This document shows positions 1 to 64,000 of a stretch of DNA of 64,000 nt, in pieces. A model generated the notes under the pieces. It did no database searches and was not told the origin of the DNA. It saw only the letters and a program-made list of their open reading frames with translations. Origin of the DNA: Arthrobacter sp. OY3WO11 (lineage in GTDB: Bacteria; Actinomycetota; Actinomycetes; Actinomycetales; Micrococcaceae); contig NZ_LWLP01000001.1 of assembly GCF_001641125.1 (NCBI RefSeq), positions 2,342,715 through 2,406,714 of the forward strand, read 5' to 3'. Made by a program: the position numbers and the translations under genes. Position 1 is the first letter of the stretch, and each line of letters opens with the position of its first letter.

Positions 1-111
1 GGTGCCGACCTCGGTTCGTTGGGTCCTGTAGCTGAAGGCCTGTTTGTATGGGTTGCCGGCCTCGGCGTCATTATCGCTTTCACGATCTGGTTGACCTCCC
101 GGACATCCTGA
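1..111 (+). CDS. qcrC: cytochrome bc1 complex diheme cytochrome c subunit, 3' end only
   Basis: This is the last 36 codons of an open frame that enters from the left edge and stops at TGA 109-111. The peptide has a conserved [13 protein letters not shown] segment followed by a single hydrophobic helix and a short polar end, the usual C-terminal anchor of actinobacterial QcrC. QcrC passes electrons from the Rieske protein to the aa3 oxidase within a bc1-aa3 supercomplex. The position directly before qcrA and qcrB supports the call. The haem-binding part lies outside the window, so the call rests on the tail and the gene order. Confidence 0.85.
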
Positions 112-207
112 TACCTGCGCCACCGCACACTTCTGCTGATCCGTCAGCAGCTTGATATTAGAAACTAACCCGGTATCCGCCGGGACGAGAGAAGGATGAG
201 GCGAATT

Positions 208-1281
208 ATGGGCAACCATAGTGACGGCAGTCCGAACCACTCGGGCACCGTAGCTACGGCTGGTCAGAATGAGGTGGAGAAGTTCCAGGATCCTGGAATT
301 CCTCCGCACCGTTTGCGCCTGGCTGACACGGACCCGAAGGCCGCAAAGCGGGCAGAACGGCAGGTCGCCTTACTATTTGGCATCTCTGTTGTTGGAACCC
401 TGATCTTCCTGGTGGCGTACTTCGCCATTGACCTGGGAGCCGAAGACTCGAGCATTGCCACCATCAGGCTTCAGAACATGCTGCTGGGGCTGGGAACCGC
501 GTTCGCGATGCTCGGCATCGGTACCGGCATCGTTCACTGGGCCAAGGCCCTGATGCCGGACCACGAAGTTTCCGAGGAACGCCACGCGATCCGCTATGAG
601 GAGGACCGCCAGGCGGCTGTCCGCATCGTTGACGACATCGTTGAAGAGACGGGCATCAAGCGCCGTCCGCTCATCCGGAACACGCTCCTGGGTGCGGTTG
701 CCCTTGCACCGCTGCCGGCAGTTGCCATCTTCGGTGACCTCGGCCCGCGTCCCGACAACAAGCTCGCCCACACCTTGTGGGCACCCCAGGAGGGTAAGCT
801 CAAGCGGCTGGCCCGTGACCCCGACGGAACGCCGATCAAGGCATCCGACGTCACCATCGGATCGGCGTTCCACGTCATCCCCGAAGGCCTCAATGACCTC
901 CACGAGGGCAAGCTCAACGAAAAGGCCAAGGCCGTTGTGCTGCTCATGCGGCTGGACCCGGCATCACTGAACCCCTCCGAGGGCCGCGAGGACTGGGGAT
1001 ACAACGGCATTGTTGCCTACTCCAAAATCTGCACCCACGTCGGTTGCCCCGTTGCTCTGTACGAGCAGCAGACGCACCACCTGCTGTGCCCGTGCCACCA
1101 GTCCACCTTCGACCTCACGCAAGAGTGCAAGGTAATCTTTGGCCCGGCCAGCCGGCCTCTCCCCCAGCTGCCCATCGCAGTTGACGACGAGGGCTACTTG
1201 GTCGCCACCAGCGACTTCAAAGAACCTGTAGGACCAAGTTACTGGGAGCGTGATATGCATGAGCGCAGCATCAACAGCTGA
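208..1281 (+). CDS. qcrA: cytochrome bc1 complex Rieske iron-sulfur subunit
   Basis: QcrA carries the [2Fe-2S] cluster that takes electrons from menaquinol at the Qo site of the bc1 complex. The protein is about 357 aa, with three hydrophobic segments in the N-terminal half (around residues 55-75, 90-115 and 160-175), as usual in actinobacterial QcrA. The two cluster-binding boxes CTHVGC and CPCHQS lie in the C-terminal quarter. I prefer the ATG at 208 because GAGG lies six bases before it; an ATG at 196 is in frame but sits directly against its purine-rich stretch. The 3' end overlaps qcrB, so the two are translationally coupled. Confidence 0.95.
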   Translation: MGNHSDGSPNHSGTVATAGQNEVEKFQDPGIPPHRLRLADTDPKAAKRAERQVALLFGISVVGTLIFLVAYFAIDLGAEDSSIATIRLQNMLLGLGTAFAMLGIGTGIVHWAKALMPDHEVSEERHAIRYEEDRQAAVRIVDDIVEETGIKRRPLIRNTLLGAVALAPLPAVAIFGDLGPRPDNKLAHTLWAPQEGKLKRLARDPDGTPIKASDVTIGSAFHVIPEGLNDLHEGKLNEKAKAVVLLMRLDPASLNPSEGREDWGYNGIVAYSKICTHVGCPVALYEQQTHHLLCPCHQSTFDLTQECKVIFGPASRPLPQLPIAVDDEGYLVATSDFKEPVGPSYWERDMHERSINS

Positions 1282-2935
1282 GCCCGCTTTCGTCGCCAAA
1301 ACCAAGACAGGCCGGTTTACCGACTTCGTTGATCAGCGTGTTGGCGGTTCCGGAATCCTCCGCGAATTCGGCCGCAAGGTCTTCCCGGACCACTGGTCCT
1401 TCATGTTCGGCGAAGTGGCCCTTTACTCCTTCGTCATCCTGCTGCTCTCCGGCACGTTCCTGACGTTCTTTTTTGATCCGTCCATGGCCGAGACGCACTA
1501 CGACGGTTCTTACGTTCCGTTGAAGGGCGTGGAGATGTCCGTGGCGTACAGTTCGTCGCTGGATATCTCCTTCGATATCCGTGGCGGCCTGTTCATGCGC
1601 CAGGTCCACCACTGGGCAGCCCTGCTGTTCGTGGCATCCATCGCCGTGCATATGCTGAGGGTCTTCTTCACCGGCGCTTTCCGCAAGCCCCGCGAAATGA
1701 ACTGGGTTGTGGGCAGTGTGCTGCTCATCCTGGCAATGGCTGCAGGCTTCACCGGTTACTCGCTGCCGGATGACCTGCTCTCGGGCAACGGCCTTCGCAT
1801 TATCGACGGCGTTATCAAGTCCATTCCGGTTGTCGGTACCTACATCTCGTTCTTCCTGTTCGGCGGCGAGTTCCCGGGTACCGCAGTCATCGGCCGCCTC
1901 TACATGCTGCACATCCTGCTGGTGCCTGCGCTGATCCTGCTGATGATCGTCCTCCACCTCTTCATGGTGGTCGTGCACAAGCACACCCAGTACCCCGGCC
2001 CCGGCCGCAACGACAACAACGTTGTCGGTTACCCGCTGGGCCCTGTTTACGCTGCCAAGGCCGGTGGATTCTTCTTCATCGTGTTCGGCGTCCTGGCGCT
2101 CATGGCAGGCTTCTTCACGATCAACCCGATCTGGAACTACGGCCCCTACGATCCCTCCCCCGTCTCCGCCGGTACCCAGCCTGACTGGTACATCGGTTTT
2201 GTTGACGGCGCGCTGCGCCTGATGCCAGGTACTTTCGGTGACTGGCAGGTGGAGCAGACGTGGCTTGGCTTTGTCTTCTCGTTCAATGTCCTGCTGCCGG
2301 CCCTGGTGCCTGCAGGCATCCTGTTCACCGTGATGTTCATGTACCCGTGGATCGAACGCTGGATCACCAAGGATGACCGTGAACACCACGTGCTGGACCG
2401 TCCCCGCAACGCCCCCACGCGGACTGCCATCGGCATGGCCGGCTTTGTCTGGTACTGCGTCATGTGGGCCGCTGCCGGTTCAGACCTCATCGCCACCCAC
2501 TTCCACGTCTCGCTGAACGACGTCACGTACTGGCTGCGGGCCCTGTTCTTCATTGGCCCGATCATTGCCTTCATCGTGACCAAGCGCGTCGCCCTGGCCC
2601 TTCAGCGGAAGGACCGCGAAATCGCACTTCACGGACGGGAAACAGGGCGTATCGTCCGGCTCCCGCACGGAGAGTTCATCGAGGTGCACGCGCCGTTGGA
2701 CGAGTACAAGCGTTACAAACTGGTTGGCTTCGAGTCCCCTGAGGTCCTCCCTGCCGTACCCAACGAACACGGTGTGGTGACCCGCAAGGAGAAGCGCCGC
2801 GCGTTCCTCTCCAAGTGGTTCTTCGAGGACCGCGTCGCCCCGGCCAGCCCCGCTGAGCTGGAAGCCGCCCATGGCCATGGCCATGGCCACGAGGCAGTCG
2901 AGGCACCAGAAGCAGCAAAGAGCCTGTCCCACTAG
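1259..2935 (+). CDS. qcrB: cytochrome bc1 complex cytochrome b subunit
   Basis: This is the membrane subunit that binds two b haems and oxidises menaquinol. The 558-aa protein has about nine hydrophobic segments. Paired haem-ligand histidines are visible around HHWAALLFVASIAVHM and in the helix ending LHLFMVVVHKHTQ. The start ATG at 1259 has GGGAGCG upstream and overlaps qcrA by 23 bases. The long soluble C-terminal extension (from about residue 455) is typical of actinobacteria. It ends in an HGHGHGH run that could bind metal, though this is only a guess. A strong hairpin follows the stop codon. Confidence 0.96.
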   Translation: MSAASTAEPAFVAKTKTGRFTDFVDQRVGGSGILREFGRKVFPDHWSFMFGEVALYSFVILLLSGTFLTFFFDPSMAETHYDGSYVPLKGVEMSVAYSSSLDISFDIRGGLFMRQVHHWAALLFVASIAVHMLRVFFTGAFRKPREMNWVVGSVLLILAMAAGFTGYSLPDDLLSGNGLRIIDGVIKSIPVVGTYISFFLFGGEFPGTAVIGRLYMLHILLVPALILLMIVLHLFMVVVHKHTQYPGPGRNDNNVVGYPLGPVYAAKAGGFFFIVFGVLALMAGFFTINPIWNYGPYDPSPVSAGTQPDWYIGFVDGALRLMPGTFGDWQVEQTWLGFVFSFNVLLPALVPAGILFTVMFMYPWIERWITKDDREHHVLDRPRNAPTRTAIGMAGFVWYCVMWAAAGSDLIATHFHVSLNDVTYWLRALFFIGPIIAFIVTKRVALALQRKDREIALHGRETGRIVRLPHGEFIEVHAPLDEYKRYKLVGFESPEVLPAVPNEHGVVTRKEKRRAFLSKWFFEDRVAPASPAELEAAHGHGHGHEAVEAPEAAKSLSH

Positions 2936-2949
2936 GTTCTGGAAGCCAA

Positions 2950-2989
2950 GATGAAGGCCCGGTCCACCAGGACCGGGCCTTCATCTTTT
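2950..2989 (+). terminator. rho-independent terminator after qcrB
   Basis: A near-perfect hairpin (ATGAAGGCCCGGTCC, short loop, GGACCGGGCCTTCAT) is followed by CTTTT. It lies 14 bases after the qcrB stop and closes the qcrCAB operon. Confidence 0.9.
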
Positions 2990-3045
2990 AACTCGCGCCA
3001 GGGGCGGGAACACGGTTCGGGTGTCCCCTCAACCGGCAGAGGTGC

Positions 3046-3816
3046 CTAGTGGTTGCGGGCCCTGCGCGCACCGGGCCGCTGCAGCGGAACCCACAGCTTG
3101 TATCTGTCAGCGCGGTAGTACGACACGGAGTAGTCCACCATCGCCCGGGCAACAAACGCATGGCGCTGGATTTTCAGCAAGGGTGACCCGACCTCCACGT
3201 TCAGCAGGCGGGCTGTGGAGGGCGACGCAGCTGTCGCCTCAATCATGTCCTCGCCCCACTCCATCACGAGGCCGAACTGTTCACTCAGGACGTTGTAGAG
3301 CGACGTGGGCGGTTCCCCGTCCAGCAATCCCGGCACGCGGTGCGCGGGAATGAAGTTCTCGTCAACGCTCATCGGCTCGCCGTCCGCCAGGAGCAGTCGG
3401 CGGAACCGCACCAGCGGCGTCCCCTCGTCCAACTGAAGCTCCCGGGCCAGGAACGCACTCGCAGTGATTTGCTCGAAGCTCAGTACCTTTGCCGCCGGTA
3501 CCATCCCGCGCCGCTGCATCTCCTCGCTGTATGACGTCAGTTTGACCTGGAGATCGAGTTTCGGCCTGCGGACGAAGGTCCCCAGGCCCACCACCCTCTC
3601 GATGACCTCCTCGCCAACCAGGGCATCGATGGCCTGCCGGACAGTCATCCGCGCGAGGCCAAAACGCTCGGCAAGATCGCGCTCAGAGGGCAGTGCCGAT
3701 CCTGGCGGGCAGGACTGCGCAATGTAGGAACGCAGGAGTTCACGGAGCTGGACGTAGATCGCCGTTCCACTGGTCCGGTCGATGTCGCCAGTGATGGCTG
3801 CTGCACTAGAAGGCAT
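3046..3816 (-). CDS. GntR/HutC-family regulator, DasR-like
   Basis: A transcription factor of about 256 aa. The N-terminal winged helix-turn-helix (about residues 12-75) contains LPSERDLAERFGLARMTVRQ, and a UTRA effector domain fills the rest. The start ATG at 3816 has GGGGAG upstream; a longer in-frame start at 3834 is less well placed. The gene faces ptsH, and the space between them holds a sequence very like the dre operator of DasR, the GlcNAc regulator of Streptomyces. I infer that it senses an aminosugar phosphate and controls PTS genes, including ptsH. The ligand is not shown by the sequence. Confidence 0.85.
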   Translation of the reverse strand: MPSSAAAITGDIDRTSGTAIYVQLRELLRSYIAQSCPPGSALPSERDLAERFGLARMTVRQAIDALVGEEVIERVVGLGTFVRRPKLDLQVKLTSYSEEMQRRGMVPAAKVLSFEQITASAFLARELQLDEGTPLVRFRRLLLADGEPMSVDENFIPAHRVPGLLDGEPPTSLYNVLSEQFGLVMEWGEDMIEATAASPSTARLLNVEVGSPLLKIQRHAFVARAMVDYSVSYYRADRYKLWVPLQRPGARRARNH

Positions 3817-3860
3817 GGCGGGTCTCCCCTGCATTAGAGTTCACCTTCCAATTTTAGGGC

Positions 3861-3876
3861 AGGTCTAGACCAGTGC
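3861..3876. promoter_or_regulatory. dre-like operator between dasR homolog and ptsH
   Basis: The 16-mer CAGGTCTAGACCAGTG has the palindromic core GGTCTAGACC found in Streptomyces dre sites (ACTGGTCTAGACCACT type). It lies about 45 bases upstream of the regulator and about 100 bases upstream of ptsH, so it could control both divergent genes. Confidence 0.75.
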
Positions 3877-3979
3877 GGTCCATCACCCCTGTCGCTTGGT
3901 GGAGCTGGACGGCGGGCAGCTATATTTGTCAGGAAATGTCATATGGCGGCGTTAGGCCGCCACAACAAAGGAGTCACCC

Positions 3980-4273
3980 TTGCCAGTACACAAGGCCGTG
4001 GTCAAAGCCTCTGTGGGGCTGCACGCCCGTCCTGCCGCCGTCTTCGTACGGGCTGTTACAGAAACCGGCCTGCCGGTGACCATCGCCAAGGACGGTGCCC
4101 AGCACGTAGACGCACGCTCACTCCTCCAGGTGATGACCGCAGACTTCCAGCACGGCTGCGAGGTGGAACTGGGTATCAGCGATGCCATGCTGGATGGCGC
4201 TCAGAGCCGCCAGGACGCTGAGGAAGTATTGCGGGCACTCAGCGACCTCCTGGAGTCCCAGGGCGCCGCCTAA
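3980..4273 (+). CDS. ptsH: phosphocarrier protein HPr
   Basis: A 97-aa HPr that moves phosphate from enzyme I to the sugar-specific EIIA proteins of the PTS. The active-site motif GLHARPA places the phospho-accepting histidine at residue 15, exactly as in the family. A serine at about residue 47 (DARSLLQVM) corresponds to the regulatory-site region. The start is TTG at 3980, supported by AAAGGAG seven bases upstream and by the family length. It stands alone between the dasR-like gene and a strong terminator, so enzyme I and the permeases must be elsewhere. Confidence 0.95.
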   Translation: MPVHKAVVKASVGLHARPAAVFVRAVTETGLPVTIAKDGAQHVDARSLLQVMTADFQHGCEVELGISDAMLDGAQSRQDAEEVLRALSDLLESQGAA

Positions 4274-4294
4274 GGCCTGCTGGAGACACTCAAA

Positions 4295-4343
4295 ACAAAG
4301 ACGTCGGGCCCCACCTTCCGGTGGGGCCCGACGTCTTTGTTTT
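4295..4343. terminator. bidirectional terminator between ptsH and ctaF
   Basis: A 21-bp perfect stem (starting AACAAAGACGTCGGGCC) with a 6-base loop is followed by T-runs on both sides. It serves ptsH on the plus strand and the ctaC-ctaD-ctaF genes on the minus strand. Confidence 0.92.
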
Positions 4344-4357
4344 ATGCTCGGGTGTTG

Positions 4358-4759
4358 CTAGTGCGCGTGGTCTCCGCGGCTGTACTCATAGACCCAGCCG
4401 ATCAGGGCAACAACGGCCATGCCGGCTGCGATGTAGACGATCCAGAAGCCCACTGCCAGTCCCAGGAAGCCCGTAGCGCAGGCAAGACCCAGGAACAGCG
4501 GCCACCAGCTCCAGGGGCTGAAGTGCCCCTGCTCGCCGGCACCTTCGTGGATCTCAGCGTCGCTGCGGTCCTCGGGACGGAGGCCTACGCGCTTGCCGGT
4601 GAACCCAAGGTATCCACCGATCATGCCGGCGAGGCCGCCCACGAGCAGGATGCCCAGGATGCCTACCCACTCGCCCCAGTTCGTCAGGAAGCCGTACACC
4701 AGGGAGATCGGAACGAAGAAGAAAACTCCGGCACCAAAAATCCAGGATTCAATTTTCAT
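4358..4759 (-). CDS. ctaF: cytochrome c oxidase subunit IV, actinobacterial type
   Basis: A 133-aa membrane protein with four hydrophobic segments (about 7-25, 32-52, 85-103 and 107-125) and a polar loop in the middle. This is the small CtaF subunit of the actinobacterial aa3 oxidase, which is part of the bc1-aa3 supercomplex. It starts two bases after the ctaD stop and is the last gene of the ctaC-ctaD-ctaF run, followed by a strong terminator. Its exact role is not set by motifs; the family is recognised from size, topology and position. Confidence 0.9.
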   Translation of the reverse strand: MKIESWIFGAGVFFFVPISLVYGFLTNWGEWVGILGILLVGGLAGMIGGYLGFTGKRVGLRPEDRSDAEIHEGAGEQGHFSPWSWWPLFLGLACATGFLGLAVGFWIVYIAAGMAVVALIGWVYEYSRGDHAH

Positions 4760-4761
4760 TG

Positions 4762-6483
4762 TCAGTTGTCCCTCTGGTCGGCGTTTCCGAGCGTCTTGGC
4801 TGCGGGAGCGGGTGACTCAACGGTGTGGACCTGGCGAAGTTCAGGGTGGTGCAGGTCCAGCGCCGGCCGCTCCGAACGGATCCGGGGCAGCGAGGTGAAG
4901 TTGTGCCGCGGCGGCGGGCAGGATGTGGCCCACTCCAGTGAGGCGCCGAAGCCCCAAGGATCATCCACCTGTACCTTCTCCGCGCTGCGCCAGGTGATGT
5001 ACACGTTCCAGAAGAACGGGATCAGCGATGCACCCAGGACAAACGAGGCAACCGTGGAGAACTGGTTCATCCAGGTGAAATTGTCTTCCACCAGATAGTC
5101 TGCGTACCGGCGCGGCATGCCCTCTACACCCAGCCAGTGCTGGATCAGGAAGGTGCCGTGGAAGCCCAGGAACAGCAGCCAGAAGTGGATCTTGCCAAGG
5201 CGCTCGTTCAGCATCTTGCCGGTGAACTTGGGCCACCAGAAGTAGAACCCGGCGAACATCGCGAACACCACGGTGCCAAACACCACGTAGTGGAAGTGGG
5301 CCACGACGAAGTAGGAATCGGAGACGTGGAAGTCCAGCGGCGGGGAGGCCAGGATGATGCCAGTCAGGCCGCCGAAGAGGAACGTGACCAGGAAGCCGAT
5401 GCTCCACAGCATGGGGGTCTCGAAGGTCAGGGAACCGCGCCACATGGTTCCGATCCAGTTGAAGAACTTCACGCCCGTGGGCACTGCGATCAGCATGGTC
5501 ATGAATGCGAAGAACGGCAGCAGCACCGAGCCGGTGACGTACATGTGGTGCGCCCACACAGTCACGGACAGCGCCGCAATGGCAATGGTTGCGTAGACCA
5601 GGCCCTTGTAGCCGAAGATCGGCTTGCGGCTGAATACCGGGAAGATCTCGGAGACGATGCCGAAGAACGGCAGGGCGATGATGTACACCTCCGGGTGGCC
5701 GAAGAACCAGAACAGGTGCTGCCAGAGGACTGCACCGCCGTTCTCCGGATCGAAGATGTGGGCACCAAAGCGGCGGTCAGCGCCCAGGGCGAACAGGGCC
5801 GCTGCCAGCGGCGGGAAGGCCATCAGGACCAGGATGGCGGTGACGAGGATGTTCCAAGTGAAGATCGGCATCCGCCACATGGTCATGCCCGGGGCGCGCA
5901 TGCAGATAACGGTGGTGATGAAGTTGACCGCACCCAGGATGGTTCCAAAGCCGGACAGTGCCAGGCCGAAGACCCAGAGGTCTCCGCCGATGCCGGGGCT
6001 GAAGGTGGTGTTGGACAGCGGCGCATAGGCAAACCAGCCGAAGGACGCTGCACCCTGCGGGGTGATGAAACCGGACACCGCAATGGTGGAGCCGAAGAGG
6101 AAGAACCAGAAAGCCAGCGCATTCAGTCGCGGGAAGGCAACGTCCGGTGCGCCGATCTGCAGCGGCATGATGACATTCGCGAAGCCGGCAAACAGCGGCG
6201 TTGCAAACATCAGCAGCATCACGGTGCCATGCATCGTGAACAGCTGGTTGTACTGCTCCTTGGTCTGCAGGATCTGCATGCCGGGCTCGAACAGCTCAGC
6301 GCGGATGAGCAGCGCCATCACGCCGCCCAGGCAGAAGAACACGAAGGACGAGATCAGGTACATGTACCCGATGGTCTTGTGGTCGGTGGAGGTGATCCAG
6401 TTGACGACGATGCGTCCCTTGGACTTCGGAACCACGGGAGCTGGAAGGACTCCGGTGGGTGCGGATTGAGTGTACGTAGCCAC
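4762..6483 (-). CDS. ctaD: cytochrome c oxidase subunit I
   Basis: The catalytic haem-copper subunit (573 aa) that reduces O2 and pumps protons. About twelve membrane helices are visible. Ligand motifs include [14 protein letters not shown] (low-spin haem), [12 protein letters not shown] (CuB histidine and cross-linked tyrosine), WAHHMYVTG (CuB histidine pair) and [10 protein letters not shown] (haem ligands). The C-terminal tail after about residue 520 is long and polar, as in other actinobacteria. It lies ten bases downstream of ctaC and just before ctaF, so the three are one transcription unit. Confidence 0.97.
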
Positions 6484-6493
6484 GTCGCTCCCC

Positions 6494-7366
6494 TTACTTA
6501 ATTTCGTTCACGTTCGGGTTGCGGTCGTACTCAACGCCGAGGAGACCCGTGTTGCCTGCTTCGCGTAGTTCGTCCATGTGGGCCTGGAATTCAGATTCCG
6601 ACACCACCTTGACGCGGAACAGCATTTCGGAGTGGTACTCGCCGCAAAGTTCGGCACACTTGCCGTCGTAGGTGCCCTCTTTAGTGGGGGTGAACCTGAT
6701 GTAGTTGGTCTTGCCCGGGATCATGTCGCGCTTCTGCAGGAAGGCGGGAACCCAGAAGGAGTGGATTACGTCGCGTGCATTGAGCTCGAGGTCAACGGAC
6801 TTGTTCACCGGCAGGTACAGCGTGGGGAGCTGCTCCTTGTCGATGGTGTTGCCGGTGAGGTTGGTCTGCACGCCGGCTTCATAGACGTCTTCTTCGATGA
6901 CGTCGCCGGCCTTGTAGTTGAAGTCCCACGCCCACTGCTTGCCGCGGACGTCAACAACGACGTCGGCGGGCTCTGAGCGGTTGTCGATCGCCTGCTGGTC
7001 GCGGTCGGTGAAGTAGAAGAACACCACAACCATGAACAGCGGAATGGTCAGGTAAAAGACTTCCAGGGGGAGGTTGAAGCTGGTCTGCCGCGGGAACCCG
7101 ACGGTGCCCTTGCGGCGGCGGTATGCAACCAGGCACCACACGATCAGACCCCAGGTAATGATGCCCACAACCAGGGCGGCAATCCATGAGTTGACCCAGA
7201 GGTCCATGATGCGGTCGGTGTTGCTGGTGGTGCCACGTTCCGTGGGCAACCACCCTTTCTCTACCTCTGGCGAACATCCGGTCAAAACCAACGCGCCGGC
7301 AATTGCCAAGCTTGAGATCGTTGTGATCGTTTTGCGTCGGCTGCCGGTTCGGTTCTGCGAACTCAC
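6494..7366 (-). CDS. ctaC: cytochrome c oxidase subunit II, lipoprotein
   Basis: The CuA subunit (290 aa) that receives electrons from the bc1 complex. It begins with a lipoprotein signal ending in the lipobox LVLTGC, then two membrane helices (about 55-75 and 98-118), then a cupredoxin domain. The CuA ligands are seen in [14 protein letters not shown] near residue 225, with the other histidine in the [11 protein letters not shown] segment. It is the first gene of ctaC-ctaD-ctaF. The 186 bases upstream should hold the promoter, but I could not pick a clear -35/-10 pair. Confidence 0.96.
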
Positions 7367-7552
7367 AGACGGCCCTTCCTACTTGTTGCTGCTGTCCGGG
7401 AAGACTCGGCCGCCCCGGGCACACTAAAAGTTTTACTACTCGGTGTAGAGCTTACCGCTCCGCCGGGCGTTTCGCCCACATGTCGGCGCCGTGCCCCTGT
7501 ACCGATATTTTCGGCAGGGGGCCCGGCGCCGGCATCGGGCGAAATAACCGGC

Positions 7553-7942
7553 TTAGTGGAACGAATCCCCACAGGCGCAGGAGCCGCCGGCGTTGGGGTT
7601 GTCGATGGTGAACCCCTGCTTGGAGATGGTGTCCTCGAAGTCAATGGAGGCACCACTGAGGTAGGGAACGCTCATCTTGTCCACAACAACTTCGACGCCG
7701 TCGTAGTCCCGGACTGCGTCTCCGTCCAGGAGCCGCTCATCGAAGTACAGCTGGTAGATCAGCCCGGAGCAGCCGCCGGGCTGCACAGCAACCCGGAGGC
7801 GCAGGTCCGTACGGCCTTCCTGCTCGAGAAGGCTGCGTACCTTGCCTGCTGCGACGTCGGTCAGTTTGACCTCGTGGACGGGCAGTTCATCGCTGGCCGT
7901 GCTGGTTGTACCGGTGCTGTTCTCATTTGTTGCGGTGCTCAT
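7553..7942 (-). CDS. erpA: A-type iron-sulfur cluster carrier (ErpA/IscA/HesB family)
   Basis: A 129-aa HesB-like protein. The three cluster-binding cysteines are present: one in PGGCSGLIYQ and two in the C-terminal GSCACGDSF. The first 25 residues are a variable polar tail. It delivers [Fe-S] clusters to apoproteins. The position next to the respiratory genes fits a role in loading Fe-S enzymes, though no operon link is shown. The gene is monocistronic here, with about 200 bases of spacer on each side. Confidence 0.9.
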   Translation of the reverse strand: MSTATNENSTGTTSTASDELPVHEVKLTDVAAGKVRSLLEQEGRTDLRLRVAVQPGGCSGLIYQLYFDERLLDGDAVRDYDGVEVVVDKMSVPYLSGASIDFEDTISKQGFTIDNPNAGGSCACGDSFH

Positions 7943-8147
7943 TGGCCTACCTTCTTAGGACGGTCTGGCGGCGCCGCGCTGGCGGTGCCTGCCCCTACGG
8001 TTTCGGTATGGGCTATAGCTACATGCTACGCGGGGCGGACGTGTAGCTCTAACTCCTGACGTAACCATGGATGGTCCCCCCTTGTTCCCAGGGAAGCCGT
8101 TAATCCGGCCCGGGAACGCTTCCCGGCAGCCGCCCCGGGTGAGGACC

Positions 8148-9590
8148 CTAAAGCCCCTGCTCGTTGATCCGGGCGAGGAGCAGCGCCTCTGCCAGGATGG
8201 CTTTGCGGAAGTCGCCGAGGTGAAGTGATTCATTGGCGCTGTGAGCCCGGGAGTCCGGGTCCTCAACCCCTGTCACCAGGATTTGCACGTCCGGGTACAG
8301 CTCCGTCAGGTCGGCGATGAAGGGGATGGAACCGCCGATGCCGGTTTCCACTGCCGGTACTCCCCAGGCCTCCCCCAGTGCCCACATCGCCAGCGAGGCC
8401 GCCGGCGAGGAGGTGTCGGTCAGGAACGGGTTTCCGCTCTCCCCCGGTGTGAAGGTCACCCGGGCACCGAAGGGAGCGTTCGACTCCACATGCCTGCGCA
8501 CGGCCTCCATCGCCTCTTCCGGGATCTGTCCCGGCGCCAGCCGAAGGCTGAACTTGGCCCGCGCTCGGGGCAACAGGGTATTCGAGGCAGCGTCCACGGA
8601 AGGCGCGTCGAACCCGATGATGGACAGGGCGGGCTTCGTCCAGAGCCGCGAGGCGATACTGCCTGACCCGGCCAGCCGGACGCCGTCGAGCACTGATGCG
8701 TCAGCCCGGTAATCCTCCTCCGGAAGGTCCACGGCGGCCGTGTCCCTTGCCAACAGTCCCTCGATGACAACATTCCCTTCGTCATCGTGCAGTGTGGCGA
8801 TGAGACGGGACAGCAGGGTGGGTGCATCCAGCACGGGCCCGCCGTACATGCCCGAGTGGACGGCGTGCTCAAGGACCTGGACTTCGATGGTCCCGTCCAC
8901 GAGGCCGCGCAGGCTGGTGGTCAACGCGGGAATGCCGACTTTCCAGTTGCTCGAATCGGCGACCACGATGACATCGGCGCGGAGCAGTTCACGGTTTTCC
9001 TCCAGGAATGACCGGAAGGTGGGTGATCCTGCTTCTTCCTCGCCCTCAAAAAAGAACGTCACGCCGAGGCAAAGCGCGCTGCCGAGTACCTCTGAAACTG
9101 CCGCATAGGCGGCAACGTGTGCCATGATCCCGGCTTTGTCATCCGCTGCGCCCCGGCCGTACAGGCGTCCGTCCTTCTCGACGGCGGTGAATGGTTCGGT
9201 TTCCCACAGCCCGGGATCCCCGGTGGGCTGGACGTCATGGTGTGCGTAGAGGAGGATCGTGGGCTTGCCGTCCGTGGCAGGCCTGCTGGCGACGACGGCG
9301 GGACCTCCAGGTGTGCCGTCCGGCTTGTCGCAGGCAAGGATCTGCACGTTGTCCAGGCCGGCGCCGCGCAGTAGTTCCGCCACGGCGTCGGCACTGCGTT
9401 CCAGGGGCCCGCGGTCAAAGCTTGGCCACGCAATGCCGGGGATGGCGACCAGCTCTTTCAGCCGTTCAAGGGTAAGGCCGAAGGACACGTCAATGGCGGT
9501 ACGGAGATCTTCCGTCGAGCTGTTTCCGGCCAAGCCCGGGGATGGGTGGGCACTGGGATTCTGCGGCGTAGCCGTGGGCGATGAAGTCAT
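8148..9590 (-). CDS. M20 family metallopeptidase (dipeptidase)
   Basis: A zinc dipeptidase of about 480 aa, of the PepV/ArgE/CNDP type. Metal-binding motifs are LLYAHHDVQPTGD, LYGRGAADDKAG, and FFFEGEEEAGSP holding the catalytic Glu pair. A dimerisation (lid) domain follows at about 225-340. The open frame continues further upstream, but I chose ATG 9590 (MTSSPTATPQ) because the N-terminal extension would run into the divergent DUF3043 gene. The substrate cannot be read from the sequence. Confidence 0.9.
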   Translation of the reverse strand: MTSSPTATPQNPSAHPSPGLAGNSSTEDLRTAIDVSFGLTLERLKELVAIPGIAWPSFDRGPLERSADAVAELLRGAGLDNVQILACDKPDGTPGGPAVVASRPATDGKPTILLYAHHDVQPTGDPGLWETEPFTAVEKDGRLYGRGAADDKAGIMAHVAAYAAVSEVLGSALCLGVTFFFEGEEEAGSPTFRSFLEENRELLRADVIVVADSSNWKVGIPALTTSLRGLVDGTIEVQVLEHAVHSGMYGGPVLDAPTLLSRLIATLHDDEGNVVIEGLLARDTAAVDLPEEDYRADASVLDGVRLAGSGSIASRLWTKPALSIIGFDAPSVDAASNTLLPRARAKFSLRLAPGQIPEEAMEAVRRHVESNAPFGARVTFTPGESGNPFLTDTSSPAASLAMWALGEAWGVPAVETGIGGSIPFIADLTELYPDVQILVTGVEDPDSRAHSANESLHLGDFRKAILAEALLLARINEQGL

Positions 9591-9683
9591 GGCAAAAACA
9601 TTACCCGCGTCACATCCCCCGCTGTGGGGCTCGGCGAGGGTTAGGCATAAACTCCGGGGTCTGCCGCAAGGTATTCTGTTCAG

Positions 9684-10286
9684 GTGTTCGGACGTAAAAA
9701 GGAAGCGCCCTCGGCGCAGCAAACAGTAGACCAACAGGCTGCGGAGGCGGCGGCGCGGGCCAACGGATTGAGTGGCAAGGGGGCCCCGACTCCCACCCGC
9801 AAGGCACAGGAAGCAGCCCGCAAGCGCCCGCTGGTCCCTGAGGACCGCAAGGCATCGAAGGCTGCCGAGCGCCAGGCCATCCAGGACCAGCGCCTCAAGA
9901 TGCGCCAGGCGCTGGACACCGGCGACGAGAAATTCCTGCCCCTGCGTGACAAGGGCCCGCAGAAACGCTTCGCCCGTGATTATGTCGACGCGCGCTTCAG
10001 CCTGGGTGAATACCTGATGTTCGGTGCCCTGGTTTTCGTCCTCGTGTCGTTGGTGGTCCCGGCATCCAGCGACATGATGATCTACGTCCTGGGCGGGTTC
10101 TGGGTAATGTTCCTGGCTGTCTTCGTGGACGTGTTCATCCTGTCCCGCCAGCTCCGCAAGCGGCTGACCGCAAAGTTCGGCGAGGTGGAGCGAGGAACCG
10201 TCTGGTACGGCTCCATGCGTTCCCTTCAGTTCCGCAAACTCCGCCTTCCCAAGCCCCAGGTCAAGCGCGGGCAGTACCCCGCCTGA
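9684..10286 (+). CDS. DUF3043 membrane protein
   Basis: A 200-aa actinobacterial protein of unknown function. The first ~100 residues are highly charged and basic (many K, R and A). Two hydrophobic helices follow (about 112-130 and 134-152), then a basic C-terminal region with SMRSLQFRKLRLPKPQVKRG. GTG at 9684 is the start that fits the family's FGRKKE opening. A clear terminator follows. The layout suggests an inner-membrane protein with cytoplasmic basic ends. Confidence 0.8.
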   Translation: MFGRKKEAPSAQQTVDQQAAEAAARANGLSGKGAPTPTRKAQEAARKRPLVPEDRKASKAAERQAIQDQRLKMRQALDTGDEKFLPLRDKGPQKRFARDYVDARFSLGEYLMFGALVFVLVSLVVPASSDMMIYVLGGFWVMFLAVFVDVFILSRQLRKRLTAKFGEVERGTVWYGSMRSLQFRKLRLPKPQVKRGQYPA

Positions 10287-10306
10287 CAGGCAATAGGCTG
10301 GTAAAC

Positions 10307-10345
10307 GCGAAACCCCGGCGGTCGGTCCGCCGGGGTTTCGCTTTT
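10307..10345 (+). terminator. rho-independent terminator after DUF3043
   Basis: The stem GCGAAACCCCGGCGG / CCGCCGGGGTTTCGC with a short loop is followed by TTTT, 20 bases after the DUF3043 stop. Confidence 0.9.
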
Positions 10346-10382
10346 AAGAACGTGGGCGCGCAGGTCGCCGCGTTCCCTCCAG

Positions 10383-11453
10383 TCAGGACCGGCGCTTCTT
10401 CGCCAGTTCGCGGTTGATGCCTGCAGCCCAGAACGGCCCCTCATAGAGGAACGCCGTGTAGCCCTGGACCAGCGTCGCCCCGGCGTCGAGCCTGTCCTGG
10501 ACGTCCTGCGCAGTTTCCACGCCGCCCACAGCCACCAGGGTGAGTGCGTCGCCGGTGACCTCCTTCAGCCTGCGCAGCACCTCGAGGGAACGCTGCTTCA
10601 GCGGAGCGCCGGAGAGCCCGCCCGCGCCGCACTTCTCCACCTGGTCTGCCGCCGAGGCCAGCCCGTCCCGGGCGATGGTGGTGTTGGTGGCGATGATGCC
10701 ATCCAGCTTGAGATCCAGCGCAAGGCGGGCGACGTCGTCGATATCCTCGTCGCTGAGGTCCGGTGCGATCTTCACAAGCAGGGGCACGTGGCGGCCGGCA
10801 GCCCGGTCAGCTTCTTCACCCACGGCGGCCAGCAGGGGCCGGAGCGACTCCACATCCTGCAGCAGGCGAAGCCCGGGCGTGTTGGGCGAACTCACGTTGA
10901 CCACCAGGTAATCGGCAGCGGGTGCAAGGCTGCGGGCACTCACAAGATAGTCATCCACGGCGTCGGCCAGCTCCACAGTCTTGGTCTTGCCGATATTGAC
11001 ACCGATGACGGGGCGTACGTCCGGATGCCGGCGCTGCAGGGCAGCGCGCGCTGCCTTCAGCCGCGGGGCCACGGCAGTTGCGCCGTCGTTGTTGAATCCC
11101 ATCCGGTTGATGACGGCGCGGTCCTGGACCAGGCGGAAAAGCCGCGGCTTCTCGTTGCCGGGCTGGGCCTGCCCCGTGATGGTCCCTACCTCAACGTGGC
11201 CGAACCCCAGCTCGGTCAGTGCCTCGATGCCGTGCCCTTCCTTGTCGAACCCGGCAGCAAGCCCGAACGGTGACGGAAAAGTCACGCCGAAAGCCGTGGT
11301 CTGCAGGGACGGTGCGGGCGCAGTCAGCTTTTCCAGGACCTTTCCCCCGCCGGAGCGGTGCGCCAGCCTGATGGCCGTGAACCCGATTTTGTGGGCGCGC
11401 TCGGCGTCCATCCATGAAAAGGCAAGCCTGAAGAAAGTGGGGTAAACGCGCAT
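10383..11453 (-). CDS. pyrD: quinone-dependent dihydroorotate dehydrogenase (class 2)
   Basis: A 356-aa enzyme that oxidises dihydroorotate to orotate in pyrimidine synthesis and passes electrons to the quinone pool. The N-terminal helices ([16 protein letters not shown]) are the membrane-docking part of class 2 enzymes. FMN-site motifs include [37 protein letters not shown] (the catalytic Ser region) and ATNTTIARD. Length and motifs match the family. It stands alone, away from other pyr genes. Confidence 0.96.
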
Positions 11454-11528
11454 GCCTCTAGTTTTCCGTCTTGGAGGGCCCAGACCAAAATGGACAGGTC
11501 AAACTGGCCAGCGGATTAGCATAATCCC

Positions 11529-12530
11529 ATGGAGTGGCAGCAGGACATCCTGGGCGAGGGCTTTGAGTCGCACGCCTTTCAGGCTTTAGGTCCGGACGGT
11601 GTGGAACGCACAGCCACACTGGTCCGGTTCCGCCCCGCCGTGGAATCGTTGACCTCCTCCCCCCGGCGCCGCAGGGTGGTTCTTTTCCTGCATGGCTGGA
11701 GCGACTATTTCTTCAACGTGGACCTTGCGCGATTCTGGTCCGCGGCCGGGTACCACTTCTACGCACTGGACATGCATAACCACGGACGGAGCCTGCGGCC
11801 GGAATCGCCGGGCGGCTATGTGTCGGACCTCGGGGATTATGACGCCGAAATCGACATGGCGTGCCGGCTGATCGCCCAGGACGGGGCAGACCTGTCCCTG
11901 ACACTCATGGGGCATTCGACAGGAGGGCTGGTGGCGGTGCTTTGGGCAAGCCGGCATCCCGGAAGGGTGTCACGGCTGGTCCTCAACAGTCCCTGGCTGG
12001 AGATGCACGGCAGTTCATTGGTACGGCGTGCAACCGCGGGGATGGTGGGTCCCGTGGCACGGTTCCGGCCCGAAGCCGTGCTCCGGCTGCCGGAGCGGGG
12101 CTTTTACTGGCGGACTATCAGCAGTTCGGCCGACGGAGAGTGGACGCTGGATGACCGCTACCGGCCCCCTATGGCCTTTCCCGTACGCGCAGGCTGGCTC
12201 AGTGCCGTGCTGGCCGGGCATTCCCGGGTGGCGCGGGGACTGAACATCGAGGTGCCCATCCTTGTCCTGCTGTCCAGCGGAAGCGCCAACGGGCTCTTCT
12301 GGTCTGAGGAGATGCGGCGGACGGATGCCGTCCTCGACGTCAACATCATCGCTGCCCGTGCCCTGACCCTTGGCCGGACTGTCACCATTGAGCGGATTGA
12401 CGGCGCCCTGCACGATGTGTTCCTCTCCCCCGCCGCCGTGCGCGCCGACGCCTACGCCAGGCTTGCGCGCTGGCTCCGGGCCTACGGGGACGGGGAACCG
12501 GACCCATCCGGCAGCGGGGACAGCACATGA
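11529..12530 (+). CDS. alpha/beta hydrolase (lysophospholipase-like), first of a tandem pair
   Basis: A 333-aa hydrolase without a signal peptide. The oxyanion stretch is LFLHGWSDYFFN, the nucleophile elbow GHSTGG (Ser at about 129), and the catalytic His is in DGALHDVFLS near the C-terminus. The next gene starts inside its stop (ATGA), and the two proteins share the same motifs and spacing, which points to duplication. The family covers lipases, esterases and monoacylglycerol lipases; the substrate is unknown. ATG 11529 is the first start after the pyrD promoter region. Confidence 0.85.
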   Translation: MEWQQDILGEGFESHAFQALGPDGVERTATLVRFRPAVESLTSSPRRRRVVLFLHGWSDYFFNVDLARFWSAAGYHFYALDMHNHGRSLRPESPGGYVSDLGDYDAEIDMACRLIAQDGADLSLTLMGHSTGGLVAVLWASRHPGRVSRLVLNSPWLEMHGSSLVRRATAGMVGPVARFRPEAVLRLPERGFYWRTISSSADGEWTLDDRYRPPMAFPVRAGWLSAVLAGHSRVARGLNIEVPILVLLSSGSANGLFWSEEMRRTDAVLDVNIIAARALTLGRTVTIERIDGALHDVFLSPAAVRADAYARLARWLRAYGDGEPDPSGSGDST

Positions 12531-13558
12531 CCGGCGCGCAAGTCCGCAGGGACACGGACACAGCTCTCTGGACCGCCGACATCCTGGGGCCGCGCTTCGA
12601 GCGGCGCGTCCTTCCTCTGGCTCCTGATGACGAGGGCGACGTCTGTGCAACGCTTGTCCGCTGCCTCGCCAAGGAGCCGGCGCCGCTGCAGACGACGGCG
12701 GGGCACCCTGCAGTTAACGCGGTGCTGTACGTCCACGGCTGGGCGGACTACTTCTTCCAGGAGGAGCTTGCGGAGTACCTGACCGACGCCGGGTTCCCCT
12801 TTTACGCCGTGGACCTGCGCAAGTTCGGCCGCAGCCTTCGGCCCTGGCAGACGCCCGGCTTCACTGATGACCTGGCCGTCTATGACGAGGACCTCGCCGC
12901 CGCCCTGGGGGCGATCAGGGAAGACCTCGCAGAACGCCTGGGGCCTGGGGTTGCACCCACCGTCCATGTCCTGGCCCATTCGCTGGGCGGGCTGATTGCC
13001 GCTCTGTGGGCTGACCGGAACCCGACGGCGGTGGGCACCCTGATCCTGAACGCGCCGTGGCTGGAGCTGCAGGGCAGCAGTATCATCCGCACCATTGCCA
13101 TGCACCTGGTGGACCCGCTGTCCAGGGCCGACCCCCGCCGTCCCTTATGGCTTCCGGAGATGCCCGGCTACTGGCAAAGCGTCAGCAGCGAGGCCCACGG
13201 CGAGTGGCAACTCGACCCCCTGTGGCGTCCCAGGGCATCATTCCCTATCAGGGCGGGCTGGGCGAAAGCGGTCCTTGCCGGCCATGCCGCGGTGGAGCGC
13301 CGGCTGGACGTCCGGGCCCCGGCGCTGGTCCTGCTCTCGAGCCGTACCCGCATCCAGATCGAATGGTCGGCGGAGATGATGGAGGCCGACGCCGTGATCG
13401 ACGTCGAGGAAACGGCCCACCGTGCGCTGCGCCTGGGGCGGCGTGTGGCGGTCTTCCGCTATCCCGGCGCCATCCACGACGTCTTCCTTTCCCGCCGCGG
13501 CGTGCGCGAGGAGGCCTGCCGGGACCTGGCAGCGTGGCTCAGGGCATACTCCGCCTGA
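12527..13558 (+). CDS. alpha/beta hydrolase (lysophospholipase-like), second of a tandem pair
   Basis: A 343-aa paralog of the upstream gene. The oxyanion segment is LYVHGWADYFFQ, the nucleophile motif AHSLGG (Ser at about 151), and the catalytic His region PGAIHDVFLS. It starts at ATG 12527 and overlaps the previous stop by four bases, so translation is coupled and similar protein amounts are expected. No signal peptide or membrane segment is seen, so it should act in the cytoplasm. The two may act on related acyl substrates or form a pair. Confidence 0.85.
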   Translation: MTGAQVRRDTDTALWTADILGPRFERRVLPLAPDDEGDVCATLVRCLAKEPAPLQTTAGHPAVNAVLYVHGWADYFFQEELAEYLTDAGFPFYAVDLRKFGRSLRPWQTPGFTDDLAVYDEDLAAALGAIREDLAERLGPGVAPTVHVLAHSLGGLIAALWADRNPTAVGTLILNAPWLELQGSSIIRTIAMHLVDPLSRADPRRPLWLPEMPGYWQSVSSEAHGEWQLDPLWRPRASFPIRAGWAKAVLAGHAAVERRLDVRAPALVLLSSRTRIQIEWSAEMMEADAVIDVEETAHRALRLGRRVAVFRYPGAIHDVFLSRRGVREEACRDLAAWLRAYSA

Positions 13559-13606
13559 ATGGTGACCCGCCTGATCCGCGGGCGTGCCGACTGCAGTGCC
13601 TGGAAC

Positions 13607-14434
13607 CTAGGAACCCGCAGGCGCCGCCGCGTCCACGGCCCCGCCGTAGCGGCGGTCCCGCTGTGCATATTCCTCAACTGCCGCCCAGAGCGTGCGCCGG
13701 TCGACGTCCGGCCACAGGGTGTCCATGAAGACGAACTCGGCGTAGGCGGACTGCCAGAGCAGGAAGTTGGACAGCCGCTGCTCCCCCGAGCTGCGAAGGA
13801 ACAGGTCCACGTCCGGCAGGTCCGGCTCATCGAGGTACTTCTGGATGGTGCGCTCGGTGATGGCACCGGGTTTGAGCCTGCCGGCGGCCACCTCGGCTGC
13901 GATGGCGGTGACGGCATCCGTGATTTCCGCCCGGCCGCCGTAATTAACACACATGGTCAACGTGCAGGTGCTGTTTCCCGCTGTGAACTCTTCCGCTTCC
14001 TCAAGCTCGCGGATGACCGAGCCCCACAGCCTGGGCCGCCGGCCTGACCACCGCACCCGGACGCCCCATTCATCGAGCTGGTTCCGTTGCCGGCGCAGCA
14101 CATCCTTGTTAAATCCCATCAGGAAACGGACTTCCTCCGGGGACCGGCGCCAGTTCTCGGTGGAGAAAGCATACACGCTGACGTACTCGATGCCCAGCTC
14201 GATGGCACCTGCCATCACGTCCAGCAGTGCAGGCTCCCCGGCCTTGTGCCCTTCAATCCTTGGCAGGCCGCGCTGGTTGGCCCAGCGGCCGTTACCGTCC
14301 ATCACGATCGCCACATGGCGGGGAATGAACTCAGCCGGGATGGAGGGCGCAACGGCCCCGGAGGGGTGCGGGTACGGGGCAGCCACCGGGTGGGTGCGCT
14401 TCCGCGAGGCGGTGTTCTTTTTGCCGAGGGCCAC
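13607..14434 (-). CDS. uppS: isoprenyl transferase (cis-polyprenyl diphosphate synthase)
   Basis: A 275-aa cis-prenyltransferase that builds the polyprenyl diphosphate lipid carrier for cell-wall synthesis. The family signature [21 protein letters not shown], with the catalytic Asp, starts near residue 42. The second conserved block is [19 protein letters not shown] near 212. About 35 polar residues precede the domain, as in other actinobacterial copies. The recO stop lies two bases upstream, so the two form one operon in the common order recO-uppS. Confidence 0.95.
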
Positions 14435-14436
14435 TG

Positions 14437-15189
14437 TCAGCTACGCTCCACATGTTTGAGGGACTTCAGCACCCGTTCGAGGTGCCATTGCAGGTATGCG
14501 GCCACCAGGCCCGCTGCCTCTTTCCGGTGCACGGGAAGGGAGCCGTCCGCCGTCGTCCAGTCACCGGTCAGCAGCGCCGCCAGCAGCACCACAGTCTCCG
14601 GCGCCGGAGCCGGCGAGCCAGGAGGCCTGCATCCGCTGCAGACCATTCCTCCCAGGGGAGCCGAAAAGGCGGTGTGCGGGCCCGGCAGGCCACACCGGGC
14701 GCAGTCCGTGAAGCTGGGGGCCCAGCCGCCGGTGGCCAGTGCCCGGAGAAGGTAGGAATCAAGGATCAGGCCGGCAGCATGTTCATCCCTGCTGAGGGAC
14801 GCCAGCGCGCCCACCAGCAGGTTGTACTGCGCTGTCCCCGCCTCGCCGTCCACGTCCGTCAGCTTCTCAGCTGTCTCGGTCATGGCAGCGGCCACCGTGT
14901 AACGGCCGTAGTCCGCGGCGATGTTCCCGCCGTAGGCCCCCTTGGCCACGGCCTGGGTGACGATGTCCAGGGTCTTGCCGGACACGAGCTGGAGGTCCGC
15001 CACCATAAACGGCTCGAGCCGCGCGCCGAACCGGCTGCTGGTGCGGCGGACCCCTTTGGCGACAGCCCGGACCTGTCCGTGGTGCTTGGTCAGCAGCGTG
15101 ATGATCCGGTCCGCCTCACCCAGCTTGTGGGTGCGCAGGACGACGGCGTCGTCCCGGTACGCGCGGGAGGCGAAAGAGTGTTGGGCCAC
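14437..15189 (-). CDS. recO: DNA repair protein RecO
   Basis: A RecF-pathway mediator of about 250 aa that helps load RecA at gaps. The N-terminal OB fold is seen in [20 protein letters not shown]. Four cysteines of a zinc site are arranged as CARCGLPG and CSGC. I chose GTG 15189 ([11 protein letters not shown]): a longer frame from 15264 would read through a strong hairpin downstream of leuA, and family members begin near this point. The gene is followed directly by uppS. Confidence 0.9.
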
Positions 15190-15233
15190 GCCTTCTATCT
15201 TCCCATTCTTTGCCGGCACAGCCGTGCCGCGTG

Positions 15234-15269
15234 CTGCCGTGCCGCCGGCAGCTTCCGGCGGCACGGCAG
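15234..15269 (-). terminator. hairpin terminator-like structure after leuA
   Basis: A perfect 15-bp stem (CTGCCGTGCCGCCGG and its complement) with a 6-base loop lies 9 bases after the leuA stop. No T-run follows, so it may act with Rho or only as an mRNA 3' end. Confidence 0.6.
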
Positions 15270-15277
15270 TGCGAAGG

Positions 15278-17154
<1,877 letters not shown>

Positions 17155-17269
17155 CTTTTGAGAGTAACACGGGTGCGTAAGATGAAAGAGCACTACCGTC
17201 AGTAAAGTCCACCATGCAGACGCCGCGCGCTGTTTTTCCTGCCGCCGCTCTCCATAAGAAGGAGTTTCA

Positions 17270-19222
17270 GTGCCCATTTCGGGGATCGACCTGTCCACCA
17301 TTGATCACACGGTCCGGCCGCAGGATGACCTTTACCAGCACGTCAACGGCGCTTGGCTGAAGGCCACCGACATTCCCGATGACCGGCCGCTCGAGGGCAC
17401 CTTCACAGCCCTCCGGGACGGTTCGGAGGTCGCAGTCCGCGACATTATTGAAGAAGCCGCGGGCAAGGGCGGGGCCGCCAGCGGGATTGAACGGAAAATC
17501 GGGGACCTTTACAACAGCTTCATGGACGAGGCCGCTGTTGAAGCTAAGGGCCTCGAGCCGATCCGCCAGCGGCTTGCAGAGGTGTTCGCCACCACTTCCG
17601 TGGCGGACCTCGTGTCGCTGGCGGGCCGCCTGTTCCGGGCCGACGTCGGTGGGCTCTTCTACATCTACCCCGCCCCGGATGCGGGCAACCCCGACCGGAT
17701 TCTCCTGTACACCGGGCAGGGCGGCCTCGGCCTGCCCGACGAGTCCTACTACCGGGAAGCCAAGTTCGCCCCGATGGTCACTGCCTATGCCGCGCACGTG
17801 AAGACGATGCTTGACCTGGCGGGCGTTGCCGACGCAGCGGCAGCAGCCGCGCGTGTGGTTGCCCTGGAGACCAAGCTCGCGTCCCACCACTGGGACAACG
17901 TCACCCTTCGGGATCCGCAAAAGACGTACAACCTGAAGACGGCGGACGAGGCATCAGCACTCTTCCCGCTGCTGACCACCTGGTTTGAGGCCGCCGGCAT
18001 CGATGCCGGCAAGCGGCATGAGATCGTCATGAGCACTCCTCCGTTCTTCGACGGCGCCGCTGCCCTCCTTGAGTCCGAGCCGCTGTCCCACTGGCAGGAG
18101 TGGCTCGCGATGCGCGTGGTAAGCGCAGCAGCACCGTACCTTTCTTCGGCTTTCGTGGACGCCAGCTTCGCCTTCTACGGGACCACCATCAGCGGCACGC
18201 CCCGGAACAAGGACCGCTGGAAGCGCGGTGTGGCCGTCGTCGAAGCGGCCTTGGGAGAGGCTGTGGGGCAGATCTACGTGGCCCGGCACTTCCCCGAGAC
18301 CCACAAGGCCAGGATGCAGTCGCTCGTGGCCAACCTGACAGAGGCGTACCGCCAGAGCATCACGGCAGTCGGCTGGATGGGTGAGGCCACCAAGGCCGAG
18401 GCCCTCCGGAAGCTGGAGGGCTTCCGGGCGAAGATCGGATACCCGGACCAGTGGATTGACTACTCCGCCGTCGAGATCGACCCCGCAGACCTCTTGGGCA
18501 ACGTTGAGCGGGCGCACAACGCCGACGTCGACCGGCACCTTGACGAGGTAGGCAAGCCGGTGGACCGCAACAAGTGGCTGATGACCCCCCAAACGGTCAA
18601 TGCCTACTACCACCCCATGATGAACGAGATTGTGTTCCCGGCCGCGATCCTGCAGCCCCCGTTCTTCACGGCTGATGCTGATGACGCCGTGAACTACGGC
18701 GGCATCGGGGCCGTCATCGGGCATGAGATCGGCCATGGTTTTGATGACCAGGGGTCCCAGTTTGACGGAGGCGGGGCGCTGCGGAACTGGTGGACGGAAG
18801 AGGACCGGCAAGCGTTCGAGAAGCTCACCGCAAAGCTGGTGGCCCAGTACGATGTGCTTTCGCCCTACGCGGCTCCAGGACATACCGTCAACGGACGCCT
18901 CACCCTGGGTGAGAACATTGGCGACCTGGCAGGCCTGGCAATTGCCTACAAGGCGTACCGCATCAGCTTGGAAGGGAAGGAACCGGACGTCCTGGACGGC
19001 CTGACCGGGGAACAGCGCTTCTTCGCTTCCTGGGCGGCGGGCTGGCGCCAGGTCATCCGGCCCGAGGAGGCCATCCGCCGGCTGGCAACGGACCCGCACT
19101 CCCCCAATGAGTTCCGCACCAACGCCATTGCGAAAAACCTGGATGCCTTCCACAACGCCTTTGAGGTCTCGGAACAGGACGGCATGTGGATGCCTCCGGA
19201 GGACCGCGTCAGCATCTGGTAG
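17270..19222 (+). CDS. M13 family (neprilysin-like) zinc metallopeptidase
   Basis: A 650-aa oligopeptidase. The zinc site IGHEIGHGFDDQG lies near residue 485 and the third ligand is in LGENIGDLAGLA. The substrate-binding NAYYHPMMNEIVFPA block precedes them, and FFASWAAGWR is near the C-terminus. There is no signal peptide or membrane anchor, so like other bacterial PepO enzymes it is probably cytoplasmic. GTG 17270 has AAGGAG seven bases upstream. It is divergent from leuA and appears to be monocistronic. Confidence 0.95.
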   Translation: MPISGIDLSTIDHTVRPQDDLYQHVNGAWLKATDIPDDRPLEGTFTALRDGSEVAVRDIIEEAAGKGGAASGIERKIGDLYNSFMDEAAVEAKGLEPIRQRLAEVFATTSVADLVSLAGRLFRADVGGLFYIYPAPDAGNPDRILLYTGQGGLGLPDESYYREAKFAPMVTAYAAHVKTMLDLAGVADAAAAAARVVALETKLASHHWDNVTLRDPQKTYNLKTADEASALFPLLTTWFEAAGIDAGKRHEIVMSTPPFFDGAAALLESEPLSHWQEWLAMRVVSAAAPYLSSAFVDASFAFYGTTISGTPRNKDRWKRGVAVVEAALGEAVGQIYVARHFPETHKARMQSLVANLTEAYRQSITAVGWMGEATKAEALRKLEGFRAKIGYPDQWIDYSAVEIDPADLLGNVERAHNADVDRHLDEVGKPVDRNKWLMTPQTVNAYYHPMMNEIVFPAAILQPPFFTADADDAVNYGGIGAVIGHEIGHGFDDQGSQFDGGGALRNWWTEEDRQAFEKLTAKLVAQYDVLSPYAAPGHTVNGRLTLGENIGDLAGLAIAYKAYRISLEGKEPDVLDGLTGEQRFFASWAAGWRQVIRPEEAIRRLATDPHSPNEFRTNAIAKNLDAFHNAFEVSEQDGMWMPPEDRVSIW

Positions 19223-19295
19223 CCGGACGCCGCCGGATAGCGGCGAAGGTAGCGGAGTGGGATAATTTGGTCATCCTTCGAATAGGGGGGCCATC

Positions 19296-20915
19296 ATGGC
19301 CGGCCTTAGTGCTCTTCGACCTGGTCGCCGCTCCCGGGCATCCTCGCCCCGGCTCCTGGCGGCATTACTTGTGCTCGCACTCGGCGTGCTGTTCGCTTCA
19401 CCCGCCCGAGCAGTCGACTACGGACATGACGTCTCATGGCCACAGTGTCCGGGCGGCCTTCCGATGCCGCCGGATAACACGGAGTTCGTGGTCGTGGGGC
19501 TGACGAATGGACTCGCTTTCACTGAGAATCCCTGCCTGGGCTGGCAGTTCCAGTGGGTGCTCGAGCACGGCGTCCGGGCTCAGGCCTACGCCATGGCCAC
19601 GTTCCCCACCGCCGCGCAATACAACACCTACGGCGACGACGGCCCCTGGCCCGCAAGCACCAGGCCGGACCGGCTGCGCAACGTCGGTTACGCCGAGGGC
19701 CGCGCGGCACTCGCGTCCCTCGATGAGGTGGGGTGGCGGCCGGAGAGAATCTGGGTCGACGTCGAGCCCCGCCCGCAACAGCCCTGGCCCAGTTCGACAG
19801 CAACCCAGCGGCAGGAGAACCGGTACGTCATCTCCGGGCTCCTGGCCGCTCTGTCGGACGCCGGGTATCCCCACGGGATCTACTCCTATGTGAGCGCTTG
19901 GGAGGCCATCACCGGATCGTGGCAGCTTCCCGACGTGCCGGTCTGGTCACCGGCAGGGCGTCTCGACTTCGCCAGTGAAGCATCCGACCTCTGTGTGAAC
20001 CCCAGCTTCTCCGGTGGCACCGTCCACATCTCGCAATGGACCGATGGCACCTACGACTTCGACATGACGTGCATTGGGGTCTACCAGGCCCATGTCGCGA
20101 CGATCGGCTGGCAGTCGAGCGTCTCGGACGGCGCCACCGCAGGAACGACCGGTCGTTCACTGCCGATGGAGGCGTTGCGCCTGTCGATGGCAGGAGACTT
20201 CCTGCCGGGCGACATTCTGTGGAGGGGGCATGTGCAGGACATCGGCTGGCAGCCATGGACGACGTCGGCATCACCAATCGGAACGACAGGGCGCGGTCTG
20301 CGCCTGGAGGCGTTTGAGCTGCGGTTGACGGGGAATCTGGCCTCGCAGTACAGCATCAGGTATCGCGCCCACGTACAGAACATCGGCTGGCAGCCGTACG
20401 GGATCGACGGAGCCACGGCCGGCACCGTCGGGGAAGGCAGGCGGGTGGAAGCCGTTGCGATCGAGTTGGTTCCGAAGGTCGCACCAGCATTCACTGCCGT
20501 GTACGCCGCCCACGTTCAGGACCTCGGCTGGATGGGAGACGTTTCGGATGGGACCGTCGCCGGGACCACGGGCCGGGCCCTCCGGGTCGAGGCATTGCGC
20601 CTCAACGTGTCCAGCATGGCTTATAGCGGGGGTATCGAGTGGCGGGGCCATGTGCAGTCGATCGGCTGGCAGCCGTGGACATCGTCGGCCAATCCCATCG
20701 GCACGGCCGGGCAGGGCCTACGTTTGGAAGCGTTTGAAATCAGGCTGACCGGTGAGATCGCCAACCATTACAGCATCCACTACCGTGCCCACATCCAAGA
20801 TTTGGGCTGGCAGTCATGGGTCGCCGACGGCGGAACGGCGGGCACGTCAGGTGAGGGCAAACGGATGGAGGCAGTGCAGATCCTCCTCGCGCCCAGAACC
20901 GGCGGTTATTCCTGA
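19296..20915 (+). CDS. secreted glycoside hydrolase-like protein with six ChW repeats
   Basis: A 539-aa exported protein. A signal peptide (about residues 1-37, ending SPARA) precedes a GH25/DUF1906-like domain (about 38-255) starting VDYGHDVSWPQCPGG and containing RIWVDVEPRP. Six repeats of about 45 aa follow, each with a GW core (AHVATIGWQ, GHVQDIGWQ, AHVQNIGWQ, AHVQDLGWM, GHVQSIGWQ, AHIQDLGWQ) and a downstream EA.(R/E)(L/I) element. These are clostridial hydrophobic W (ChW) repeats, thought to mediate surface binding. The role may be cell-wall turnover or binding outside the cell. It overlaps the convergent LCP gene by 10 bases. Confidence 0.85.
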   Translation: MAGLSALRPGRRSRASSPRLLAALLVLALGVLFASPARAVDYGHDVSWPQCPGGLPMPPDNTEFVVVGLTNGLAFTENPCLGWQFQWVLEHGVRAQAYAMATFPTAAQYNTYGDDGPWPASTRPDRLRNVGYAEGRAALASLDEVGWRPERIWVDVEPRPQQPWPSSTATQRQENRYVISGLLAALSDAGYPHGIYSYVSAWEAITGSWQLPDVPVWSPAGRLDFASEASDLCVNPSFSGGTVHISQWTDGTYDFDMTCIGVYQAHVATIGWQSSVSDGATAGTTGRSLPMEALRLSMAGDFLPGDILWRGHVQDIGWQPWTTSASPIGTTGRGLRLEAFELRLTGNLASQYSIRYRAHVQNIGWQPYGIDGATAGTVGEGRRVEAVAIELVPKVAPAFTAVYAAHVQDLGWMGDVSDGTVAGTTGRALRVEALRLNVSSMAYSGGIEWRGHVQSIGWQPWTSSANPIGTAGQGLRLEAFEIRLTGEIANHYSIHYRAHIQDLGWQSWVADGGTAGTSGEGKRMEAVQILLAPRTGGYS

Positions 20916-22435
20916 ACGATAAGCGCCGGGTTCGCCTGCTGGCAGGACGCATCCTTCGCCGTCTGGTTGACGATGTCCTCCGGGAGCGCGGCTGGAGCCC
21001 CGTACGTGACTCCGGTTGTGAAGTCGGTGCCCAGGAAGACCTGGACACCCGCGATGTTGGGCGCGGGCAGCATCTGCGCAGCAGGGATTCCCAGCACGGC
21101 TGCAACGTCCGCGGCCACGTCCGCGAAGTCCGTGCCGTAGTAAACCACCGATTGCTCCACCGCTGTGGCCTCGAACTGGCCGGCCTGGCTGAACCCGCCC
21201 GAGATCAGGGCCTGCACGATTTCCTGGGCTCGTCCCGGAACGCCGGTGCCGTTGGCCACGGTAACGGGCTGCAGTGATTTGTCGTAAGGCGGGAGCGGAG
21301 GTGCTGTCTCGGTGGGTGCTGTCGTGGGCGGCGCGGAGGTTTCCGCAGGCGACGGGGAAGGTGCCGTCGGATCAGTCAAATCGACGTCCTGCCGCAGGGC
21401 GGCGAACAGTTGGGAACCATTGGGCTCGGCGATCTGCAGCCTATTGGGGTCGGCCAGCGCCGGCGTGGTGGGCACGGCCACGAACGCCACCTTGCTGATG
21501 TCGATGTCCTTGAGCCGGTTGCCGATGGTGAGCAGGCTGGGCACGGAGGCCAGCCCTTCGTCCACGGTCAGGTTCTGGGTGACGACGTCGGCGATCTTGA
21601 GCATCCTGCCGGGATCGGACAGCGTCCCGTCGTCCTTGATCTTGCGGGTCAGGGAGGACAGGAAGCCTTGCTGGGCCTTGATCCGGCCCAAGTCGCCGCC
21701 GTCGGCAAATGCATGGCGCGTCCGCAGGAAGGCAAGGGCCATTTCCCCCTGGACCGCCGACGTGCCCGCGGGCAGCCGGAGGCGCGAATCAGGATCGTAG
21801 ACGGCGTCGCTGATGCACACCTCGACTCCCCCGACAGCGTTGGACAGTTCCTTTACGGCGGTGAAGTCGGCCATCATGAAGTGGTCGACTTCCAGGCCGG
21901 TGAGCTTGTTGACGGTGTCCACGGCGCAGCCGATGCCGGCTTCTGCCATGGCCTCGTTGATCATCACGCCGCTGCGGGCGGGGTACACCTGGTTGGTTTC
22001 TTCATCCTTGCACTGGGGGATATCAACCAGCAGGTCCCGCGGAAAGCTGATGACGCTGACGCGCTTGTTGTCTTCGGAGATGTCCATCATCATCATGACG
22101 TCAGACTTGCCGTAGCCCCTGGAATCGTCCGCGGTGCCGTACTCGGCGTTCTTGCCGTCGCGCGTATCCGAACCAAGGATCAGGATCTGCATCCGTCCGG
22201 TTGCATCGCTCACCTGCTCGTTGTTGCCGCCGCCGGCGTTCAGCGGAGCCTTGGAAAGGTTGCTTTGAAGGCGCAGGAACCAGAAACCTGCAAACGCGAG
22301 GCCGGCGACCATGGCCAGGGAAAGGACACCCGTGACTATCTTCAGCCACGTTGGCATGCCGCGCAGGGCGCCGAGGTGGCGCGCAGCTCCAGGGGTGCCG
22401 TCCGCGTGCCTCGATACTGGTCCCCCGGCTGACAT
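20906..22435 (-). CDS. LytR-CpsA-Psr (LCP) family cell-wall glycopolymer ligase
   Basis: A protein of about 509 aa with a short cytoplasmic N-terminus, one membrane helix (about 35-58), an LCP domain (about 85-280) and a LytR_C domain near the C-terminus (about 385-475). LCP marks include LILGSDTRDG, VISFPRDLLVDIP and LAFLRTRHAF. A linker rich in Pro, Ala and Thr joins the two domains. LCP enzymes attach teichoic acid or arabinogalactan-like polymers to peptidoglycan outside the membrane. ATG 22435 has GGAG six bases upstream and is preferred over 22474. Confidence 0.92.
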   Translation of the reverse strand: MSAGGPVSRHADGTPGAARHLGALRGMPTWLKIVTGVLSLAMVAGLAFAGFWFLRLQSNLSKAPLNAGGGNNEQVSDATGRMQILILGSDTRDGKNAEYGTADDSRGYGKSDVMMMMDISEDNKRVSVISFPRDLLVDIPQCKDEETNQVYPARSGVMINEAMAEAGIGCAVDTVNKLTGLEVDHFMMADFTAVKELSNAVGGVEVCISDAVYDPDSRLRLPAGTSAVQGEMALAFLRTRHAFADGGDLGRIKAQQGFLSSLTRKIKDDGTLSDPGRMLKIADVVTQNLTVDEGLASVPSLLTIGNRLKDIDISKVAFVAVPTTPALADPNRLQIAEPNGSQLFAALRQDVDLTDPTAPSPSPAETSAPPTTAPTETAPPLPPYDKSLQPVTVANGTGVPGRAQEIVQALISGGFSQAGQFEATAVEQSVVYYGTDFADVAADVAAVLGIPAAQMLPAPNIAGVQVFLGTDFTTGVTYGAPAALPEDIVNQTAKDASCQQANPALIVQE

Positions 22436-22571
22436 GTCAGCTCCGTTTTCGCGCTTGTCGCGGCCTAGCCCCACGTGGTGAACCTTCCTCTAAATTCGAA
22501 ATCCGGCCCATTTTAGTGGTCCAGGCTGGGAAATTGCCGGGCGGCCAAGCGGCCGCGCCTTTTCAAAGGGC

Positions 22572-23531
22572 TCAGAAGCCCAGTTTCACCAGCTGTTTCG
22601 GGTCACGCTGCCAGTCCTTCGCCACCTTCACGTGGAGGTCCAAGTAGATGCGTGTACCCAGGAGCGCCTCGATGCCCTTGCGCGCATTGGTGCCCACCTC
22701 ACGCAACCGGCTGCCGCCCTTGCCGATGATAATTGCTTTTTGGGAGGGACGCTCAACGTAAAGGTTGACCCGCACGTCGAGCAGCGGGCTGTCTTCGGGC
22801 CGGTCCTCCCGGGGAACGATTTCCTCCACCACCACAGCGAGCGAGTGCGGCAGCTCATCCCGGACGCCTTCGAGTGCCGCTTCGCGGATAAGTTCCGCCA
22901 CCATCACGGCTTCCGGCTCGTCGGTGAGTTCACCGTCCGGGTACAGCGGAGGCGACGGCGGCATGTGGCTGATGAGCACGTCGGCGACGGTGTCCACCTG
23001 GAAGCCGTCGGTAGCGGAGACAGGAACGATGTCCTTCCAGCCTTCCTCCCCCAGCACTTCCCGGCCCAGGGCGGCCACCGCCAGGAGCTGTTCTGTCAGT
23101 GCCTGGCGGTCCACAGTGTCGGCTTTGGTGACGATGGCGATCACCGGCTTGCGGCCCACGGCGGCCAGCTGGGCGGCGATGAACTTATCCCCGGGGCCGA
23201 TCTTCTCATTGGCGGGGAGGCAGAACCCTATCGCATCCACCTCGGCCAGCGTGTCCGCAACGAGGTCGTTCAGTCGCTTGCCCAGGAGGGTGCGGGGGCG
23301 GTGCAGCCCTGGCGTGTCCACCAGGATCAGCTGCGCATCCTGCCGGTGGACGATGCCGCGGATGGTGTGCCGGGTGGTCTGGGGCTTGGCGGACGTAATG
23401 GCCACCTTCTTGCCCACCAGCGCATTGGTCAGGGTGGACTTGCCCGCGTTGGGCCGGCCCACCAGGACCGAGAACCCTGCGCGGAAACCGCCGAAATCGT
23501 CGTGGCTCTCGGCCTTATTTTTCTTGCTCAC
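22572..23531 (-). CDS. era: GTPase Era
   Basis: A 319-aa ribosome-assembly GTPase that binds the 3' end of 16S rRNA. G motifs are VGRPNAGKST (G1), VDTPGLHRPR (G3) and IVTKADTVD (G4). A KH RNA-binding domain with IIGKGGSRLREVG fills the C-terminus. The start is GTG 23531, with GGGAG eight bases upstream and a 17-base overlap with the end of the upstream CBS-domain gene. It is the last gene of the phoH-ybeY-corC-era cluster. Confidence 0.96.
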   Translation of the reverse strand: MSKKNKAESHDDFGGFRAGFSVLVGRPNAGKSTLTNALVGKKVAITSAKPQTTRHTIRGIVHRQDAQLILVDTPGLHRPRTLLGKRLNDLVADTLAEVDAIGFCLPANEKIGPGDKFIAAQLAAVGRKPVIAIVTKADTVDRQALTEQLLAVAALGREVLGEEGWKDIVPVSATDGFQVDTVADVLISHMPPSPPLYPDGELTDEPEAVMVAELIREAALEGVRDELPHSLAVVVEEIVPREDRPEDSPLLDVRVNLYVERPSQKAIIIGKGGSRLREVGTNARKGIEALLGTRIYLDLHVKVAKDWQRDPKQLVKLGF

Positions 23532-24846
23532 GTGAAACTCCCTGCTGGGTTGCTTCCGCCTCTTGGAAGAGGTCCTCAAGGTCAGTGTCTTCTTTTGCCA
23601 CCCGCGCCGCAATGATATGGCTGACGCGGTTGCGGCGGCCTTCCAGCCGGTCAGCCCGCAGGGACACGCCCTGCACTTCCACCGTGCTTCCCACGATGGG
23701 TACGCGGCCCAGCGCTTTTGCGAGCAGCCCGCCAACGGTGTTCACTTCGTCATCATCCAGTTCGATGTCGAAGAGCTCACCCAGGTCATCGATGCCCATG
23801 CGGGCGCTGACCCGGTAGGAGCCGTCGCCGAGCTCCACGGCCTCGGCGCTTTCGGTGTCGTACTCGTCCACGATTTCACCCACGATTTCCTCGATGAGGT
23901 CCTCCAGGGTGACCAGTCCGGCGGTTCCGCCGTACTCGTCGATCACGATGGCAACGTGCGTGGATTCCTTCTGGAGCTCCCGGAGCAGGTCGCTGACGGG
24001 CTTCGATTCCGGCACGTACCGCACTTCCCGGGCGAGCGACTCCACCAGCGGCGGTTCCTCGTGGGGTGCCAGTTCGTGGATGACGGCGGCAACGTCCTTC
24101 AGGTAGATGATGCCAAGGATTTGGTCCGTACTTTCGCCGATGACCGGAATCCTGGAATAGCCGGAGCGGAGGAAGAGGGACATTGCCTGGCGCAGGCTGG
24201 ATCCCGCCTCGATGGTGAGGATGTCCGTTCGCGGCACCATCACGGCACGGACCAGTGTGTCTCCGAAGTCGAAGACGGACTGGATCATTTCCGCTTCGGT
24301 GTCCTCGATCATGTCGGACTCGCTGGCGCGTTCCACAAGTTCACGGAATTCCTGCTCGCTGAAGAACGCCTCGTCCCCGCCGGGGGCACCGGGTGCAGCC
24401 GTGCTGCCAAGGCTGACGAGCCAGCCGGGGATCGGCCCCAGGACCCAGGTCAGGAAACGGATCATCGGAGCGGTGGAGCGAACCACGGCCGCCGAATGGA
24501 GCCTGCCGAGCTGGCGGGGGGAAACACCCACGATGACAAAGCCCAGCAAGGCCATGATGCCGGTTGCGGCAAGGCCTGCCAGCCACACGTTGTCCAGCAG
24601 GCTGTAGAGCAGCACGGCGACGGCGACGGCGGATGCCATCTCGAACCAGATGCGCCAGAACCGCAGCGCCCTGATATGTGCCACTGGGTGGGAGAGGATC
24701 TGCCGCAGGGCGGTCCCGCGGCTCTTAAGCAGGGCGTCTTCCGCGTCATGCCGCGGAATGAAGTTGAAGGCGGCCTCGGCCGCGGTCAATACGGCCGCAA
24801 CAGCCAGGAAAGCCAAGGCCATTGCGACAAGGAGCAGAGGCGTCAC
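23515..24846 (-). CDS. hemolysin C/CorC family protein (CNNM and CBS domains)
   Basis: A 443-aa membrane protein. The N-terminal CNNM (DUF21) domain has about four membrane helices (residues 1-150). Two CBS domains follow (about 205-325; motifs MVPRTDILTIE and VVIDEYGGTAGLVTLEDL), then a CorC/HlyC C-terminal domain. Relatives act in magnesium or cobalt efflux or resistance. The GTG start overlaps the ybeY stop by four bases (GTGA). The 'hemolysin' label is historical and no toxin role is implied. Confidence 0.9.
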   Translation of the reverse strand: MTPLLLVAMALAFLAVAAVLTAAEAAFNFIPRHDAEDALLKSRGTALRQILSHPVAHIRALRFWRIWFEMASAVAVAVLLYSLLDNVWLAGLAATGIMALLGFVIVGVSPRQLGRLHSAAVVRSTAPMIRFLTWVLGPIPGWLVSLGSTAAPGAPGGDEAFFSEQEFRELVERASESDMIEDTEAEMIQSVFDFGDTLVRAVMVPRTDILTIEAGSSLRQAMSLFLRSGYSRIPVIGESTDQILGIIYLKDVAAVIHELAPHEEPPLVESLAREVRYVPESKPVSDLLRELQKESTHVAIVIDEYGGTAGLVTLEDLIEEIVGEIVDEYDTESAEAVELGDGSYRVSARMGIDDLGELFDIELDDDEVNTVGGLLAKALGRVPIVGSTVEVQGVSLRADRLEGRRNRVSHIIAARVAKEDTDLEDLFQEAEATQQGVSREQEK

Positions 24847-25316
24847 TGGGTGGTCTCGGCGGGCGCTTCTTTGCCGGTGAAGCCGGACAGCAGCTCACGC
24901 TGGAGCCCGAACATCTCGGCCTTCTCCTCGGGCTCCGCATGGTCGTATCCGAGCAGGTGGAGGATCCCGTGCGTGGTCAGCAGGAGCATCTCATCCTGCA
25001 GTGAGTGGCCGGCGTTCTTGGCCTGCACCCGGGCAACCTGCGGGCAGATGGCAATGTCACCGAGCATGCCCTGGGGGGTGGGTCGGTCCGGCGTTCCGGG
25101 GGTCAGTTCGTCCATGGGAACGGAGAGGACATCGGTGGAGCCGGGCTCATCCATCAGCTCGATGTGAAGCTTCTCCATTGCGGGCTCGTCCACCAGCAGG
25201 ACGGACAGTTCGGCCTGCGGATGGATATACAGCTGCTCAAAAACATACCGGGACAACGCCACGATCTCCGCTTCGTCCACCTGGACGCCGGACTCATTGT
25301 TGACCTCGATGCTCAC
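24843..25316 (-). CDS. ybeY: endoribonuclease YbeY (16S rRNA 3'-end maturation)
   Basis: A 157-aa zinc RNase in ribosome maturation and quality control. The three-histidine metal motif is HGILHLLGYDH, near residue 118. The preceding block ELSVLLVDEPAMEKLH is also typical. The GTG start overlaps the phoH stop by four bases, and its own stop overlaps the next gene in the same way, so the cluster is translationally coupled. Confidence 0.95.
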   Translation of the reverse strand: MSIEVNNESGVQVDEAEIVALSRYVFEQLYIHPQAELSVLLVDEPAMEKLHIELMDEPGSTDVLSVPMDELTPGTPDRPTPQGMLGDIAICPQVARVQAKNAGHSLQDEMLLLTTHGILHLLGYDHAEPEEKAEMFGLQRELLSGFTGKEAPAETTQ

Positions 25317-26401
25317 GCGTGTTCCCCCCGTTTGGCGGCGCCCGCCGAATGTTTTACCCGGCTGCGCTGGGTTTCATCCCAGATGCTGTAGGCATTGACA
25401 ATGTCGCCCACCAGCCTGTGCCTGACGACGTCTGCGGCATCAAGGACCGAGAAGCTGACGCCCTCGATGCCCTGGAGGATTTCCTCCACGATGCGGAGTC
25501 CGGAGCGGGTGCCGAAAGGCAGGTCAACCTGGGTGACGTCGCCGGTGACCACCATCTTGGAACCGAAGCCAAGGCGGGTCAGGAACATCTTCATCTGCTC
25601 CGGCGTGGTGTTCTGCGCCTCGTCAAGGATGATGAAGGCGTCATTGAGCGTCCGGCCGCGCATGTAGGCGAGGGGCGCCACTTCAATGGTGCCTGCCGCC
25701 ATCAGCCGGGGGATGGACTCGGGGTCCATCATGTCGTGCAGGGCATCGTAGAGCGGGCGCAGGTATGGATCGATCTTGTCGCTCAGGGTCCCGGGGAGGA
25801 AGCCCAACCGCTCCCCCGCCTCAACGGCGGGGCGGGTCAGGATGATGCGGCTGACCTCCTTTTGCTGCAGTGCCTGGACGGCCTTAGCCATCGCGAGGTA
25901 GGTCTTGCCTGTGCCTGCCGGACCGATGCCGAAAATCACCGTGTTGGTGTCGATGGAGTCAACGTAGGTCTTCTGGTTCAGCGTCTTCGGGCGGATGGTT
26001 TTTCCGCGGCTGGACAGGATGTCATGGGTCAGTACGTCCACGGGGTTCTGCAGCGACTGGGTACGGAGCAGCGCAACAAGCTGCTGCAGCACTGCCGGGC
26101 TGATCACCGTGCCGCGGGCCACCAGCCCACGGACCTCGTGGAGGAGGCGCATGATGCGGGGAACGTCGCTGGCAGGCCCGGTGATGGAGAGCTCATTTCC
26201 GCGGACATGGAAGTTGACGGCCGGAAACTGTTCCTCGATGTACCGCAGTGCCTCATCGTGGCTGCCCAGGGACTGGACCATCTGGTCGGAGTTGTCGAAA
26301 AGGACTACCTCGGTACGGCTGCCGGGGAGGGAATGGGGAAATTCCCCCGCAGCGCCTTCTCCCGTGTTGAGCCGGCGCTTGCCATTCGCTGATTCAGTCA
26401 T
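25313..26401 (-). CDS. phoH: PhoH-like ATPase
   Basis: A 362-aa ATPase of the PhoH family, related to RNA helicase-type P-loop proteins. The Walker A motif is GPAGTGKTYLA, near 165, and the Walker B/DEAQ motif is FIILDEAQNTT. The N-terminal ~100 residues are the usual PhoH-N region. I chose ATG 26401 (MTESANGKRR); frame continues far upstream but without family resemblance. It leads the phoH-ybeY-corC-era operon. The cellular role is thought to be in RNA metabolism alongside YbeY. Confidence 0.92.
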   Translation of the reverse strand: MTESANGKRRLNTGEGAAGEFPHSLPGSRTEVVLFDNSDQMVQSLGSHDEALRYIEEQFPAVNFHVRGNELSITGPASDVPRIMRLLHEVRGLVARGTVISPAVLQQLVALLRTQSLQNPVDVLTHDILSSRGKTIRPKTLNQKTYVDSIDTNTVIFGIGPAGTGKTYLAMAKAVQALQQKEVSRIILTRPAVEAGERLGFLPGTLSDKIDPYLRPLYDALHDMMDPESIPRLMAAGTIEVAPLAYMRGRTLNDAFIILDEAQNTTPEQMKMFLTRLGFGSKMVVTGDVTQVDLPFGTRSGLRIVEEILQGIEGVSFSVLDAADVVRHRLVGDIVNAYSIWDETQRSRVKHSAGAAKRGEHA

Positions 26402-26727
26402 AGTGATGGCCCGCAGGCCCGTGATCCCCTCAAAGTACCGAACAATTCCCGCTGCTGGCGGCCGACGACCTTGCGCTTGGGCGATGGACCGGTTGCGCCT
26501 TGACCAGCGTCCCTCCATCTTACGCCAGGACCGCATCAACCTCTGAAAGGGGAAAGGCATGGACACCTCGGGAAACATGGGCGGCGCTGCCGGTTCCGCC
26601 ATTAGGTATCGTTCCCGTTGCAGTTCGTCCCGTAGGCCCGTATCCGGCCTTGCTGCTCCGGGCCCTGTGCCATGCTGGAAATCCAGCCACTGCTGGATCC
26701 GCCGCTTGGGGGAGCGGCCCGCCATTC
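26402..26727. other. non-coding divergent region between phoH and the GerMN gene
   Basis: Some 326 bases lie between two divergent genes. Long open frames run through it on both strands, but they look like high-GC read-through and have no recognised domain. It should carry promoters for both sides; I found no convincing -35/-10 pair or repeat. Confidence 0.5.
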
Positions 26728-27696
26728 ATGAAAGGACAGGCAACAAACGTGCCGGAATCTGCTGCGCCCCGCAGGGCAGGACGACGTGGCGGCATTGTGC
26801 GCCCTGCCGTCGTGGCAGTGGTTCTGATGGCGGCTCCGTTCCTGACGGGCTGCCTGGCCGAGCCGGATCCTTCCCCCACCGCCGTTCTGGGCTCCGGCCC
26901 TGCCGCCACCGGCACGGCGCCTTCCACGAGCGCCCCTCTCGAAACCACGCAGTCGTCCAACAAAGCGCCGGTCTACTGGATTGGCCGGAGCAACAGCAGC
27001 ATCTTTCTTTACCGGGAATTCAGGGATGTGCCTGAGCAGGAGAATCCGGTGACCCGGGCCTTGCGGGCCATGATGTCGGACAAGCCGCTTGACCCGGATT
27101 TCTTTACGCCCTGGCAGAATCCCGGCAAGCTGGCCACGTCCATTTCCGGCAAGGACGTCATCACGGTGGATGTGTCCGAGGACGCCTTCAACAGCAACCT
27201 TGACGCCGACATGGCCGGCCGCGCTGTCCAGCAGCTTGTCTATACGGCCAGCGCTGCTGCGGCCAGTTCAGGGCTCATCGATTCCGGGCAGCAGATTCGC
27301 GTGCGGATCCTGGTGGACGGGCACACGGACTACGTTGCTTTCGGACATGTCCAGCTGGGTGACCTTATGACCAGGTCCGCCGGCATGGTGGCCCCCGTGT
27401 GGATCATTGATCCGCAGGAGAACACGGAGGTTGCCGCCGGGAGCGTCAAGATCACCGGCCGCAGCACCCTTTCCGGGGGCAAGCTCCGCTGGCAGATCCT
27501 GCGGGCCGAGGAGGATGGCACCAAGGTCCCGTTCCTGACTGGGGAAACGACTGCAGCCGCCGAGCCGGGCCAGGCAGGACTGTTTACGCTTGCCCTCACG
27601 CTGCCGGCCGGAGACTACGAGCTGAAGGTGGCCCAGGCCGGTACCGGCGATCAGCCGGACCAGAATGAGGACTCGCGGGCTTTTAACGTCCGCTAG
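26728..27696 (+). CDS. GerMN and Gmad2 domain lipoprotein
   Basis: A lipoprotein of about 322 aa. The signal peptide ends in lipobox FLTGC (Cys near residue 50), followed by a Ser/Thr/Pro-rich linker. The GerMN domain runs from about 80 to 205 (YWIGRSNSSIFLYREF to FGHVQLGDLMTRS) and an Ig-like Gmad2 domain from about 215 to 320. These domains occur in spore germination proteins, but are also common in non-sporulating actinobacteria at the cell surface. ATG 26728 has GGGGGAG upstream; GTG 26749 is an alternative. Function unknown. Confidence 0.85.
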   Translation: MKGQATNVPESAAPRRAGRRGGIVRPAVVAVVLMAAPFLTGCLAEPDPSPTAVLGSGPAATGTAPSTSAPLETTQSSNKAPVYWIGRSNSSIFLYREFRDVPEQENPVTRALRAMMSDKPLDPDFFTPWQNPGKLATSISGKDVITVDVSEDAFNSNLDADMAGRAVQQLVYTASAAAASSGLIDSGQQIRVRILVDGHTDYVAFGHVQLGDLMTRSAGMVAPVWIIDPQENTEVAAGSVKITGRSTLSGGKLRWQILRAEEDGTKVPFLTGETTAAAEPGQAGLFTLALTLPAGDYELKVAQAGTGDQPDQNEDSRAFNVR

Positions 27697-27718
27697 TTTA
27701 CCGGCCAGGCCGGGAGGT

Positions 27719-28498
27719 TCAGGGAGAGGGTACGGTCCAGCGGCCCAGGACATCGCTGGCAAGCACGACGGCGGCCGGTCCGGCAGTTGAAGAGCGCAGT
27801 ACGTGGTGCCCCAGCAGGGCGGTGACGGCGCCCTTTCCGCAGAGCCTGGTGACCTCCCTGGGGCTGATGCCGCCTTCCGGCCCGACGATCAGCAGCACCT
27901 CGCGGGGTTCCATTGCCTCCGCGTCCAGCGAGGCTTCCAGTACGGTGCGCAGGGGGCGCACGGCGTCCTCGTGGAGGATGACCGCCAGCCCTGCGGCCTC
28001 CACGAGGCCGGCCAGCGCGGCAGTGTCGACGGCGGGCCGCACCTCGGGGACCCATGCGCGGCGCGCCTGCTTGGCTGCGGCCGTCACCACCGACTGCCAC
28101 TTCGCGTGGGCCTTCGCTGCCCGGTCGCCCTTCCATCGCACGATGGACCGTTCGGACTGCCAGGGAATGACGGCGTCGATCCCGAGTTCAGTGGCCGTTT
28201 CAATGGCGAGTTCATCCCTGTCGCCCTTGGCCAGGGCCTGCACCAGCACCAGCCTCGTGGCCGGCCGCTCCTCAACAGCCAGGGAGGCGCACTCCACCTC
28301 GAGGCCTGCGGGCGACGCCGCAACCACCCGTCCGCTCATCCGCGTCCCGGCGCCGTCAACAATGTCGACGGGCTCACCGGGGGTGAGCCGCTTGACCGTG
28401 ACAGCGTGGCGCGCCTCGGTCCCCTCGAGGACAAAGGCCCGCCCCACCGTCATGTGGTCAAGCGACCCGGGCGTAGTGAAAAAGACAGGGTTGCTCAC
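27719..28498 (-). CDS. rsmE: 16S rRNA (uracil(1498)-N(3))-methyltransferase
   Basis: A 259-aa SPOUT methyltransferase that makes m3U1498 in 16S rRNA. The N-terminal PUA-like part is residues 1-75. The SAM-binding knot is marked by LLIVGPEGGISPREV near 210 and the C-terminal LRSSTAGPAAV. It starts two bases after the dnaJ stop, in the common order hrcA-dnaJ-rsmE. It converges on the GerMN gene with 22 bases between stops. Confidence 0.94.
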   Translation of the reverse strand: MSNPVFFTTPGSLDHMTVGRAFVLEGTEARHAVTVKRLTPGEPVDIVDGAGTRMSGRVVAASPAGLEVECASLAVEERPATRLVLVQALAKGDRDELAIETATELGIDAVIPWQSERSIVRWKGDRAAKAHAKWQSVVTAAAKQARRAWVPEVRPAVDTAALAGLVEAAGLAVILHEDAVRPLRTVLEASLDAEAMEPREVLLIVGPEGGISPREVTRLCGKGAVTALLGHHVLRSSTAGPAAVVLASDVLGRWTVPSP

Positions 28499-28500
28499 CG

Positions 28501-29628
28501 CTACAGGTTACCGAGCCGGTCCCGGAGCTTGGCGAACATGCCGCCGCTGGCTGCAAGCTTGCCCTCGGTAATCTGCTCACCGCGCATCTTGGCCAGCTGC
28601 CGCAGGAGCTCTTCCTGGGCGGCATCAAGCTTGGCGGGCGTCTCCACCTGGAGGTGCACCTTGAGGTCACCGCGGCCGTAGCCGCGCAGGTGGGTCACGC
28701 CAAGTCCACGAAGAGTGATGATCTCCCCGGACTGGGTCCCGGGCTTGACGTCAATTTCCTGTGAACCGTCGAACGTCTCCAGGCTCACTTCGGTGCCCAG
28801 GGCGGCCGCCGTCATCGGAATGTGCAGGGTGGCATGGAGATCGTCGTTGTCGCGCACGTAGGTGGCGTCGTTGTTCACGCGGATCTCAACATACAGGTCA
28901 CCGGACGGTCCGCCGGCCGGGCCTGCCTCGCCCTGGCCGGAAAGCTGGATACGCGTTCCCGTGGCTACGCCGGCAGGAACCTTGATGGTCAGCGAACGGC
29001 GGCTCCGGATGCGCCCCTGTCCAGTGCACTCGTTGCACGGGTCCTTGATAACGGTGCCGAAGCCTTCGCAGGTTCCGCACGGGGCTGCGGTCATGACCTG
29101 TCCCAGGATGGAACGGACGGCGCGCTGGACCTGGCCGCTGCCGCCGCAGATGTCGCAGCGTTCAGGATGGCTGCCGGGCTGGCAGCAGGAACCCTCGCAG
29201 GTTGGGCACGTGACGGCGGTGTTCACGTCGAGCTTCTTGTTGACACCGAACACAGCGTCGCGGAGTTCGATCCGGACGCTGATGAGGGCGTCCTGCCCGC
29301 GCCGCACGCGGGAGGCCGGGCCGGTGGAACCGCCGGCACCAAAGAAGGTGTCGAAAATGTCCTGGAAGGCGAAGCCCTGGCCAGCGTATCCGCCGCCGCC
29401 GAAGCCGTTGTCCGTCCCGTTTTCGTTGCCCGTGGTGTCGTAGACCCGGCGTTTCTGCGGATCCGACAGGACTTCGTAGGCGTGGGTTACTGCCTTGAAG
29501 CGGTCCGACGCATCCTCACCCGGGTTAACATCCGGGTGCAGGGTGCGTGCCAGCTTGCGGTAGGCCTTCTTGATCTCTTCTCCCGTGGCCTCCGGTGAGA
29601 CTCCAAGGACGTCGTAGTGGCTGCTCAA
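28501..29628 (-). CDS. dnaJ: chaperone DnaJ (type I)
   Basis: A 375-aa Hsp40. The J domain has the HPD motif in [11 protein letters not shown] (about residue 32). A Gly/Phe-rich region (about 75-110) follows, then four zinc-binding repeats ([32 protein letters not shown]) and a C-terminal substrate domain. The first repeat ends in SC rather than the usual GxG. It follows hrcA, so it is probably under CIRCE control as DnaJ2-type copies are in actinobacteria. Confidence 0.95.
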
Positions 29629-29709
29629 AGTTCGTATCTCTTCCTTGTTGTACTGCCTGCAGTTGGACTGCCGGAAATGCTGTGTGTGTCCAGTGGCCCG
29701 GGGTGGAAC

Positions 29710-30723
29710 TCAGGGGCCCAGGATCCGGGAAAGGTAGCGGGCAACGGCCCTGACGGCGGCCATGGTGGTGGGATAGTCCATCCGTGTTGGCCCCAGAATG
29801 CCAATCTTCGCTGCACTGTCCGGGCCGTAGCCGGTGGCCACGACCGATGCCTCGGCAAGTCCGTCGTAGGGATTCTCGCGGCCGATGCTGACAGCCACCC
29901 CGCGGTGGTCCTGCGCCATCTCGCTCAGCAGGCGGAGCATGACCACCTGCTCCTCAAGGGCTTCCAGCACCGGGCCGATGCTCAGCGGGAAGTCCACGTT
30001 GGACCTCGCCAGGTTCGCGGTGCCCGCCATGACCATGCGTTCCTCACGGCTGCTCTGGGCCAGGGCTTCCAGGCCGATAGCGAGGGCCTGGGCCGCCTGC
30101 CTCTGCCCCGGGGCGGCCGTGGCCACCACTGCAGGCAGCGACTGGGCGAGCTGGCTCAGCGGCGTTCCGGCAAGCGATCCGAGGAACCGTGCCCTGAGGC
30201 CCGCCAGGGCCTCGTCCCCCAGGTCCTGGCCGACGTCGATAACCCGCTGCTCCACCTTGCCGCTGTTGGCGATCAACACCACCAGCACCTTCCGCGGGGC
30301 GAGGAGGACGAATTCGATATGCCGGACCAGGGCCCTGCTCAGGTGCGGGTACTGGACCACGGCAACCTGGTTGGTCAGCTGGGACAGTAGCCGGACGGTG
30401 CGGTCCAGGACATCGTCCAGGTCATCCGATCCCTCCAGCAGTGACTGGATGGCGCGGCGCTCCGCCGGGGAGAGCGGCTTGACGGCAGAGATCTGGTCCA
30501 CGAAGAGCCGGTATCCCTTGTCTGTGGGGATTCGCCCGGCGCTGGTGTGCGGAGCCGTGATCAGGCCCTCTTCCTCCAGGGCTGCCATGTCATTCCTGAT
30601 GGTTGCGCTGGACACACCCAGATGATGGCGCTCCACCAGGGCTTTGGACCCCACGGGTTCGCGGGAATGGACGTAGTCCTCCACGATGGCACGGAGTACT
30701 TCAAGTTTGCGTGGCTCGCTCAC
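29710..30723 (-). CDS. hrcA: heat-inducible transcription repressor HrcA
   Basis: A 337-aa repressor of heat-shock genes. The N-terminal winged helix starts [17 protein letters not shown] and contains [20 protein letters not shown]. The GAF-like middle and C-terminal dimer region fill the rest. GTG 30723 is the family start; the frame upstream is unrelated. A CIRCE element lies about 60 bases upstream, so hrcA regulates itself and dnaJ. Confidence 0.95.
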
Positions 30724-30782
30724 ACTCCACCTCCATCCAGGGTTTGGGGCGGTCGCGCCGCCTGCACTGTGCCGCTCATCGT

Positions 30783-30809
30783 TTAGCACTCGACATGCCC
30801 AAGTGCTAA
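30783..30809. promoter_or_regulatory. CIRCE operator for HrcA
   Basis: TTAGCACTC, nine bases, AAGTGCTAA: the CIRCE inverted repeat with one mismatch. A CATAAT -10 box on the minus strand (30821-30816) sits just upstream of it, so HrcA bound here would block hrcA-dnaJ-rsmE transcription. Confidence 0.92.
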
Positions 30810-30899
30810 CAGTCTATTATGCCTCTCCCCGTTGCTAGCATTGGTACCGCTCCGGGCGAAATTCCGGACCTGTGATCGAGCGCTAGGCGGAGTTAATCA

Positions 30900-31748
30900 A
30901 TGCAGTACCAGAACTGGGGCCCCCAGGACATGTCCGCTCCGTCAAAGGCTGAACTTCCTGAGGTCCCTGTTGAACGCGGCATGGTGCTGGAAGACGTCCA
31001 GTCCGGCTGGGTGGGCGCGGTGACCCGCGTGGAGAAATCCGGCGGCATGCATGTTGTGGCCCTGGAGGACAGGCGCGGCAAATCCAGGTCTTTCCGGCTG
31101 GGCTTCGGCTTCCTCCTCGAGGGGCAGGCCATTAAGCTCCTCCCACCGGCGCCGCGCCAGGCGACCGCCGCTGCCGCCGCCAGGACAGCCTCGGGTTCGG
31201 TCCGGGTAGCCGGCCAGCGGGCGCAGGTCGCCAAGGCCAGCAGGATCTGGGTGGAGGGTAAGCACGACGCCGAACTGGTGGAAAAGGTCTGGGGAGACGA
31301 CCTTCGGGTGGAAGGCATCGTCGTCGAACCCCTTCACGGCATCGACGACCTTGCCGCGGCGGTGGCCGAGTTCAGGCCTGGAGCGGGCCGGCGACTCGGA
31401 GTTTTGGTGGACCACCTGGTGCCCGACTCCAAGGAATCCCGCATTGCGGACGCCGTAATGGCCTCACCGGGGGCTGCCGGGAACGTGCTGATCGTAGGCC
31501 ACCCCTATGTGGACGTCTGGCAGGCGATCCGGCCGGCTGTCCTGGGCATCGAAAAATGGCCGGTGGTGCCTCGCGGTCAGGACTGGAAGACCGGCATCCT
31601 TGCCGCGTTCGGCTGGCCCCATGCCACCAAGGAGGACATCGGGCTCGGGTGGCAGAAATTGCTGGGTGCGGTCCGCACCTACGCGGACCTGGAAGCCTCC
31701 CTGCTGGGGAGGGTGGAGGAAGTCATTGACTTCCTGACGGTTCCCTGA
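30900..31748 (+). CDS. DUF3097 protein
   Basis: A 282-aa actinobacterial protein of unknown function. It has no signal peptide or membrane helix. A conserved segment RIWVEGKHDAELVEKVWGDDLR (given here in parts: RIWVEGKHDAE, then LVEKVWGDD) and GVLVDHLVPDSKE suggest a Toprim-like nucleic-acid fold. That reading is an inference from the E...D.D pattern. ATG 30900 has GGAG six bases upstream. It is divergent from hrcA across the CIRCE region. Confidence 0.8.
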   Translation: MQYQNWGPQDMSAPSKAELPEVPVERGMVLEDVQSGWVGAVTRVEKSGGMHVVALEDRRGKSRSFRLGFGFLLEGQAIKLLPPAPRQATAAAAARTASGSVRVAGQRAQVAKASRIWVEGKHDAELVEKVWGDDLRVEGIVVEPLHGIDDLAAAVAEFRPGAGRRLGVLVDHLVPDSKESRIADAVMASPGAAGNVLIVGHPYVDVWQAIRPAVLGIEKWPVVPRGQDWKTGILAAFGWPHATKEDIGLGWQKLLGAVRTYADLEASLLGRVEEVIDFLTVP

Positions 31749-31900
31749 GCGGACCGCCGCGCCGCTGCCCGAGGAGCCCTGGGGCATCATCCGCGGCTCC
31801 AGCCAGTATTCTTGATACTGCGGATCTGCGACATTTGCAGTCCTTCGCAACCGATATGCATTCTTAGCCCGCACCATTGCACTTTCAGAAGGAACAGACT

Positions 31901-32320
31901 GTGGCAGAAAACGCACGCGATCACAGGGACACCCAGGGCGGCCAGGGCCGTTCGGAATACCATGGCGTTCCGGCGAATGCGCTGCCCCTGACAGCCAGCG
32001 AAGACCGGCAGTGGGCCACCATGGCGCACTTTGGCGGAATCCTGGGCTGCGTTCCTGCTCTGCTGATCTACCTGATTTTCCGGGACCGGGGACCTTTCAC
32101 GGCGCAGGAGTCCAAGGAAGCATTGAACTTCAGCCTGCCGCCCACCATCGCCGCTGTGGTGGCGAACATCCTCGTGTTCGTTCCAGTGGTCGGCAACATC
32201 TTCGCCGTGATTGCCACCCTCATCTGGATCGCCCTGACCTGCTTCTCCGTGGCAGCCGGCATCCATGTCAACAAGGGCCAGCCGCACCGCTACCCGTACA
32301 ACCTGCGCTGGATTAAATAG
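31901..32320 (+). CDS. DUF4870 membrane protein
   Basis: A 139-aa protein with three hydrophobic segments (about 42-60, 75-95 and 100-120) and the family signature LTASEDRQWATMAHFGGI. GTG 31901 has AGAAGGA nine bases upstream and removes an unlikely MHFQKEQT extension. Function is unknown; the family is common in Gram-positive bacteria. It stands alone between DUF3097 and the convergent hemW. Confidence 0.82.
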   Translation: MAENARDHRDTQGGQGRSEYHGVPANALPLTASEDRQWATMAHFGGILGCVPALLIYLIFRDRGPFTAQESKEALNFSLPPTIAAVVANILVFVPVVGNIFAVIATLIWIALTCFSVAAGIHVNKGQPHRYPYNLRWIK

Positions 32321-32405
32321 TCCCCACCCGCACCCTAACCTCGCAAGCTCGGCCAGGGAACCCTGCGGGCGTGGGCCCACCGCCTGCAGCCCGGCATCGA
32401 AACCG

Positions 32406-33635
32406 CTAGTCCGGCAGGACCCGGCGCACCACCGCGTCAGCCAGCAGCCTGCCCTTCAGGGTGAGGACCAGCCGGCCCGCGAAGGCGGCGGCAGGATCCA
32501 CCAGCTCTTCCGCGATCAGCCCGGCGACCTCCTGCCGTCCTGCGGCGCCGAGCGAGGCGATCTCGAGGCCGGAGTGAAGGCGGACCTCGAGCATCACCCG
32601 CTCCATATTCCGGGTTTCCGAATCCAGGGTTTCCCTACCTGCCGCCGGTGACACTCCCTGTGCCAGGCGTCCGGCGTAGGCAGTGGGGTGTTTGACGTTC
32701 CACCAGCGGACACCGCCTACGTGCGAGTGTGCCCCCGGTCCGATCCCCCACCAGTCGTCGCCGCGCCAGTAGGCGAGGTTGTGGCGGCAAGCCTGCTCCG
32801 GTGTGCGGGCCCAGTTGCTGACCTCGTACCAGCCAAGGCCGGCATTGGTGATCAGCTCGTCGGCGAGCTCGTACTTGTCAGCGTGGTCGTCGTCGTCGAT
32901 CCCTGGAACTTCACCACGGCGGATCTGGGCGGCGAGCTTGGTTCCGTCCTCGATGATCAGCGCGTAGGCGCTGATGTGGTCCGGCTGGTAGGACAGCGCC
33001 GTCTCGAGCGAGTACCGCCAGTCCTCCAGCGACTCCCCCGGCGTGCCGTAGATGAGGTCGAGGCTGACGGCCAGTCCGGCGTCCCGGGCCCACTGCACCA
33101 CCTGCGGCACGCGGCTGGGCGCGTGGGTCCTGTCCAGGACCTTGAGGACGTGGGGAACGGCGGACTGCATGCCGAACGAAATCCGGGTGAAGCCGGCATC
33201 CTTGAGGATGGCGAGGGACTCGGGGGTGACGGAGTCCGGGTTCGCCTCCGTGGTGACCTCGGCGCCCTCCTCAATCCCCCACTGGTCGATGGCGCGCCGC
33301 AGGATCAGGGCCAGGTCCTCCGCAGGGAGCAGGGTTGGCGTGCCACCCCCGAAGAACACCGTGCTGAGCGGCCGCGGGGGAAGGCCTGATTCCTTGAGGA
33401 CGCTGGCCGCCAGGGACACTTCCGAGGCCGCGGTGGCGGCATAGGCATCCTGGGAGGCGCCGCCGCCGAGTTCAGTGGCGGTATAGGTGTTGAAATCGCA
33501 GTACCCGCAGCGGACGGCGCAGAACGGGATGTGGACATAGAGCCCGAGGGCCCGGTCCGCCGCACCATCGGCTGCCTGGGGAGGCAGCAGACCGTCCGAC
33601 GGCGCAGGGTCGCCAAAGGGAAGAACGCTAGGCAC
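32406..33635 (-). CDS. hemW: radical SAM haem chaperone HemW
   Basis: A 409-aa radical SAM protein related to coproporphyrinogen III oxidase HemN. The cluster motif is CAVRCGYC, with Cys at residues 39, 43 and 46. The GGGTPTLL motif and a C-terminal HemW domain with NLAYWRGDDWWGIGPGAH follow. HemW binds haem and is thought to hand it to respiratory enzymes. The start is GTG 33635. It lies in the 3' arm of a perfect hairpin with the ribosome site in the loop. Confidence 0.92.
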   Translation of the reverse strand: MPSVLPFGDPAPSDGLLPPQAADGAADRALGLYVHIPFCAVRCGYCDFNTYTATELGGGASQDAYAATAASEVSLAASVLKESGLPPRPLSTVFFGGGTPTLLPAEDLALILRRAIDQWGIEEGAEVTTEANPDSVTPESLAILKDAGFTRISFGMQSAVPHVLKVLDRTHAPSRVPQVVQWARDAGLAVSLDLIYGTPGESLEDWRYSLETALSYQPDHISAYALIIEDGTKLAAQIRRGEVPGIDDDDHADKYELADELITNAGLGWYEVSNWARTPEQACRHNLAYWRGDDWWGIGPGAHSHVGGVRWWNVKHPTAYAGRLAQGVSPAAGRETLDSETRNMERVMLEVRLHSGLEIASLGAAGRQEVAGLIAEELVDPAAAFAGRLVLTLKGRLLADAVVRRVLPD

Positions 33636-33656
33636 TGCAGGGTCCTCCTGCAGTGC
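33632..33656 (-). promoter_or_regulatory. hairpin enclosing the hemW ribosome site and start codon
   Basis: Minus strand: GCACTGCAGG, loop AGGAC, CCTGCAGTGC. The 10-bp stem is perfect. The Shine-Dalgarno AGGAGGA spans the stem-loop junction and the GTG start lies within the 3' arm. Folding should hide the start. Confidence 0.6.
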
Positions 33657-33671
33657 CGGCCGCTGTAACCA

Positions 33672-35525
33672 CTACTTCCTGGCCTTGTCCTTGGACTCGT
33701 CGGTGGTGAGCGCAGCAATGAAGGCTTCCTGGGGAACCTCGACGCGGCCCACCATCTTCATGCGCTTCTTGCCTTCCTTCTGCTTTTCCAGGAGTTTGCG
33801 CTTACGGGAGATGTCACCGCCGTAGCATTTGGCCAGGACGTCCTTGCGGATGGCGCGGATGCTTTCGCGGGCGATGATCCTGGAGCCGATGGCCGCCTGG
33901 ATGGGCACCTCGAACTGCTGGCGGGGAATAAGCTCGCGCAGCTTGGTGGTCATCATCACGCCGTACGCGTAGGCCTTGTCCCGGTGTGTGATGGCGGAGA
34001 AGGCATCCACCTGCTCTCCCTGAAGCATGATGTCCACCTTCACAAGGTCGGCCACCTGGTCGCCATCGGCCTTCCAGTCCAAGGAACCGTAACCGCGGGT
34101 CTTGGACTTCAGGATGTCGAAGAAGTCGAACACGATCTCGGCCAGTGGCAGGCGGTACCGGATCTCAACCCGGTCCTCGGACAGGTAGTCCATGCCGCCC
34201 ATCACGCCGCGGCGGCTCTGGCAGAGCTCCATGATGGCTCCGACGAATTCGTTCGGGGCCAGGATGGTGGCGGACACCATGGGTTCGCGGACCTCGGAGA
34301 TCTTGCCGGAGGGGTATTCGCTGGGGTTTGTCACGTGGACCACCTTCTTGTCCTCCAGCGTCACCTCGTATTCCACGTTGGGCGCGGTGGAGATCAGGTC
34401 CAGGTTGTACTCGCGTTCCAGCCGCTCACGCGTGATTTCAAGGTGGAGCAGGCCCAGGAACCCGACGCGGAAGCCGAAGCCCAGGGCTGCGGAAGTTTCG
34501 GGCTCGTAGACCAGGGCGGCGTCGTTGAGCATCAGCTTCTCCAGCGCATCGCGCAGCACCGGGTAGTCCGTGCCGTCCAGCGGATACAGGCCGGAGAAGA
34601 CCATGGGCTTGGCATCCGCGTAGCCGGGGAGCGAGTCCGCGGCAGGCTTGGCAAGGTTGGTGACGGTGTCGCCCACCTTGGACAGGCGGACGTCCTTCAC
34701 ACCCGTGATGAGGTAGCCCACTTCGCCGACGCCCAGGCCCTTGGAGGGGGTGGGCTCCGGGGAGCTCACCCCGATCTCGAGGAGTTCGTGGGTGGCCCGG
34801 GTGGACATCATCTGGATGCGTTCGCGGGGGTGCAGCATGCCGTCCACCACCCGGACATAGGTGACCACGCCGCGGTAGGTGTCATACACCGAGTCGAAGA
34901 TCATGGCGCGCGCTGGAGCGTTGGCGTCGCCCTGGGGAGCCGGCAGGTCGCGGACGATCTTGTCCAGCAGGGCCTCGACGCCCATGCCGGTCTTGCCCGA
35001 AACGCGCAGGACGTCCTCCGGGTCGCCGCCGATCAGGCTGGCCAGTTCCGCCGCGTACTTCTCCGGCTGCGCTGCCGGGAGGTCGATCTTGTTCAGGACC
35101 GGGATGATCGTGAGGTTGTTTTCCATCGCCAGGTAGAGGTTGGCGAGGGTCTGGGCCTCGATGCCCTGGGCAGCGTCCACCAGGAGGATCGCCCCTTCAC
35201 ACGCCGCGAGAGAGCGAGAGACCTCGTAGGTGAAGTCAACGTGTCCAGGCGTATCGATCATGTTCAGCGCGTAGCTGGTGCCGTCGAGTTCCCACGGCAT
35301 GCGGACCGCCTGGGACTTGATGGTGATGCCACGCTCGCGCTCGATGTCCATCCGGTCCAGGTACTGGGCCTTCATGTCACGGGACTGGACCACGCCGGTG
35401 AACTGCAACATCCGGTCGGCCAGGGTGGACTTACCGTGGTCAATGTGCGCGATGATACAGAAATTCCGAATAATGGCCGGATCTGTCGCGGCGGGCACCG
35501 GTGCGGTGCGGGCCATGGGAGACAC
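33672..35525 (-). CDS. lepA: elongation factor 4 (ribosome back-translocase)
   Basis: A translational GTPase of about 617 aa. G motifs are [10 protein letters not shown] (G1), DTPGHVDF (G3) and NKIDLPAA (G4). Domains II, III, V and the LepA-specific C-terminal domain ([18 protein letters not shown]) follow in the usual order. GTG 35525 has AAGGA seven bases upstream; ATG 35516 three codons later is also possible. It is followed 36 bases later by hemW, so the two probably share a transcript. Confidence 0.95.
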
Positions 35526-35703
35526 GCAGGGGTCCTTACTCTTGGCATTCACACGGCCATCGCCTGGGCGCGCCGTGGGCGGCCCGCGGACTGGCCGCAT
35601 ATTTTCAACCTCCAGTGTCCCACGTCAGGGCCTGCCACACCGCATCCTGAGTGGAGTTGCCGCCGTCATTCCCCCGCCCGGGAGGCAGCTATAGGGTGGC
35701 TGG

Positions 35704-36264
35704 ATGGTTTTCAATCTCCGATCATTGCAGGACGCGGTCAGGACAGGCCTGCGAACACTCAAAAGGGTGCGAGGGGCTGCCAGGGCAGCCAGCCGCCCCT
35801 CCCCCGGCCGTGCCACTCAGGCCTCCGGCAACGGGCAGGTTCAGGGCCGGGCCAGCGCCGCCGCTGCGTACCCCGGGGATTTCCACGGCAAATTCACCGT
35901 CAGGTATGCGGCCAGGCCAGATGGTGAACCGGATCCTGGGGAAGTGGTGTGGGCGTGGGTGCCGTACGAAGAAGACCACAGCCGCGGAAAGGACCGCCCT
36001 GTCCTGCTGGTGGGCCGCAACGCCGGCTACCTGCTCGGACTGATGCTTACCAGCAGAGACCGTGTTCCCGATTCTGCAGCATCAGCGGACTACGTGGACC
36101 TCGGAGTTGGCGGCTGGGACCGGCAGGGCCGCCCCAGCGAAGCCCGGCTGGACCGCGTCCTCCAGCTCCGCCCAAACGGCATCCGGCGGGAGGGTGCCGT
36201 GCTGGACCGCGACCGGTTCGATCAGGTGGCCTCGTCCCTGCGCCGGCGACACGGCTGGGCCTAA
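35704..36264 (+). CDS. PemK/MazF-like protein, solitary
   Basis: A 186-aa protein. Residues 1-60 are basic and low in complexity. The C-terminal ~120 residues resemble the PemK/MazF fold: GEVVWAWVPYEED, RPVLLVGRNAGYLLGLMLTS and a final RLDRVLQLRPNGIRRE. PemK toxins cut mRNA or bind DNA gyrase, but no antitoxin gene is next to it. Similar solitary copies sit between lepA and rpsT in related actinobacteria, so it may be a housekeeping member of the fold. RNase activity is not shown. Confidence 0.75.
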   Translation: MVFNLRSLQDAVRTGLRTLKRVRGAARAASRPSPGRATQASGNGQVQGRASAAAAYPGDFHGKFTVRYAARPDGEPDPGEVVWAWVPYEEDHSRGKDRPVLLVGRNAGYLLGLMLTSRDRVPDSAASADYVDLGVGGWDRQGRPSEARLDRVLQLRPNGIRREGAVLDRDRFDQVASSLRRRHGWA

Positions 36265-36282
36265 GCCCTGAAATGGCAAGAG

Positions 36283-36310
36283 TTGCCGCTGACCTGCTAT
36301 TCTTTATAGC
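36283..36310 (+). promoter_or_regulatory. candidate promoter of rpsT
   Basis: TTGCCG (36283-36288), a 16-base spacer and TATAGC (36305-36310), upstream of the ribosomal protein gene. Confidence 0.45.
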
Positions 36311-36331
36311 TGTGTGTCCGTGCAGGTCGAC

Positions 36332-36388
36332 GGCCACTGATGGTTGGCCGCCATAGGTATCCCCACGCCGCTCAGTCAATGGCCAACC
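36332..36388 (+). promoter_or_regulatory. rpsT leader with alternative pairings
   Basis: GGTTGGCC (36342-36349) can pair either back to GGCC at 36332-36335 or forward to GGCCAACC (36381-36388). Two exclusive hairpins in a ribosomal protein leader could support feedback by S20, as in other bacteria. This is inferred from pairing only. Confidence 0.35.
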
Positions 36389-36433
36389 TGAAAGCCCTCT
36401 AGACCATTTCCGCATTAAAAAGAGAGTTCACAC

Positions 36434-36694
36434 GTGGCGAATATCAAGTCCCAGAAGAAGCGCATCCTCACCAACGAGAAGGCACGCCTGCGCAACAACG
36501 CAGTCAAGTCCGAGCTGAAGACGGCCATCCGCGCCGTCAACACTGCCGTTGAGTCCACGGACAAGGATGCAGCTGCTGCTGCCCTGGTTGCTGCCAGCCG
36601 CAAGCTGGACAAGGCTGTTAGCAAGGGTGTTCTGCACAAGAACAACGCAGCGAACCGCAAGTCGGCGATCTCCAAGAAGGTCAACGCACTGTAA
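36434..36694 (+). CDS. rpsT: 30S ribosomal protein S20
   Basis: The 86-aa S20 protein, rich in Lys and Ala, binds 16S rRNA early in 30S assembly. The start [20 protein letters not shown] and the end [15 protein letters not shown] are family signatures. GTG 36434 is the start; ATA would be the only other in-frame option. It has its own leader and a strong terminator, so it is a single-gene unit. Confidence 0.97.
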
Positions 36695-36722
36695 GGTTTC
36701 CAGTTCGTTTGAACTGATGGTT

Positions 36723-36757
36723 GTGGCCGGTACCCTCGGGTACCGGCCACACATCTT
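36723..36757 (+). terminator. rho-independent terminator after rpsT
   Basis: Stem GTGGCCGGTACCC / GGGTACCGGCCAC with a 2-base nominal loop, followed by ACATCTTT. Confidence 0.88.
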
Positions 36758-36886
36758 TAAGCGCAGTCCTACACCCGAATCCTCAGCTTGCGCGCGGATC
36801 AGGGCCTTGTAAGTTCCGGTGCTTGCGCGGGCTGCGGACTTTCGCGGACGCGCGCCCCGGCAGGGCCCCGCAAGCCGGGTAACCGA

Positions 36887-37903
36887 TCAGCGGCCCTGGA
36901 CGGACATGGCAATGACCGTGACCGCGTGCTCCACCGCATATACGGGGTCGCGGGAAAGGCCTTTGACCTGCGCATCGGCTTCGGCGGTGGCCTGGATAGA
37001 CCGGACCAGCCCCTCCGGCGTCCATCGCCTGACATCCCGCTGCGCCTGCTCAACCAGCCAGGGCTGCATGCCAAGCTCCGCTGCTATCTGGGCGGAGGAT
37101 CCGGATGCGCCGGCAACCCGCGCAACTGTTCGAAGCTTTGCGGCCAGCGCGGCCACCAGCGGCACGGGATCCGCTCCTGTGGCGAGGGCATGGCGGAGCG
37201 TGGACAGGGCCAAGGGAGCATTGCCCGCCATGGCAGCATCGGCCACCTTGAACGCTGTCGCCTCGATACGGCCGCCGTAGTAGCGGTCCACAATGTCCGA
37301 AGTGACGGTGGTTCCCGCATCGGAGATGAGCTGGCTGCACGCGGCGGCAAGTTCCGAAAGGTTGGCTCCCACCGCGTTGACGAGGGCCTGGACGGCGTCC
37401 TGCTCAATACGGCGGCCGCCGGCCTTGAATTCGGCAGCCACAAAGGCCACCTTGTCTGCGTCTTTCTTGAGCGGTTGGCAGTCCACTACGGGCCAGCCCC
37501 CCTTCTTGACGGCGTCCAGGAGTTTCTTCCCCCTGGCTCCCCCGCCGTGCCGGAGGACCAGGACCGCATCGGGTTCCGTATGTTCCACATACCGGAGAGC
37601 ATCAGCGAGGAAAGCCTCGTTCATGGCCTCGACGGCCTCCACCTCGATGAGCTTGCTCTCACCGAAGAGCGAGGGGCTGACCTGCATCAGCAAAGTGCCC
37701 GGCTCATAGGCAGCCGCGTTGATGCGGCTGACCTCCACGTCGGGTGCCGCCGCCCGCACCTGGGCGCGGATTCGGTCCATGGCCCTGATGCCCAGATACT
37801 CTTCCGGTCCGCTGACCAGCACCACCGCTGCAGGTGCTACGTCCCGCCAGGTGGCCGCATTGGATGCCGGGGAACGGGTTGCTCGCTTCTGCGCAGCGGC
37901 CAT
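36887..37903 (-). CDS. holA: DNA polymerase III subunit delta
   Basis: A clamp-loader subunit of about 338 aa. The N-terminal part (AAVVLVSGPEEYLGIRAMDRI) and the middle segment QDAVQALVNAVGANLSELAAA are recognised family features. ATG 37903 has GGAAGGA eight bases upstream. The start lies 67 bases inside the 3' end of comEC, an unusually long overlap. This links holA with the competence genes in one transcript. Roughly 130 bases without a gene separate its stop from the rpsT terminator. Confidence 0.92.
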   Translation of the reverse strand: MAAAQKRATRSPASNAATWRDVAPAAVVLVSGPEEYLGIRAMDRIRAQVRAAAPDVEVSRINAAAYEPGTLLMQVSPSLFGESKLIEVEAVEAMNEAFLADALRYVEHTEPDAVLVLRHGGGARGKKLLDAVKKGGWPVVDCQPLKKDADKVAFVAAEFKAGGRRIEQDAVQALVNAVGANLSELAAACSQLISDAGTTVTSDIVDRYYGGRIEATAFKVADAAMAGNAPLALSTLRHALATGADPVPLVAALAAKLRTVARVAGASGSSAQIAAELGMQPWLVEQAQRDVRRWTPEGLVRSIQATAEADAQVKGLSRDPVYAVEHAVTVIAMSVQGR

Positions 37904-39957
37904 CGTGGGTTCCTTCCGGAAAGTTTTGTGGAGTATCCCAGCCTGCCACGTCCGGCTCCCCGCTCCAAGCCGGGGCCGGGTCGCAGCGCCATCTTCCACG
38001 TTGTCCCGGGTGCCTGCCGGAAGCCCCAGCGGCGGAGCGCCAGGACAGCCCTATCCTCCAGGGCTTCGATGAGCGAAACGAGACGCCGGTGACAGGACAT
38101 TACCAACCCGCCGGCCTGGCGCGGTCGGGCACAAGCCCAGACGGTTTCATACGTCAGAACAGACAGGAACAGCATGGTGACCAGCCCGTGAATGCCTTCC
38201 GGCCAGGGCAGCGATGCCCCCGGGAGCTGTGACGTGAACCTTGCCGTGGCGGCGACGCCGGCACTGAACGACCCGGCCACCCCGATGAGGACGGTTGCCG
38301 CCCACGGGGCAAGAACTACCAGTGGAACAGCTGCCGTCCCCAGCAATGTCACAGGTGCCACCAGGGGTGAGGCAATGAGGTTTGCCAACAGCGAGTAGGT
38401 GGAAAACTGGGGTTGCAGGAGAACGATCACCGGCCCGCACAGCAGCTGGGCTGACAGCGGGACGGCCACCGCTGCGGCCGCCCAGCGCGGAACGAACCCG
38501 GGCATCCAATCGATGATGCGCCGGCCAAGGACAATAATTCCCAGCGTGGCCAGAACGGACAGGAGAAACCCGAAGCTGGACCCCAGGCCAGGGTCCGTCA
38601 GCAGCAGGCCGATCACCGCAAGGCACAGGAAGCTGAGGCCCCGTCCGGACCGCCCGCCGGCCAGTGATACGACGGCGATGGCACCCATGAGGGCTGCCCG
38701 CAGGACGCTGGCATCCGGCCCCACGAGGAGCACAAAGAGCCAAAGGCCGGCGCCGGCCAGGGCAGCGGCGGGGAGGCGCGGCAGGCGCAGGCCCCGGCAA
38801 GCGAGCAACAGTGCCCCAAGGACCAGGCTGCAGTTGGCTCCGCTGACGGCCGTCAGGTGCGTCATGCCCACCCCCTTCATGGCAGTCTCCAGTCCCTCGT
38901 CGAGCGCCGTGGTGTCTCCCGTGACCATGCCCGGGAGCAGGCCGCGGGGATCGGGGGCGAGGAAGGAGGACGCGGCCACGAACTGTTCCCGCAGTTCTTT
39001 GGCCGATTTCTCCAGGATTGGCACGGCGGTGGCCTGGCCTGGGCCTGAGGAGGCTGTGAGAATCGCAGCTTCCTCCGTTCCCGGCACTGGCGGCCGAAGC
39101 TTTCCCGTTGCGCGGACCAGCTGGCCGGTCACCACACTGCCCCAGTCGCCGCCGCCCATAACCACAAGCTGTGCCCGGGTTCGGAGCAGGACACCGCCGG
39201 TGCTGACATCGCGGGTCCAGACAGGCACTGACCATCGTTCCGGCGTTCCTGCCTGGCCAGGGGCTGTGAGCGCCCGGGGGCCGCCGGCCACTTCGACGAC
39301 GGCCACTACTGATTTCCCTGCAGCAACAGCCTCAGCCAGGGGCCCCTCGAACCGCTGGCTGGCTGCCGCAGCCGAGTGTGCGGCCGCGGCCACCGCCAGG
39401 AAGAGTGCTGCCGCGCAGGTGGACAGGAAACTGCGCCGGGCGCGCGGGCGTTCTGTCCTTGGTCCCATGCGGCGTTGCCATGGTTGAAATCGTCGGCTGT
39501 TCCGGGCTATCAACAGCATCCCTGCAAGAGTAAAACTACAACAGAGTGCCGCCAGTGCCAGCGGCTGCAGCCAAAGCCCCGCGATGGAGGCGGCCCATAC
39601 GGCCACAGCCGGCACGGCGAGACGGACGTCAGTGCGGCGGCGGGACTCCTCGCTGCCGGCAGCTGCGTCGTTCCCTGCCTTCCCCTTCGTTTTTCCCTGC
39701 CAGGCTGAATCCCGTACCCCGTCACACTGCTCTTGTACCCGGCGCCGGAAGGTCGCGGCACCTTCGAGGCCCCGCCGCCGCCCTGGCTCCTTTCCGGGGT
39801 TCTCAGCCGCACTGTTCCCGGCGTGCGGGGCGTTGCCTTCGGCGGACACGGTGTTGCCCTCTGGTCCCGGCACAGCCGCGGCGCCCCTGACTGCAGACTC
39901 CACATACCGCTGCCAGGGACTGGTCGGGGTCTCCCTGCGGCTACCCATGAGACACAT
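37837..39957 (-). CDS. comEC: ComEC/Rec2 family competence membrane channel
   Basis: A protein of about 706 aa that forms the DNA channel for transformation. After a long polar N-terminus, two hydrophobic helices lie near 115-155. The ComEC channel domain runs from about 330 to 620, with GLLPGMVTGDTTAL, GMTHLTAVSGANCSLVLG, VLRAALMGAIAV and further membrane helices. The metallo-beta-lactamase domain of long ComEC proteins is absent. ATG 39957 starts the frame. Just upstream is the cut end of comEA, separated by the prophage. Confidence 0.88.
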   Translation of the reverse strand: MCLMGSRRETPTSPWQRYVESAVRGAAAVPGPEGNTVSAEGNAPHAGNSAAENPGKEPGRRRGLEGAATFRRRVQEQCDGVRDSAWQGKTKGKAGNDAAAGSEESRRRTDVRLAVPAVAVWAASIAGLWLQPLALAALCCSFTLAGMLLIARNSRRFQPWQRRMGPRTERPRARRSFLSTCAAALFLAVAAAAHSAAAASQRFEGPLAEAVAAGKSVVAVVEVAGGPRALTAPGQAGTPERWSVPVWTRDVSTGGVLLRTRAQLVVMGGGDWGSVVTGQLVRATGKLRPPVPGTEEAAILTASSGPGQATAVPILEKSAKELREQFVAASSFLAPDPRGLLPGMVTGDTTALDEGLETAMKGVGMTHLTAVSGANCSLVLGALLLACRGLRLPRLPAAALAGAGLWLFVLLVGPDASVLRAALMGAIAVVSLAGGRSGRGLSFLCLAVIGLLLTDPGLGSSFGFLLSVLATLGIIVLGRRIIDWMPGFVPRWAAAAVAVPLSAQLLCGPVIVLLQPQFSTYSLLANLIASPLVAPVTLLGTAAVPLVVLAPWAATVLIGVAGSFSAGVAATARFTSQLPGASLPWPEGIHGLVTMLFLSVLTYETVWACARPRQAGGLVMSCHRRLVSLIEALEDRAVLALRRWGFRQAPGTTWKMALRPGPGLERGAGRGRLGYSTKLSGRNPRWPLRRSEQPVPRHPMRPPGGT

Positions 39958-39974
39958 CCCTCATCCGGGACACC

Positions 39975-40100
39975 TCATACCGTCACCAGCGGCAGCAATG
40001 CCTCCAGCATCTTGGGCCCGACGCCGTCAACTGAGCCCAGTTCCTCGGCGCTTTTGAAGGCCCCATGCTCTTTGCGCCAGACCACTATCTGATTACGTGC
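39975..40100 (-). pseudogene. comEA: comEA 3' fragment, cut off by the prophage
   Basis: The minus strand encodes a 41-residue end of a helix-hairpin-helix DNA-binding protein, with QIVVWRKEHGAFKSAEELGS and VDGVGPKMLEALLPLV, then TGA at 39977-39975. This matches the C-terminus of ComEA, which normally sits before comEC. Reading upstream, the frame stays open for a few codons and hits TAG at 40121-40119, in the first bases of the integrase gene. No start codon serves it. The 5' part of comEA is expected at the far prophage end, beyond the window. Confidence 0.85.
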
Positions 40101-40120
40101 CCTAGCCGTACCCTTGAGCT
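40080..40120. other. candidate attachment site (attL) of the prophage
   Basis: The change from comEA coding sequence to phage sequence falls in the ~40 bases directly before the serine integrase gene, the usual attP position for large serine integrases. The exact crossover dinucleotide cannot be set without the other end or an empty comEA. Confidence 0.65.
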
Positions 40121-41512
40121 ATGAGGGTCGGCGTGTACCTGCGAATCAGCCTGGACGATGAGCGCACCGGGCTAGGGATTGAGCGCCAGCGCCATGACTC
40201 CGCCGCCCTGTGTAAGCGTCTGGGCTGGGAAGTGGCGAAAGTCTACGCCGATGAAAACCTCAGCGCCTATAAGCGTTCCGTAGACCGGCCGGCCTGGGAA
40301 GAGCTGCTGGCCGACCTCGAAGCCGGAGCCATCCAGGGTGTTGCCTGTTACGACGTTGACCGCATCGCCCGTCAGCCCAAGCAGCTGGAACGGCTCATCG
40401 ACCTGTATGAGAGCAAGCGCCGTCTGGTCTTTGCCACCGTGGCCGGAGAGATAGACCTGTCCACTGCGGACGGGAGGTTCTTGGCTCGCCTCCTCGTGAA
40501 CGTAGCCAACAAGAGCTCTGCTGATACTGCTCGCCGCGTCGCCAGGGCTCAACTCCAACGCGCCCAGCAAGGCAAGGTCGCCGGCGGTGGTCACCGCCCC
40601 TATGGATACGAGCGGGATAACGTCACCGTGGTGCCGGCGGAAGCGGCAGTCATCCAAGACGCGGCCAAGCGGGTTCTCCTGGGCGAGACGCTGATAAGTA
40701 TCTGCAAGTCCTTCGACGGCCAGTATCCGACACCAGGTAAAAGCGTGAAGTGGAGCCGGACGGTACTGCGAGCCATCCTGCTGAATCCCCGCATCGCCGG
40801 GCTGCGCTCGTACAAGGGGTCGGTCCTCATAGGTGAAGACGGCTCCCCCGTGAAAGCTATCTGGGAACCCATTGTGTCCGTCGAGACTTGGGAGCAGTTG
40901 ACTAGCCTGCTGACAGATAAGAGCCGCCAGGCGAATGGCGGCCGGGTAGACCGCAAATATCTGCTCAGTGGGCTGCTGGCCTGTCCTTGTGCCGCCAGGA
41001 TGAGCGGGGCTACGTCTAAAGGTGTGCCGGAATACCGCTGCACCCCGGACAGAGGGTGTGGCCGGACCAGGCGCAAGGCTAAAGCGCTGGATGAGTATGT
41101 CGAAAAGGAACTGCTCGATTATCTGGAGCGACAGTCGATGGAGCCGGTAGGTGACGTTTCACCTGAATCCGTACTGGACCGGGACATCGCAAACGCCGAG
41201 CAATCCCTCTCCGCTCTCATAGACGAGTGGACGGCCGGCCGTATCTCCGACGCCGTGTTCTTCGCCGCCCAGGCCCGCAAGGAAGCAGCCCTCAACGCTC
41301 TCAAGGGTGAGCGGGCACAAGAAAAACGCCGCCAGACTATGAAAGCTCCGGTCGGCGCTGGGGTGAGGCAGAAGTGGGCGGGACTTACGCTGCCTCAGAA
41401 GAGGGCGATTCTGTTTGAGGTGCTTCAAGCTGTGAAAGTTCATCCCAAACCTGTGACGGCTCCAAAACGGTTCGATCCTTACTACTACGAGTTGATTCGA
41501 CGGACAGATTGA
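40121..41512 (+). CDS. int: large serine integrase
   Basis: A 463-aa site-specific recombinase. The resolvase-type catalytic domain (about 1-145) starts RVGVYLRISLDDERTGLGIE; the nucleophile is the Ser of the RIS motif. A recombinase domain (about 155-255, with GGHRPYGYERD) follows, then a zinc ribbon (LLACPCAARMSG ... YRCTPDRGCGRTR) and a coiled-coil C-terminal part. Such enzymes integrate phage DNA between attP and attB without host factors and need a directionality factor to excise. It lies next to attL and faces away from comEA. Confidence 0.95.
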   Translation: MRVGVYLRISLDDERTGLGIERQRHDSAALCKRLGWEVAKVYADENLSAYKRSVDRPAWEELLADLEAGAIQGVACYDVDRIARQPKQLERLIDLYESKRRLVFATVAGEIDLSTADGRFLARLLVNVANKSSADTARRVARAQLQRAQQGKVAGGGHRPYGYERDNVTVVPAEAAVIQDAAKRVLLGETLISICKSFDGQYPTPGKSVKWSRTVLRAILLNPRIAGLRSYKGSVLIGEDGSPVKAIWEPIVSVETWEQLTSLLTDKSRQANGGRVDRKYLLSGLLACPCAARMSGATSKGVPEYRCTPDRGCGRTRRKAKALDEYVEKELLDYLERQSMEPVGDVSPESVLDRDIANAEQSLSALIDEWTAGRISDAVFFAAQARKEAALNALKGERAQEKRRQTMKAPVGAGVRQKWAGLTLPQKRAILFEVLQAVKVHPKPVTAPKRFDPYYYELIRRTD

Positions 41513-41591
41513 GGAGCCGGGCGATCTTGGCGAGCCGGGCCGGTGAGAGGTCAGGAGCGTCGGAGAGACCCCGACCTCTTCGAGAATTCAC
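41385..41591 (-). CDS. possible small protein antisense to the integrase 3' end
   Basis: A 68-codon frame from GTG 41591, two bases after the stop of the 59-aa gene, in line with the minus-strand operon. The peptide contains LSPARLAKIARLLNLS, which could form a helix-turn-helix, and a Ser/Glu-rich end. It overlaps the last 128 bases of the integrase on the opposite strand. That overlap makes it doubtful; the spacing to the gene before it is what supports it. Confidence 0.35.
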   Translation of the reverse strand: MNSRRGRGLSDAPDLSPARLAKIARLLNLSVESTRSSKDRTVLEPSQVWDELSQLEAPQTESPSSEAA

Positions 41592-41593
41592 GG

Positions 41594-41773
41594 CTAGTCC
41601 AGACTGACGACAATCTCGTCACGATTCGCGGCGGGAAACTTCGCGGCGACGAGGGACTTTATTTCTTCGACTGCACCGGCAGAGTCCCTCTCGCTTTCGT
41701 GTACGCCGCCGCGCACGATCAGAAGGCCGCCCTCAGCTGTAGGGAACCAAGCCGACCAGTGATACTCCCTCAT
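41594..41773 (-). CDS. small phage protein of unknown function (59 aa)
   Basis: An open frame from ATG 41773 to TAG, overlapping the methyltransferase stop by four bases (ATGA), which is strong evidence for coupled translation. The peptide begins MREYHWSAWFPTAEGGLL and ends DEIVVSLD, an alternating strand/helix pattern with no membrane segment. I do not recognise a family. It is the penultimate gene of the operon running toward the integrase. Confidence 0.65.
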   Translation of the reverse strand: MREYHWSAWFPTAEGGLLIVRGGVHESERDSAGAVEEIKSLVAAKFPAANRDEIVVSLD

Positions 41774-42309
41774 GCCGCTTCAGCTTCGGGCTCGGAGTTC
41801 AGCACCAACCGAATGTCCCTGCCGTCTATCTCATTGCCCCAGCTCTCCCAGCCCGGCTGTGGCCGTCGGGCGAAGAGTTCCACATATGGGCCAGGCGAAC
41901 ACCGCTCGATGATGGCGAACTGTTCCTCCGGCTTATGGCTGTGCTCCTGAAGCGGGGCATAGAACCAGGTGCCTTGGCTTTTGAACTGGATAGGCAGGTT
42001 CCCCCGCGTACAAAAGAGCAAGTGCTCCGTTTGGTGCCGAAGGTAATTGCCAAGCCGGAAGTAGGGCTTGATCCAAGTCAGCGCGGCGCGATAGGTAAAG
42101 CCCCACGCCTCAATGACGCTCATCTGCTGGTCGAGTCCTGAGTTGGTAGCCCACATCCATAAATGCGCGTTGTCCGTGGCCAGGCGCTTCACTGGCAATG
42201 CCTTGATTGCGTCCAGTGACATCACCGGATAGTGAGCCGAAGCCCCCCACTTACCTTGTTGATGCATTGCCCAGGGCGGGTCCGCCAGTATGGTCGTATA
42301 CCTTTTCAT
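41770..42309 (-). CDS. MT-A70 family adenine methyltransferase
   Basis: A 179-aa enzyme of the MT-A70 class. The catalytic motif DPPW is at residues 10-13 (TILADPPWAMHQQGK), with the SAM-binding and target parts LWMWATNSGL and EHLLFCTRGNLP downstream. Phage members methylate adenine N6 in DNA, which can hide it from host restriction. The ATG at 42309 is preceded by AAAGGAG in the loop of a strong hairpin. No cognate restriction gene is present, so this is an orphan methyltransferase. Confidence 0.88.
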   Translation of the reverse strand: MKRYTTILADPPWAMHQQGKWGASAHYPVMSLDAIKALPVKRLATDNAHLWMWATNSGLDQQMSVIEAWGFTYRAALTWIKPYFRLGNYLRHQTEHLLFCTRGNLPIQFKSQGTWFYAPLQEHSHKPEEQFAIIERCSPGPYVELFARRPQPGWESWGNEIDGRDIRLVLNSEPEAEAA

Positions 42310-42310
42310 T

Positions 42311-42347
42311 GTGATACGGCTCCTTTCGGGGTCGTTTGCCGTATCAC
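42311..42347 (-). promoter_or_regulatory. hairpin holding the methyltransferase ribosome site
   Basis: A perfect 10-bp inverted repeat, GTGATACGGC and GCCGTATCAC, encloses a 17-base loop that contains AAAGGAG. The ATG follows one base after the 3' arm. A CATAAT -10 box at 42363-42358 would start the transcript close to the 5' arm. It could be an RNA switch, a protein-binding site or an operator. Confidence 0.6.
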
Positions 42348-42436
42348 TAGCCTCCCGATTATGAGTCGTCCGGTCAGTTCGTTTTCTGATTAGGAATGAA
42401 GTCAGATTAAGGAAGAAACTAGATTAGAAAATCCCC

Positions 42437-42850
42437 TTACTCATGGTAAGTTTCTGGTAAAAGTTTGCCCGTGAGGTAGTCGTCGATGAGCTGGCGGGTA
42501 CTATCAAAGCCCACCCCGAAGCCGGTGTAGTAGCCCCGCACTCTCAGAGCCTCCAGTACTTCGGCTTGCTCTCGTATGTGTGGGTCAGCCAGTAGCTCAC
42601 CATCACGCCGGTATATGGCCGTGCCTTCGGCCTTCAGCTCTATGAACAGCCCGCCGTAGGGTCCTATGGGAGCGGCGATTAAGAGGTCAGGCCAGCCGCG
42701 ATGACTGGCGGAGCGCTTACGCTTGGAGGCTTGGCCCATAGTGAGCTTCATGCCGGCCGCGAAGTCGCTGCTGAACATGGCATTGGGATACTTGAGCCGG
42801 AGATAATCACAGATAGCAAGTTGGAGCGCTGATTCGGGCTGGCGGCGCAT
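42437..42850 (-). CDS. VRR-NUC domain nuclease
   Basis: A 137-aa VRR-NUC protein, a PD-(D/E)XK fold. The catalytic parts are GWPDLLIAAPIGPYGGLFIELKA in pieces (GWPDLLIA, then GLFIELKAEG), preceded by ESALQLAICDYLRLKYP. The end (EALRVRGYYTGFGVGFDSTRQ) completes the domain. Phage VRR-NUC proteins act as Holliday-junction resolvases or structure-specific nucleases. It is transcribed toward the MT-A70 gene; the 127 bases between them are AT-rich and hold the promoter/hairpin described above. Confidence 0.88.
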   Translation of the reverse strand: MRRQPESALQLAICDYLRLKYPNAMFSSDFAAGMKLTMGQASKRKRSASHRGWPDLLIAAPIGPYGGLFIELKAEGTAIYRRDGELLADPHIREQAEVLEALRVRGYYTGFGVGFDSTRQLIDDYLTGKLLPETYHE

Positions 42851-42920
42851 ATAGATGTTCCAGTTATGACTCCATTTTAACCCAAGTTAAAACCCCCTAT
42901 ATAGCCAGGGGGCAAGGCTT

Positions 42921-43085
42921 TTAGGTGGAGAACCTTTGCAGAATTTCCTCGTAAATTGCGAGGGATTCCCGGTTCTCGTCGGTCGGTTCTTTGGCCCGCA
43001 ACTTCTCGATGATGTTTCCGAGGTCGCGCTTGATGACCCAGTGGGGGTCGTAGGCCGGTCGGGGCCGAGGGACGAAGTCGTTCAT
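42921..43085 (-). CDS. small phage protein (54 aa)
   Basis: The frame from ATG 43085 gives MNDFVPRPRPAYDPHWVIKR followed by an acidic helix ending LAIYEEILQRFST. The ATG overlaps the stop of the previous small gene (ATGA), indicating coupled translation. No family recognised. The helical, charged make-up would suit a small DNA- or protein-binding factor. Confidence 0.6.
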   Translation of the reverse strand: MNDFVPRPRPAYDPHWVIKRDLGNIIEKLRAKEPTDENRESLAIYEEILQRFST

Positions 43086-43213
43086 CGTGCTTCACCCCCT
43101 TCAGCGGGAGTGTCTTCGCGCTCCAGAAGGAAGCGCAGGAATGCAGCCTGATTGTCGATTTCCCGCTGCTTGCGAGGGGAAACCCAATCGAGCAATTCTG
43201 AGTTATCGGTCAC
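43082..43213 (-). CDS. small phage protein (43 aa)
   Basis: The frame from GTG 43213 (peptide TDNSELLDWVSPRKQREIDN, then QAAFLRFLLEREDTPAEGGE) has GGGGTGAG upstream and a four-base overlap with the next gene. It is mostly helical and has no membrane segment. No function can be assigned. Confidence 0.55.
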   Translation of the reverse strand: MTDNSELLDWVSPRKQREIDNQAAFLRFLLEREDTPAEGGEAR

Positions 43214-43267
43214 GATACTCACCCCTTCAGTCAATGTAAGGGCCGGTGTTCAAGACCGGCTGAGGTT

Positions 43268-44263
43268 TCAGGCAAGATAGGCGAAAGTCTTGTCAGCGGC
43301 TTGCTTGGCCCGTCCGAACAGGACGTTGAGAGTGCGCTTTTCTTCCGTGGACACGTCACCCTCGTTGTAGCGGGTGTTCCAGTCCTGGTACTCAGTGACG
43401 GCGTTGAGAGCGCCGTACTTCGTATAGCGCAGACCGTCGTCAATGGTCGGTGACGATTCGAGCAGACCGATCATGGCGTACTGCTCCCTGGAGAAGGGGG
43501 CGGTTTCCTTGGCGGTCTTCGGGAACAGTTTGCGAACCATGTCCTCGAACTGTCGCTTGGTGAAGTCCTGGTCGAGCAGGTCGTTCATCTCGGACTCGAA
43601 CTCATCGGCGTACTTCCAGGTGAGGTTCAGCGTTCGGCGGGCCTCGTCAATAGAGTTGAGAGCCGATGCCGTGTGCTTGACGCTCCAGGACTGAACCGCG
43701 GCTTTGAGGCCGAGATTGAGCGTGTTCATGCAGACCTCCCGAATGGGGGTTGCGTGGACACCGAAGCGCAGACTGCCGTCGTGCGAGTTCACGAAGCCCA
43801 GGTACAGCTTCACGGGGTCGCTGCCGCCGATCAGTATGTCCTTGGGAACTCGTGCCATCAGGGTGTTCACCCGGCCGCCGGACAAGCTCATCGCGGTTTC
43901 AAACAGGATGGGCGGTTCGCCATCGGCCTGTTCAAACTCGTTCTGGGTTACGTCGAGCAGGGTGAACGCGAAGTCCACCAGCTGCGCCGGCTGAATCGGG
44001 GTGTACGTGCCGCCCATGATGGACAGCAGCGTGTTATCCGACAGCCGGACGATGCCTTTCTTGTCGAGGGCCATGAGGCGCTCGCCATTGGGCAGGGGCA
44101 CCTCTACGGGCAACTCCCCCACTTCCCAGTTCAAGCCGGCTGCTTCAAGCAGCTCCTGCTTGGACTTCGGGTAGGCGGGCAAAAGTTGCCCCAGCTGGTG
44201 CCAGGGAAGCTCGCGTCCAACGCTCATCATTGATTCGACTTCATGGGACAAAACAATCACCAT
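43268..44263 (-). CDS. DUF932 (phage/plasmid-like) protein
   Basis: A 331-aa member of DUF932, a family often encoded by phages and plasmids and of unknown function. Diagnostic parts are PWHQLGQLLPAYPKSKQ near the start, NTLLSIMGGTYTPIQP, and KLYLGFVNSHDGSLRFGVHA near 180 followed by TPIREVCMNTLNL. The ATG at 44263 overlaps the stop of the 61-aa gene. An alternative start at the internal MMSVG pair would remove eleven residues. It is the largest gene of the operon left of the lysis module. Confidence 0.85.
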   Translation of the reverse strand: MVIVLSHEVESMMSVGRELPWHQLGQLLPAYPKSKQELLEAAGLNWEVGELPVEVPLPNGERLMALDKKGIVRLSDNTLLSIMGGTYTPIQPAQLVDFAFTLLDVTQNEFEQADGEPPILFETAMSLSGGRVNTLMARVPKDILIGGSDPVKLYLGFVNSHDGSLRFGVHATPIREVCMNTLNLGLKAAVQSWSVKHTASALNSIDEARRTLNLTWKYADEFESEMNDLLDQDFTKRQFEDMVRKLFPKTAKETAPFSREQYAMIGLLESSPTIDDGLRYTKYGALNAVTEYQDWNTRYNEGDVSTEEKRTLNVLFGRAKQAADKTFAYLA

Positions 44264-44442
44264 CCATTTCGGGGAGTAGTGGGGCGGGGTGAGGGTGGAA
44301 AGCCGTCATTTTCGAGCCAGGTAGCCAGGCCGGAAATGACTTCGAGCAGGTCATCGAGATAATCGATGGTGCTTTCGCCTCCGGTTTCCCGGAGTTCATT
44401 AGCGAGCTGAACAATCTTGTCCACTGCTGCATTTGGGTCCAT
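44257..44442 (-). CDS. small phage protein (61 aa)
   Basis: A 61-aa acidic, mostly helical protein (AAVDKIVQLANELRETGGES, then TIDYLDDLLEVISGLATWLE). It starts at ATG 44442, after a possible promoter, and overlaps DUF932 by seven bases. It is the first gene of the left operon. Family not recognised. Confidence 0.6.
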   Translation of the reverse strand: MDPNAAVDKIVQLANELRETGGESTIDYLDDLLEVISGLATWLENDGFPPSPRPTTPRNGW

Positions 44443-44481
44443 ACGAAATTGCCTAACTTTTGAAGTTACAAAGGGACAATT

Positions 44482-44510
44482 TCAATATGCGCTATTCCCG
44501 CTAATGTTAA
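44482..44510 (-). promoter_or_regulatory. candidate promoter of the DUF932 operon
   Basis: Minus strand TTAACA (44510-44505), a 17-base spacer and TATTGA (44487-44482), placed between the lysis-operon terminator and the first gene at 44442. The -10 match is weak. Confidence 0.35.
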
Positions 44511-44519
44511 AAGGGCAAC

Positions 44520-44554
44520 AAAAAACCCGGCAAGGCGTTAGCCAAATACCGGGT
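44520..44554 (-). terminator. terminator at the left end of the late region
   Basis: Minus strand ACCCGG ... CCGGGT with an inner GGC/GCC pair, then a run of six T. It is the second of two terminators after the lysis genes. Confidence 0.8.
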
Positions 44555-44650
44555 GCTGCATCGTGAGTAAAGCACAAACCCGCCTATCCAGTAAAGGAAG
44601 TCGCAACTTGCGACGTATCGGCGGGCTCTCTTGAACAATGACCGTTCGTT
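44520..44650 (-). ncRNA. candidate structured small RNA between two terminators
   Basis: This ~130-base stretch has no credible gene. On the minus strand it forms CCCGCC (44625-44620) pairing with GGCGGG (44584-44579), enclosing a tight inner hairpin TCGCAA-G-TTGCGA (44613-44601), and then ends in its own terminator. The upstream lysis-operon terminator isolates it, so it would need its own promoter, which I could not identify. Confidence 0.4.
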
Positions 44651-44661
44651 CTGAATATAAC

Positions 44662-44690
44662 AAAAAAGCCCCGGCATTTCTGCCGAGGCT
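44662..44690 (-). terminator. terminator after the lysis genes
   Basis: Minus strand AGCCTCGGCAGAAATGCCGG followed by GGCTTTTTTG: a strong stem with a GAAA-type loop and six T, 35 bases after the 45-aa gene stop. Confidence 0.88.
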
Positions 44691-44724
44691 ATACCTGCAC
44701 TCACACTGAACTCCGCTTTTGAGA

Positions 44725-44862
44725 TTAGCGCGAAAAGAGTCTTTTGAGAAGAGCAATGATCGGTCGGCTGAGAATATCGAAGACCAGCTTGAATGCCTTA
44801 TACAGACCGTTGGCTTTGATTTCTTCGTTTACGCGGTTGATGTCTTCTTGGGATAGGGCCAT
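44725..44862 (-). CDS. small amphipathic protein next to the endolysin (45 aa)
   Basis: The frame from ATG 44862 has AGGAGG six bases upstream. The N-terminal half is charged (ALSQEDINRVNEEIKANGLY). The C-terminal half is a basic amphipathic helix (KAFKLVFDILSRPIIALLKR). It is the last gene before the late terminator. Size, charge and place would suit a lysis accessory or antiholin-like peptide, but no family is recognised. Confidence 0.65.
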   Translation of the reverse strand: MALSQEDINRVNEEIKANGLYKAFKLVFDILSRPIIALLKRLFSR

Positions 44863-44871
44863 GGGAGCCTC

Positions 44872-45882
44872 CTACTTATTTAGTTTCTTAGCTGTACGGT
44901 TGGCTACGGTATGGCCGAGAGCCAGTCCGATGGCGGCGGCAAGACCGGATGGGACGCCGAAGTCGGCGGCGTTGTCGAGGACGTAGAACAGCACGGCACC
45001 ACCGACTTGAAGCGCGATCTTGCCATTCTCGCCAGCAAAGAACTTCTCAGTAGCCGCTTTGACCGCATTTGGAGCCGCAGGGCTTGCGGGAGTTGCCGGA
45101 GTGGTAGAAGTAGGCGGCTGAACCACTGGCGTTGTTTCTGCGGGCTTTGGTGCGTTCTGGAGCGTTTCTATCTGTTTGGTCAGGCCGTCAATAGTCTTCT
45201 GCTGGCCTTGGTTCTGCGTGGTCAAGTCGGAGACCTTCTGCTGCAAGGAGCTAATCTGCAAGTCCCAGCGGTCAGTCTTCGCCGTGCGTCCCCAGATCTG
45301 GAAGTCGGTGGCCGCATCCGCCTCTTGGTCGTCAGACAGAATCTCCATCGCCTGTAGCCAAGTGCGGCCCACGGCAGCCTGCCGGAACTCCTCACGACTG
45401 GCGTTCCGGCCTCTTATCTGCACGAACAGCTTGTTCCAGCGGCCGTACTCGTTGTCCGCGTCTCTAATCACCTCTTCATCTCCTTGCTTATTTTTTGATC
45501 GCATCCAGCCTTGAACGCCGTAGTAATTGGGATGGGCCACCACTCGCGGAGCACTCCCCTTGGGATTGTTTTGCTCGAACAGGGTGTAAGTGTTGACGTC
45601 GGCCCGCACCACTACACCGGTATGCCCATAACCTCCGCCCCAGCGTCTATCCATGCACAGCACGTCTCCGGGCTGCGGGTAGTTGGTCGGGCTGTTGGCG
45701 ATTACGTCGAAGGCTTTGCGGTCGGCGTTGGCCAGTAGGTCTTTAGCGTGGCCCCAGGTGTGAGGGAGCTTTTGGCTGGCCGTCCAGACCATTGAGAGCC
45801 CGACGCACTCCCCTGTGTTCTCCGGAGTGTTCCCAACCTTCGGAACGCCGGTGTACTTGGCTATGAAAGCGTCGAGGTTCAC
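44872..45882 (-). CDS. CHAP-domain endolysin with C-terminal hydrophobic segment
   Basis: A 336-aa lysin. The CHAP amidase/endopeptidase domain occupies about 10-135, with the catalytic Cys in GECVGLSMVW and His in GYGHTGVVV. A helical stretch (about 205-240, LQISSLQQKVSDLTTQNQ) looks like a coiled coil, followed by a Pro/Thr/Ala linker. The last ~50 residues hold hydrophobic helices (ALQVGGAVLFYVL and GLAAAIGLALGHTVANR). A membrane-bound tail is unusual for a CHAP lysin and may link it to holin function. It overlaps the upstream gene by four bases. Confidence 0.88.
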   Translation of the reverse strand: MNLDAFIAKYTGVPKVGNTPENTGECVGLSMVWTASQKLPHTWGHAKDLLANADRKAFDVIANSPTNYPQPGDVLCMDRRWGGGYGHTGVVVRADVNTYTLFEQNNPKGSAPRVVAHPNYYGVQGWMRSKNKQGDEEVIRDADNEYGRWNKLFVQIRGRNASREEFRQAAVGRTWLQAMEILSDDQEADAATDFQIWGRTAKTDRWDLQISSLQQKVSDLTTQNQGQQKTIDGLTKQIETLQNAPKPAETTPVVQPPTSTTPATPASPAAPNAVKAATEKFFAGENGKIALQVGGAVLFYVLDNAADFGVPSGLAAAIGLALGHTVANRTAKKLNK

Positions 45883-46067
45883 GGGCGTGGCCGGTTAGTG
45901 AACGAAATACGGTTATGAACTTCTTTGAAGCCTTCGCGCATATCGGCGTACATGTCGGCTTGCTGGTTCATAATCGTGCTGTGAGCTTCGCCCTGGAGCC
46001 GAACAATACGAATAAGCTCGTCTACCTTGGTCTCTAGGTTGTCGCGCTTTCGACGCCGGCCAAACAT
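45879..46067 (-). CDS. small coiled-coil phage protein (62 aa)
   Basis: A 62-aa, basic, helical protein (FGRRRKRDNLETKVDELIRI, then VRLQGEAHSTIMNQQADMYA). It overlaps the endolysin start by four bases, so it is part of the lysis operon. It lacks a membrane segment. It could regulate lysis or belong to the tail tip; no family is recognised. Confidence 0.6.
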   Translation of the reverse strand: MFGRRRKRDNLETKVDELIRIVRLQGEAHSTIMNQQADMYADMREGFKEVHNRISFTNRPRP

Positions 46068-46122
46068 GGCTCTATCCTCTTATGTTTTCAGTATGTAGCT
46101 TGCGCTAGGAATTACAAGAGGT

Positions 46123-46413
46123 TTAGCGCTGGACACTCATAACGGTAACTATCAGCCCGATAACTGCGGCCAGCGCGGCGCTCATTACCGTGCGGAAGTA
46201 AAACTGCTTGGTTTCTTCTATGGCCTTGAGACGATTGTCGAGTGCGGTGAGGTCCTTGAGGTGGTCTTCTTTGGTGACATAGAAGGCCTTGAAGTCGCGG
46301 AACTCAGCTTTGATTTCCGACAAGTCTTCTCGCATATATTTGATGTCATTGCGGATGACGGCGACAGATACGTCGTCGATGTTGCCGTCGGGAGTAATGA
46401 TGGGCGGATTCAT
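46123..46413 (-). CDS. holin-like protein with one membrane helix
   Basis: A 96-aa protein. The N-terminal two-thirds is a helical, charged stretch (YMREDLSEIKAEFRDFKAFY). One hydrophobic helix lies at the C-terminus (about 72-94, TVMSAALAAVIGLIVTVMSV). This is the plan of XhlA/haemolysin-like and other single-span holins. The position between the tail genes and the endolysin supports a role in membrane lysis. Confidence 0.7.
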   Translation of the reverse strand: MNPPIITPDGNIDDVSVAVIRNDIKYMREDLSEIKAEFRDFKAFYVTKEDHLKDLTALDNRLKAIEETKQFYFRTVMSAALAAVIGLIVTVMSVQR

Positions 46414-46417
46414 CGGA

Positions 46418-47509
46418 CTAAGCCCGGTACTCGGTTACCACAATCGAAGACCTCAAAACTCCTCCGAACTTCCGGGCTCCGGAGTCTCCGTTGAGCGTGA
46501 CAGTCGATCCGGCACCATTACCGGCCCTAAAGCGGAAGGTTATAGGCGATGTAGTGCCCGCCGTCATGGTATGCGTCAGAACCACCGGTACCATTGCATT
46601 TGCAGCGACAGCGGCTGAAGAAGTTGCACAGATAGCGTTTGTGATTGCGTCTTGGAACAGGCCAGCATTGATGTTAGCGACAGTTGCTGTGGCCATGAAT
46701 GTAGCCACCTGAATTACCAGTTTGTTTGCAGCCGATTTCGGCGTGATCGACACTGTCAGAAACTCAGTTCCTTCAGTGATCTGTGGAATGGTGTCGTCAT
46801 TCGGAACCGCCGTTGCCCCAGAGGCCACGGCAACGGTACTGGAGTCCACAACCTGTACGGGTATGCCGTTAGCGAGCATCGTGGCACTGACGCTCTTAGA
46901 GTCCGTGGTCGTAACCATCGTGCCGTCCGCCTGGTTCGGGACGAGATGGCCGACCGTGTTGCTGGAACCGCCCCACAAATATGGCATATTCAGAGCGGCT
47001 GGCGTACGGGCGTCCGTGATGTTGGCTGTGACGATGGTGGTGGTAGCAGCTGCTATAGAGATGTCCGCCAGGACGATGTAGGGGTTACTGGCCCCGATGG
47101 CGGTCTGGATGGTGCCTGCCGTGGGCACAACTGGGGAAGCAGCGGCGGTCCCGGCCACGACCATAAGCTTGAAGGCGTTCTGGTTGTTGGTCGTCGCGCT
47201 GGTGATGAGGGCGATGTCGATATAAGCGACAAGGCGATCCTTACGCGGCAGGGTGGCATGGGCGGCGGTGACAGTGACGTTCTCGACCGCATCCATCCAG
47301 CCGATATAGGCGACGTTCGCAGAAGTCGGAATTAGCGCGGCTGCAAAGCTCAGCGTGGAATCCAGGTTCACGTCGACGCTCATGTTCGCGCCGGCCGACC
47401 GCTGGCTGGCGTTTAGGCCTTTGATGTATCCGGTGCGGAAGAAAGCGCGCCAGGGTTTACCGTGACCCTCCTCGTTGACCTTTCCTCCGTTGATGGCATA
47501 TCGGCCCAT
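46418..47509 (-). CDS. tail-tip or receptor-binding-type protein
   Basis: A 363-aa Ala-, Thr- and Val-rich protein with many short repeats of beta type. The start (RYAINGGKVNEEGHGKPWRA) resembles baseplate/tail-fibre proteins; the long middle part has no helix-rich regions. Its place after the Gp37-like gene and before the holin is where siphoviruses of actinobacteria keep receptor-binding proteins. The call rests mainly on position and composition. It ends five bases before the holin-like gene. Confidence 0.6.
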   Translation of the reverse strand: MGRYAINGGKVNEEGHGKPWRAFFRTGYIKGLNASQRSAGANMSVDVNLDSTLSFAAALIPTSANVAYIGWMDAVENVTVTAAHATLPRKDRLVAYIDIALITSATTNNQNAFKLMVVAGTAAASPVVPTAGTIQTAIGASNPYIVLADISIAAATTTIVTANITDARTPAALNMPYLWGGSSNTVGHLVPNQADGTMVTTTDSKSVSATMLANGIPVQVVDSSTVAVASGATAVPNDDTIPQITEGTEFLTVSITPKSAANKLVIQVATFMATATVANINAGLFQDAITNAICATSSAAVAANAMVPVVLTHTMTAGTTSPITFRFRAGNGAGSTVTLNGDSGARKFGGVLRSSIVVTEYRA

Positions 47510-47761
47510 TTACGCTTTATCCTGTTTATTACTCTTATCTTTTAGTGTAAGTGTCCGGCCGGTTTTGTCCAACACTATATCTTTAGGATTCGCGGCTCGC
47601 ATGGCTTTCCAACTGGCGGGTGACATATCTAGCTTAGTTTCAGATACCGCCCCATCAATTTGAACACTTACGCCGACTTGCTCTTCCACTAAAAGAATCT
47701 GTCCATCAGCTAGTTCAACCGCCTTCCGGACAATCTGCTCCGGGAAAGGAAAATCGTTCAT
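47510..47761 (-). CDS. small tail-region protein (83 aa)
   Basis: An 83-aa protein from ATG 47761 (NDFPFPEQIVRKAVELADGQ). The start overlaps the stop of the upstream gene (TGATG) and has AAGGAGG before it. It ends with a Lys-rich tail (TLKDKSNKQDKA). It is directly followed by the 363-aa gene. Function unknown; tail-tip chaperone is possible from size and place. Confidence 0.6.
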   Translation of the reverse strand: MNDFPFPEQIVRKAVELADGQILLVEEQVGVSVQIDGAVSETKLDMSPASWKAMRAANPKDIVLDKTGRTLTLKDKSNKQDKA

Positions 47762-48234
47762 CAAACACCTCCTTGCAAGTAATAGGCCTTGGCGTACAGG
47801 TAGACGGTGTGATTGATGGTGTCTGCGTTTTCCACGGTGTATTTGAAAACCTGTAGGCCGGAGCTGTCGTTGCCATCGGCCCAGTCAGCAATCAGATTGA
47901 AGCGCATCTTCTTGCCGCCACTCGCGGTCAGGCTCGAACCGTTGGGGAAGAGATGGGCGCTACTCCCGTCGGTGTCGACGTACATGGAGACCTTGAAGTC
48001 CAGCAGCTGCAGACGGCCCAGTGCGGAGGTCACGTTGAAGGCTCCGCTGTATAGGTTGGCGATACCAGGCGTCACGAGCACCCCGCCCGTTGTCACCAGA
48101 TTGGAACTGACGACGATGAGGCTGTCCGCGCCGATGGGCTGGGCCTGCTTGAGGGCGGCCACTTCCCGGCGGAGTGAAGCCACCTCGCGGATGAGGCGGT
48201 CTTCCATGGATTCAGTTGTGCGGTTGATACTCAT
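47761..48234 (-). CDS. small tail-tip protein with coiled-coil N-terminus
   Basis: A 157-aa protein. Residues 8-32 form a coiled coil (MEDRLIREVASLRREVAALK). The rest is beta-rich (SGAFNVTSALGRLQLLDFKV). This shape suits a trimeric tail fibre or baseplate spike. It lies two bases after the Gp37-like gene. Confidence 0.6.
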   Translation of the reverse strand: MSINRTTESMEDRLIREVASLRREVAALKQAQPIGADSLIVVSSNLVTTGGVLVTPGIANLYSGAFNVTSALGRLQLLDFKVSMYVDTDGSSAHLFPNGSSLTASGGKKMRFNLIADWADGNDSSGLQVFKYTVENADTINHTVYLYAKAYYLQGGV

Positions 48235-48236
48235 GA

Positions 48237-49319
48237 TTATTGGCTCAGGCTTAGTTTGACGCTCTCGTTATCGTTCTCGTCGATGGCAAGTTCGATCTTC
48301 TCGATACGGAAGTAGCCGTTGACGTGAGACAGAATCTCGTGGGCGCTAAGGTCGACTCTGATGTAATCGCCGATGCCGTAGTCCGTGATAAATGGAGCCA
48401 CGTTGCCGTCGACCTCGATGGCCGGTATCTCGAAGGGCCAGGCCCAGGTATCGGCGTAGGCGATGGCGTGTTCGAGCAGGGTGTCTTCCTCGGAGATTGA
48501 GCTGTCAGTGATGATCTTCTCCCAGGCTTTGTAGTTTCCCAGAGAGTCCGAACGGATGTACGTCGCCTTGACTGCGGCATCACCACTGCCGGCCCCGTAG
48601 TAGGAAACGGCATTGGCGAGATTCTGGGCGTCCAAAGGGCTCGACAGGCGCTTGATGTTGCCGGGGTAGGTGAAGACGATGTCGTCGCGGCGGGAGCCCA
48701 TAGTCTCGTAGGTGTTGAAGACCTTGTCGGCGGTGAACTCAAAGTCGAACGTGCCGCTTTCCAGCTTGGTGAGATTTTGGATGGCCTCTTTGACGACCAC
48801 CTGTGGTGAGTAATTTCGGATACGGGATACACTCAGCGCCGGTAGAGAACCGATGGTGACACCGAAGTCATACGGACCGCCTACACCCCAGCCATGGTTC
48901 TGGACAAAGGTGATGAGGTCAGCCGCAATCTGGTTGCCGTAGCCGGTGAACTCCTCCTCGTTGAGCGCACCCATCAGTACGTGCCGATGAGCAAACAGAT
49001 TCAGGAAGCCTTGCGCCCGTACTTCTACGTCCTGCTCCGTCGGAGATAAGCGCACTTCCCGCAGCATGACGATACCGCCGCAAAGATAGGTGCTCCCCCT
49101 CCGCACCCGCACTTCCGTCCAGCCTGGTTGAAGTAGGGATTGAGGCGTGGTGTTCATAAGCCGGGCGTAGCGCTCCAGCTCGGCAAGGTCTATCTGCCAG
49201 ATGATGTCTTCGGCTTCATTGCGCTGCAGCGTGAGGCGGCGATTCTTGGCCCGTCCAGCGAAGTCAGCTATCAGTTCGCCATCAGGCGTCCAGAGTTCGA
49301 AGTGGTACTTACTCGCCAT
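48237..49319 (-). CDS. Gp37-like siphovirus tail protein (baseplate hub type)
   Basis: A 360-aa protein of the ReqiPepy6 Gp37-like family found in actinobacterial siphoviruses. Seen features: KYHFELWTPDGELIADFAGR at the start, EAEDIIWQIDLAELERYARL, and VEVRAQGFLNLFAHRHVLMG near 120. It probably forms the baseplate hub that links the tail tube to the receptor-binding part. ATG 49319 overlaps the upstream stop (TAATG); a longer frame from 49427 is not supported. Confidence 0.8.
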   Translation of the reverse strand: MASKYHFELWTPDGELIADFAGRAKNRRLTLQRNEAEDIIWQIDLAELERYARLMNTTPQSLLQPGWTEVRVRRGSTYLCGGIVMLREVRLSPTEQDVEVRAQGFLNLFAHRHVLMGALNEEEFTGYGNQIAADLITFVQNHGWGVGGPYDFGVTIGSLPALSVSRIRNYSPQVVVKEAIQNLTKLESGTFDFEFTADKVFNTYETMGSRRDDIVFTYPGNIKRLSSPLDAQNLANAVSYYGAGSGDAAVKATYIRSDSLGNYKAWEKIITDSSISEEDTLLEHAIAYADTWAWPFEIPAIEVDGNVAPFITDYGIGDYIRVDLSAHEILSHVNGYFRIEKIELAIDENDNESVKLSLSQ

Positions 49320-50176
49320 TACAGCCCGATATAGGCGGGCCGTGCCGCCACCTCCAAGGTGCCCGTGTCCGAAGTCGAGGAGGAGGAAAAGCTGAAGGTC
49401 GTGATGCCGGAGGGCAGACTGAACCATTCGGAGTCGACCGACTTGGCGTTCAGCACGCTCATGCCGTTGTACAGGACAGTCTTATCCGCCATGTCGATGA
49501 CGATTACGTCCGACGCGCTGGTAGCGGAGAGAGTCAGCTGGAAGGTCTTTCCGATTTCGATGGCGTAGATGGTCGGGTTCGTGACCACGCCGCGGATGGT
49601 GAGAACGGGCCAGGAGTCGGCGTTGCCGTAGTTGTTGACGCTGGCCGTGCCGCCAGTGCTGGAGTCGTAGATAGCCGGGTAGGTGATGGGATAAGTGACG
49701 CCGCCAGGAACCCGGATGCCGAACTGTCCGCTGGTTAGGCTCTCGATGCCGTAGAGCAAGGGGTCCGGGACAACCATGACGATCAGGAAGCGGCCGAAAC
49801 CAATGTTGTCCGTGGTCTGTTTGAAGCTCTTGATGTAGGCGTCCAAGGTGAACTGAGCCCCGGATAAGGCCGTGAAGGTGACCGTTGCCGGTTCGGGATA
49901 GCCGGTACTGGAATCCCGTCTTACTCGACAAGCCGATGCCAGATTGCGCCGGGCCTGCTCATAGGTCACGGCGTCGGCTCCGCTCACAATGCCAGACAGT
50001 GAGATGGTGCGATTACCGTAGTAGGCCGCGCTGACGCGCCCGCCGTCTTCGCCCGGCTTCTCGTAAGCGTTCAGTCGCACGTCCGGAGCATCGAAACCTT
50101 CGATTTGTTGCAGCGTGTAGCTGGTGACACCGGAGCCGAGTATTTGGAGCGAGTCGATAGTGAGGGAGCTCAGCAT
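49319..50176 (-). CDS. distal tail (Dit-like) protein
   Basis: A protein of about 285 aa from ATG 50176, coupled to the tape measure stop (TAATG). It carries the Dit/phage tail family layout: an N-terminal ring-forming domain (LSSLTIDSLQILGSGVTSYT) and a C-terminal beta domain after VPDPLLYGIESLTSG. Dit forms the ring between tail tube and tip. Gene order (tape measure, Dit, hub) supports this. Confidence 0.82.
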   Translation of the reverse strand: MLSSLTIDSLQILGSGVTSYTLQQIEGFDAPDVRLNAYEKPGEDGGRVSAAYYGNRTISLSGIVSGADAVTYEQARRNLASACRVRRDSSTGYPEPATVTFTALSGAQFTLDAYIKSFKQTTDNIGFGRFLIVMVVPDPLLYGIESLTSGQFGIRVPGGVTYPITYPAIYDSSTGGTASVNNYGNADSWPVLTIRGVVTNPTIYAIEIGKTFQLTLSATSASDVIVIDMADKTVLYNGMSVLNAKSVDSEWFSLPSGITTFSFSSSSTSDTGTLEVAARPAYIGL

Positions 50177-51660
50177 TAGGAGACCCCCGCCAAGCGCCAC
50201 CCCAGCTCCCGGTTGGCTGCGTCAAAGTCAAAGGGCGAGTAAATGTTGTTCGTCTGGTGGATGGTCACGCCACCGCCACCCACCATGCCGCGGCTCTCTT
50301 CGTTGGTATAGACGTTGGCCCCTTTGGGCAAGCTGACCAGCTCCGGGCCGCGCTCGCCGACGACGGCCAGACCGCCGGAGAAGTTACGGACGCCCGTGGC
50401 GAAGCCAGGTATCTTGAGCGCTTTACCGGCACTGCTTATCCCGGACTGAACATTCTTGAGTCCGCCAAAGGCGTTCATCACCTGATTTATGAGTCCAAGG
50501 ATCGTGTTTAGCGGGCCGGCGAACGGTCCCAATAGGAGCATCCCTATTTGAGCCCAGTTGGACCGGATGAAGTTCGGAACCGAAGCAATGGCTCCCTTTA
50601 CCCGGTCCATGTTGAGTGCGACTGCCACGGCCAAGCCGATAACGGCAGCTATGGCAATTCCTACTGCTGCGGCGGTGGCGGCGGCAGCTGTACCGAAGGC
50701 GATGATGACCACGCCGACAATGGCGGCTACGGAGCCCAGTATGGCGATCATAGCCAGGAAGACACCACCTGCTATCAGGATGGTCCCCGTCAGTCGCTGA
50801 TTCTCCTGCACCCATTTGGCTAGCGAAACAATTATCGGAGTGACGGCCTGTAGTAGCGGCAGGAGGGCAGTCTGCAGAGCTGTGCCGATTTGCTGCTTGA
50901 GCACCTCCGTCTGGGCCGCTGCTTGAGCCTGTGAACCAGCAAACTGCTTGGTCAGCCGGTCGGCATCACCGAGCTGGGCAGTAGTTTCTTTTACGATGCC
51001 GCCGAAAATGGCTTGTCGCACACCAGCGTCCGAGCTGGCCTTCATCAAGTCCTGGGCGGAGTACCCGGCCTCTTCCAGCATCATGCTGAGGTTCTTCGTG
51101 ACGCCGGCGTTGTCGACCAGAATCGAGTTGCCGTTCTTGATACCTTCAGTGGCGCTTGCAACAGCCTGGCCGAAGCCCAGAGCTGCCTGCCGATTGAAGG
51201 CAGCTGAATCCTTGAAGCGTTCCATTAGAGTGATGGCTTCCGGGAGGTTGAAGCCGGCCGCCAGAAGGTTCTTCAGACCGGTGGCAGATTCAGCGACGGT
51301 CATCAAGCCGTCTTTGGCTAAGTTCTGAGCTGCCCGTTTAGCGGCGTCAGCATCGTGACCGAAGGCCCTGGCTACCGAGGAAAGACCGGTCAGGCCACTC
51401 TGCAGGCGGTTGGCAGAATCAATGGACTGGCCCATGAATCCAGCCAGTTGATGCACAGCAGCACCGGCACCAGCAGCGACGGCGGCGAGGGGCAACACAT
51501 TGTTCTTGAAGCCTTCGATGGCAGTGGAAGACCTACGACTTTGAGAACTGACACCATCAAACTCAGAGCCGGTTCGATTCAGCTCGCCTCTCACCTTGTT
51601 TAGCGTGGCGGAAGCTTCGTCAATCGCTCGAACGACTATTTGTAATTCATTGGCCGCCAC
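50176..51660 (-). CDS. tail tape measure protein
   Basis: A 494-aa tape measure protein. It starts with a helical stretch (AANELQIVVRAIDEASATLN) and has hydrophobic segments at about 255-335. The final part is Gly-rich (RGMVGGGGVTIHQTNN). It sets tail length; at roughly 1.5 angstrom per residue the tail would be only about 75 nm, so this is a short-tailed siphovirus. The GTG start at 51660 lies inside the frameshifted chaperone reading frame. Confidence 0.88.
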   Translation of the reverse strand: MAANELQIVVRAIDEASATLNKVRGELNRTGSEFDGVSSQSRRSSTAIEGFKNNVLPLAAVAAGAGAAVHQLAGFMGQSIDSANRLQSGLTGLSSVARAFGHDADAAKRAAQNLAKDGLMTVAESATGLKNLLAAGFNLPEAITLMERFKDSAAFNRQAALGFGQAVASATEGIKNGNSILVDNAGVTKNLSMMLEEAGYSAQDLMKASSDAGVRQAIFGGIVKETTAQLGDADRLTKQFAGSQAQAAAQTEVLKQQIGTALQTALLPLLQAVTPIIVSLAKWVQENQRLTGTILIAGGVFLAMIAILGSVAAIVGVVIIAFGTAAAATAAAVGIAIAAVIGLAVAVALNMDRVKGAIASVPNFIRSNWAQIGMLLLGPFAGPLNTILGLINQVMNAFGGLKNVQSGISSAGKALKIPGFATGVRNFSGGLAVVGERGPELVSLPKGANVYTNEESRGMVGGGGVTIHQTNNIYSPFDFDAANRELGWRLAGVS

Positions 51661-52215
51661 GCATGGTGTTCCTGCTTAATTCTCGCTGCTGTTCAAGCTC
51701 TTGATGCTTTTGAACTTTAGCTTCTGCACTAATCTTAACCGCTATAACATCCAAAAACCATTGGGGCTGCTCGTAGTATTCCCACAGTGTCCATCCATAT
51801 TCCTTGCACACCAGGGCAGCGAAAAAGGCTGGATGCAGTTCTCCCGCGTGACCCTTCAGCAGTGATTTGTAATCGCTCTCTAGTTTGTGGAGGTCTTTAC
51901 CGGTAAAGGGTTTTGGATCTTATCGACCTCCGCCTTGATGAAGTCGTAGTCAGCTTCGGGCATATCGAGAATCGCGTCAAGCACGCCCTCAGACTTGCCA
52001 TCGACGGACAGGACAATCAATTCCAGCGCCTTGTTCGTGGCCGCCAGGGCGGCGGTGCCGTCGAACTTAGTGGCCTGCTCGACCGACACTTCGGTAACGG
52101 AGGACAGCATGACGGACTGGACGGCCTGCTTGATGCGGCCGGTGATGTAGCCGCGCAGCACGACCTTCTTGTGCAGAACAGGCGTTTCAACTTCGATGGA
52201 TTCTTGGAGTTCCAT
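51647..52215 (-). CDS. tail assembly chaperone, long form made by -1 frameshift
   Basis: Two overlapping frames. The short form (111 aa, 52215-51880) starts ELQESIEVETPVLHKKVVLR and stops at TAG. A second frame continues from the slip site to TGA at 51649-51647 and encodes a conserved end, LHPAFFAALVCKEYGWTLWE, then YYEQPQWFLDVI. Slipping at CCCTTTA gives a 189-aa fusion (104 residues plus 85). This is the G/G-T pattern of siphovirus chaperones, which coat the tape measure during tail assembly. The fusion end overlaps the tape measure start by 14 bases. Confidence 0.88.
51904..51910 (-). promoter_or_regulatory. -1 ribosomal frameshift site (C CCU UUA)
   Basis: The minus-strand heptamer CCCTTTA (51910-51904) is a canonical X XXY YYZ slippery site, correctly phased in the chaperone frame (AAC CCT TTA). 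The -1 frame has a stop just upstream (TAA in GAT AAG), so entry must happen at or after this point. Confidence 0.88.
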
Positions 52216-53201
52216 TAGTAGCTGGCTACCGCGTTAGTCAGAACCGCGTTCCACGAATAGCCGTCAGTCAGGCTGAAGAGGGCTTGGAAGCCGACGGTCT
52301 GCTCAACGATGTTGGCCAAGTCTTGGTCCGTACCCCAGTCGCTGAAGTTCACCTTCGGGAAAGTGAAGACCAGCTTCGGATTGGCAGCGGTGCCGATGGT
52401 CACGTCGCTATTCAAGAGCGTGATGCTCATAGCCTGGTTGGTGTTGGCGAAGAAAGCGTCGTGGTGAGTAGCTGCGTCAAACAGGGCAGTGAAGTCGCCG
52501 TCAATCACCAGCTCCTTGCTGTGGATTTTGCTCGGATCGTTGGAGCCCAGGCCGTACCAGCCTTCGGCGTTCTTGCTGACTTTGAACTTCACGTCCTTCA
52601 AGACGATGGGTGTGGCACCGGCCAGGCCGGCGACAGTCGAGGCCAGCTTCACGGAGATGTGTTTGGCCTTGAACTCGTTTTCAGCCACGTAGGCGACGGT
52701 GTTGCCAGCGGAAGTCGTGGGCTTCTTCGACAGGAACTCAGCGGCCCAAGTCGCCCACTGTCCAACGGCGGCTTCTAGTTCGAAGCTGTCCATCACACCG
52801 TAGGCGTAGCGCTCGTCTCGTAGGGCGTCCTTCAGGGCGAGCGTCATCGTCAGCTGCTCGGAAACTTGAGCCTGACTATAGGTGTGGTCCTTGATGGTGG
52901 CGTCAGAATCGGCATTGTCCGTGGTGACAGGAGCAGCGCCGAAGGCGGAGGCCAGGATGAGGCCGATGGACTTGTCGCAGACCTTGCCCTTAATCATCCC
53001 CTGCCCGTAGTCGCGCATAATCTCGGCGGAGTTGTACTTGTCCAGCACGTTGAGGGCCGATTCGTTCATCTCCTTGTCAGACTTCTGCTTGAAGTCTGCT
53101 TCTAACTGCTTCAGCCAGTAGGTAGGAGCAACAGCGGTGCCGGCAGTGCTTTCCTTTCCGATGCCGTAGGCAACCTTTCGACCAATATGACTGTTACTCA
53201 T
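52215..53201 (-). CDS. major tail tube protein
   Basis: A 328-aa major tail protein. The start SNSHIGRKVAYGIGKESTAG followed by TAVAPTYWLKQLEADFKQ is the pattern of phage tail tube proteins. The C-terminal third contains a beta-rich part (LLNSDVTIGTAANPKLVFTF). Its stop overlaps the chaperone start (TAATG). Its position before the chaperone and tape measure is standard. Confidence 0.85.
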   Translation of the reverse strand: MSNSHIGRKVAYGIGKESTAGTAVAPTYWLKQLEADFKQKSDKEMNESALNVLDKYNSAEIMRDYGQGMIKGKVCDKSIGLILASAFGAAPVTTDNADSDATIKDHTYSQAQVSEQLTMTLALKDALRDERYAYGVMDSFELEAAVGQWATWAAEFLSKKPTTSAGNTVAYVAENEFKAKHISVKLASTVAGLAGATPIVLKDVKFKVSKNAEGWYGLGSNDPSKIHSKELVIDGDFTALFDAATHHDAFFANTNQAMSITLLNSDVTIGTAANPKLVFTFPKVNFSDWGTDQDLANIVEQTVGFQALFSLTDGYSWNAVLTNAVASY

Positions 53202-53367
53202 TCACCTGCTCTCCCTTGTTTATGATGCCTAATTCAGCGGCCCGTTTCTTCTTAGCTTGTTCCACGGCTTCTTCAATACTGCCGGCTTCAGTCGGATACG
53301 GCCGGTTTTCCAGCATTACCGTAAAGGGCTGGAGTAATCCGTTGCGCTGTAATTTCCGTTGGGCCAT
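53194..53367 (-). CDS. small tail-region protein (57 aa)
   Basis: A 57-aa frame from ATG 53367 (AQRKLQRNGLLQPFTVMLEN, then RPYPTEAGSIEEAVEQAKKK). The end overlaps the tail tube start by eight bases. Basic and helical, no membrane part. Function unknown. Confidence 0.6.
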   Translation of the reverse strand: MAQRKLQRNGLLQPFTVMLENRPYPTEAGSIEEAVEQAKKKRAAELGIINKGEQVNE

Positions 53368-53406
53368 CTATTAGTAATCCTTTTGCTTAGTATCGTAATT
53401 AATTTA

Positions 53407-53838
53407 TTACCTAACGTCTACGTCTTTCACTGCGGCTAATCGGATTTCCGTCGCCAGTACCAATCCTTGGCCGGCTTCTTGCAGCGTCCATTCCATCGGA
53501 ACGGCCTTGAGGAAGTCACAGCTGGCGTTCAAGTCCTCAGACTGGTCGAAAGCATCAAGCACGGCATCAACCAAGTCGCGCATCACGTCAAAGGCCGCGC
53601 CCCAGTTGTTCTGGTCGACGTTGTAGTACAGCTCCACCATGAAGCCATAGGCCCGCTGGTTCTGAGTGGAGGTGAAGACGGTACTCTCTACCGCCGTCGG
53701 CACCACAGAAGCCGCAGGATAGCCCTCAAACTCATTAGTCGGGTACTCGACCACATGCTCGAAGGCATCGCTTCCAGAGGCCTGTACGCCTTCCAGGACG
53801 GTTTTTATCTCATTGCTGATGGTGCTTAGATTGCTCAC
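53407..53838 (-). CDS. tail completion/terminator-like protein
   Basis: A 143-aa protein starting SNLSTISNEIKTVLEGVQAS, with a beta-rich centre. Size and place (after the gp10-like gene, before the tail tube) match the tail terminator of siphoviruses. The call is from synteny and size; no motif is decisive. Confidence 0.6.
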   Translation of the reverse strand: MSNLSTISNEIKTVLEGVQASGSDAFEHVVEYPTNEFEGYPAASVVPTAVESTVFTSTQNQRAYGFMVELYYNVDQNNWGAAFDVMRDLVDAVLDAFDQSEDLNASCDFLKAVPMEWTLQEAGQGLVLATEIRLAAVKDVDVR

Positions 53839-54291
53839 CTACTTTCCTCCGATGATGTTTTTGATTGCTTGGTCGAAGGCGTCGTTTATGCCGGCACGGG
53901 AACTATTGGCCGCCCGGTCCATGAACTGATTGGGGCGCTGCCCTCTGCTGCTGCGGGCGAAGACTGCCCCGCCTCTCCCCCTCCAGGCCATCACCCGCCC
54001 CGGGCGAATCATGGCGCGTTTGGGGCCATAAAGCCCGGTGCCTTCATGCACGTAGAGGGCGTACTTCACGCCTGGCCGGATTACCACTGCATTAGCGAGA
54101 CGGGTTATGCCGATAGAGCTGCGGAGCTGTCCCTTGTCTATCGGCGCTTCCTGCCGGGCGTTGCGCTGAATCAGGATGGCGGAGTATTCCAAGGCCTTGG
54201 CGACCTGGGCGCGAGTGCGCTGGGGAGCCTTTGCGAACAACGCTTCAAGCTCGGAGAAACCCTTGACTTCAATCTCTATGGTGCGGGCCAT
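53839..54291 (-). CDS. HK97 gp10-like neck/tail component
   Basis: A 150-aa protein of the HK97 gp10 type. It has an N-terminal helix (IEVKGFSELEALFAKAPQRT), then VAKALEYSAILIQRNARQEA and the strand pair PIDKGQLRSSIGITR and VIRPGVKYALYVHEGTG. The last motif (Y..YVHEGTG) is typical. It joins the head completion and tail parts. It ends directly before the terminator-like gene. Confidence 0.8.
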   Translation of the reverse strand: MARTIEIEVKGFSELEALFAKAPQRTRAQVAKALEYSAILIQRNARQEAPIDKGQLRSSIGITRLANAVVIRPGVKYALYVHEGTGLYGPKRAMIRPGRVMAWRGRGGAVFARSSRGQRPNQFMDRAANSSRAGINDAFDQAIKNIIGGK

Positions 54292-54293
54292 GC

Positions 54294-54611
54294 CTAGACC
54301 CTCTTGTCGTCAGCCAACGTGAGCTTCAGATGAGGGAAGTTGCCCACCAGGTTCTTGCGGACGGCTTTGACGAAGTAGATGATGCTGTCGCCGTCGGTCA
54401 GCCGGTCCCCCTCGCGCACGTCAGCGGTGGAATCCACAAAGCAGCGGTAAGTCTTGGCATAGGCACTGCCGGCCTGCTCGCCAGGCACGTCTTCGAGCGG
54501 CCGGATGAAGCAAGGAATGGCTGACCCGACAGTCTGATACGTCTTCTTGATGCCGGTCGTGGCCTTTGGCCGTGACACGGTGACGCTCTGGGTGAGCAAA
54601 GGCGTGAACAC
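54294..54611 (-). CDS. head closure (stopper) protein
   Basis: A 105-aa protein, mainly beta, starting FTPLLTQSVTVSRPKATTG. Size and place between the connector and gp10-like genes match the head-closure (gp16/FII-like) family. It overlaps the upstream connector gene by one base. Confidence 0.72.
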   Translation of the reverse strand: MFTPLLTQSVTVSRPKATTGIKKTYQTVGSAIPCFIRPLEDVPGEQAGSAYAKTYRCFVDSTADVREGDRLTDGDSIIYFVKAVRKNLVGNFPHLKLTLADDKRV

Positions 54612-55138
54612 TAGACGTTCCTCACCCGGTAAGCGGCTAACACCCCCAAGTCATCTGGTGCGATTTCTTGGATGCGGTGCTCGATGGAGTAGTCGTCCAG
54701 TGATTCCTTGGACACGGTGTTGTCCCGGAACAGCTGCGTAGCCAACCGGACGGCGACCATTTCGATGTCTTTGGGTACGCCGTTGCTGTCGTACTTGTAG
54801 GTGACTTTGACGAAGGTGTAATTCAACGGCACTATCAGGCGGCCACTGGCTGTCCACTCGTAATCGTCTGCGCCCAGGACTTCCCAGTCGTCGGATCGCA
54901 CGTCGCGCACTTCGACGGAGGTGATTTCAGTGATGCCGGTATGTTTCAGCCAAAGCCGTGAGCCCTGGCCCTCGTGCAGCTCATCAGTGACTGTCTGGGC
55001 TCCGGTAGCGAAGTGGCGGCCGGTGTAGGTGTCAATCCAGGCACTCGCCCGCGCCAGCAGGTCAGTCAGGTAAGTATCCTGAGCTGAATCAGTGATGCTG
55101 AGGGCGCTCTTTAGTTGGTCGGTGGTTGCATATGACAT
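54611..55138 (-). CDS. head-tail connector (adaptor) protein
   Basis: A 175-aa protein of the gp6/gp15 adaptor family. It has helices DQLKSALSITDSAQDTYLTD and LLARASAWIDTYTGRHF, then a beta middle and a final helical region. It makes the ring below the portal. It follows the capsid gene and the 95-aa gene. Confidence 0.8.
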   Translation of the reverse strand: MSYATTDQLKSALSITDSAQDTYLTDLLARASAWIDTYTGRHFATGAQTVTDELHEGQGSRLWLKHTGITEITSVEVRDVRSDDWEVLGADDYEWTASGRLIVPLNYTFVKVTYKYDSNGVPKDIEMVAVRLATQLFRDNTVSKESLDDYSIEHRIQEIAPDDLGVLAAYRVRNV

Positions 55139-55160
55139 TTGGTTCTTGGTTCCTCACCGC

Positions 55161-55180
55161 TGCCCTCGCTATGAAGGGCA
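55161..55180. other. hairpin between connector and 95-aa gene
   Basis: TGCCCT and AGGGCA, 8 bases apart, with GTTCTT/AAGAAC arms further out. No T-run. It could alter mRNA stability between the capsid and connector genes. Confidence 0.35.
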
Positions 55181-55192
55181 GGGCGCGAAGAA

Positions 55193-55480
55193 CTAAGCGT
55201 TCTTTTCGGCGGGCTTCAGTCCTTCGCCTTTGACGGCTTCGACTTTGGCATCTTCGGTCTTGCCGCGCTGGGCTACGAGAGCAGCAGCGTGGTCTTTGTT
55301 CTTCTCGTCGAACTTCTCGACGCGGACTTCGAGGGTCTTGCCCTCGGCGTCCTTGCGATTCTTGTCCAACAGAGCGGCGGCCACATACTTTGGAACGGTG
55401 AACACGTCGCCCTTGAAGTAGGGAGTGACGGTGTCGGTCGCGATCAAAGTAACGGGCGTTTGGTCTTTCTTATCTGCCAT
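55193..55480 (-). CDS. small head protein of unknown function (95 aa)
   Basis: A 95-aa, charged protein (ADKKDQTPVTLIATDTVTPY, then FKGDVFTVPKYVAAALLDKN). It has an SH3-like front part and a Lys/Glu-rich end. Place next to the capsid gene suggests a head accessory. Not recognised as a family. Confidence 0.6.
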   Translation of the reverse strand: MADKKDQTPVTLIATDTVTPYFKGDVFTVPKYVAAALLDKNRKDAEGKTLEVRVEKFDEKNKDHAAALVAQRGKTEDAKVEAVKGEGLKPAEKNA

Positions 55481-55506
55481 GGGTAGATATCCTCAGATTA
55501 GTTTTC

Positions 55507-56574
55507 TTATACGACGGCGGTCAGCTTGGCGAAGGCGTCGACGATGGTCAGCTGACCATCCAAGCGCTCAGTGACCTTCACAGCGGCGCGGTGCTTCTCG
55601 AAGCTGGTGCCTTCCTGAGTGGAGACTTCAGCCGAGACTTCCTGGCGGTCGCCGATGTAGTAGTAGCTCAGGTCGCCGAACCAGATTTCAGACTCATCCG
55701 TACCAGCGCCGAGGTTGGTCGGGATGTCGTTCTGAGTGATGACGGGGCGGCCGAAGAGCGTACCTACGCGGTTGTCACCAGCGTTGAAGCTCTCCTCGAA
55801 CAGGAACTTGCCGTCGGTCGAGCGCAGGCTGCGGACGAGCTTCAGGATGGCGTCGTTCATGATGAAGGTGGAATCGGCGCGGTACTGCTCAGGCAGGGTG
55901 TGAATCAGGTTCACCAAGTCAGTCGAGGCGAGGTTTGCACCGGCCTGAGCGACAGTCTGAGTAATGGTGTAAGCGCGGAGACCCTTGGGCTGGCCCGTAC
56001 CGGAACCGGTCATGTAAGCAGTGTCCTCAGTGCGGCCGAGCTTGTTGGCGAACTTGCGGATGACCAGCTCAGCGATGCCCTCGTTGATAGCAGCGTCAGC
56101 CAAGAGCTGGCGGCTCATGCGGGACAGTCCGGCGAGCAGGTTCACGTTAAGGATTACCTGGCCGAAGGTCGGGTCGCTCTGAGTGATCGTGGCGAGTTCA
56201 GTCGTCCAGTTAACGGAGACATCGTTGCCTTCGGTCTGGATTTCCATCTTGTCGCTGCCCATCGGGATGATGGTGGCGTAGTGCTTCAGATAGCCGACTT
56301 TGTACTTCTTCTCGACCAGGGTGTTGTAGAACTCGGTCGGAACCAGGTAACCACCATTGGCGTCGGTCGAAATTGATAGGTCTTTGGTGAAAGCGGAGTC
56401 CATCAGGTTGCCGAGGAATTTCACGGAAGCCACAACGTCAGCATTGGGGGTCTTACCGGCAGCGATCTTCTCGGTTACTTCTTTGCGCTCACCAGCGGGC
56501 AGCTCTTTCATGAGCTTGGCGACTTCTTCAGCGACAGTCTCGCTTACTATTGATTTGAGTTCTTCAGGTTTCAT
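55507..56574 (-). CDS. HK97-family major capsid protein
   Basis: A 355-aa protein of the HK97 fold. An N-terminal helical part (about 1-65) likely serves as a scaffold. The rest includes NGGYLVPTEFYNTLVEKKYK, the E-loop region, SGLSRMSRQLLADAAINEG written in parts (LLAGLSRMSRQLLADA) and TAYMTGSGTGQPKGLRAYT. The mature form may be cut by the protease encoded upstream. No crosslinking Lys/Asn pair was checked. Confidence 0.92.
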   Translation of the reverse strand: MKPEELKSIVSETVAEEVAKLMKELPAGERKEVTEKIAAGKTPNADVVASVKFLGNLMDSAFTKDLSISTDANGGYLVPTEFYNTLVEKKYKVGYLKHYATIIPMGSDKMEIQTEGNDVSVNWTTELATITQSDPTFGQVILNVNLLAGLSRMSRQLLADAAINEGIAELVIRKFANKLGRTEDTAYMTGSGTGQPKGLRAYTITQTVAQAGANLASTDLVNLIHTLPEQYRADSTFIMNDAILKLVRSLRSTDGKFLFEESFNAGDNRVGTLFGRPVITQNDIPTNLGAGTDESEIWFGDLSYYYIGDRQEVSAEVSTQEGTSFEKHRAAVKVTERLDGQLTIVDAFAKLTAVV

Positions 56575-56596
56575 AACCTCTTTCTCTAGTGATTAA

Positions 56597-57580
56597 TTAG
56601 TCGATCTTGCCGAGGTTGTAATCAATCTCGGATTTAACGCCAGCGCGCACAGCTTCGCGGACTTCATCGGCGGTCAAGCTCTTGATTTCCGGTTCAGCTT
56701 CGCCCTCGGCCTTGTCTTCGGTTTCGCCTTCAACTTCGGTGCCATCAGATGCCTCTAGCTCTGACTTATCCTCAGTTACTTCAGTCACTTCCTCAGCTTC
56801 CGCTTCGGTTTGGTCGTTAACAATTTCAGCAGGCTCTTCGGCTTTAGCCGTGAGCAATTCGGTAAGTGTCTTTACTTGGGTTGTGAGCTCTTTAAGAGCA
56901 TTGGCAGTTTCCATGTCTTCATTATCAGAATTTTCGTCTGATTCCGTCAATGCTTTTATTAGCTGCCGCGCTTGGCTGGTCATTGTTTTGCGCTCATTCT
57001 CGGAGAATGTGCCGTCTTTGAAGCCCAGGACTAATGCTTCCGGGTTAGCAGGAACGGTTACGCAAGAAACTTCCAGTAGTTCGCACTTCGTGAAGGTGTA
57101 GCCGGTCATCCAGTCGCCGTCGTACTCCAACGGGATGAAGCCCACGCTGAAGGCGCGGAGATAGCCGCCCTTGTAGAGCTTGAAGATGGTGTCGGCCCAC
57201 TCGTACTCGTCCTTGGTGGCGAACTGAGCCTTGAAGGTCAGGTTGCCGTCCTTGATGCCGACTTCCAACGCCTTAGCAACTGGAGGCATGGAGTAGTTGT
57301 GGCCCCACGGCACTACCGGGTTGCCCAGGAAGCGCTTGAGCTCCCAGCCGGCCTGCTCAATTACGTCGCCGTAGGAATCCTTGGCCTTGGTGGAACCGAT
57401 GAACTCGATAGTGCGGTCGTCTTCATTCAGACTCTTTATCTGGAACGGAATGACCGTGCGGATGGTCTCTGGCTTCTTACCCTCAAGCTCTTCTAGCTTC
57501 TGCTCAATTCGTACCGATTTGCCGAATACGGAAGCGGTGGCTTGCTCCCTATCCTGCTCTATGCCGGCGACTGTCTTCAT
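56597..57580 (-). CDS. prohead protease with acidic C-terminal scaffold-like region
   Basis: A 327-aa protein. The protease domain (HK97 U35 type, about 35-190) has the catalytic His in VVPWGHNYSMPP and Ser in YLRAFSVGFIPL. After about 215 the protein is very acidic (many Glu, Thr and Val), for example EEVTEVTEDKSELEASDG. This tail may act as the scaffold, since no separate scaffold gene is present. The last ~20 residues regain a helix (LTADEVREAVRAGVKSEIDY). Confidence 0.88.
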   Translation of the reverse strand: MKTVAGIEQDREQATASVFGKSVRIEQKLEELEGKKPETIRTVIPFQIKSLNEDDRTIEFIGSTKAKDSYGDVIEQAGWELKRFLGNPVVPWGHNYSMPPVAKALEVGIKDGNLTFKAQFATKDEYEWADTIFKLYKGGYLRAFSVGFIPLEYDGDWMTGYTFTKCELLEVSCVTVPANPEALVLGFKDGTFSENERKTMTSQARQLIKALTESDENSDNEDMETANALKELTTQVKTLTELLTAKAEEPAEIVNDQTEAEAEEVTEVTEDKSELEASDGTEVEGETEDKAEGEAEPEIKSLTADEVREAVRAGVKSEIDYNLGKID

Positions 57581-57660
57581 TTATGCTTTATCCTTGTTAC
57601 CTTTAGCGCAATCATAATTCATTCACGTCTTTTAGCACAGGCAATAAGGTGCAGCGGCAG

Positions 57661-58431
57661 TTAGAATGCAAAGGCGCCTTCGATATGCTCGTAATTCAGC
57701 TTTAGCGGCGTATCAGCTTCGTCCGGCTGGAATTCATCGCCCTTATTGAAATAACGGCCGGTCAGGTCGACCACCTTGCCGTCCATCGGCCCGCAGTAGG
57801 GACAGACGCGCTCGTCCTTGGCGGTGAACCATTCCTTGGCTTCGACCACGTCTGACTGCTTCCAGGCAGCTTGAGAGGCGAAGTTATTGGCCCGGATGGT
57901 CTCAGTCCTGGCGATACGGTCAGCCCGGAATCCGGCCGCGGCCCCGTAGACCTTCTCAACCCGGGCGGTCAGCTGGTCGATGCTCTCGCCTTCGGCTAGG
58001 CCAGCAGCCAGTTCCGCCCGCAGCTGCTTATCGGTCTCATCCTCAATCCCCCGGCTCACCTTCCCGTTGCGGTTGGTGATGAAGTCAGTGACGTAGGGGT
58101 CTTCGTAGTCAAAGCCAGATAGCCCGACGAGCAGCATGGCTTCCTGGCCGGCCTCGCGAACATGGTCGGTGTAGATCGGCGCGAAGAACGCCACCAGGCG
58201 CTTGAGGCTGGCCTCCTTATCGAACAGCGAACCGGGAGCCCGCTTGAGTGTTTTATCTTCAGCGAAACTGGGTAAGTTCTCCAGTACCTCCACCTTCTGC
58301 ATATCGAAATGCAGTCGTGCCTTCATCAGGAAACGGGACTGGTAACCGTTGGAGAGTTTCGTCTGGATGCCATGGAAGGCGTCGCCGATTAGCTCGCGTT
58401 CGTCTTCGTCTTGGTAGAGGCTTCGAGCCAC
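57661..58431 (-). CDS. MuF-like head morphogenesis protein
   Basis: A 256-aa protein whose C-terminal half is a MuF domain: RIARTETIRANNFASQAAWK, then DERVCPYCGPMDGKVV near 220. These proteins are packed in the head and help head assembly or ejection. The GTG start at 58431 overlaps the portal gene by 43 bases. The usual MuF N-terminal domain is short here. The start is the least certain part. Confidence 0.78.
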   Translation of the reverse strand: MARSLYQDEDERELIGDAFHGIQTKLSNGYQSRFLMKARLHFDMQKVEVLENLPSFAEDKTLKRAPGSLFDKEASLKRLVAFFAPIYTDHVREAGQEAMLLVGLSGFDYEDPYVTDFITNRNGKVSRGIEDETDKQLRAELAAGLAEGESIDQLTARVEKVYGAAAGFRADRIARTETIRANNFASQAAWKQSDVVEAKEWFTAKDERVCPYCGPMDGKVVDLTGRYFNKGDEFQPDEADTPLKLNYEHIEGAFAF

Positions 58432-59792
58432 TGTTTTCCCAGGCTCTTCTTACCCTCAGTGTCATCGGCCGGCAGCTCGGTGGGTTCTGGCTCCGGCGGC
58501 AGGAGGGCCTGCTCGATGGGGCGGAGCGAGTTGGGTACGAACAGGGTGTCTCCCCCGTTGATGCCCTCATCCCCCAGCTCGGCGCGGACTTCGTTGACCG
58601 TCTTGTACAGGTTGACCGATGATGTGCGCTCCTTGAGCAGGAACTCTTTGTCTTCCGGCACCGGGTCAGTGAAACCGATGATGAGCTTGCTGTCGTACTC
58701 CGGCGCCAGACGGTGGTTGATAACCGAAGCTTTGCGGGCCATGAGCGGACGGACGACGCGCTTGGCGTGGTTGTACTCGGCGGCCTCCATGTTGGAGCGG
58801 CCGTCGCCCTCAATGAGTCCCAGCATCACGCGGGAAACGCCGAACATGGCCAGTATCTGATCGCGGTTGTATTTGCGGCTCTCCAGGAAGTCCATTTCCT
58901 TCTGCGTCATGGTGAGCTTGTTCAGTTTTAGGCCAGCTTCGAGAATAGCGACCTTGTGGGCATTGGCAGTGCCCTGGTACTCGTCGTTCCATTGCTCTTT
59001 CATGCGCTCAAATACCTGTGGGGTCAGGGTCTGGTCCGTCTCCAGTGCCAAGTCTGGTCGGGCAGAGTTAAAGAAGAAGTTCCGGTTCCAGTCAGCGGCG
59101 TGGGCGTCCGTCTCAATCGCCCTGGCGGCGGCACGGACGACACTCATGCCCCGGTAGATGTTGTTCGGATCAGTCAGGGGGAAGTGAACTATATCGGCGG
59201 CGTCCCAAGGAATGTCCTTGCCGTTCACGCGGTAGACCCAGCCGGTAATTGCCCCGTCGTCACCAACAACGTGCTTCATCAAGTGCGGCATCATCGGCCA
59301 CAGCTGCTCTGCCTTTCCCAGGCCGTTGCGGAGAATCCCCCAGAACGCTTCACCAGCGAGAACCATGTGCAGGTCAGTCAGCTCCTGGAAGCGCTGGCCG
59401 TCCATGACGACATTGGGATGGTCGAGCAAGTCCAGCAGGATGTGGTTGTCCAGCTCTTCTAGCGTGGGCTGAGAGCGCAGGAAAGCCTTGTAGCTCCCCT
59501 GGTGCTTCAGCATCCGGCCGGCCATCTTGCCGGTCTTGGTCGTGCCGCGGTTGGCATAGGCCCGGTAGTCGATCTGCGAGGTGTCCTTGGCAATGGTCGA
59601 GGCTGCCGCATAGACCCAGTCCAGGTACTGCTGCATATAAGCACGGGTATTAGTGAGCTTCGTACCGCCCCGATTGAATAGAGCTGAACCGCTCGTCCAT
59701 AATTCATCCAGCGTCATTGTGGCGCTCTTCTTCTTGCCCAGCTGGCCGAGGGTGCTGTCAATCAGGTTTGAGGTTAGTTCCTTTAAGCCCAT
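58389..59792 (-). CDS. phage portal protein, HK97 family
   Basis: A 467-aa portal. Visible features are the stem/wing segments: VYAAASTIAKDTSQIDYRAY near 50, MVLAGEAFWGILRNGLGKAE, and GWVYRVNGKDIPWDAADIVH with FPLTDPNNIYRGMSVVRAAA. The C-terminal part is helical with a Pro/Glu linker. It forms the dodecamer ring through which DNA is packed. Its last 43 bases overlap the MuF-like gene. Confidence 0.93.
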   Translation of the reverse strand: MGLKELTSNLIDSTLGQLGKKKSATMTLDELWTSGSALFNRGGTKLTNTRAYMQQYLDWVYAAASTIAKDTSQIDYRAYANRGTTKTGKMAGRMLKHQGSYKAFLRSQPTLEELDNHILLDLLDHPNVVMDGQRFQELTDLHMVLAGEAFWGILRNGLGKAEQLWPMMPHLMKHVVGDDGAITGWVYRVNGKDIPWDAADIVHFPLTDPNNIYRGMSVVRAAARAIETDAHAADWNRNFFFNSARPDLALETDQTLTPQVFERMKEQWNDEYQGTANAHKVAILEAGLKLNKLTMTQKEMDFLESRKYNRDQILAMFGVSRVMLGLIEGDGRSNMEAAEYNHAKRVVRPLMARKASVINHRLAPEYDSKLIIGFTDPVPEDKEFLLKERTSSVNLYKTVNEVRAELGDEGINGGDTLFVPNSLRPIEQALLPPEPEPTELPADDTEGKKSLGKQWLEASTKTKTNAS

Positions 59793-59848
59793 ATTTCCTA
59801 GTGTTTAGTTATTTCTATACTAATGTTAATTCTAATGTTTTGATACGG

Positions 59849-61054
59849 CTATAAGAACGTGAGGCGGGGAACGTTTACGTTATGTCTAATCTTCATCACG
59901 CCATATCGCAGCGAATCCACCGCATCATCATTTTCCTTTAGCGGCTCATCCATAGCTTTGCCCTCTTTATCAAGCCTCCAGGTGTAGTTCTCCAATTCCC
60001 AGGCCAAGTTCGTGCAGGAAGGGTCGATCGTCAACTCGCCATTGGCGAATAGTGCTTTTGTTTGGTTGATACCTCCCAGAACTGAGTCTTTGCCTTTGAC
60101 CGCCCCTTCGAGATTGATCCCCAGCTCGCGGCCGACCTGAACGATGGCGATGGGGTCTTCGGAGTCCCCGACAGCTTCATCCAGCTGCACGCCGCTGATA
60201 AGAGAACGCAGCTTGCTTGCCCGCTGTACGTCATCCAGGCGTGATTGGTACAACTCCCGCTCGACGTGTATTCGGTCGTCTGCTGATATGGCCAACAGAT
60301 AGGCGGCCAATGGGTGGTTGTAGCCGAAGTCGATACAGAGCGCCCGGCGCACGGGCTCGAACGGCAGGGGCTTGATATGGGCGTCCCGGTCGAACTCCTC
60401 GTAGACCAGGCCTTCCATCTTCTTGAACTGCGCCAGATACTCCTGGGCGAACTGATTCGGCGATACCTCCCGCTTGGCCTTGTCGATTTCAGACGGGTCT
60501 AGGAAAGGATTGTCGTAGCTGGAGAAGTGGAAGAACTCGTAGTCTTCATCTGTGGCGGGCCTTTGGCTCAGACGGAAGAGTGTCTTGTATCCCTTCGGCG
60601 TCCCCATGAAGATGCCGGAGCCCTTGGTATCTGAGAGCAGTGGCCGCAGCACCTCATTCCAGGCGCCGTCGAAGTTGCGCATGGAATCGACTTCATCCAG
60701 CACCAGGAGGCCGGCGTTCTTGCCGCGCGCCGTGTCGATGTTTTCCCAGCCAGCCAGTTTGATGATGTTGTCGAAGCCCAAGTGACTGCGGAGGGTGACC
60801 TCTAAACGCTGTTCATCCTTGGATAGGAAGTTCGGTGTTTCCCGCACAGCATTCAGCAACTCCCGCCAGACGATGTCGCGGGCCTGGTCATGGGTAGTGG
60901 CGAAATACCGGACGGGATAGGGCTGATACAACGCGAAGGCTTTCATTTCCTCGACGCTGTAGGTGGTCTTACCGAACCGGCGGCCACACACCAGAACCTT
61001 GAAGCGAGCTTTACTCTTGGCTATCTGTTGTTGGTTCGGATGGAGCATCACCAA
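59849..61054 (-). CDS. terminase large subunit
   Basis: A 401-aa packaging motor. The ATPase domain has Walker A CGRRFGKTTYS near 30, Walker B GLLVLDEVD near 115, and the coupling motif FMGTPKGYK. The RNase H-like nuclease domain begins near 235 (ALCIDFGYNHPLAAYLLAIS) and has a final acidic DDAVDSLRYG. It overlaps the terminase small subunit by 44 bases. Confidence 0.94.
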   Translation of the reverse strand: MVMLHPNQQQIAKSKARFKVLVCGRRFGKTTYSVEEMKAFALYQPYPVRYFATTHDQARDIVWRELLNAVRETPNFLSKDEQRLEVTLRSHLGFDNIIKLAGWENIDTARGKNAGLLVLDEVDSMRNFDGAWNEVLRPLLSDTKGSGIFMGTPKGYKTLFRLSQRPATDEDYEFFHFSSYDNPFLDPSEIDKAKREVSPNQFAQEYLAQFKKMEGLVYEEFDRDAHIKPLPFEPVRRALCIDFGYNHPLAAYLLAISADDRIHVERELYQSRLDDVQRASKLRSLISGVQLDEAVGDSEDPIAIVQVGRELGINLEGAVKGKDSVLGGINQTKALFANGELTIDPSCTNLAWELENYTWRLDKEGKAMDEPLKENDDAVDSLRYGVMKIRHNVNVPRLTFL

Positions 61055-61520
61055 ATCTCGCTGCCACGGTGCTGTCGAGCACCAAAGGCTTTAGTGCTTC
61101 ACCGCCGCTGGTGACATCAAGCTTGTCGCCATACTTCTTCGGCTTCAGCTTTGAGGCAATCCACTTACGGGTGTCGACGCGCAGCCTTGAGCGCTGGACG
61201 TGCTCGCCGTTGAGCTTCCAGCCTTCGGAGCCGTCTTTGTTGGTGACTTCCATCCAGTCATTGCTGCCGTCGTCGGCTATATCAATCATCTCGTCGACCA
61301 GAGAATCTGCTGCTTCGGCTTTGGCCCGCTCGTACTGCTTCAGAAACTCAGCGTTTGTCCTGAGCCAGGAGAAAACCGTGGTCATGCTCGGCATTTCCTC
61401 AGCGGCGCATACCGTCCTCATAGACTTACCACTGGCCAGTTGCTCACAAAGCCGGTCAGCCAGCTCCTGAGTAAATATCGAGGGCCGGCCGATGGAATTC
61501 GTTTGTGGAGTGTCGGCCAT
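61011..61520 (-). CDS. terminase small subunit
   Basis: A 169-aa DNA-recognition subunit. The N-terminal helix-turn-helix is LADRLCEQLASGKSMRTVCA. The middle part (SWLRTNAEFLKQYERAKAEA) fits the Sf6-like/terminase_5 family. It starts the late operon, 26 bases after a strong promoter. The packaging type (cos or pac) cannot be told from this. Confidence 0.85.
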   Translation of the reverse strand: MADTPQTNSIGRPSIFTQELADRLCEQLASGKSMRTVCAAEEMPSMTTVFSWLRTNAEFLKQYERAKAEAADSLVDEMIDIADDGSNDWMEVTNKDGSEGWKLNGEHVQRSRLRVDTRKWIASKLKPKKYGDKLDVTSGGEALKPLVLDSTVAARFGDAPSEPTTDSQE

Positions 61521-61545
61521 TCATGGAGTCCCAGTTATTGCCCTG

Positions 61546-61574
61546 ATTATGAGCTAAACGGCTAAAGCTGCCAA
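61546..61574 (-). promoter_or_regulatory. late-operon promoter upstream of terminase
   Basis: Minus strand TTGGCA (61574-61569), exactly 17 bases, then CATAAT (61551-61546). This is a close match to a primary sigma-factor promoter, 26 bases before the terminase small-subunit ATG. Confidence 0.65.
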
Positions 61575-61577
61575 GGG

Positions 61578-61994
61578 CTATTGAAAAATCAAGACTTGCG
61601 CGTAGACCACACTGATGAGCCAGACGACAATCAATCCCGCCCAGAGGATCACAGCGCCGAGGGACTTCATAGCACTCACGATCGGCGTTATGAATTCCAT
61701 GATTATGAGGAGTAGGGCAAAGGACACCGCACCCCAAACAAGAAGCGCCTGAAGCGAGCTTCCTTCTCCTCGGTATAGCGCCGTCAGCGCGGCCAGCTCC
61801 CCGACTCCGACCGATAGGGAGAACAGGACAACGGTGAAAACGGCTACGCCCTTGTCGATCCTTGAAGCTTTCTTGAACTCTTCGGCATGAGTTACGCCTT
61901 GCTTTAGACCTACTGCCACGGCCACTAGCAGGGTCGGAATTGCGGTAGCGCCGACTTGGAAATATGCGAGAGGTACCTGAGACATACTCGTCAT
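61578..61994 (-). CDS. four-helix membrane protein of unknown function
   Basis: A 138-aa protein with four hydrophobic segments (about 8-28, 48-70, 80-102 and 110-135) and a basic loop EEFKKASRIDKG. It ends just before the late promoter and is divergent from the 206-aa gene across a perfect palindrome. No family recognised. Small four-helix proteins in prophages often act in superinfection exclusion or as morons, but no sequence evidence decides. ATG 61985 is an alternative start. Confidence 0.6.
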   Translation of the reverse strand: MTSMSQVPLAYFQVGATAIPTLLVAVAVGLKQGVTHAEEFKKASRIDKGVAVFTVVLFSLSVGVGELAALTALYRGEGSSLQALLVWGAVSFALLLIIMEFITPIVSAMKSLGAVILWAGLIVVWLISVVYAQVLIFQ

Positions 61995-62015
61995 CGTGCC
62001 AGACAGAGGCGCGTC

Positions 62016-62027
62016 CCTTGGCCAAGG
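62016..62027. promoter_or_regulatory. 12-bp palindrome in the divergent cargo promoter region
   Basis: CCTTGGCCAAGG is a perfect palindrome between the divergent 61994 and 62082 genes. A minus-strand TTGAAC...TATGCG pair lies close by. It could bind a dimeric regulator. Confidence 0.4.
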
Positions 62028-62081
62028 AGAGTTCGTACACGCATAGGCTGTAGGGAATTCCGTTCAATCAGGGAGTACGAA

Positions 62082-62702
62082 ATGAGTGAATCCAGTGGTG
62101 GCATGGGCGACACCGCAGTATTGGAGCGAACGGCCGCTGACCATCGGCTAGAACTAAAACTCAAGTTCGAATCGCGTGACTACACCTTGCCGCAACTGCG
62201 TAGGCGCCTCCAGGATGTTGAGGCACTGCTGATCGTGCTTCTAGCAGATAGGACGCTGCTGCCACTTTCATCCGGCAAAAGGGCTATAACGTATCGCCCT
62301 CGTACCCGCCGGTATGTGAATGACCAAGCACTGGTGCAGGAGCAACAGGCAGAACTCCTCAAGGGCGTAACCATCGAGAAAGTCTCGCTAAGTAGCCCCT
62401 TGGAGATTCTGGCAGTCGTTACAGCCTCTGCTTCTGCCGTCGCCGCGGTAATCAAGCTCATGCCGCGGATCATTGCCATCAAAAACGAGTGGAATGAGAG
62501 CCGGGTTCAGCGGGCTGAATCCAACCTCAAGATTGACCGCATCATGCTTGAGCGCAAGCTGGTTAAAGTGCTCTCCGACGAGACGGACAAGCTTAGTGAG
62601 ACTCGCTACCTAGAGGCTGGTCCAAGTAACCCCACTAAGAAACTGGTAAAAGCAGCTGCGCGGGCCATTGGACAGCTCGACGATGCCGAGACTAAAGACT
62701 GA
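62082..62702 (+). CDS. phage cargo protein with a hydrophobic helix (206 aa)
   Basis: A 206-aa protein from ATG 62082 with GGGAG eight bases upstream; the earlier frame is only read-through. The N-terminal part is charged and helical (LRRRLQDVEALLIVLLADRT). A hydrophobic segment lies near 108-126 (ILAVVTASASAVAAVIKLM), followed by a long basic/acidic helix (IIAIKNEWNESRVQRAESNL). It may sit on the membrane. Not a known family to me. It faces away from the 138-aa membrane gene. Confidence 0.6.
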   Translation: MSESSGGMGDTAVLERTAADHRLELKLKFESRDYTLPQLRRRLQDVEALLIVLLADRTLLPLSSGKRAITYRPRTRRYVNDQALVQEQQAELLKGVTIEKVSLSSPLEILAVVTASASAVAAVIKLMPRIIAIKNEWNESRVQRAESNLKIDRIMLERKLVKVLSDETDKLSETRYLEAGPSNPTKKLVKAAARAIGQLDDAETKD

Positions 62703-62813
62703 CACCGACCAAAACACGCCCAAAAGTTGACCAGACTTCGAAAGGGCACCCCCGCTAGTATCTGGGGACACCGCGAAACGGCTGGGGAGTCGCCTTAGCA
62801 AGGAGGTATCCCC

Positions 62814-63176
62814 GTGCAGTTTATACAAGTTACACCGTCACCCGCCCCGAATGACCCGCTACGGCAGCTACGGCCGATTGCTCCAGACATCGATATGACC
62901 TGGATTTGGACCGGAATTGGAGCATTAGCCTGCCTGGCCGTGGCCTGCGTATTCCTATTTCTGCTCGTACAGAACCTGCGCGGGTACGGAAGCGCCCCCG
63001 CCTGGTTCCACGTAATCGGCATGGTCGGCGCCCTAGCCGCAACTTTCATCTTGGGAACTATCTCAACCAACGCTATGTGGGAGCCAATAAAACCCCTAGC
63101 GCAGTTCACCGGTCCCGGCGCTTTGGTGTTACTGATTGGATTTGGACTATTCGTCTTTGCTAACTCAGACAAGTGA
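62814..63176 (+). CDS. small membrane protein of unknown function (120 aa)
   Basis: A 120-aa protein with three hydrophobic segments (about 27-52, 62-82 and 97-115). GTG 62814 has AAGGAGG seven bases upstream, one of the best ribosome sites in the prophage. It lies 13 bases before lsr2 in the same direction, so both probably share a transcript. No family recognised. Confidence 0.65.
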   Translation: MQFIQVTPSPAPNDPLRQLRPIAPDIDMTWIWTGIGALACLAVACVFLFLLVQNLRGYGSAPAWFHVIGMVGALAATFILGTISTNAMWEPIKPLAQFTGPGALVLLIGFGLFVFANSDK

Positions 63177-63189
63177 TAGCCTTTTATCT

Positions 63190-63519
63190 ATGGCACGCAA
63201 AGTGGTAACCCTTTTGGAAGATGACCTCGACGGCTCGGAAGCGAGCGAGACCGTCTCATTTGCCCTCGATGGCAGTGAATACGAAATTGATTTGAATAAT
63301 GACCACGCGAACGAGCTCCGCGAGGCGTTCGCTCGCTTTACTAACGCCGGCCGTAGGGTATCCGGTGGACGCGGCCGCCCGGCTGGTCGTAAATCAGCTT
63401 CCCACGGTGGTCCAGACGCTAAGGCTGTCCGGCTGTGGGCTGCTGAACAAGGCTTGCAGGTCAATACCCGTGGCCGGATTCAGGCGGATATCGTGGAGAA
63501 GTACGAAGCCGCTCACTAG
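63190..63519 (+). CDS. lsr2: Lsr2-family nucleoid protein (phage copy)
   Basis: A 109-aa Lsr2. The N-terminal dimerisation part is ARKVVTLLEDDLDGSEASET followed by VSFALDGSEYEIDL. A Gly/Arg linker (GGRGRPAGRK) precedes the C-terminal DNA-binding part with the AT-hook-like NTRGRIQADI. Lsr2 is the H-NS-like silencer of AT-rich DNA in actinobacteria. ATG 63190 is the family start. A phage copy may silence the phage itself or interfere with host Lsr2. Confidence 0.92.
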   Translation: MARKVVTLLEDDLDGSEASETVSFALDGSEYEIDLNNDHANELREAFARFTNAGRRVSGGRGRPAGRKSASHGGPDAKAVRLWAAEQGLQVNTRGRIQADIVEKYEAAH

Positions 63520-63571
63520 GCCGACACCAACCAGGAAGATAGTGCGCACGTCTGACTGGTGCCGGCTTTTT
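63520..63571 (+). terminator. terminator directly after lsr2
   Basis: GCCGACACCA and TGGTGCCGGC (one mismatch) enclose a smaller GTGCGCAC palindrome and are followed by TTTTT. Confidence 0.75.
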
Positions 63572-63610
63572 CCACAGTAAATCTGTGGATTGCCTGGGTA
63601 CAAAATAAAG

Positions 63611-63657
63611 AATCAGGGTTAGAACTGAATTAAGTTCTGGCCCTGATTTCTTTTTTT
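63611..63657. terminator. second strong terminator, probably bidirectional
   Basis: AATCAGGG..AGAAC and GTTCT..CCCTGATT form a long bulged stem, followed by TCTTTTTTT. The two terminators in a row isolate lsr2 from the next gene. Confidence 0.8.
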
Positions 63658-63691
63658 GCTCTCGTATATCCCCCGGTGCCACGCTCAATTC

Positions 63692-64000
63692 ATGGTGAAG
63701 AAAATACTCTTAGTGGTGTTACTCGCCCTGGGTTTGACGGCCGGCTCCGCTGGTGTCGCCCAGGCTGCCGTTCCTGAATCTGTCCCCACGGTCTCCGTCG
63801 GCGGGCTCGATCCCGAGTACTGGTGGCTCGGCGGTTACGTCGACCTGGACCGGACTGACCAAGGGGCCGTAACTTCCGGCTACGCTGCGGCGCTGGCGGG
63901 GACTATCTGCCTTCAGACCTCCGGCTGGGTCTGCCCGTTCGCCGCGTTCATTCTCACTTCGGCGGCGTTCTACATAGCGACCAACGGCTACTGTCCGAAT
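63692..64000 (+). CDS. secreted phage-region protein, 5' part only
   Basis: An open frame of 103 codons that runs off the right edge. It begins with a signal peptide (VKKILLVVLLALGLTAGSAG, probable cut after GVAQA). The mature start is VPESVPTVSVGGLDPEYWWL. Several Cys and aromatic residues follow (IC, VCP, YC), which may form disulfides outside the cell. No family recognised from this part. An exported product from a prophage edge is typical of lysogenic conversion cargo. Confidence 0.65.
   Translation, partial: MVKKILLVVLLALGLTAGSAGVAQAAVPESVPTVSVGGLDPEYWWLGGYVDLDRTDQGAVTSGYAAALAGTICLQTSGWVCPFAAFILTSAAFYIATNGYCPN

Follow-up and report, generated by a model that had tools for sequence, protein, structure and literature searches.

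The window analysed here (64,000 nt; C1:2342715–2406714 of the 4.5-Mb genome of Arthrobacter sp. OY3WO11) contains the junction between competence genes and a prophage. On its minus strand, comEC is an open frame of 706 residues (37837–39957; PF03772) whose ATG, at 39957, lies 17 nt past the end of comEA. A 370-residue frame on the same strand (36887–37999), which we take to be holA, an essential gene, overlaps comEC and comes after it. The window holds only a 3′ remnant of comEA (39975–40080, minus strand), consisting of 34 codons plus a stop, with the crossover core included: the frame that ends at 39975 reads ...IVVWRKEHGAFKSAEELGSVDGVGPKMLEALLPLVTV up to its stop codon, continues the empty site of relatives and matches positions 28–64 of the PF12836 (HHH_3) profile, i.e. 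the second helix-hairpin-helix. The sequence-only reading had thus correctly recognized the C-terminal helix-hairpin-helix of ComEA in the minus-strand frame upstream of comEC. The interval it assigned to the feature, 39975–40121, needs trimming: the comEA remnant within it stands, whereas the host part ends at 40080 and the last 41 bp are phage DNA. The attL core, CCAG (CTGG on the gene strand), occupies 40077–40080, and from there the phage attP arm (40081–40120) runs to the start of the integrase gene, a similar arm being found at the same place in two further genomes, designated G126 and G152. An in-frame stop of the remnant's frame, at 40119–40121, shares the first base of the integrase.

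The large serine integrase (40121–41512, plus strand; 463 residues) has Resolvase, Recombinase and zinc-ribbon domains above cut-off (PF00239, PF07508 and PF13408) and matches phrog_95, integrase; it is a putative recombinase. The prophage, 39,489 bp in all, takes up the remainder of the window (40077–64000) and continues to C1:2422283 (locus L007). On the minus strand, it carries genes for an MT-A70 family methyltransferase (41770–42309; PF05063) and a CHAP-domain protein, probably the endolysin (44872–45882; PF05257), followed by tail genes assigned through PHROGs (48237–53201: minor tail, 48237–49427; tape measure, 50176–51660; tail protein, 52215–53201) and, at 53839–61520, by Pfam and PHROGs matches to a connector, capsid, head protease, head morphogenesis protein, portal, and large and small terminases. 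This set of packaging, head and tail genes identifies the element as a tailed-phage prophage, and the frames of these genes are open. Its G+C content is 56.6%, against 65.7% in the 16-kb host flank. PADLOC, run on eight prophage proteins, gave a single weak match (PD-T4-6, E 0.0019). Near the far end (L007:10731–13690; C1 about 2417330–2420289), a gene resembling a type IV secretion coupling protein (PF02534, PF10412) lies beside a Replication-relaxation gene (PF13814); the stretch is mostly common to the prophages of OY3WO11, G126 and G152, and in phage records the coupling protein has only distant matches (14 records, best 24%).

The two halves of comEA and the attachment site

The 5′ part of comEA is present at the far prophage end, where a split gene would place it: C1:2422283–2422369 and the sequence upstream encode a 284-residue frame with an SLBB domain (PF10531) and PF12836 positions 4–32, outside the window and 39,489 bp from the 3′ remnant. 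A hydrophobic stretch in the N-terminal part of ComEA is visible by eye, without a predictor, in the translation. Joined in silico, the flanks yield a 310-residue ComEA with 83% identity to that of genome G130. In all three lysogens (OY3WO11, G126 and G152), such joining restores comEA exactly, both pieces are open, and the N-terminal piece meets a stop seven codons past the crossover. A search of the genome with the HHH_3 profile (five matches) found no second complete ComEA that could speak against a split gene: the sole full-length match is an 859-residue frame at C1:1137387, presumably Tex-like, and two further matches are partial and below cut-off.

Comparison of attL, attR and attB defines the crossover site, as attL and attR have only CTGG in common; this is the short core that comparison with unlysogenised relatives, which carry the empty site, was expected to yield. 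The resulting predicted attB reads ATCGTGGA-CTGG-CGCAAAGAG, encodes IVDWRKE within the helix-hairpin-helix codons of comEA, and is identical over 44 bases around the core to the empty site at L039 (genome G135); GACTGG is kept in 33 of 36 comEA loci. Moreover, attP, as assembled from the prophage's two arms, contains a dyad for which the best symmetry is centred on the TG (CA on the opposite strand) of CTGG, with 13 of 20 positions symmetrical in OY3WO11, 12 of 20 in G126 and 10 of 20 in G152. The two gene halves, the empty sites, the 4-bp core with its attP dyad and the two additional lysogens bear out the proposal that a prophage lies inside comEA: a serine-integrase prophage is inserted within the gene, and chance is excluded because the split falls at one and the same base in three genomes. 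The distance from comEC to the start of comEA is now 39.5 kb. The prophage separates comEC and the 370-residue frame from any promoter before comEA, so that a further promoter would have to exist.

Related prophages and the state of comEA in the genus

Two close relatives of the integrase occur in the 198 genomes examined from the genus, in G126 (with an in-frame stop) and G152, and the next is at 40%; no further close relative was found in 206 genomes searched, or in 395 family genomes drawn, where the matches included G126 and not G152. Both relatives belong to prophages (45.8 and 40.3 kb, respectively) that are integrated in comEA at the same base as in OY3WO11. A 9.5-kb stretch at 86% identity is common to the OY3WO11 and G152 elements, little of it occurring in G126, and the integrase end and, close to the opposite end, a stretch of 2.9 kb recur in each of the three; the prophages of G126 and G152, which represent two other species, are mosaics with sister integrases. 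Integrase identities are 90% for OY3WO11–G126, 82% for OY3WO11–G152 and 81% for G126–G152, whereas the corresponding values for ComEA are 62, 62 and 79%, and because the two sets disagree, the three insertions are evidently independent. The G126 integrase (C1:1974143–1975531; L009) has its in-frame stop mid-gene, whereas those of OY3WO11 and G152 are open; if the stop is real, the G126 prophage may be locked in comEA, perhaps unable to excise by itself.

Exact-pattern searches of IMG/VR gave no match to either the attR junction or attP, and the integrase search there retrieved one contig of 37,443 bp (L107; IMGVR_UViG_2690315906_000001), 100% identical from residue 5 and apparently the same prophage; because this contig begins within the integrase, the att site falls outside it. 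Two scans of genome contigs for integrase relatives found, respectively, none and four Streptomyces integrases at 36–39%. The latter were rejected as relatives at the comEA site: their flanks lack comEA and include a single 38-residue comEC-like match (E 0.58). In phage records, even the best-placed relatives are remote, at 35% for the integrase and 30% for the large terminase, and a search of these records with ComEA gave 23 records, 13 of 15 among the matches listed being without annotation.

The helix-hairpin-helix region of comEA is uninterrupted in 189 of the 198 genomes, a count that refers to this region, few of the frames having been read at full length and some being short upstream (G029, 186 residues; G052, 188; G192, 204). 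In the remaining nine, comEA is prophage-split in three, apparently frameshifted in two (G131 and G193) and without a match in four (G026, G055, G067 and G118), these last having no ComEA match except distant helix-hairpin-helix proteins, and three of the four being less than 85% complete. Pairwise omega of comEA is 0.35 and 0.38 between OY3WO11 and the two relatives nearest to it, against a maximum of 0.34 and a median of 0.24 in 60 non-lysogen pairs, and 0.21 and 0.24 for G126 and G152 with their nearest relatives. Branch estimates are 0.30–0.38 for OY3WO11 against 0.31–0.52 in its two nearest relatives; one estimate for G126, 0.64 where its sister has 0.11, comes from a very short branch. 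The substitution patterns are thus mixed, and the split gene is not clearly under the same constraint as before. Both pieces are open in all three lysogens, and we therefore read the insertions as young relative to the species.

Targets of related serine integrases

Similarity matches to the OY3WO11 integrase (E ≤ 1e-20) comprise 82 integrases in 70 of the 198 genomes, a non-random set with many close kin, for which we place no reliance on binomial values that take no account of kinship. Fifty-two of these 82 elements lie at a truncated competence gene facing the integrase, namely tadA (18), comM (16), tadC (10), comEA (3), comEC (3) and dprA (2), the tadA and tadC targets belonging to the same single tad cluster. 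The rule applied required an alignment to end no more than 450 bp from the integrase and to lack 12 or more residues on the side facing it. It yielded 51, and review by hand added L124, where a tadC end lies beside the integrase, and reassigned L037 and L154 from dprA to comM, the last comM residues being beside the integrase; the least secure of the 52 are L159, whose site differs from the rest, and L167, with 42 bits and a partial integrase. The competence queries were taken from the OY3WO11 genome, except for ComEA, which came from G135. By comparison, none of the 82 elements is inserted in any of 32 control frames, extracted by a simple script from positions 1–36900 of the window. These frames total 33.0 kb and the competence genes 9.1 kb; one of the frames, if not more, is on the wrong strand (36415–36750, opposite an rpsT-like frame), and several may be essential, lowering the expected number of hits. 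The other 30 elements have no recognised competence target; the flanks of ten such elements hold, among others, an M50 peptidase, TrkA, a solute-binding protein, a methyltransferase and SSB. In this genus, the targets of related serine integrases are thus often steps of the same DNA-uptake pathway.

Sixteen genomes have an integrase in tadA of the targeted cluster (cluster 3), and in each of the 15 searched, all but G037, the gene is in pieces. Thirteen of these genomes have the pieces on a single contig, separated by 8.6 to 53 kb; in G186 and G090, they are on separate contigs. Gaps near 9–10 kb in several cases mean that some of these elements fall short of a full phage. In G137 (C32:39362–62675), a single tadA gene is in three pieces, and in G023 (L121), two integrases are found with tadA pieces side by side. 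The finding that other tad clusters are untouched rests on tadA, tadB and tadC of cluster 1, tadB and tadC of cluster 2 (the tadA query for which was a wrong frame of 148 residues), tadA of cluster 4 and matches to paralogs; the latter are mostly unbroken, one being short (G186:C25) and one having an internal stop (G036:C17). Up to five further integrases, outside the 52, lie at an SSB gene (L027, L127 and L144 by search, L137 by eye and L140 by grouping only); in the first three of these, the C-terminal half of the gene adjoins the integrase, and it would be a further DNA-processing target.

A query-independent sample of the family, obtained with PF07508 in 80 genomes from 32 genera (57 matches in 34 genomes), was scored with a looser rule (−450 to 700 bp, L233 being reassigned from dprA to comM): nine of the 57 truncate a competence gene (tadA 5, tadC 1, comM 1, dprA 1 and the comEA of OY3WO11 itself; eight of 56 without the latter), and none of the 57 is in a control frame. 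The tendency therefore extends beyond the kin of the OY3WO11 integrase, and is weaker there. In a FastTree phylogeny with long branches (126 rows, including 44 of 56 family rows, of 380–620 residues), most integrases with a common site cluster with one another. The clusters that use different sites in different competence genes are scattered over the tree, with rows lacking a competence target between them. There are at least nine such sites: one each in comEA, comEC, dprA and tadC, three in comM and at least two in tadA. Sixty-seven of the rows have no competence target, among them those nearest the comEA integrases, and 15 changes are needed between having such a target and having none; these figures and neighbours speak against one simple specialised lineage. 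The tree is compatible with both one old specialisation and repeated retargeting.

Probable consequences for DNA uptake and comparison with known systems

We propose that a temperate tailed phage, through its large serine integrase, recombined its attP with attB in the helix-hairpin-helix codons of comEA. The N-terminal piece retains the SLBB domain and only half of the DNA-binding fold, and the C-terminal piece of 34 codons has no anchor; additionally, the insertion has moved the start of comEA 39.5 kb away from comEC. As a result, transformation would probably be closed to the lysogen as long as the prophage stayed in place; its excision would rebuild comEA exactly, and the phage would benefit by escaping deletion by imported homologous DNA. 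Micrococcus luteus we take to be of the same family as OY3WO11. In this species, deletion of comEC abolishes transformation, as does that of all the tad genes tested but one, according to the accessible part of the study (PMC4322843). Because ComEA is halved, comEC is displaced and these deletions abolish transformation, its loss in the OY3WO11 lysogen is likely. For the genus itself, no report of natural transformation was found in the literature searched; DprA, ComM and several tad clusters are likewise encoded in the OY3WO11 genome, and a second gene of the DprA family is found on a smaller contig (G000:C2:139731–140366).

An insertion that disables DNA uptake for as long as the phage is integrated is, with high confidence, the best explanation of the locus, although truncated ComEA could retain some function, an internal promoter could drive comEC, the in-frame stop makes self-excision doubtful in G126, and the pairwise omega values of the OY3WO11 comEA exceed that of the highest non-lysogen pair. 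These last two observations would also suit a fixed remnant and a comEA pseudogene in a lineage already without transformation; we think this very improbable, given the open integrases of OY3WO11 and G152, the open head, tail and packaging genes of the former, its intact comM, dprA and cluster-3 tad frames, and the open comEA pieces in all three lysogens. Timed excision, whereby host or phage rebuilds comEA when it is wanted, has a described model in the active lysogeny of Listeria comK, and exact in silico restoration in each of the three lysogens would permit it; such restoration is, however, common to any site-specific integration, and a switch of this kind seems unlikely here.

A more serious competitor, which we consider possible yet rather doubtful, is that the integrase simply uses a conserved sequence in a gene that the cell can do without, so that competence would be lost as a side effect from which the phage gains nothing. 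Cells in culture do not need their competence genes, the sequence around attB varies little, as the retention of GACTGG illustrates, and some genomes carry double insertions (tadA and comM in G161; tadA and tadC in G063) of which the second adds no further block. On the other hand, the control frames, several of them perhaps essential, were hit in neither the genus nor the family set, the nine or more sites fall in six genes of one pathway and are used by distant integrase groups, and only one tad locus was hit among those tested, the others being probably dispensable too. As a possible benefit to the phage, escape from deletion by imported DNA would fit this convergence on one pathway, and the hypothesis in print is mainly escape from deletion by transformation (PMC12637031); the sequence-only reading had suggested a block on competitor DNA, which may be a benefit as well. 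We regard as evenly balanced the broader proposal that a branch of integrases in the family is specialised on the whole transformation pathway (pilus motor tadA, pilus platform tadC, receptor comEA, channel comEC, dprA, comM and perhaps an ssb paralog), that its elements resist deletion by imported DNA, and that their choice of target reveals the DNA-uptake pilus among the tad clusters (C1:2924500–2932500). The target pattern gives a testable guess for that pilus in the genus, which belongs to a group, the actinobacteria, whose competence is described as little understood (PMC8467076).

Prophages in competence genes, and the enrichment of such genes among serine-integrase targets, are already known. 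In the literature searched, whose coverage stops short of most subscription journals and supplements, we found no report of a prophage in comEA or a tad gene. The comparison with the Listeria phage in comK, drawn when the sequence was first read, holds in kind, both being prophages in a competence gene, but the Listeria target is a competence regulator in another phylum, whereas here it is the DNA receptor (PMC4774983, as available in part). The same partly available source, Croucher et al. 2016, describes prophages and other elements in comK, comYC, comFA and comM and a cassette in comEC (PMC4774983): as here, one transformation step is inactivated at a site conserved across species, but the hosts are Firmicutes and a Gammaproteobacterium, and in the available text, comEA is named only as a receptor and tad genes are not among the terms. 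Pneumococcal cases, including ssbB, appear in the accessible text of a further report together with an experimental study of the arms race (PMC12637031). The Streptococcus suis phage phi-SsuHCJ31_comEC (MN270268) is named after the comEA–comEC pair, but its record annotates comEA as a CDS of 678 bp, with comEC as the gene beside the element. Transformation of M. luteus, which involves comEA/EC and tad Flp pili, is the pathway that these insertions would hit, and the accessible part of that study mentions no prophage (PMC4322843). Finally, Durrant et al. 2022 report, in the text available to us, that DNA competence genes are strongly enriched among the targets of large serine recombinases and that a Mg-chelatase gene, ComM-like on our reading, is the target of 12.4% of predicted site-specific integrases; that text, supplement aside, names no comEA, tad or dprA target (PMC10083194). 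With three independent insertions at one base of comEA, the DNA receptor joins the competence genes that serve as phage attachment sites, and the general statistical statement in print becomes a concrete map of the steps hit in one genus.
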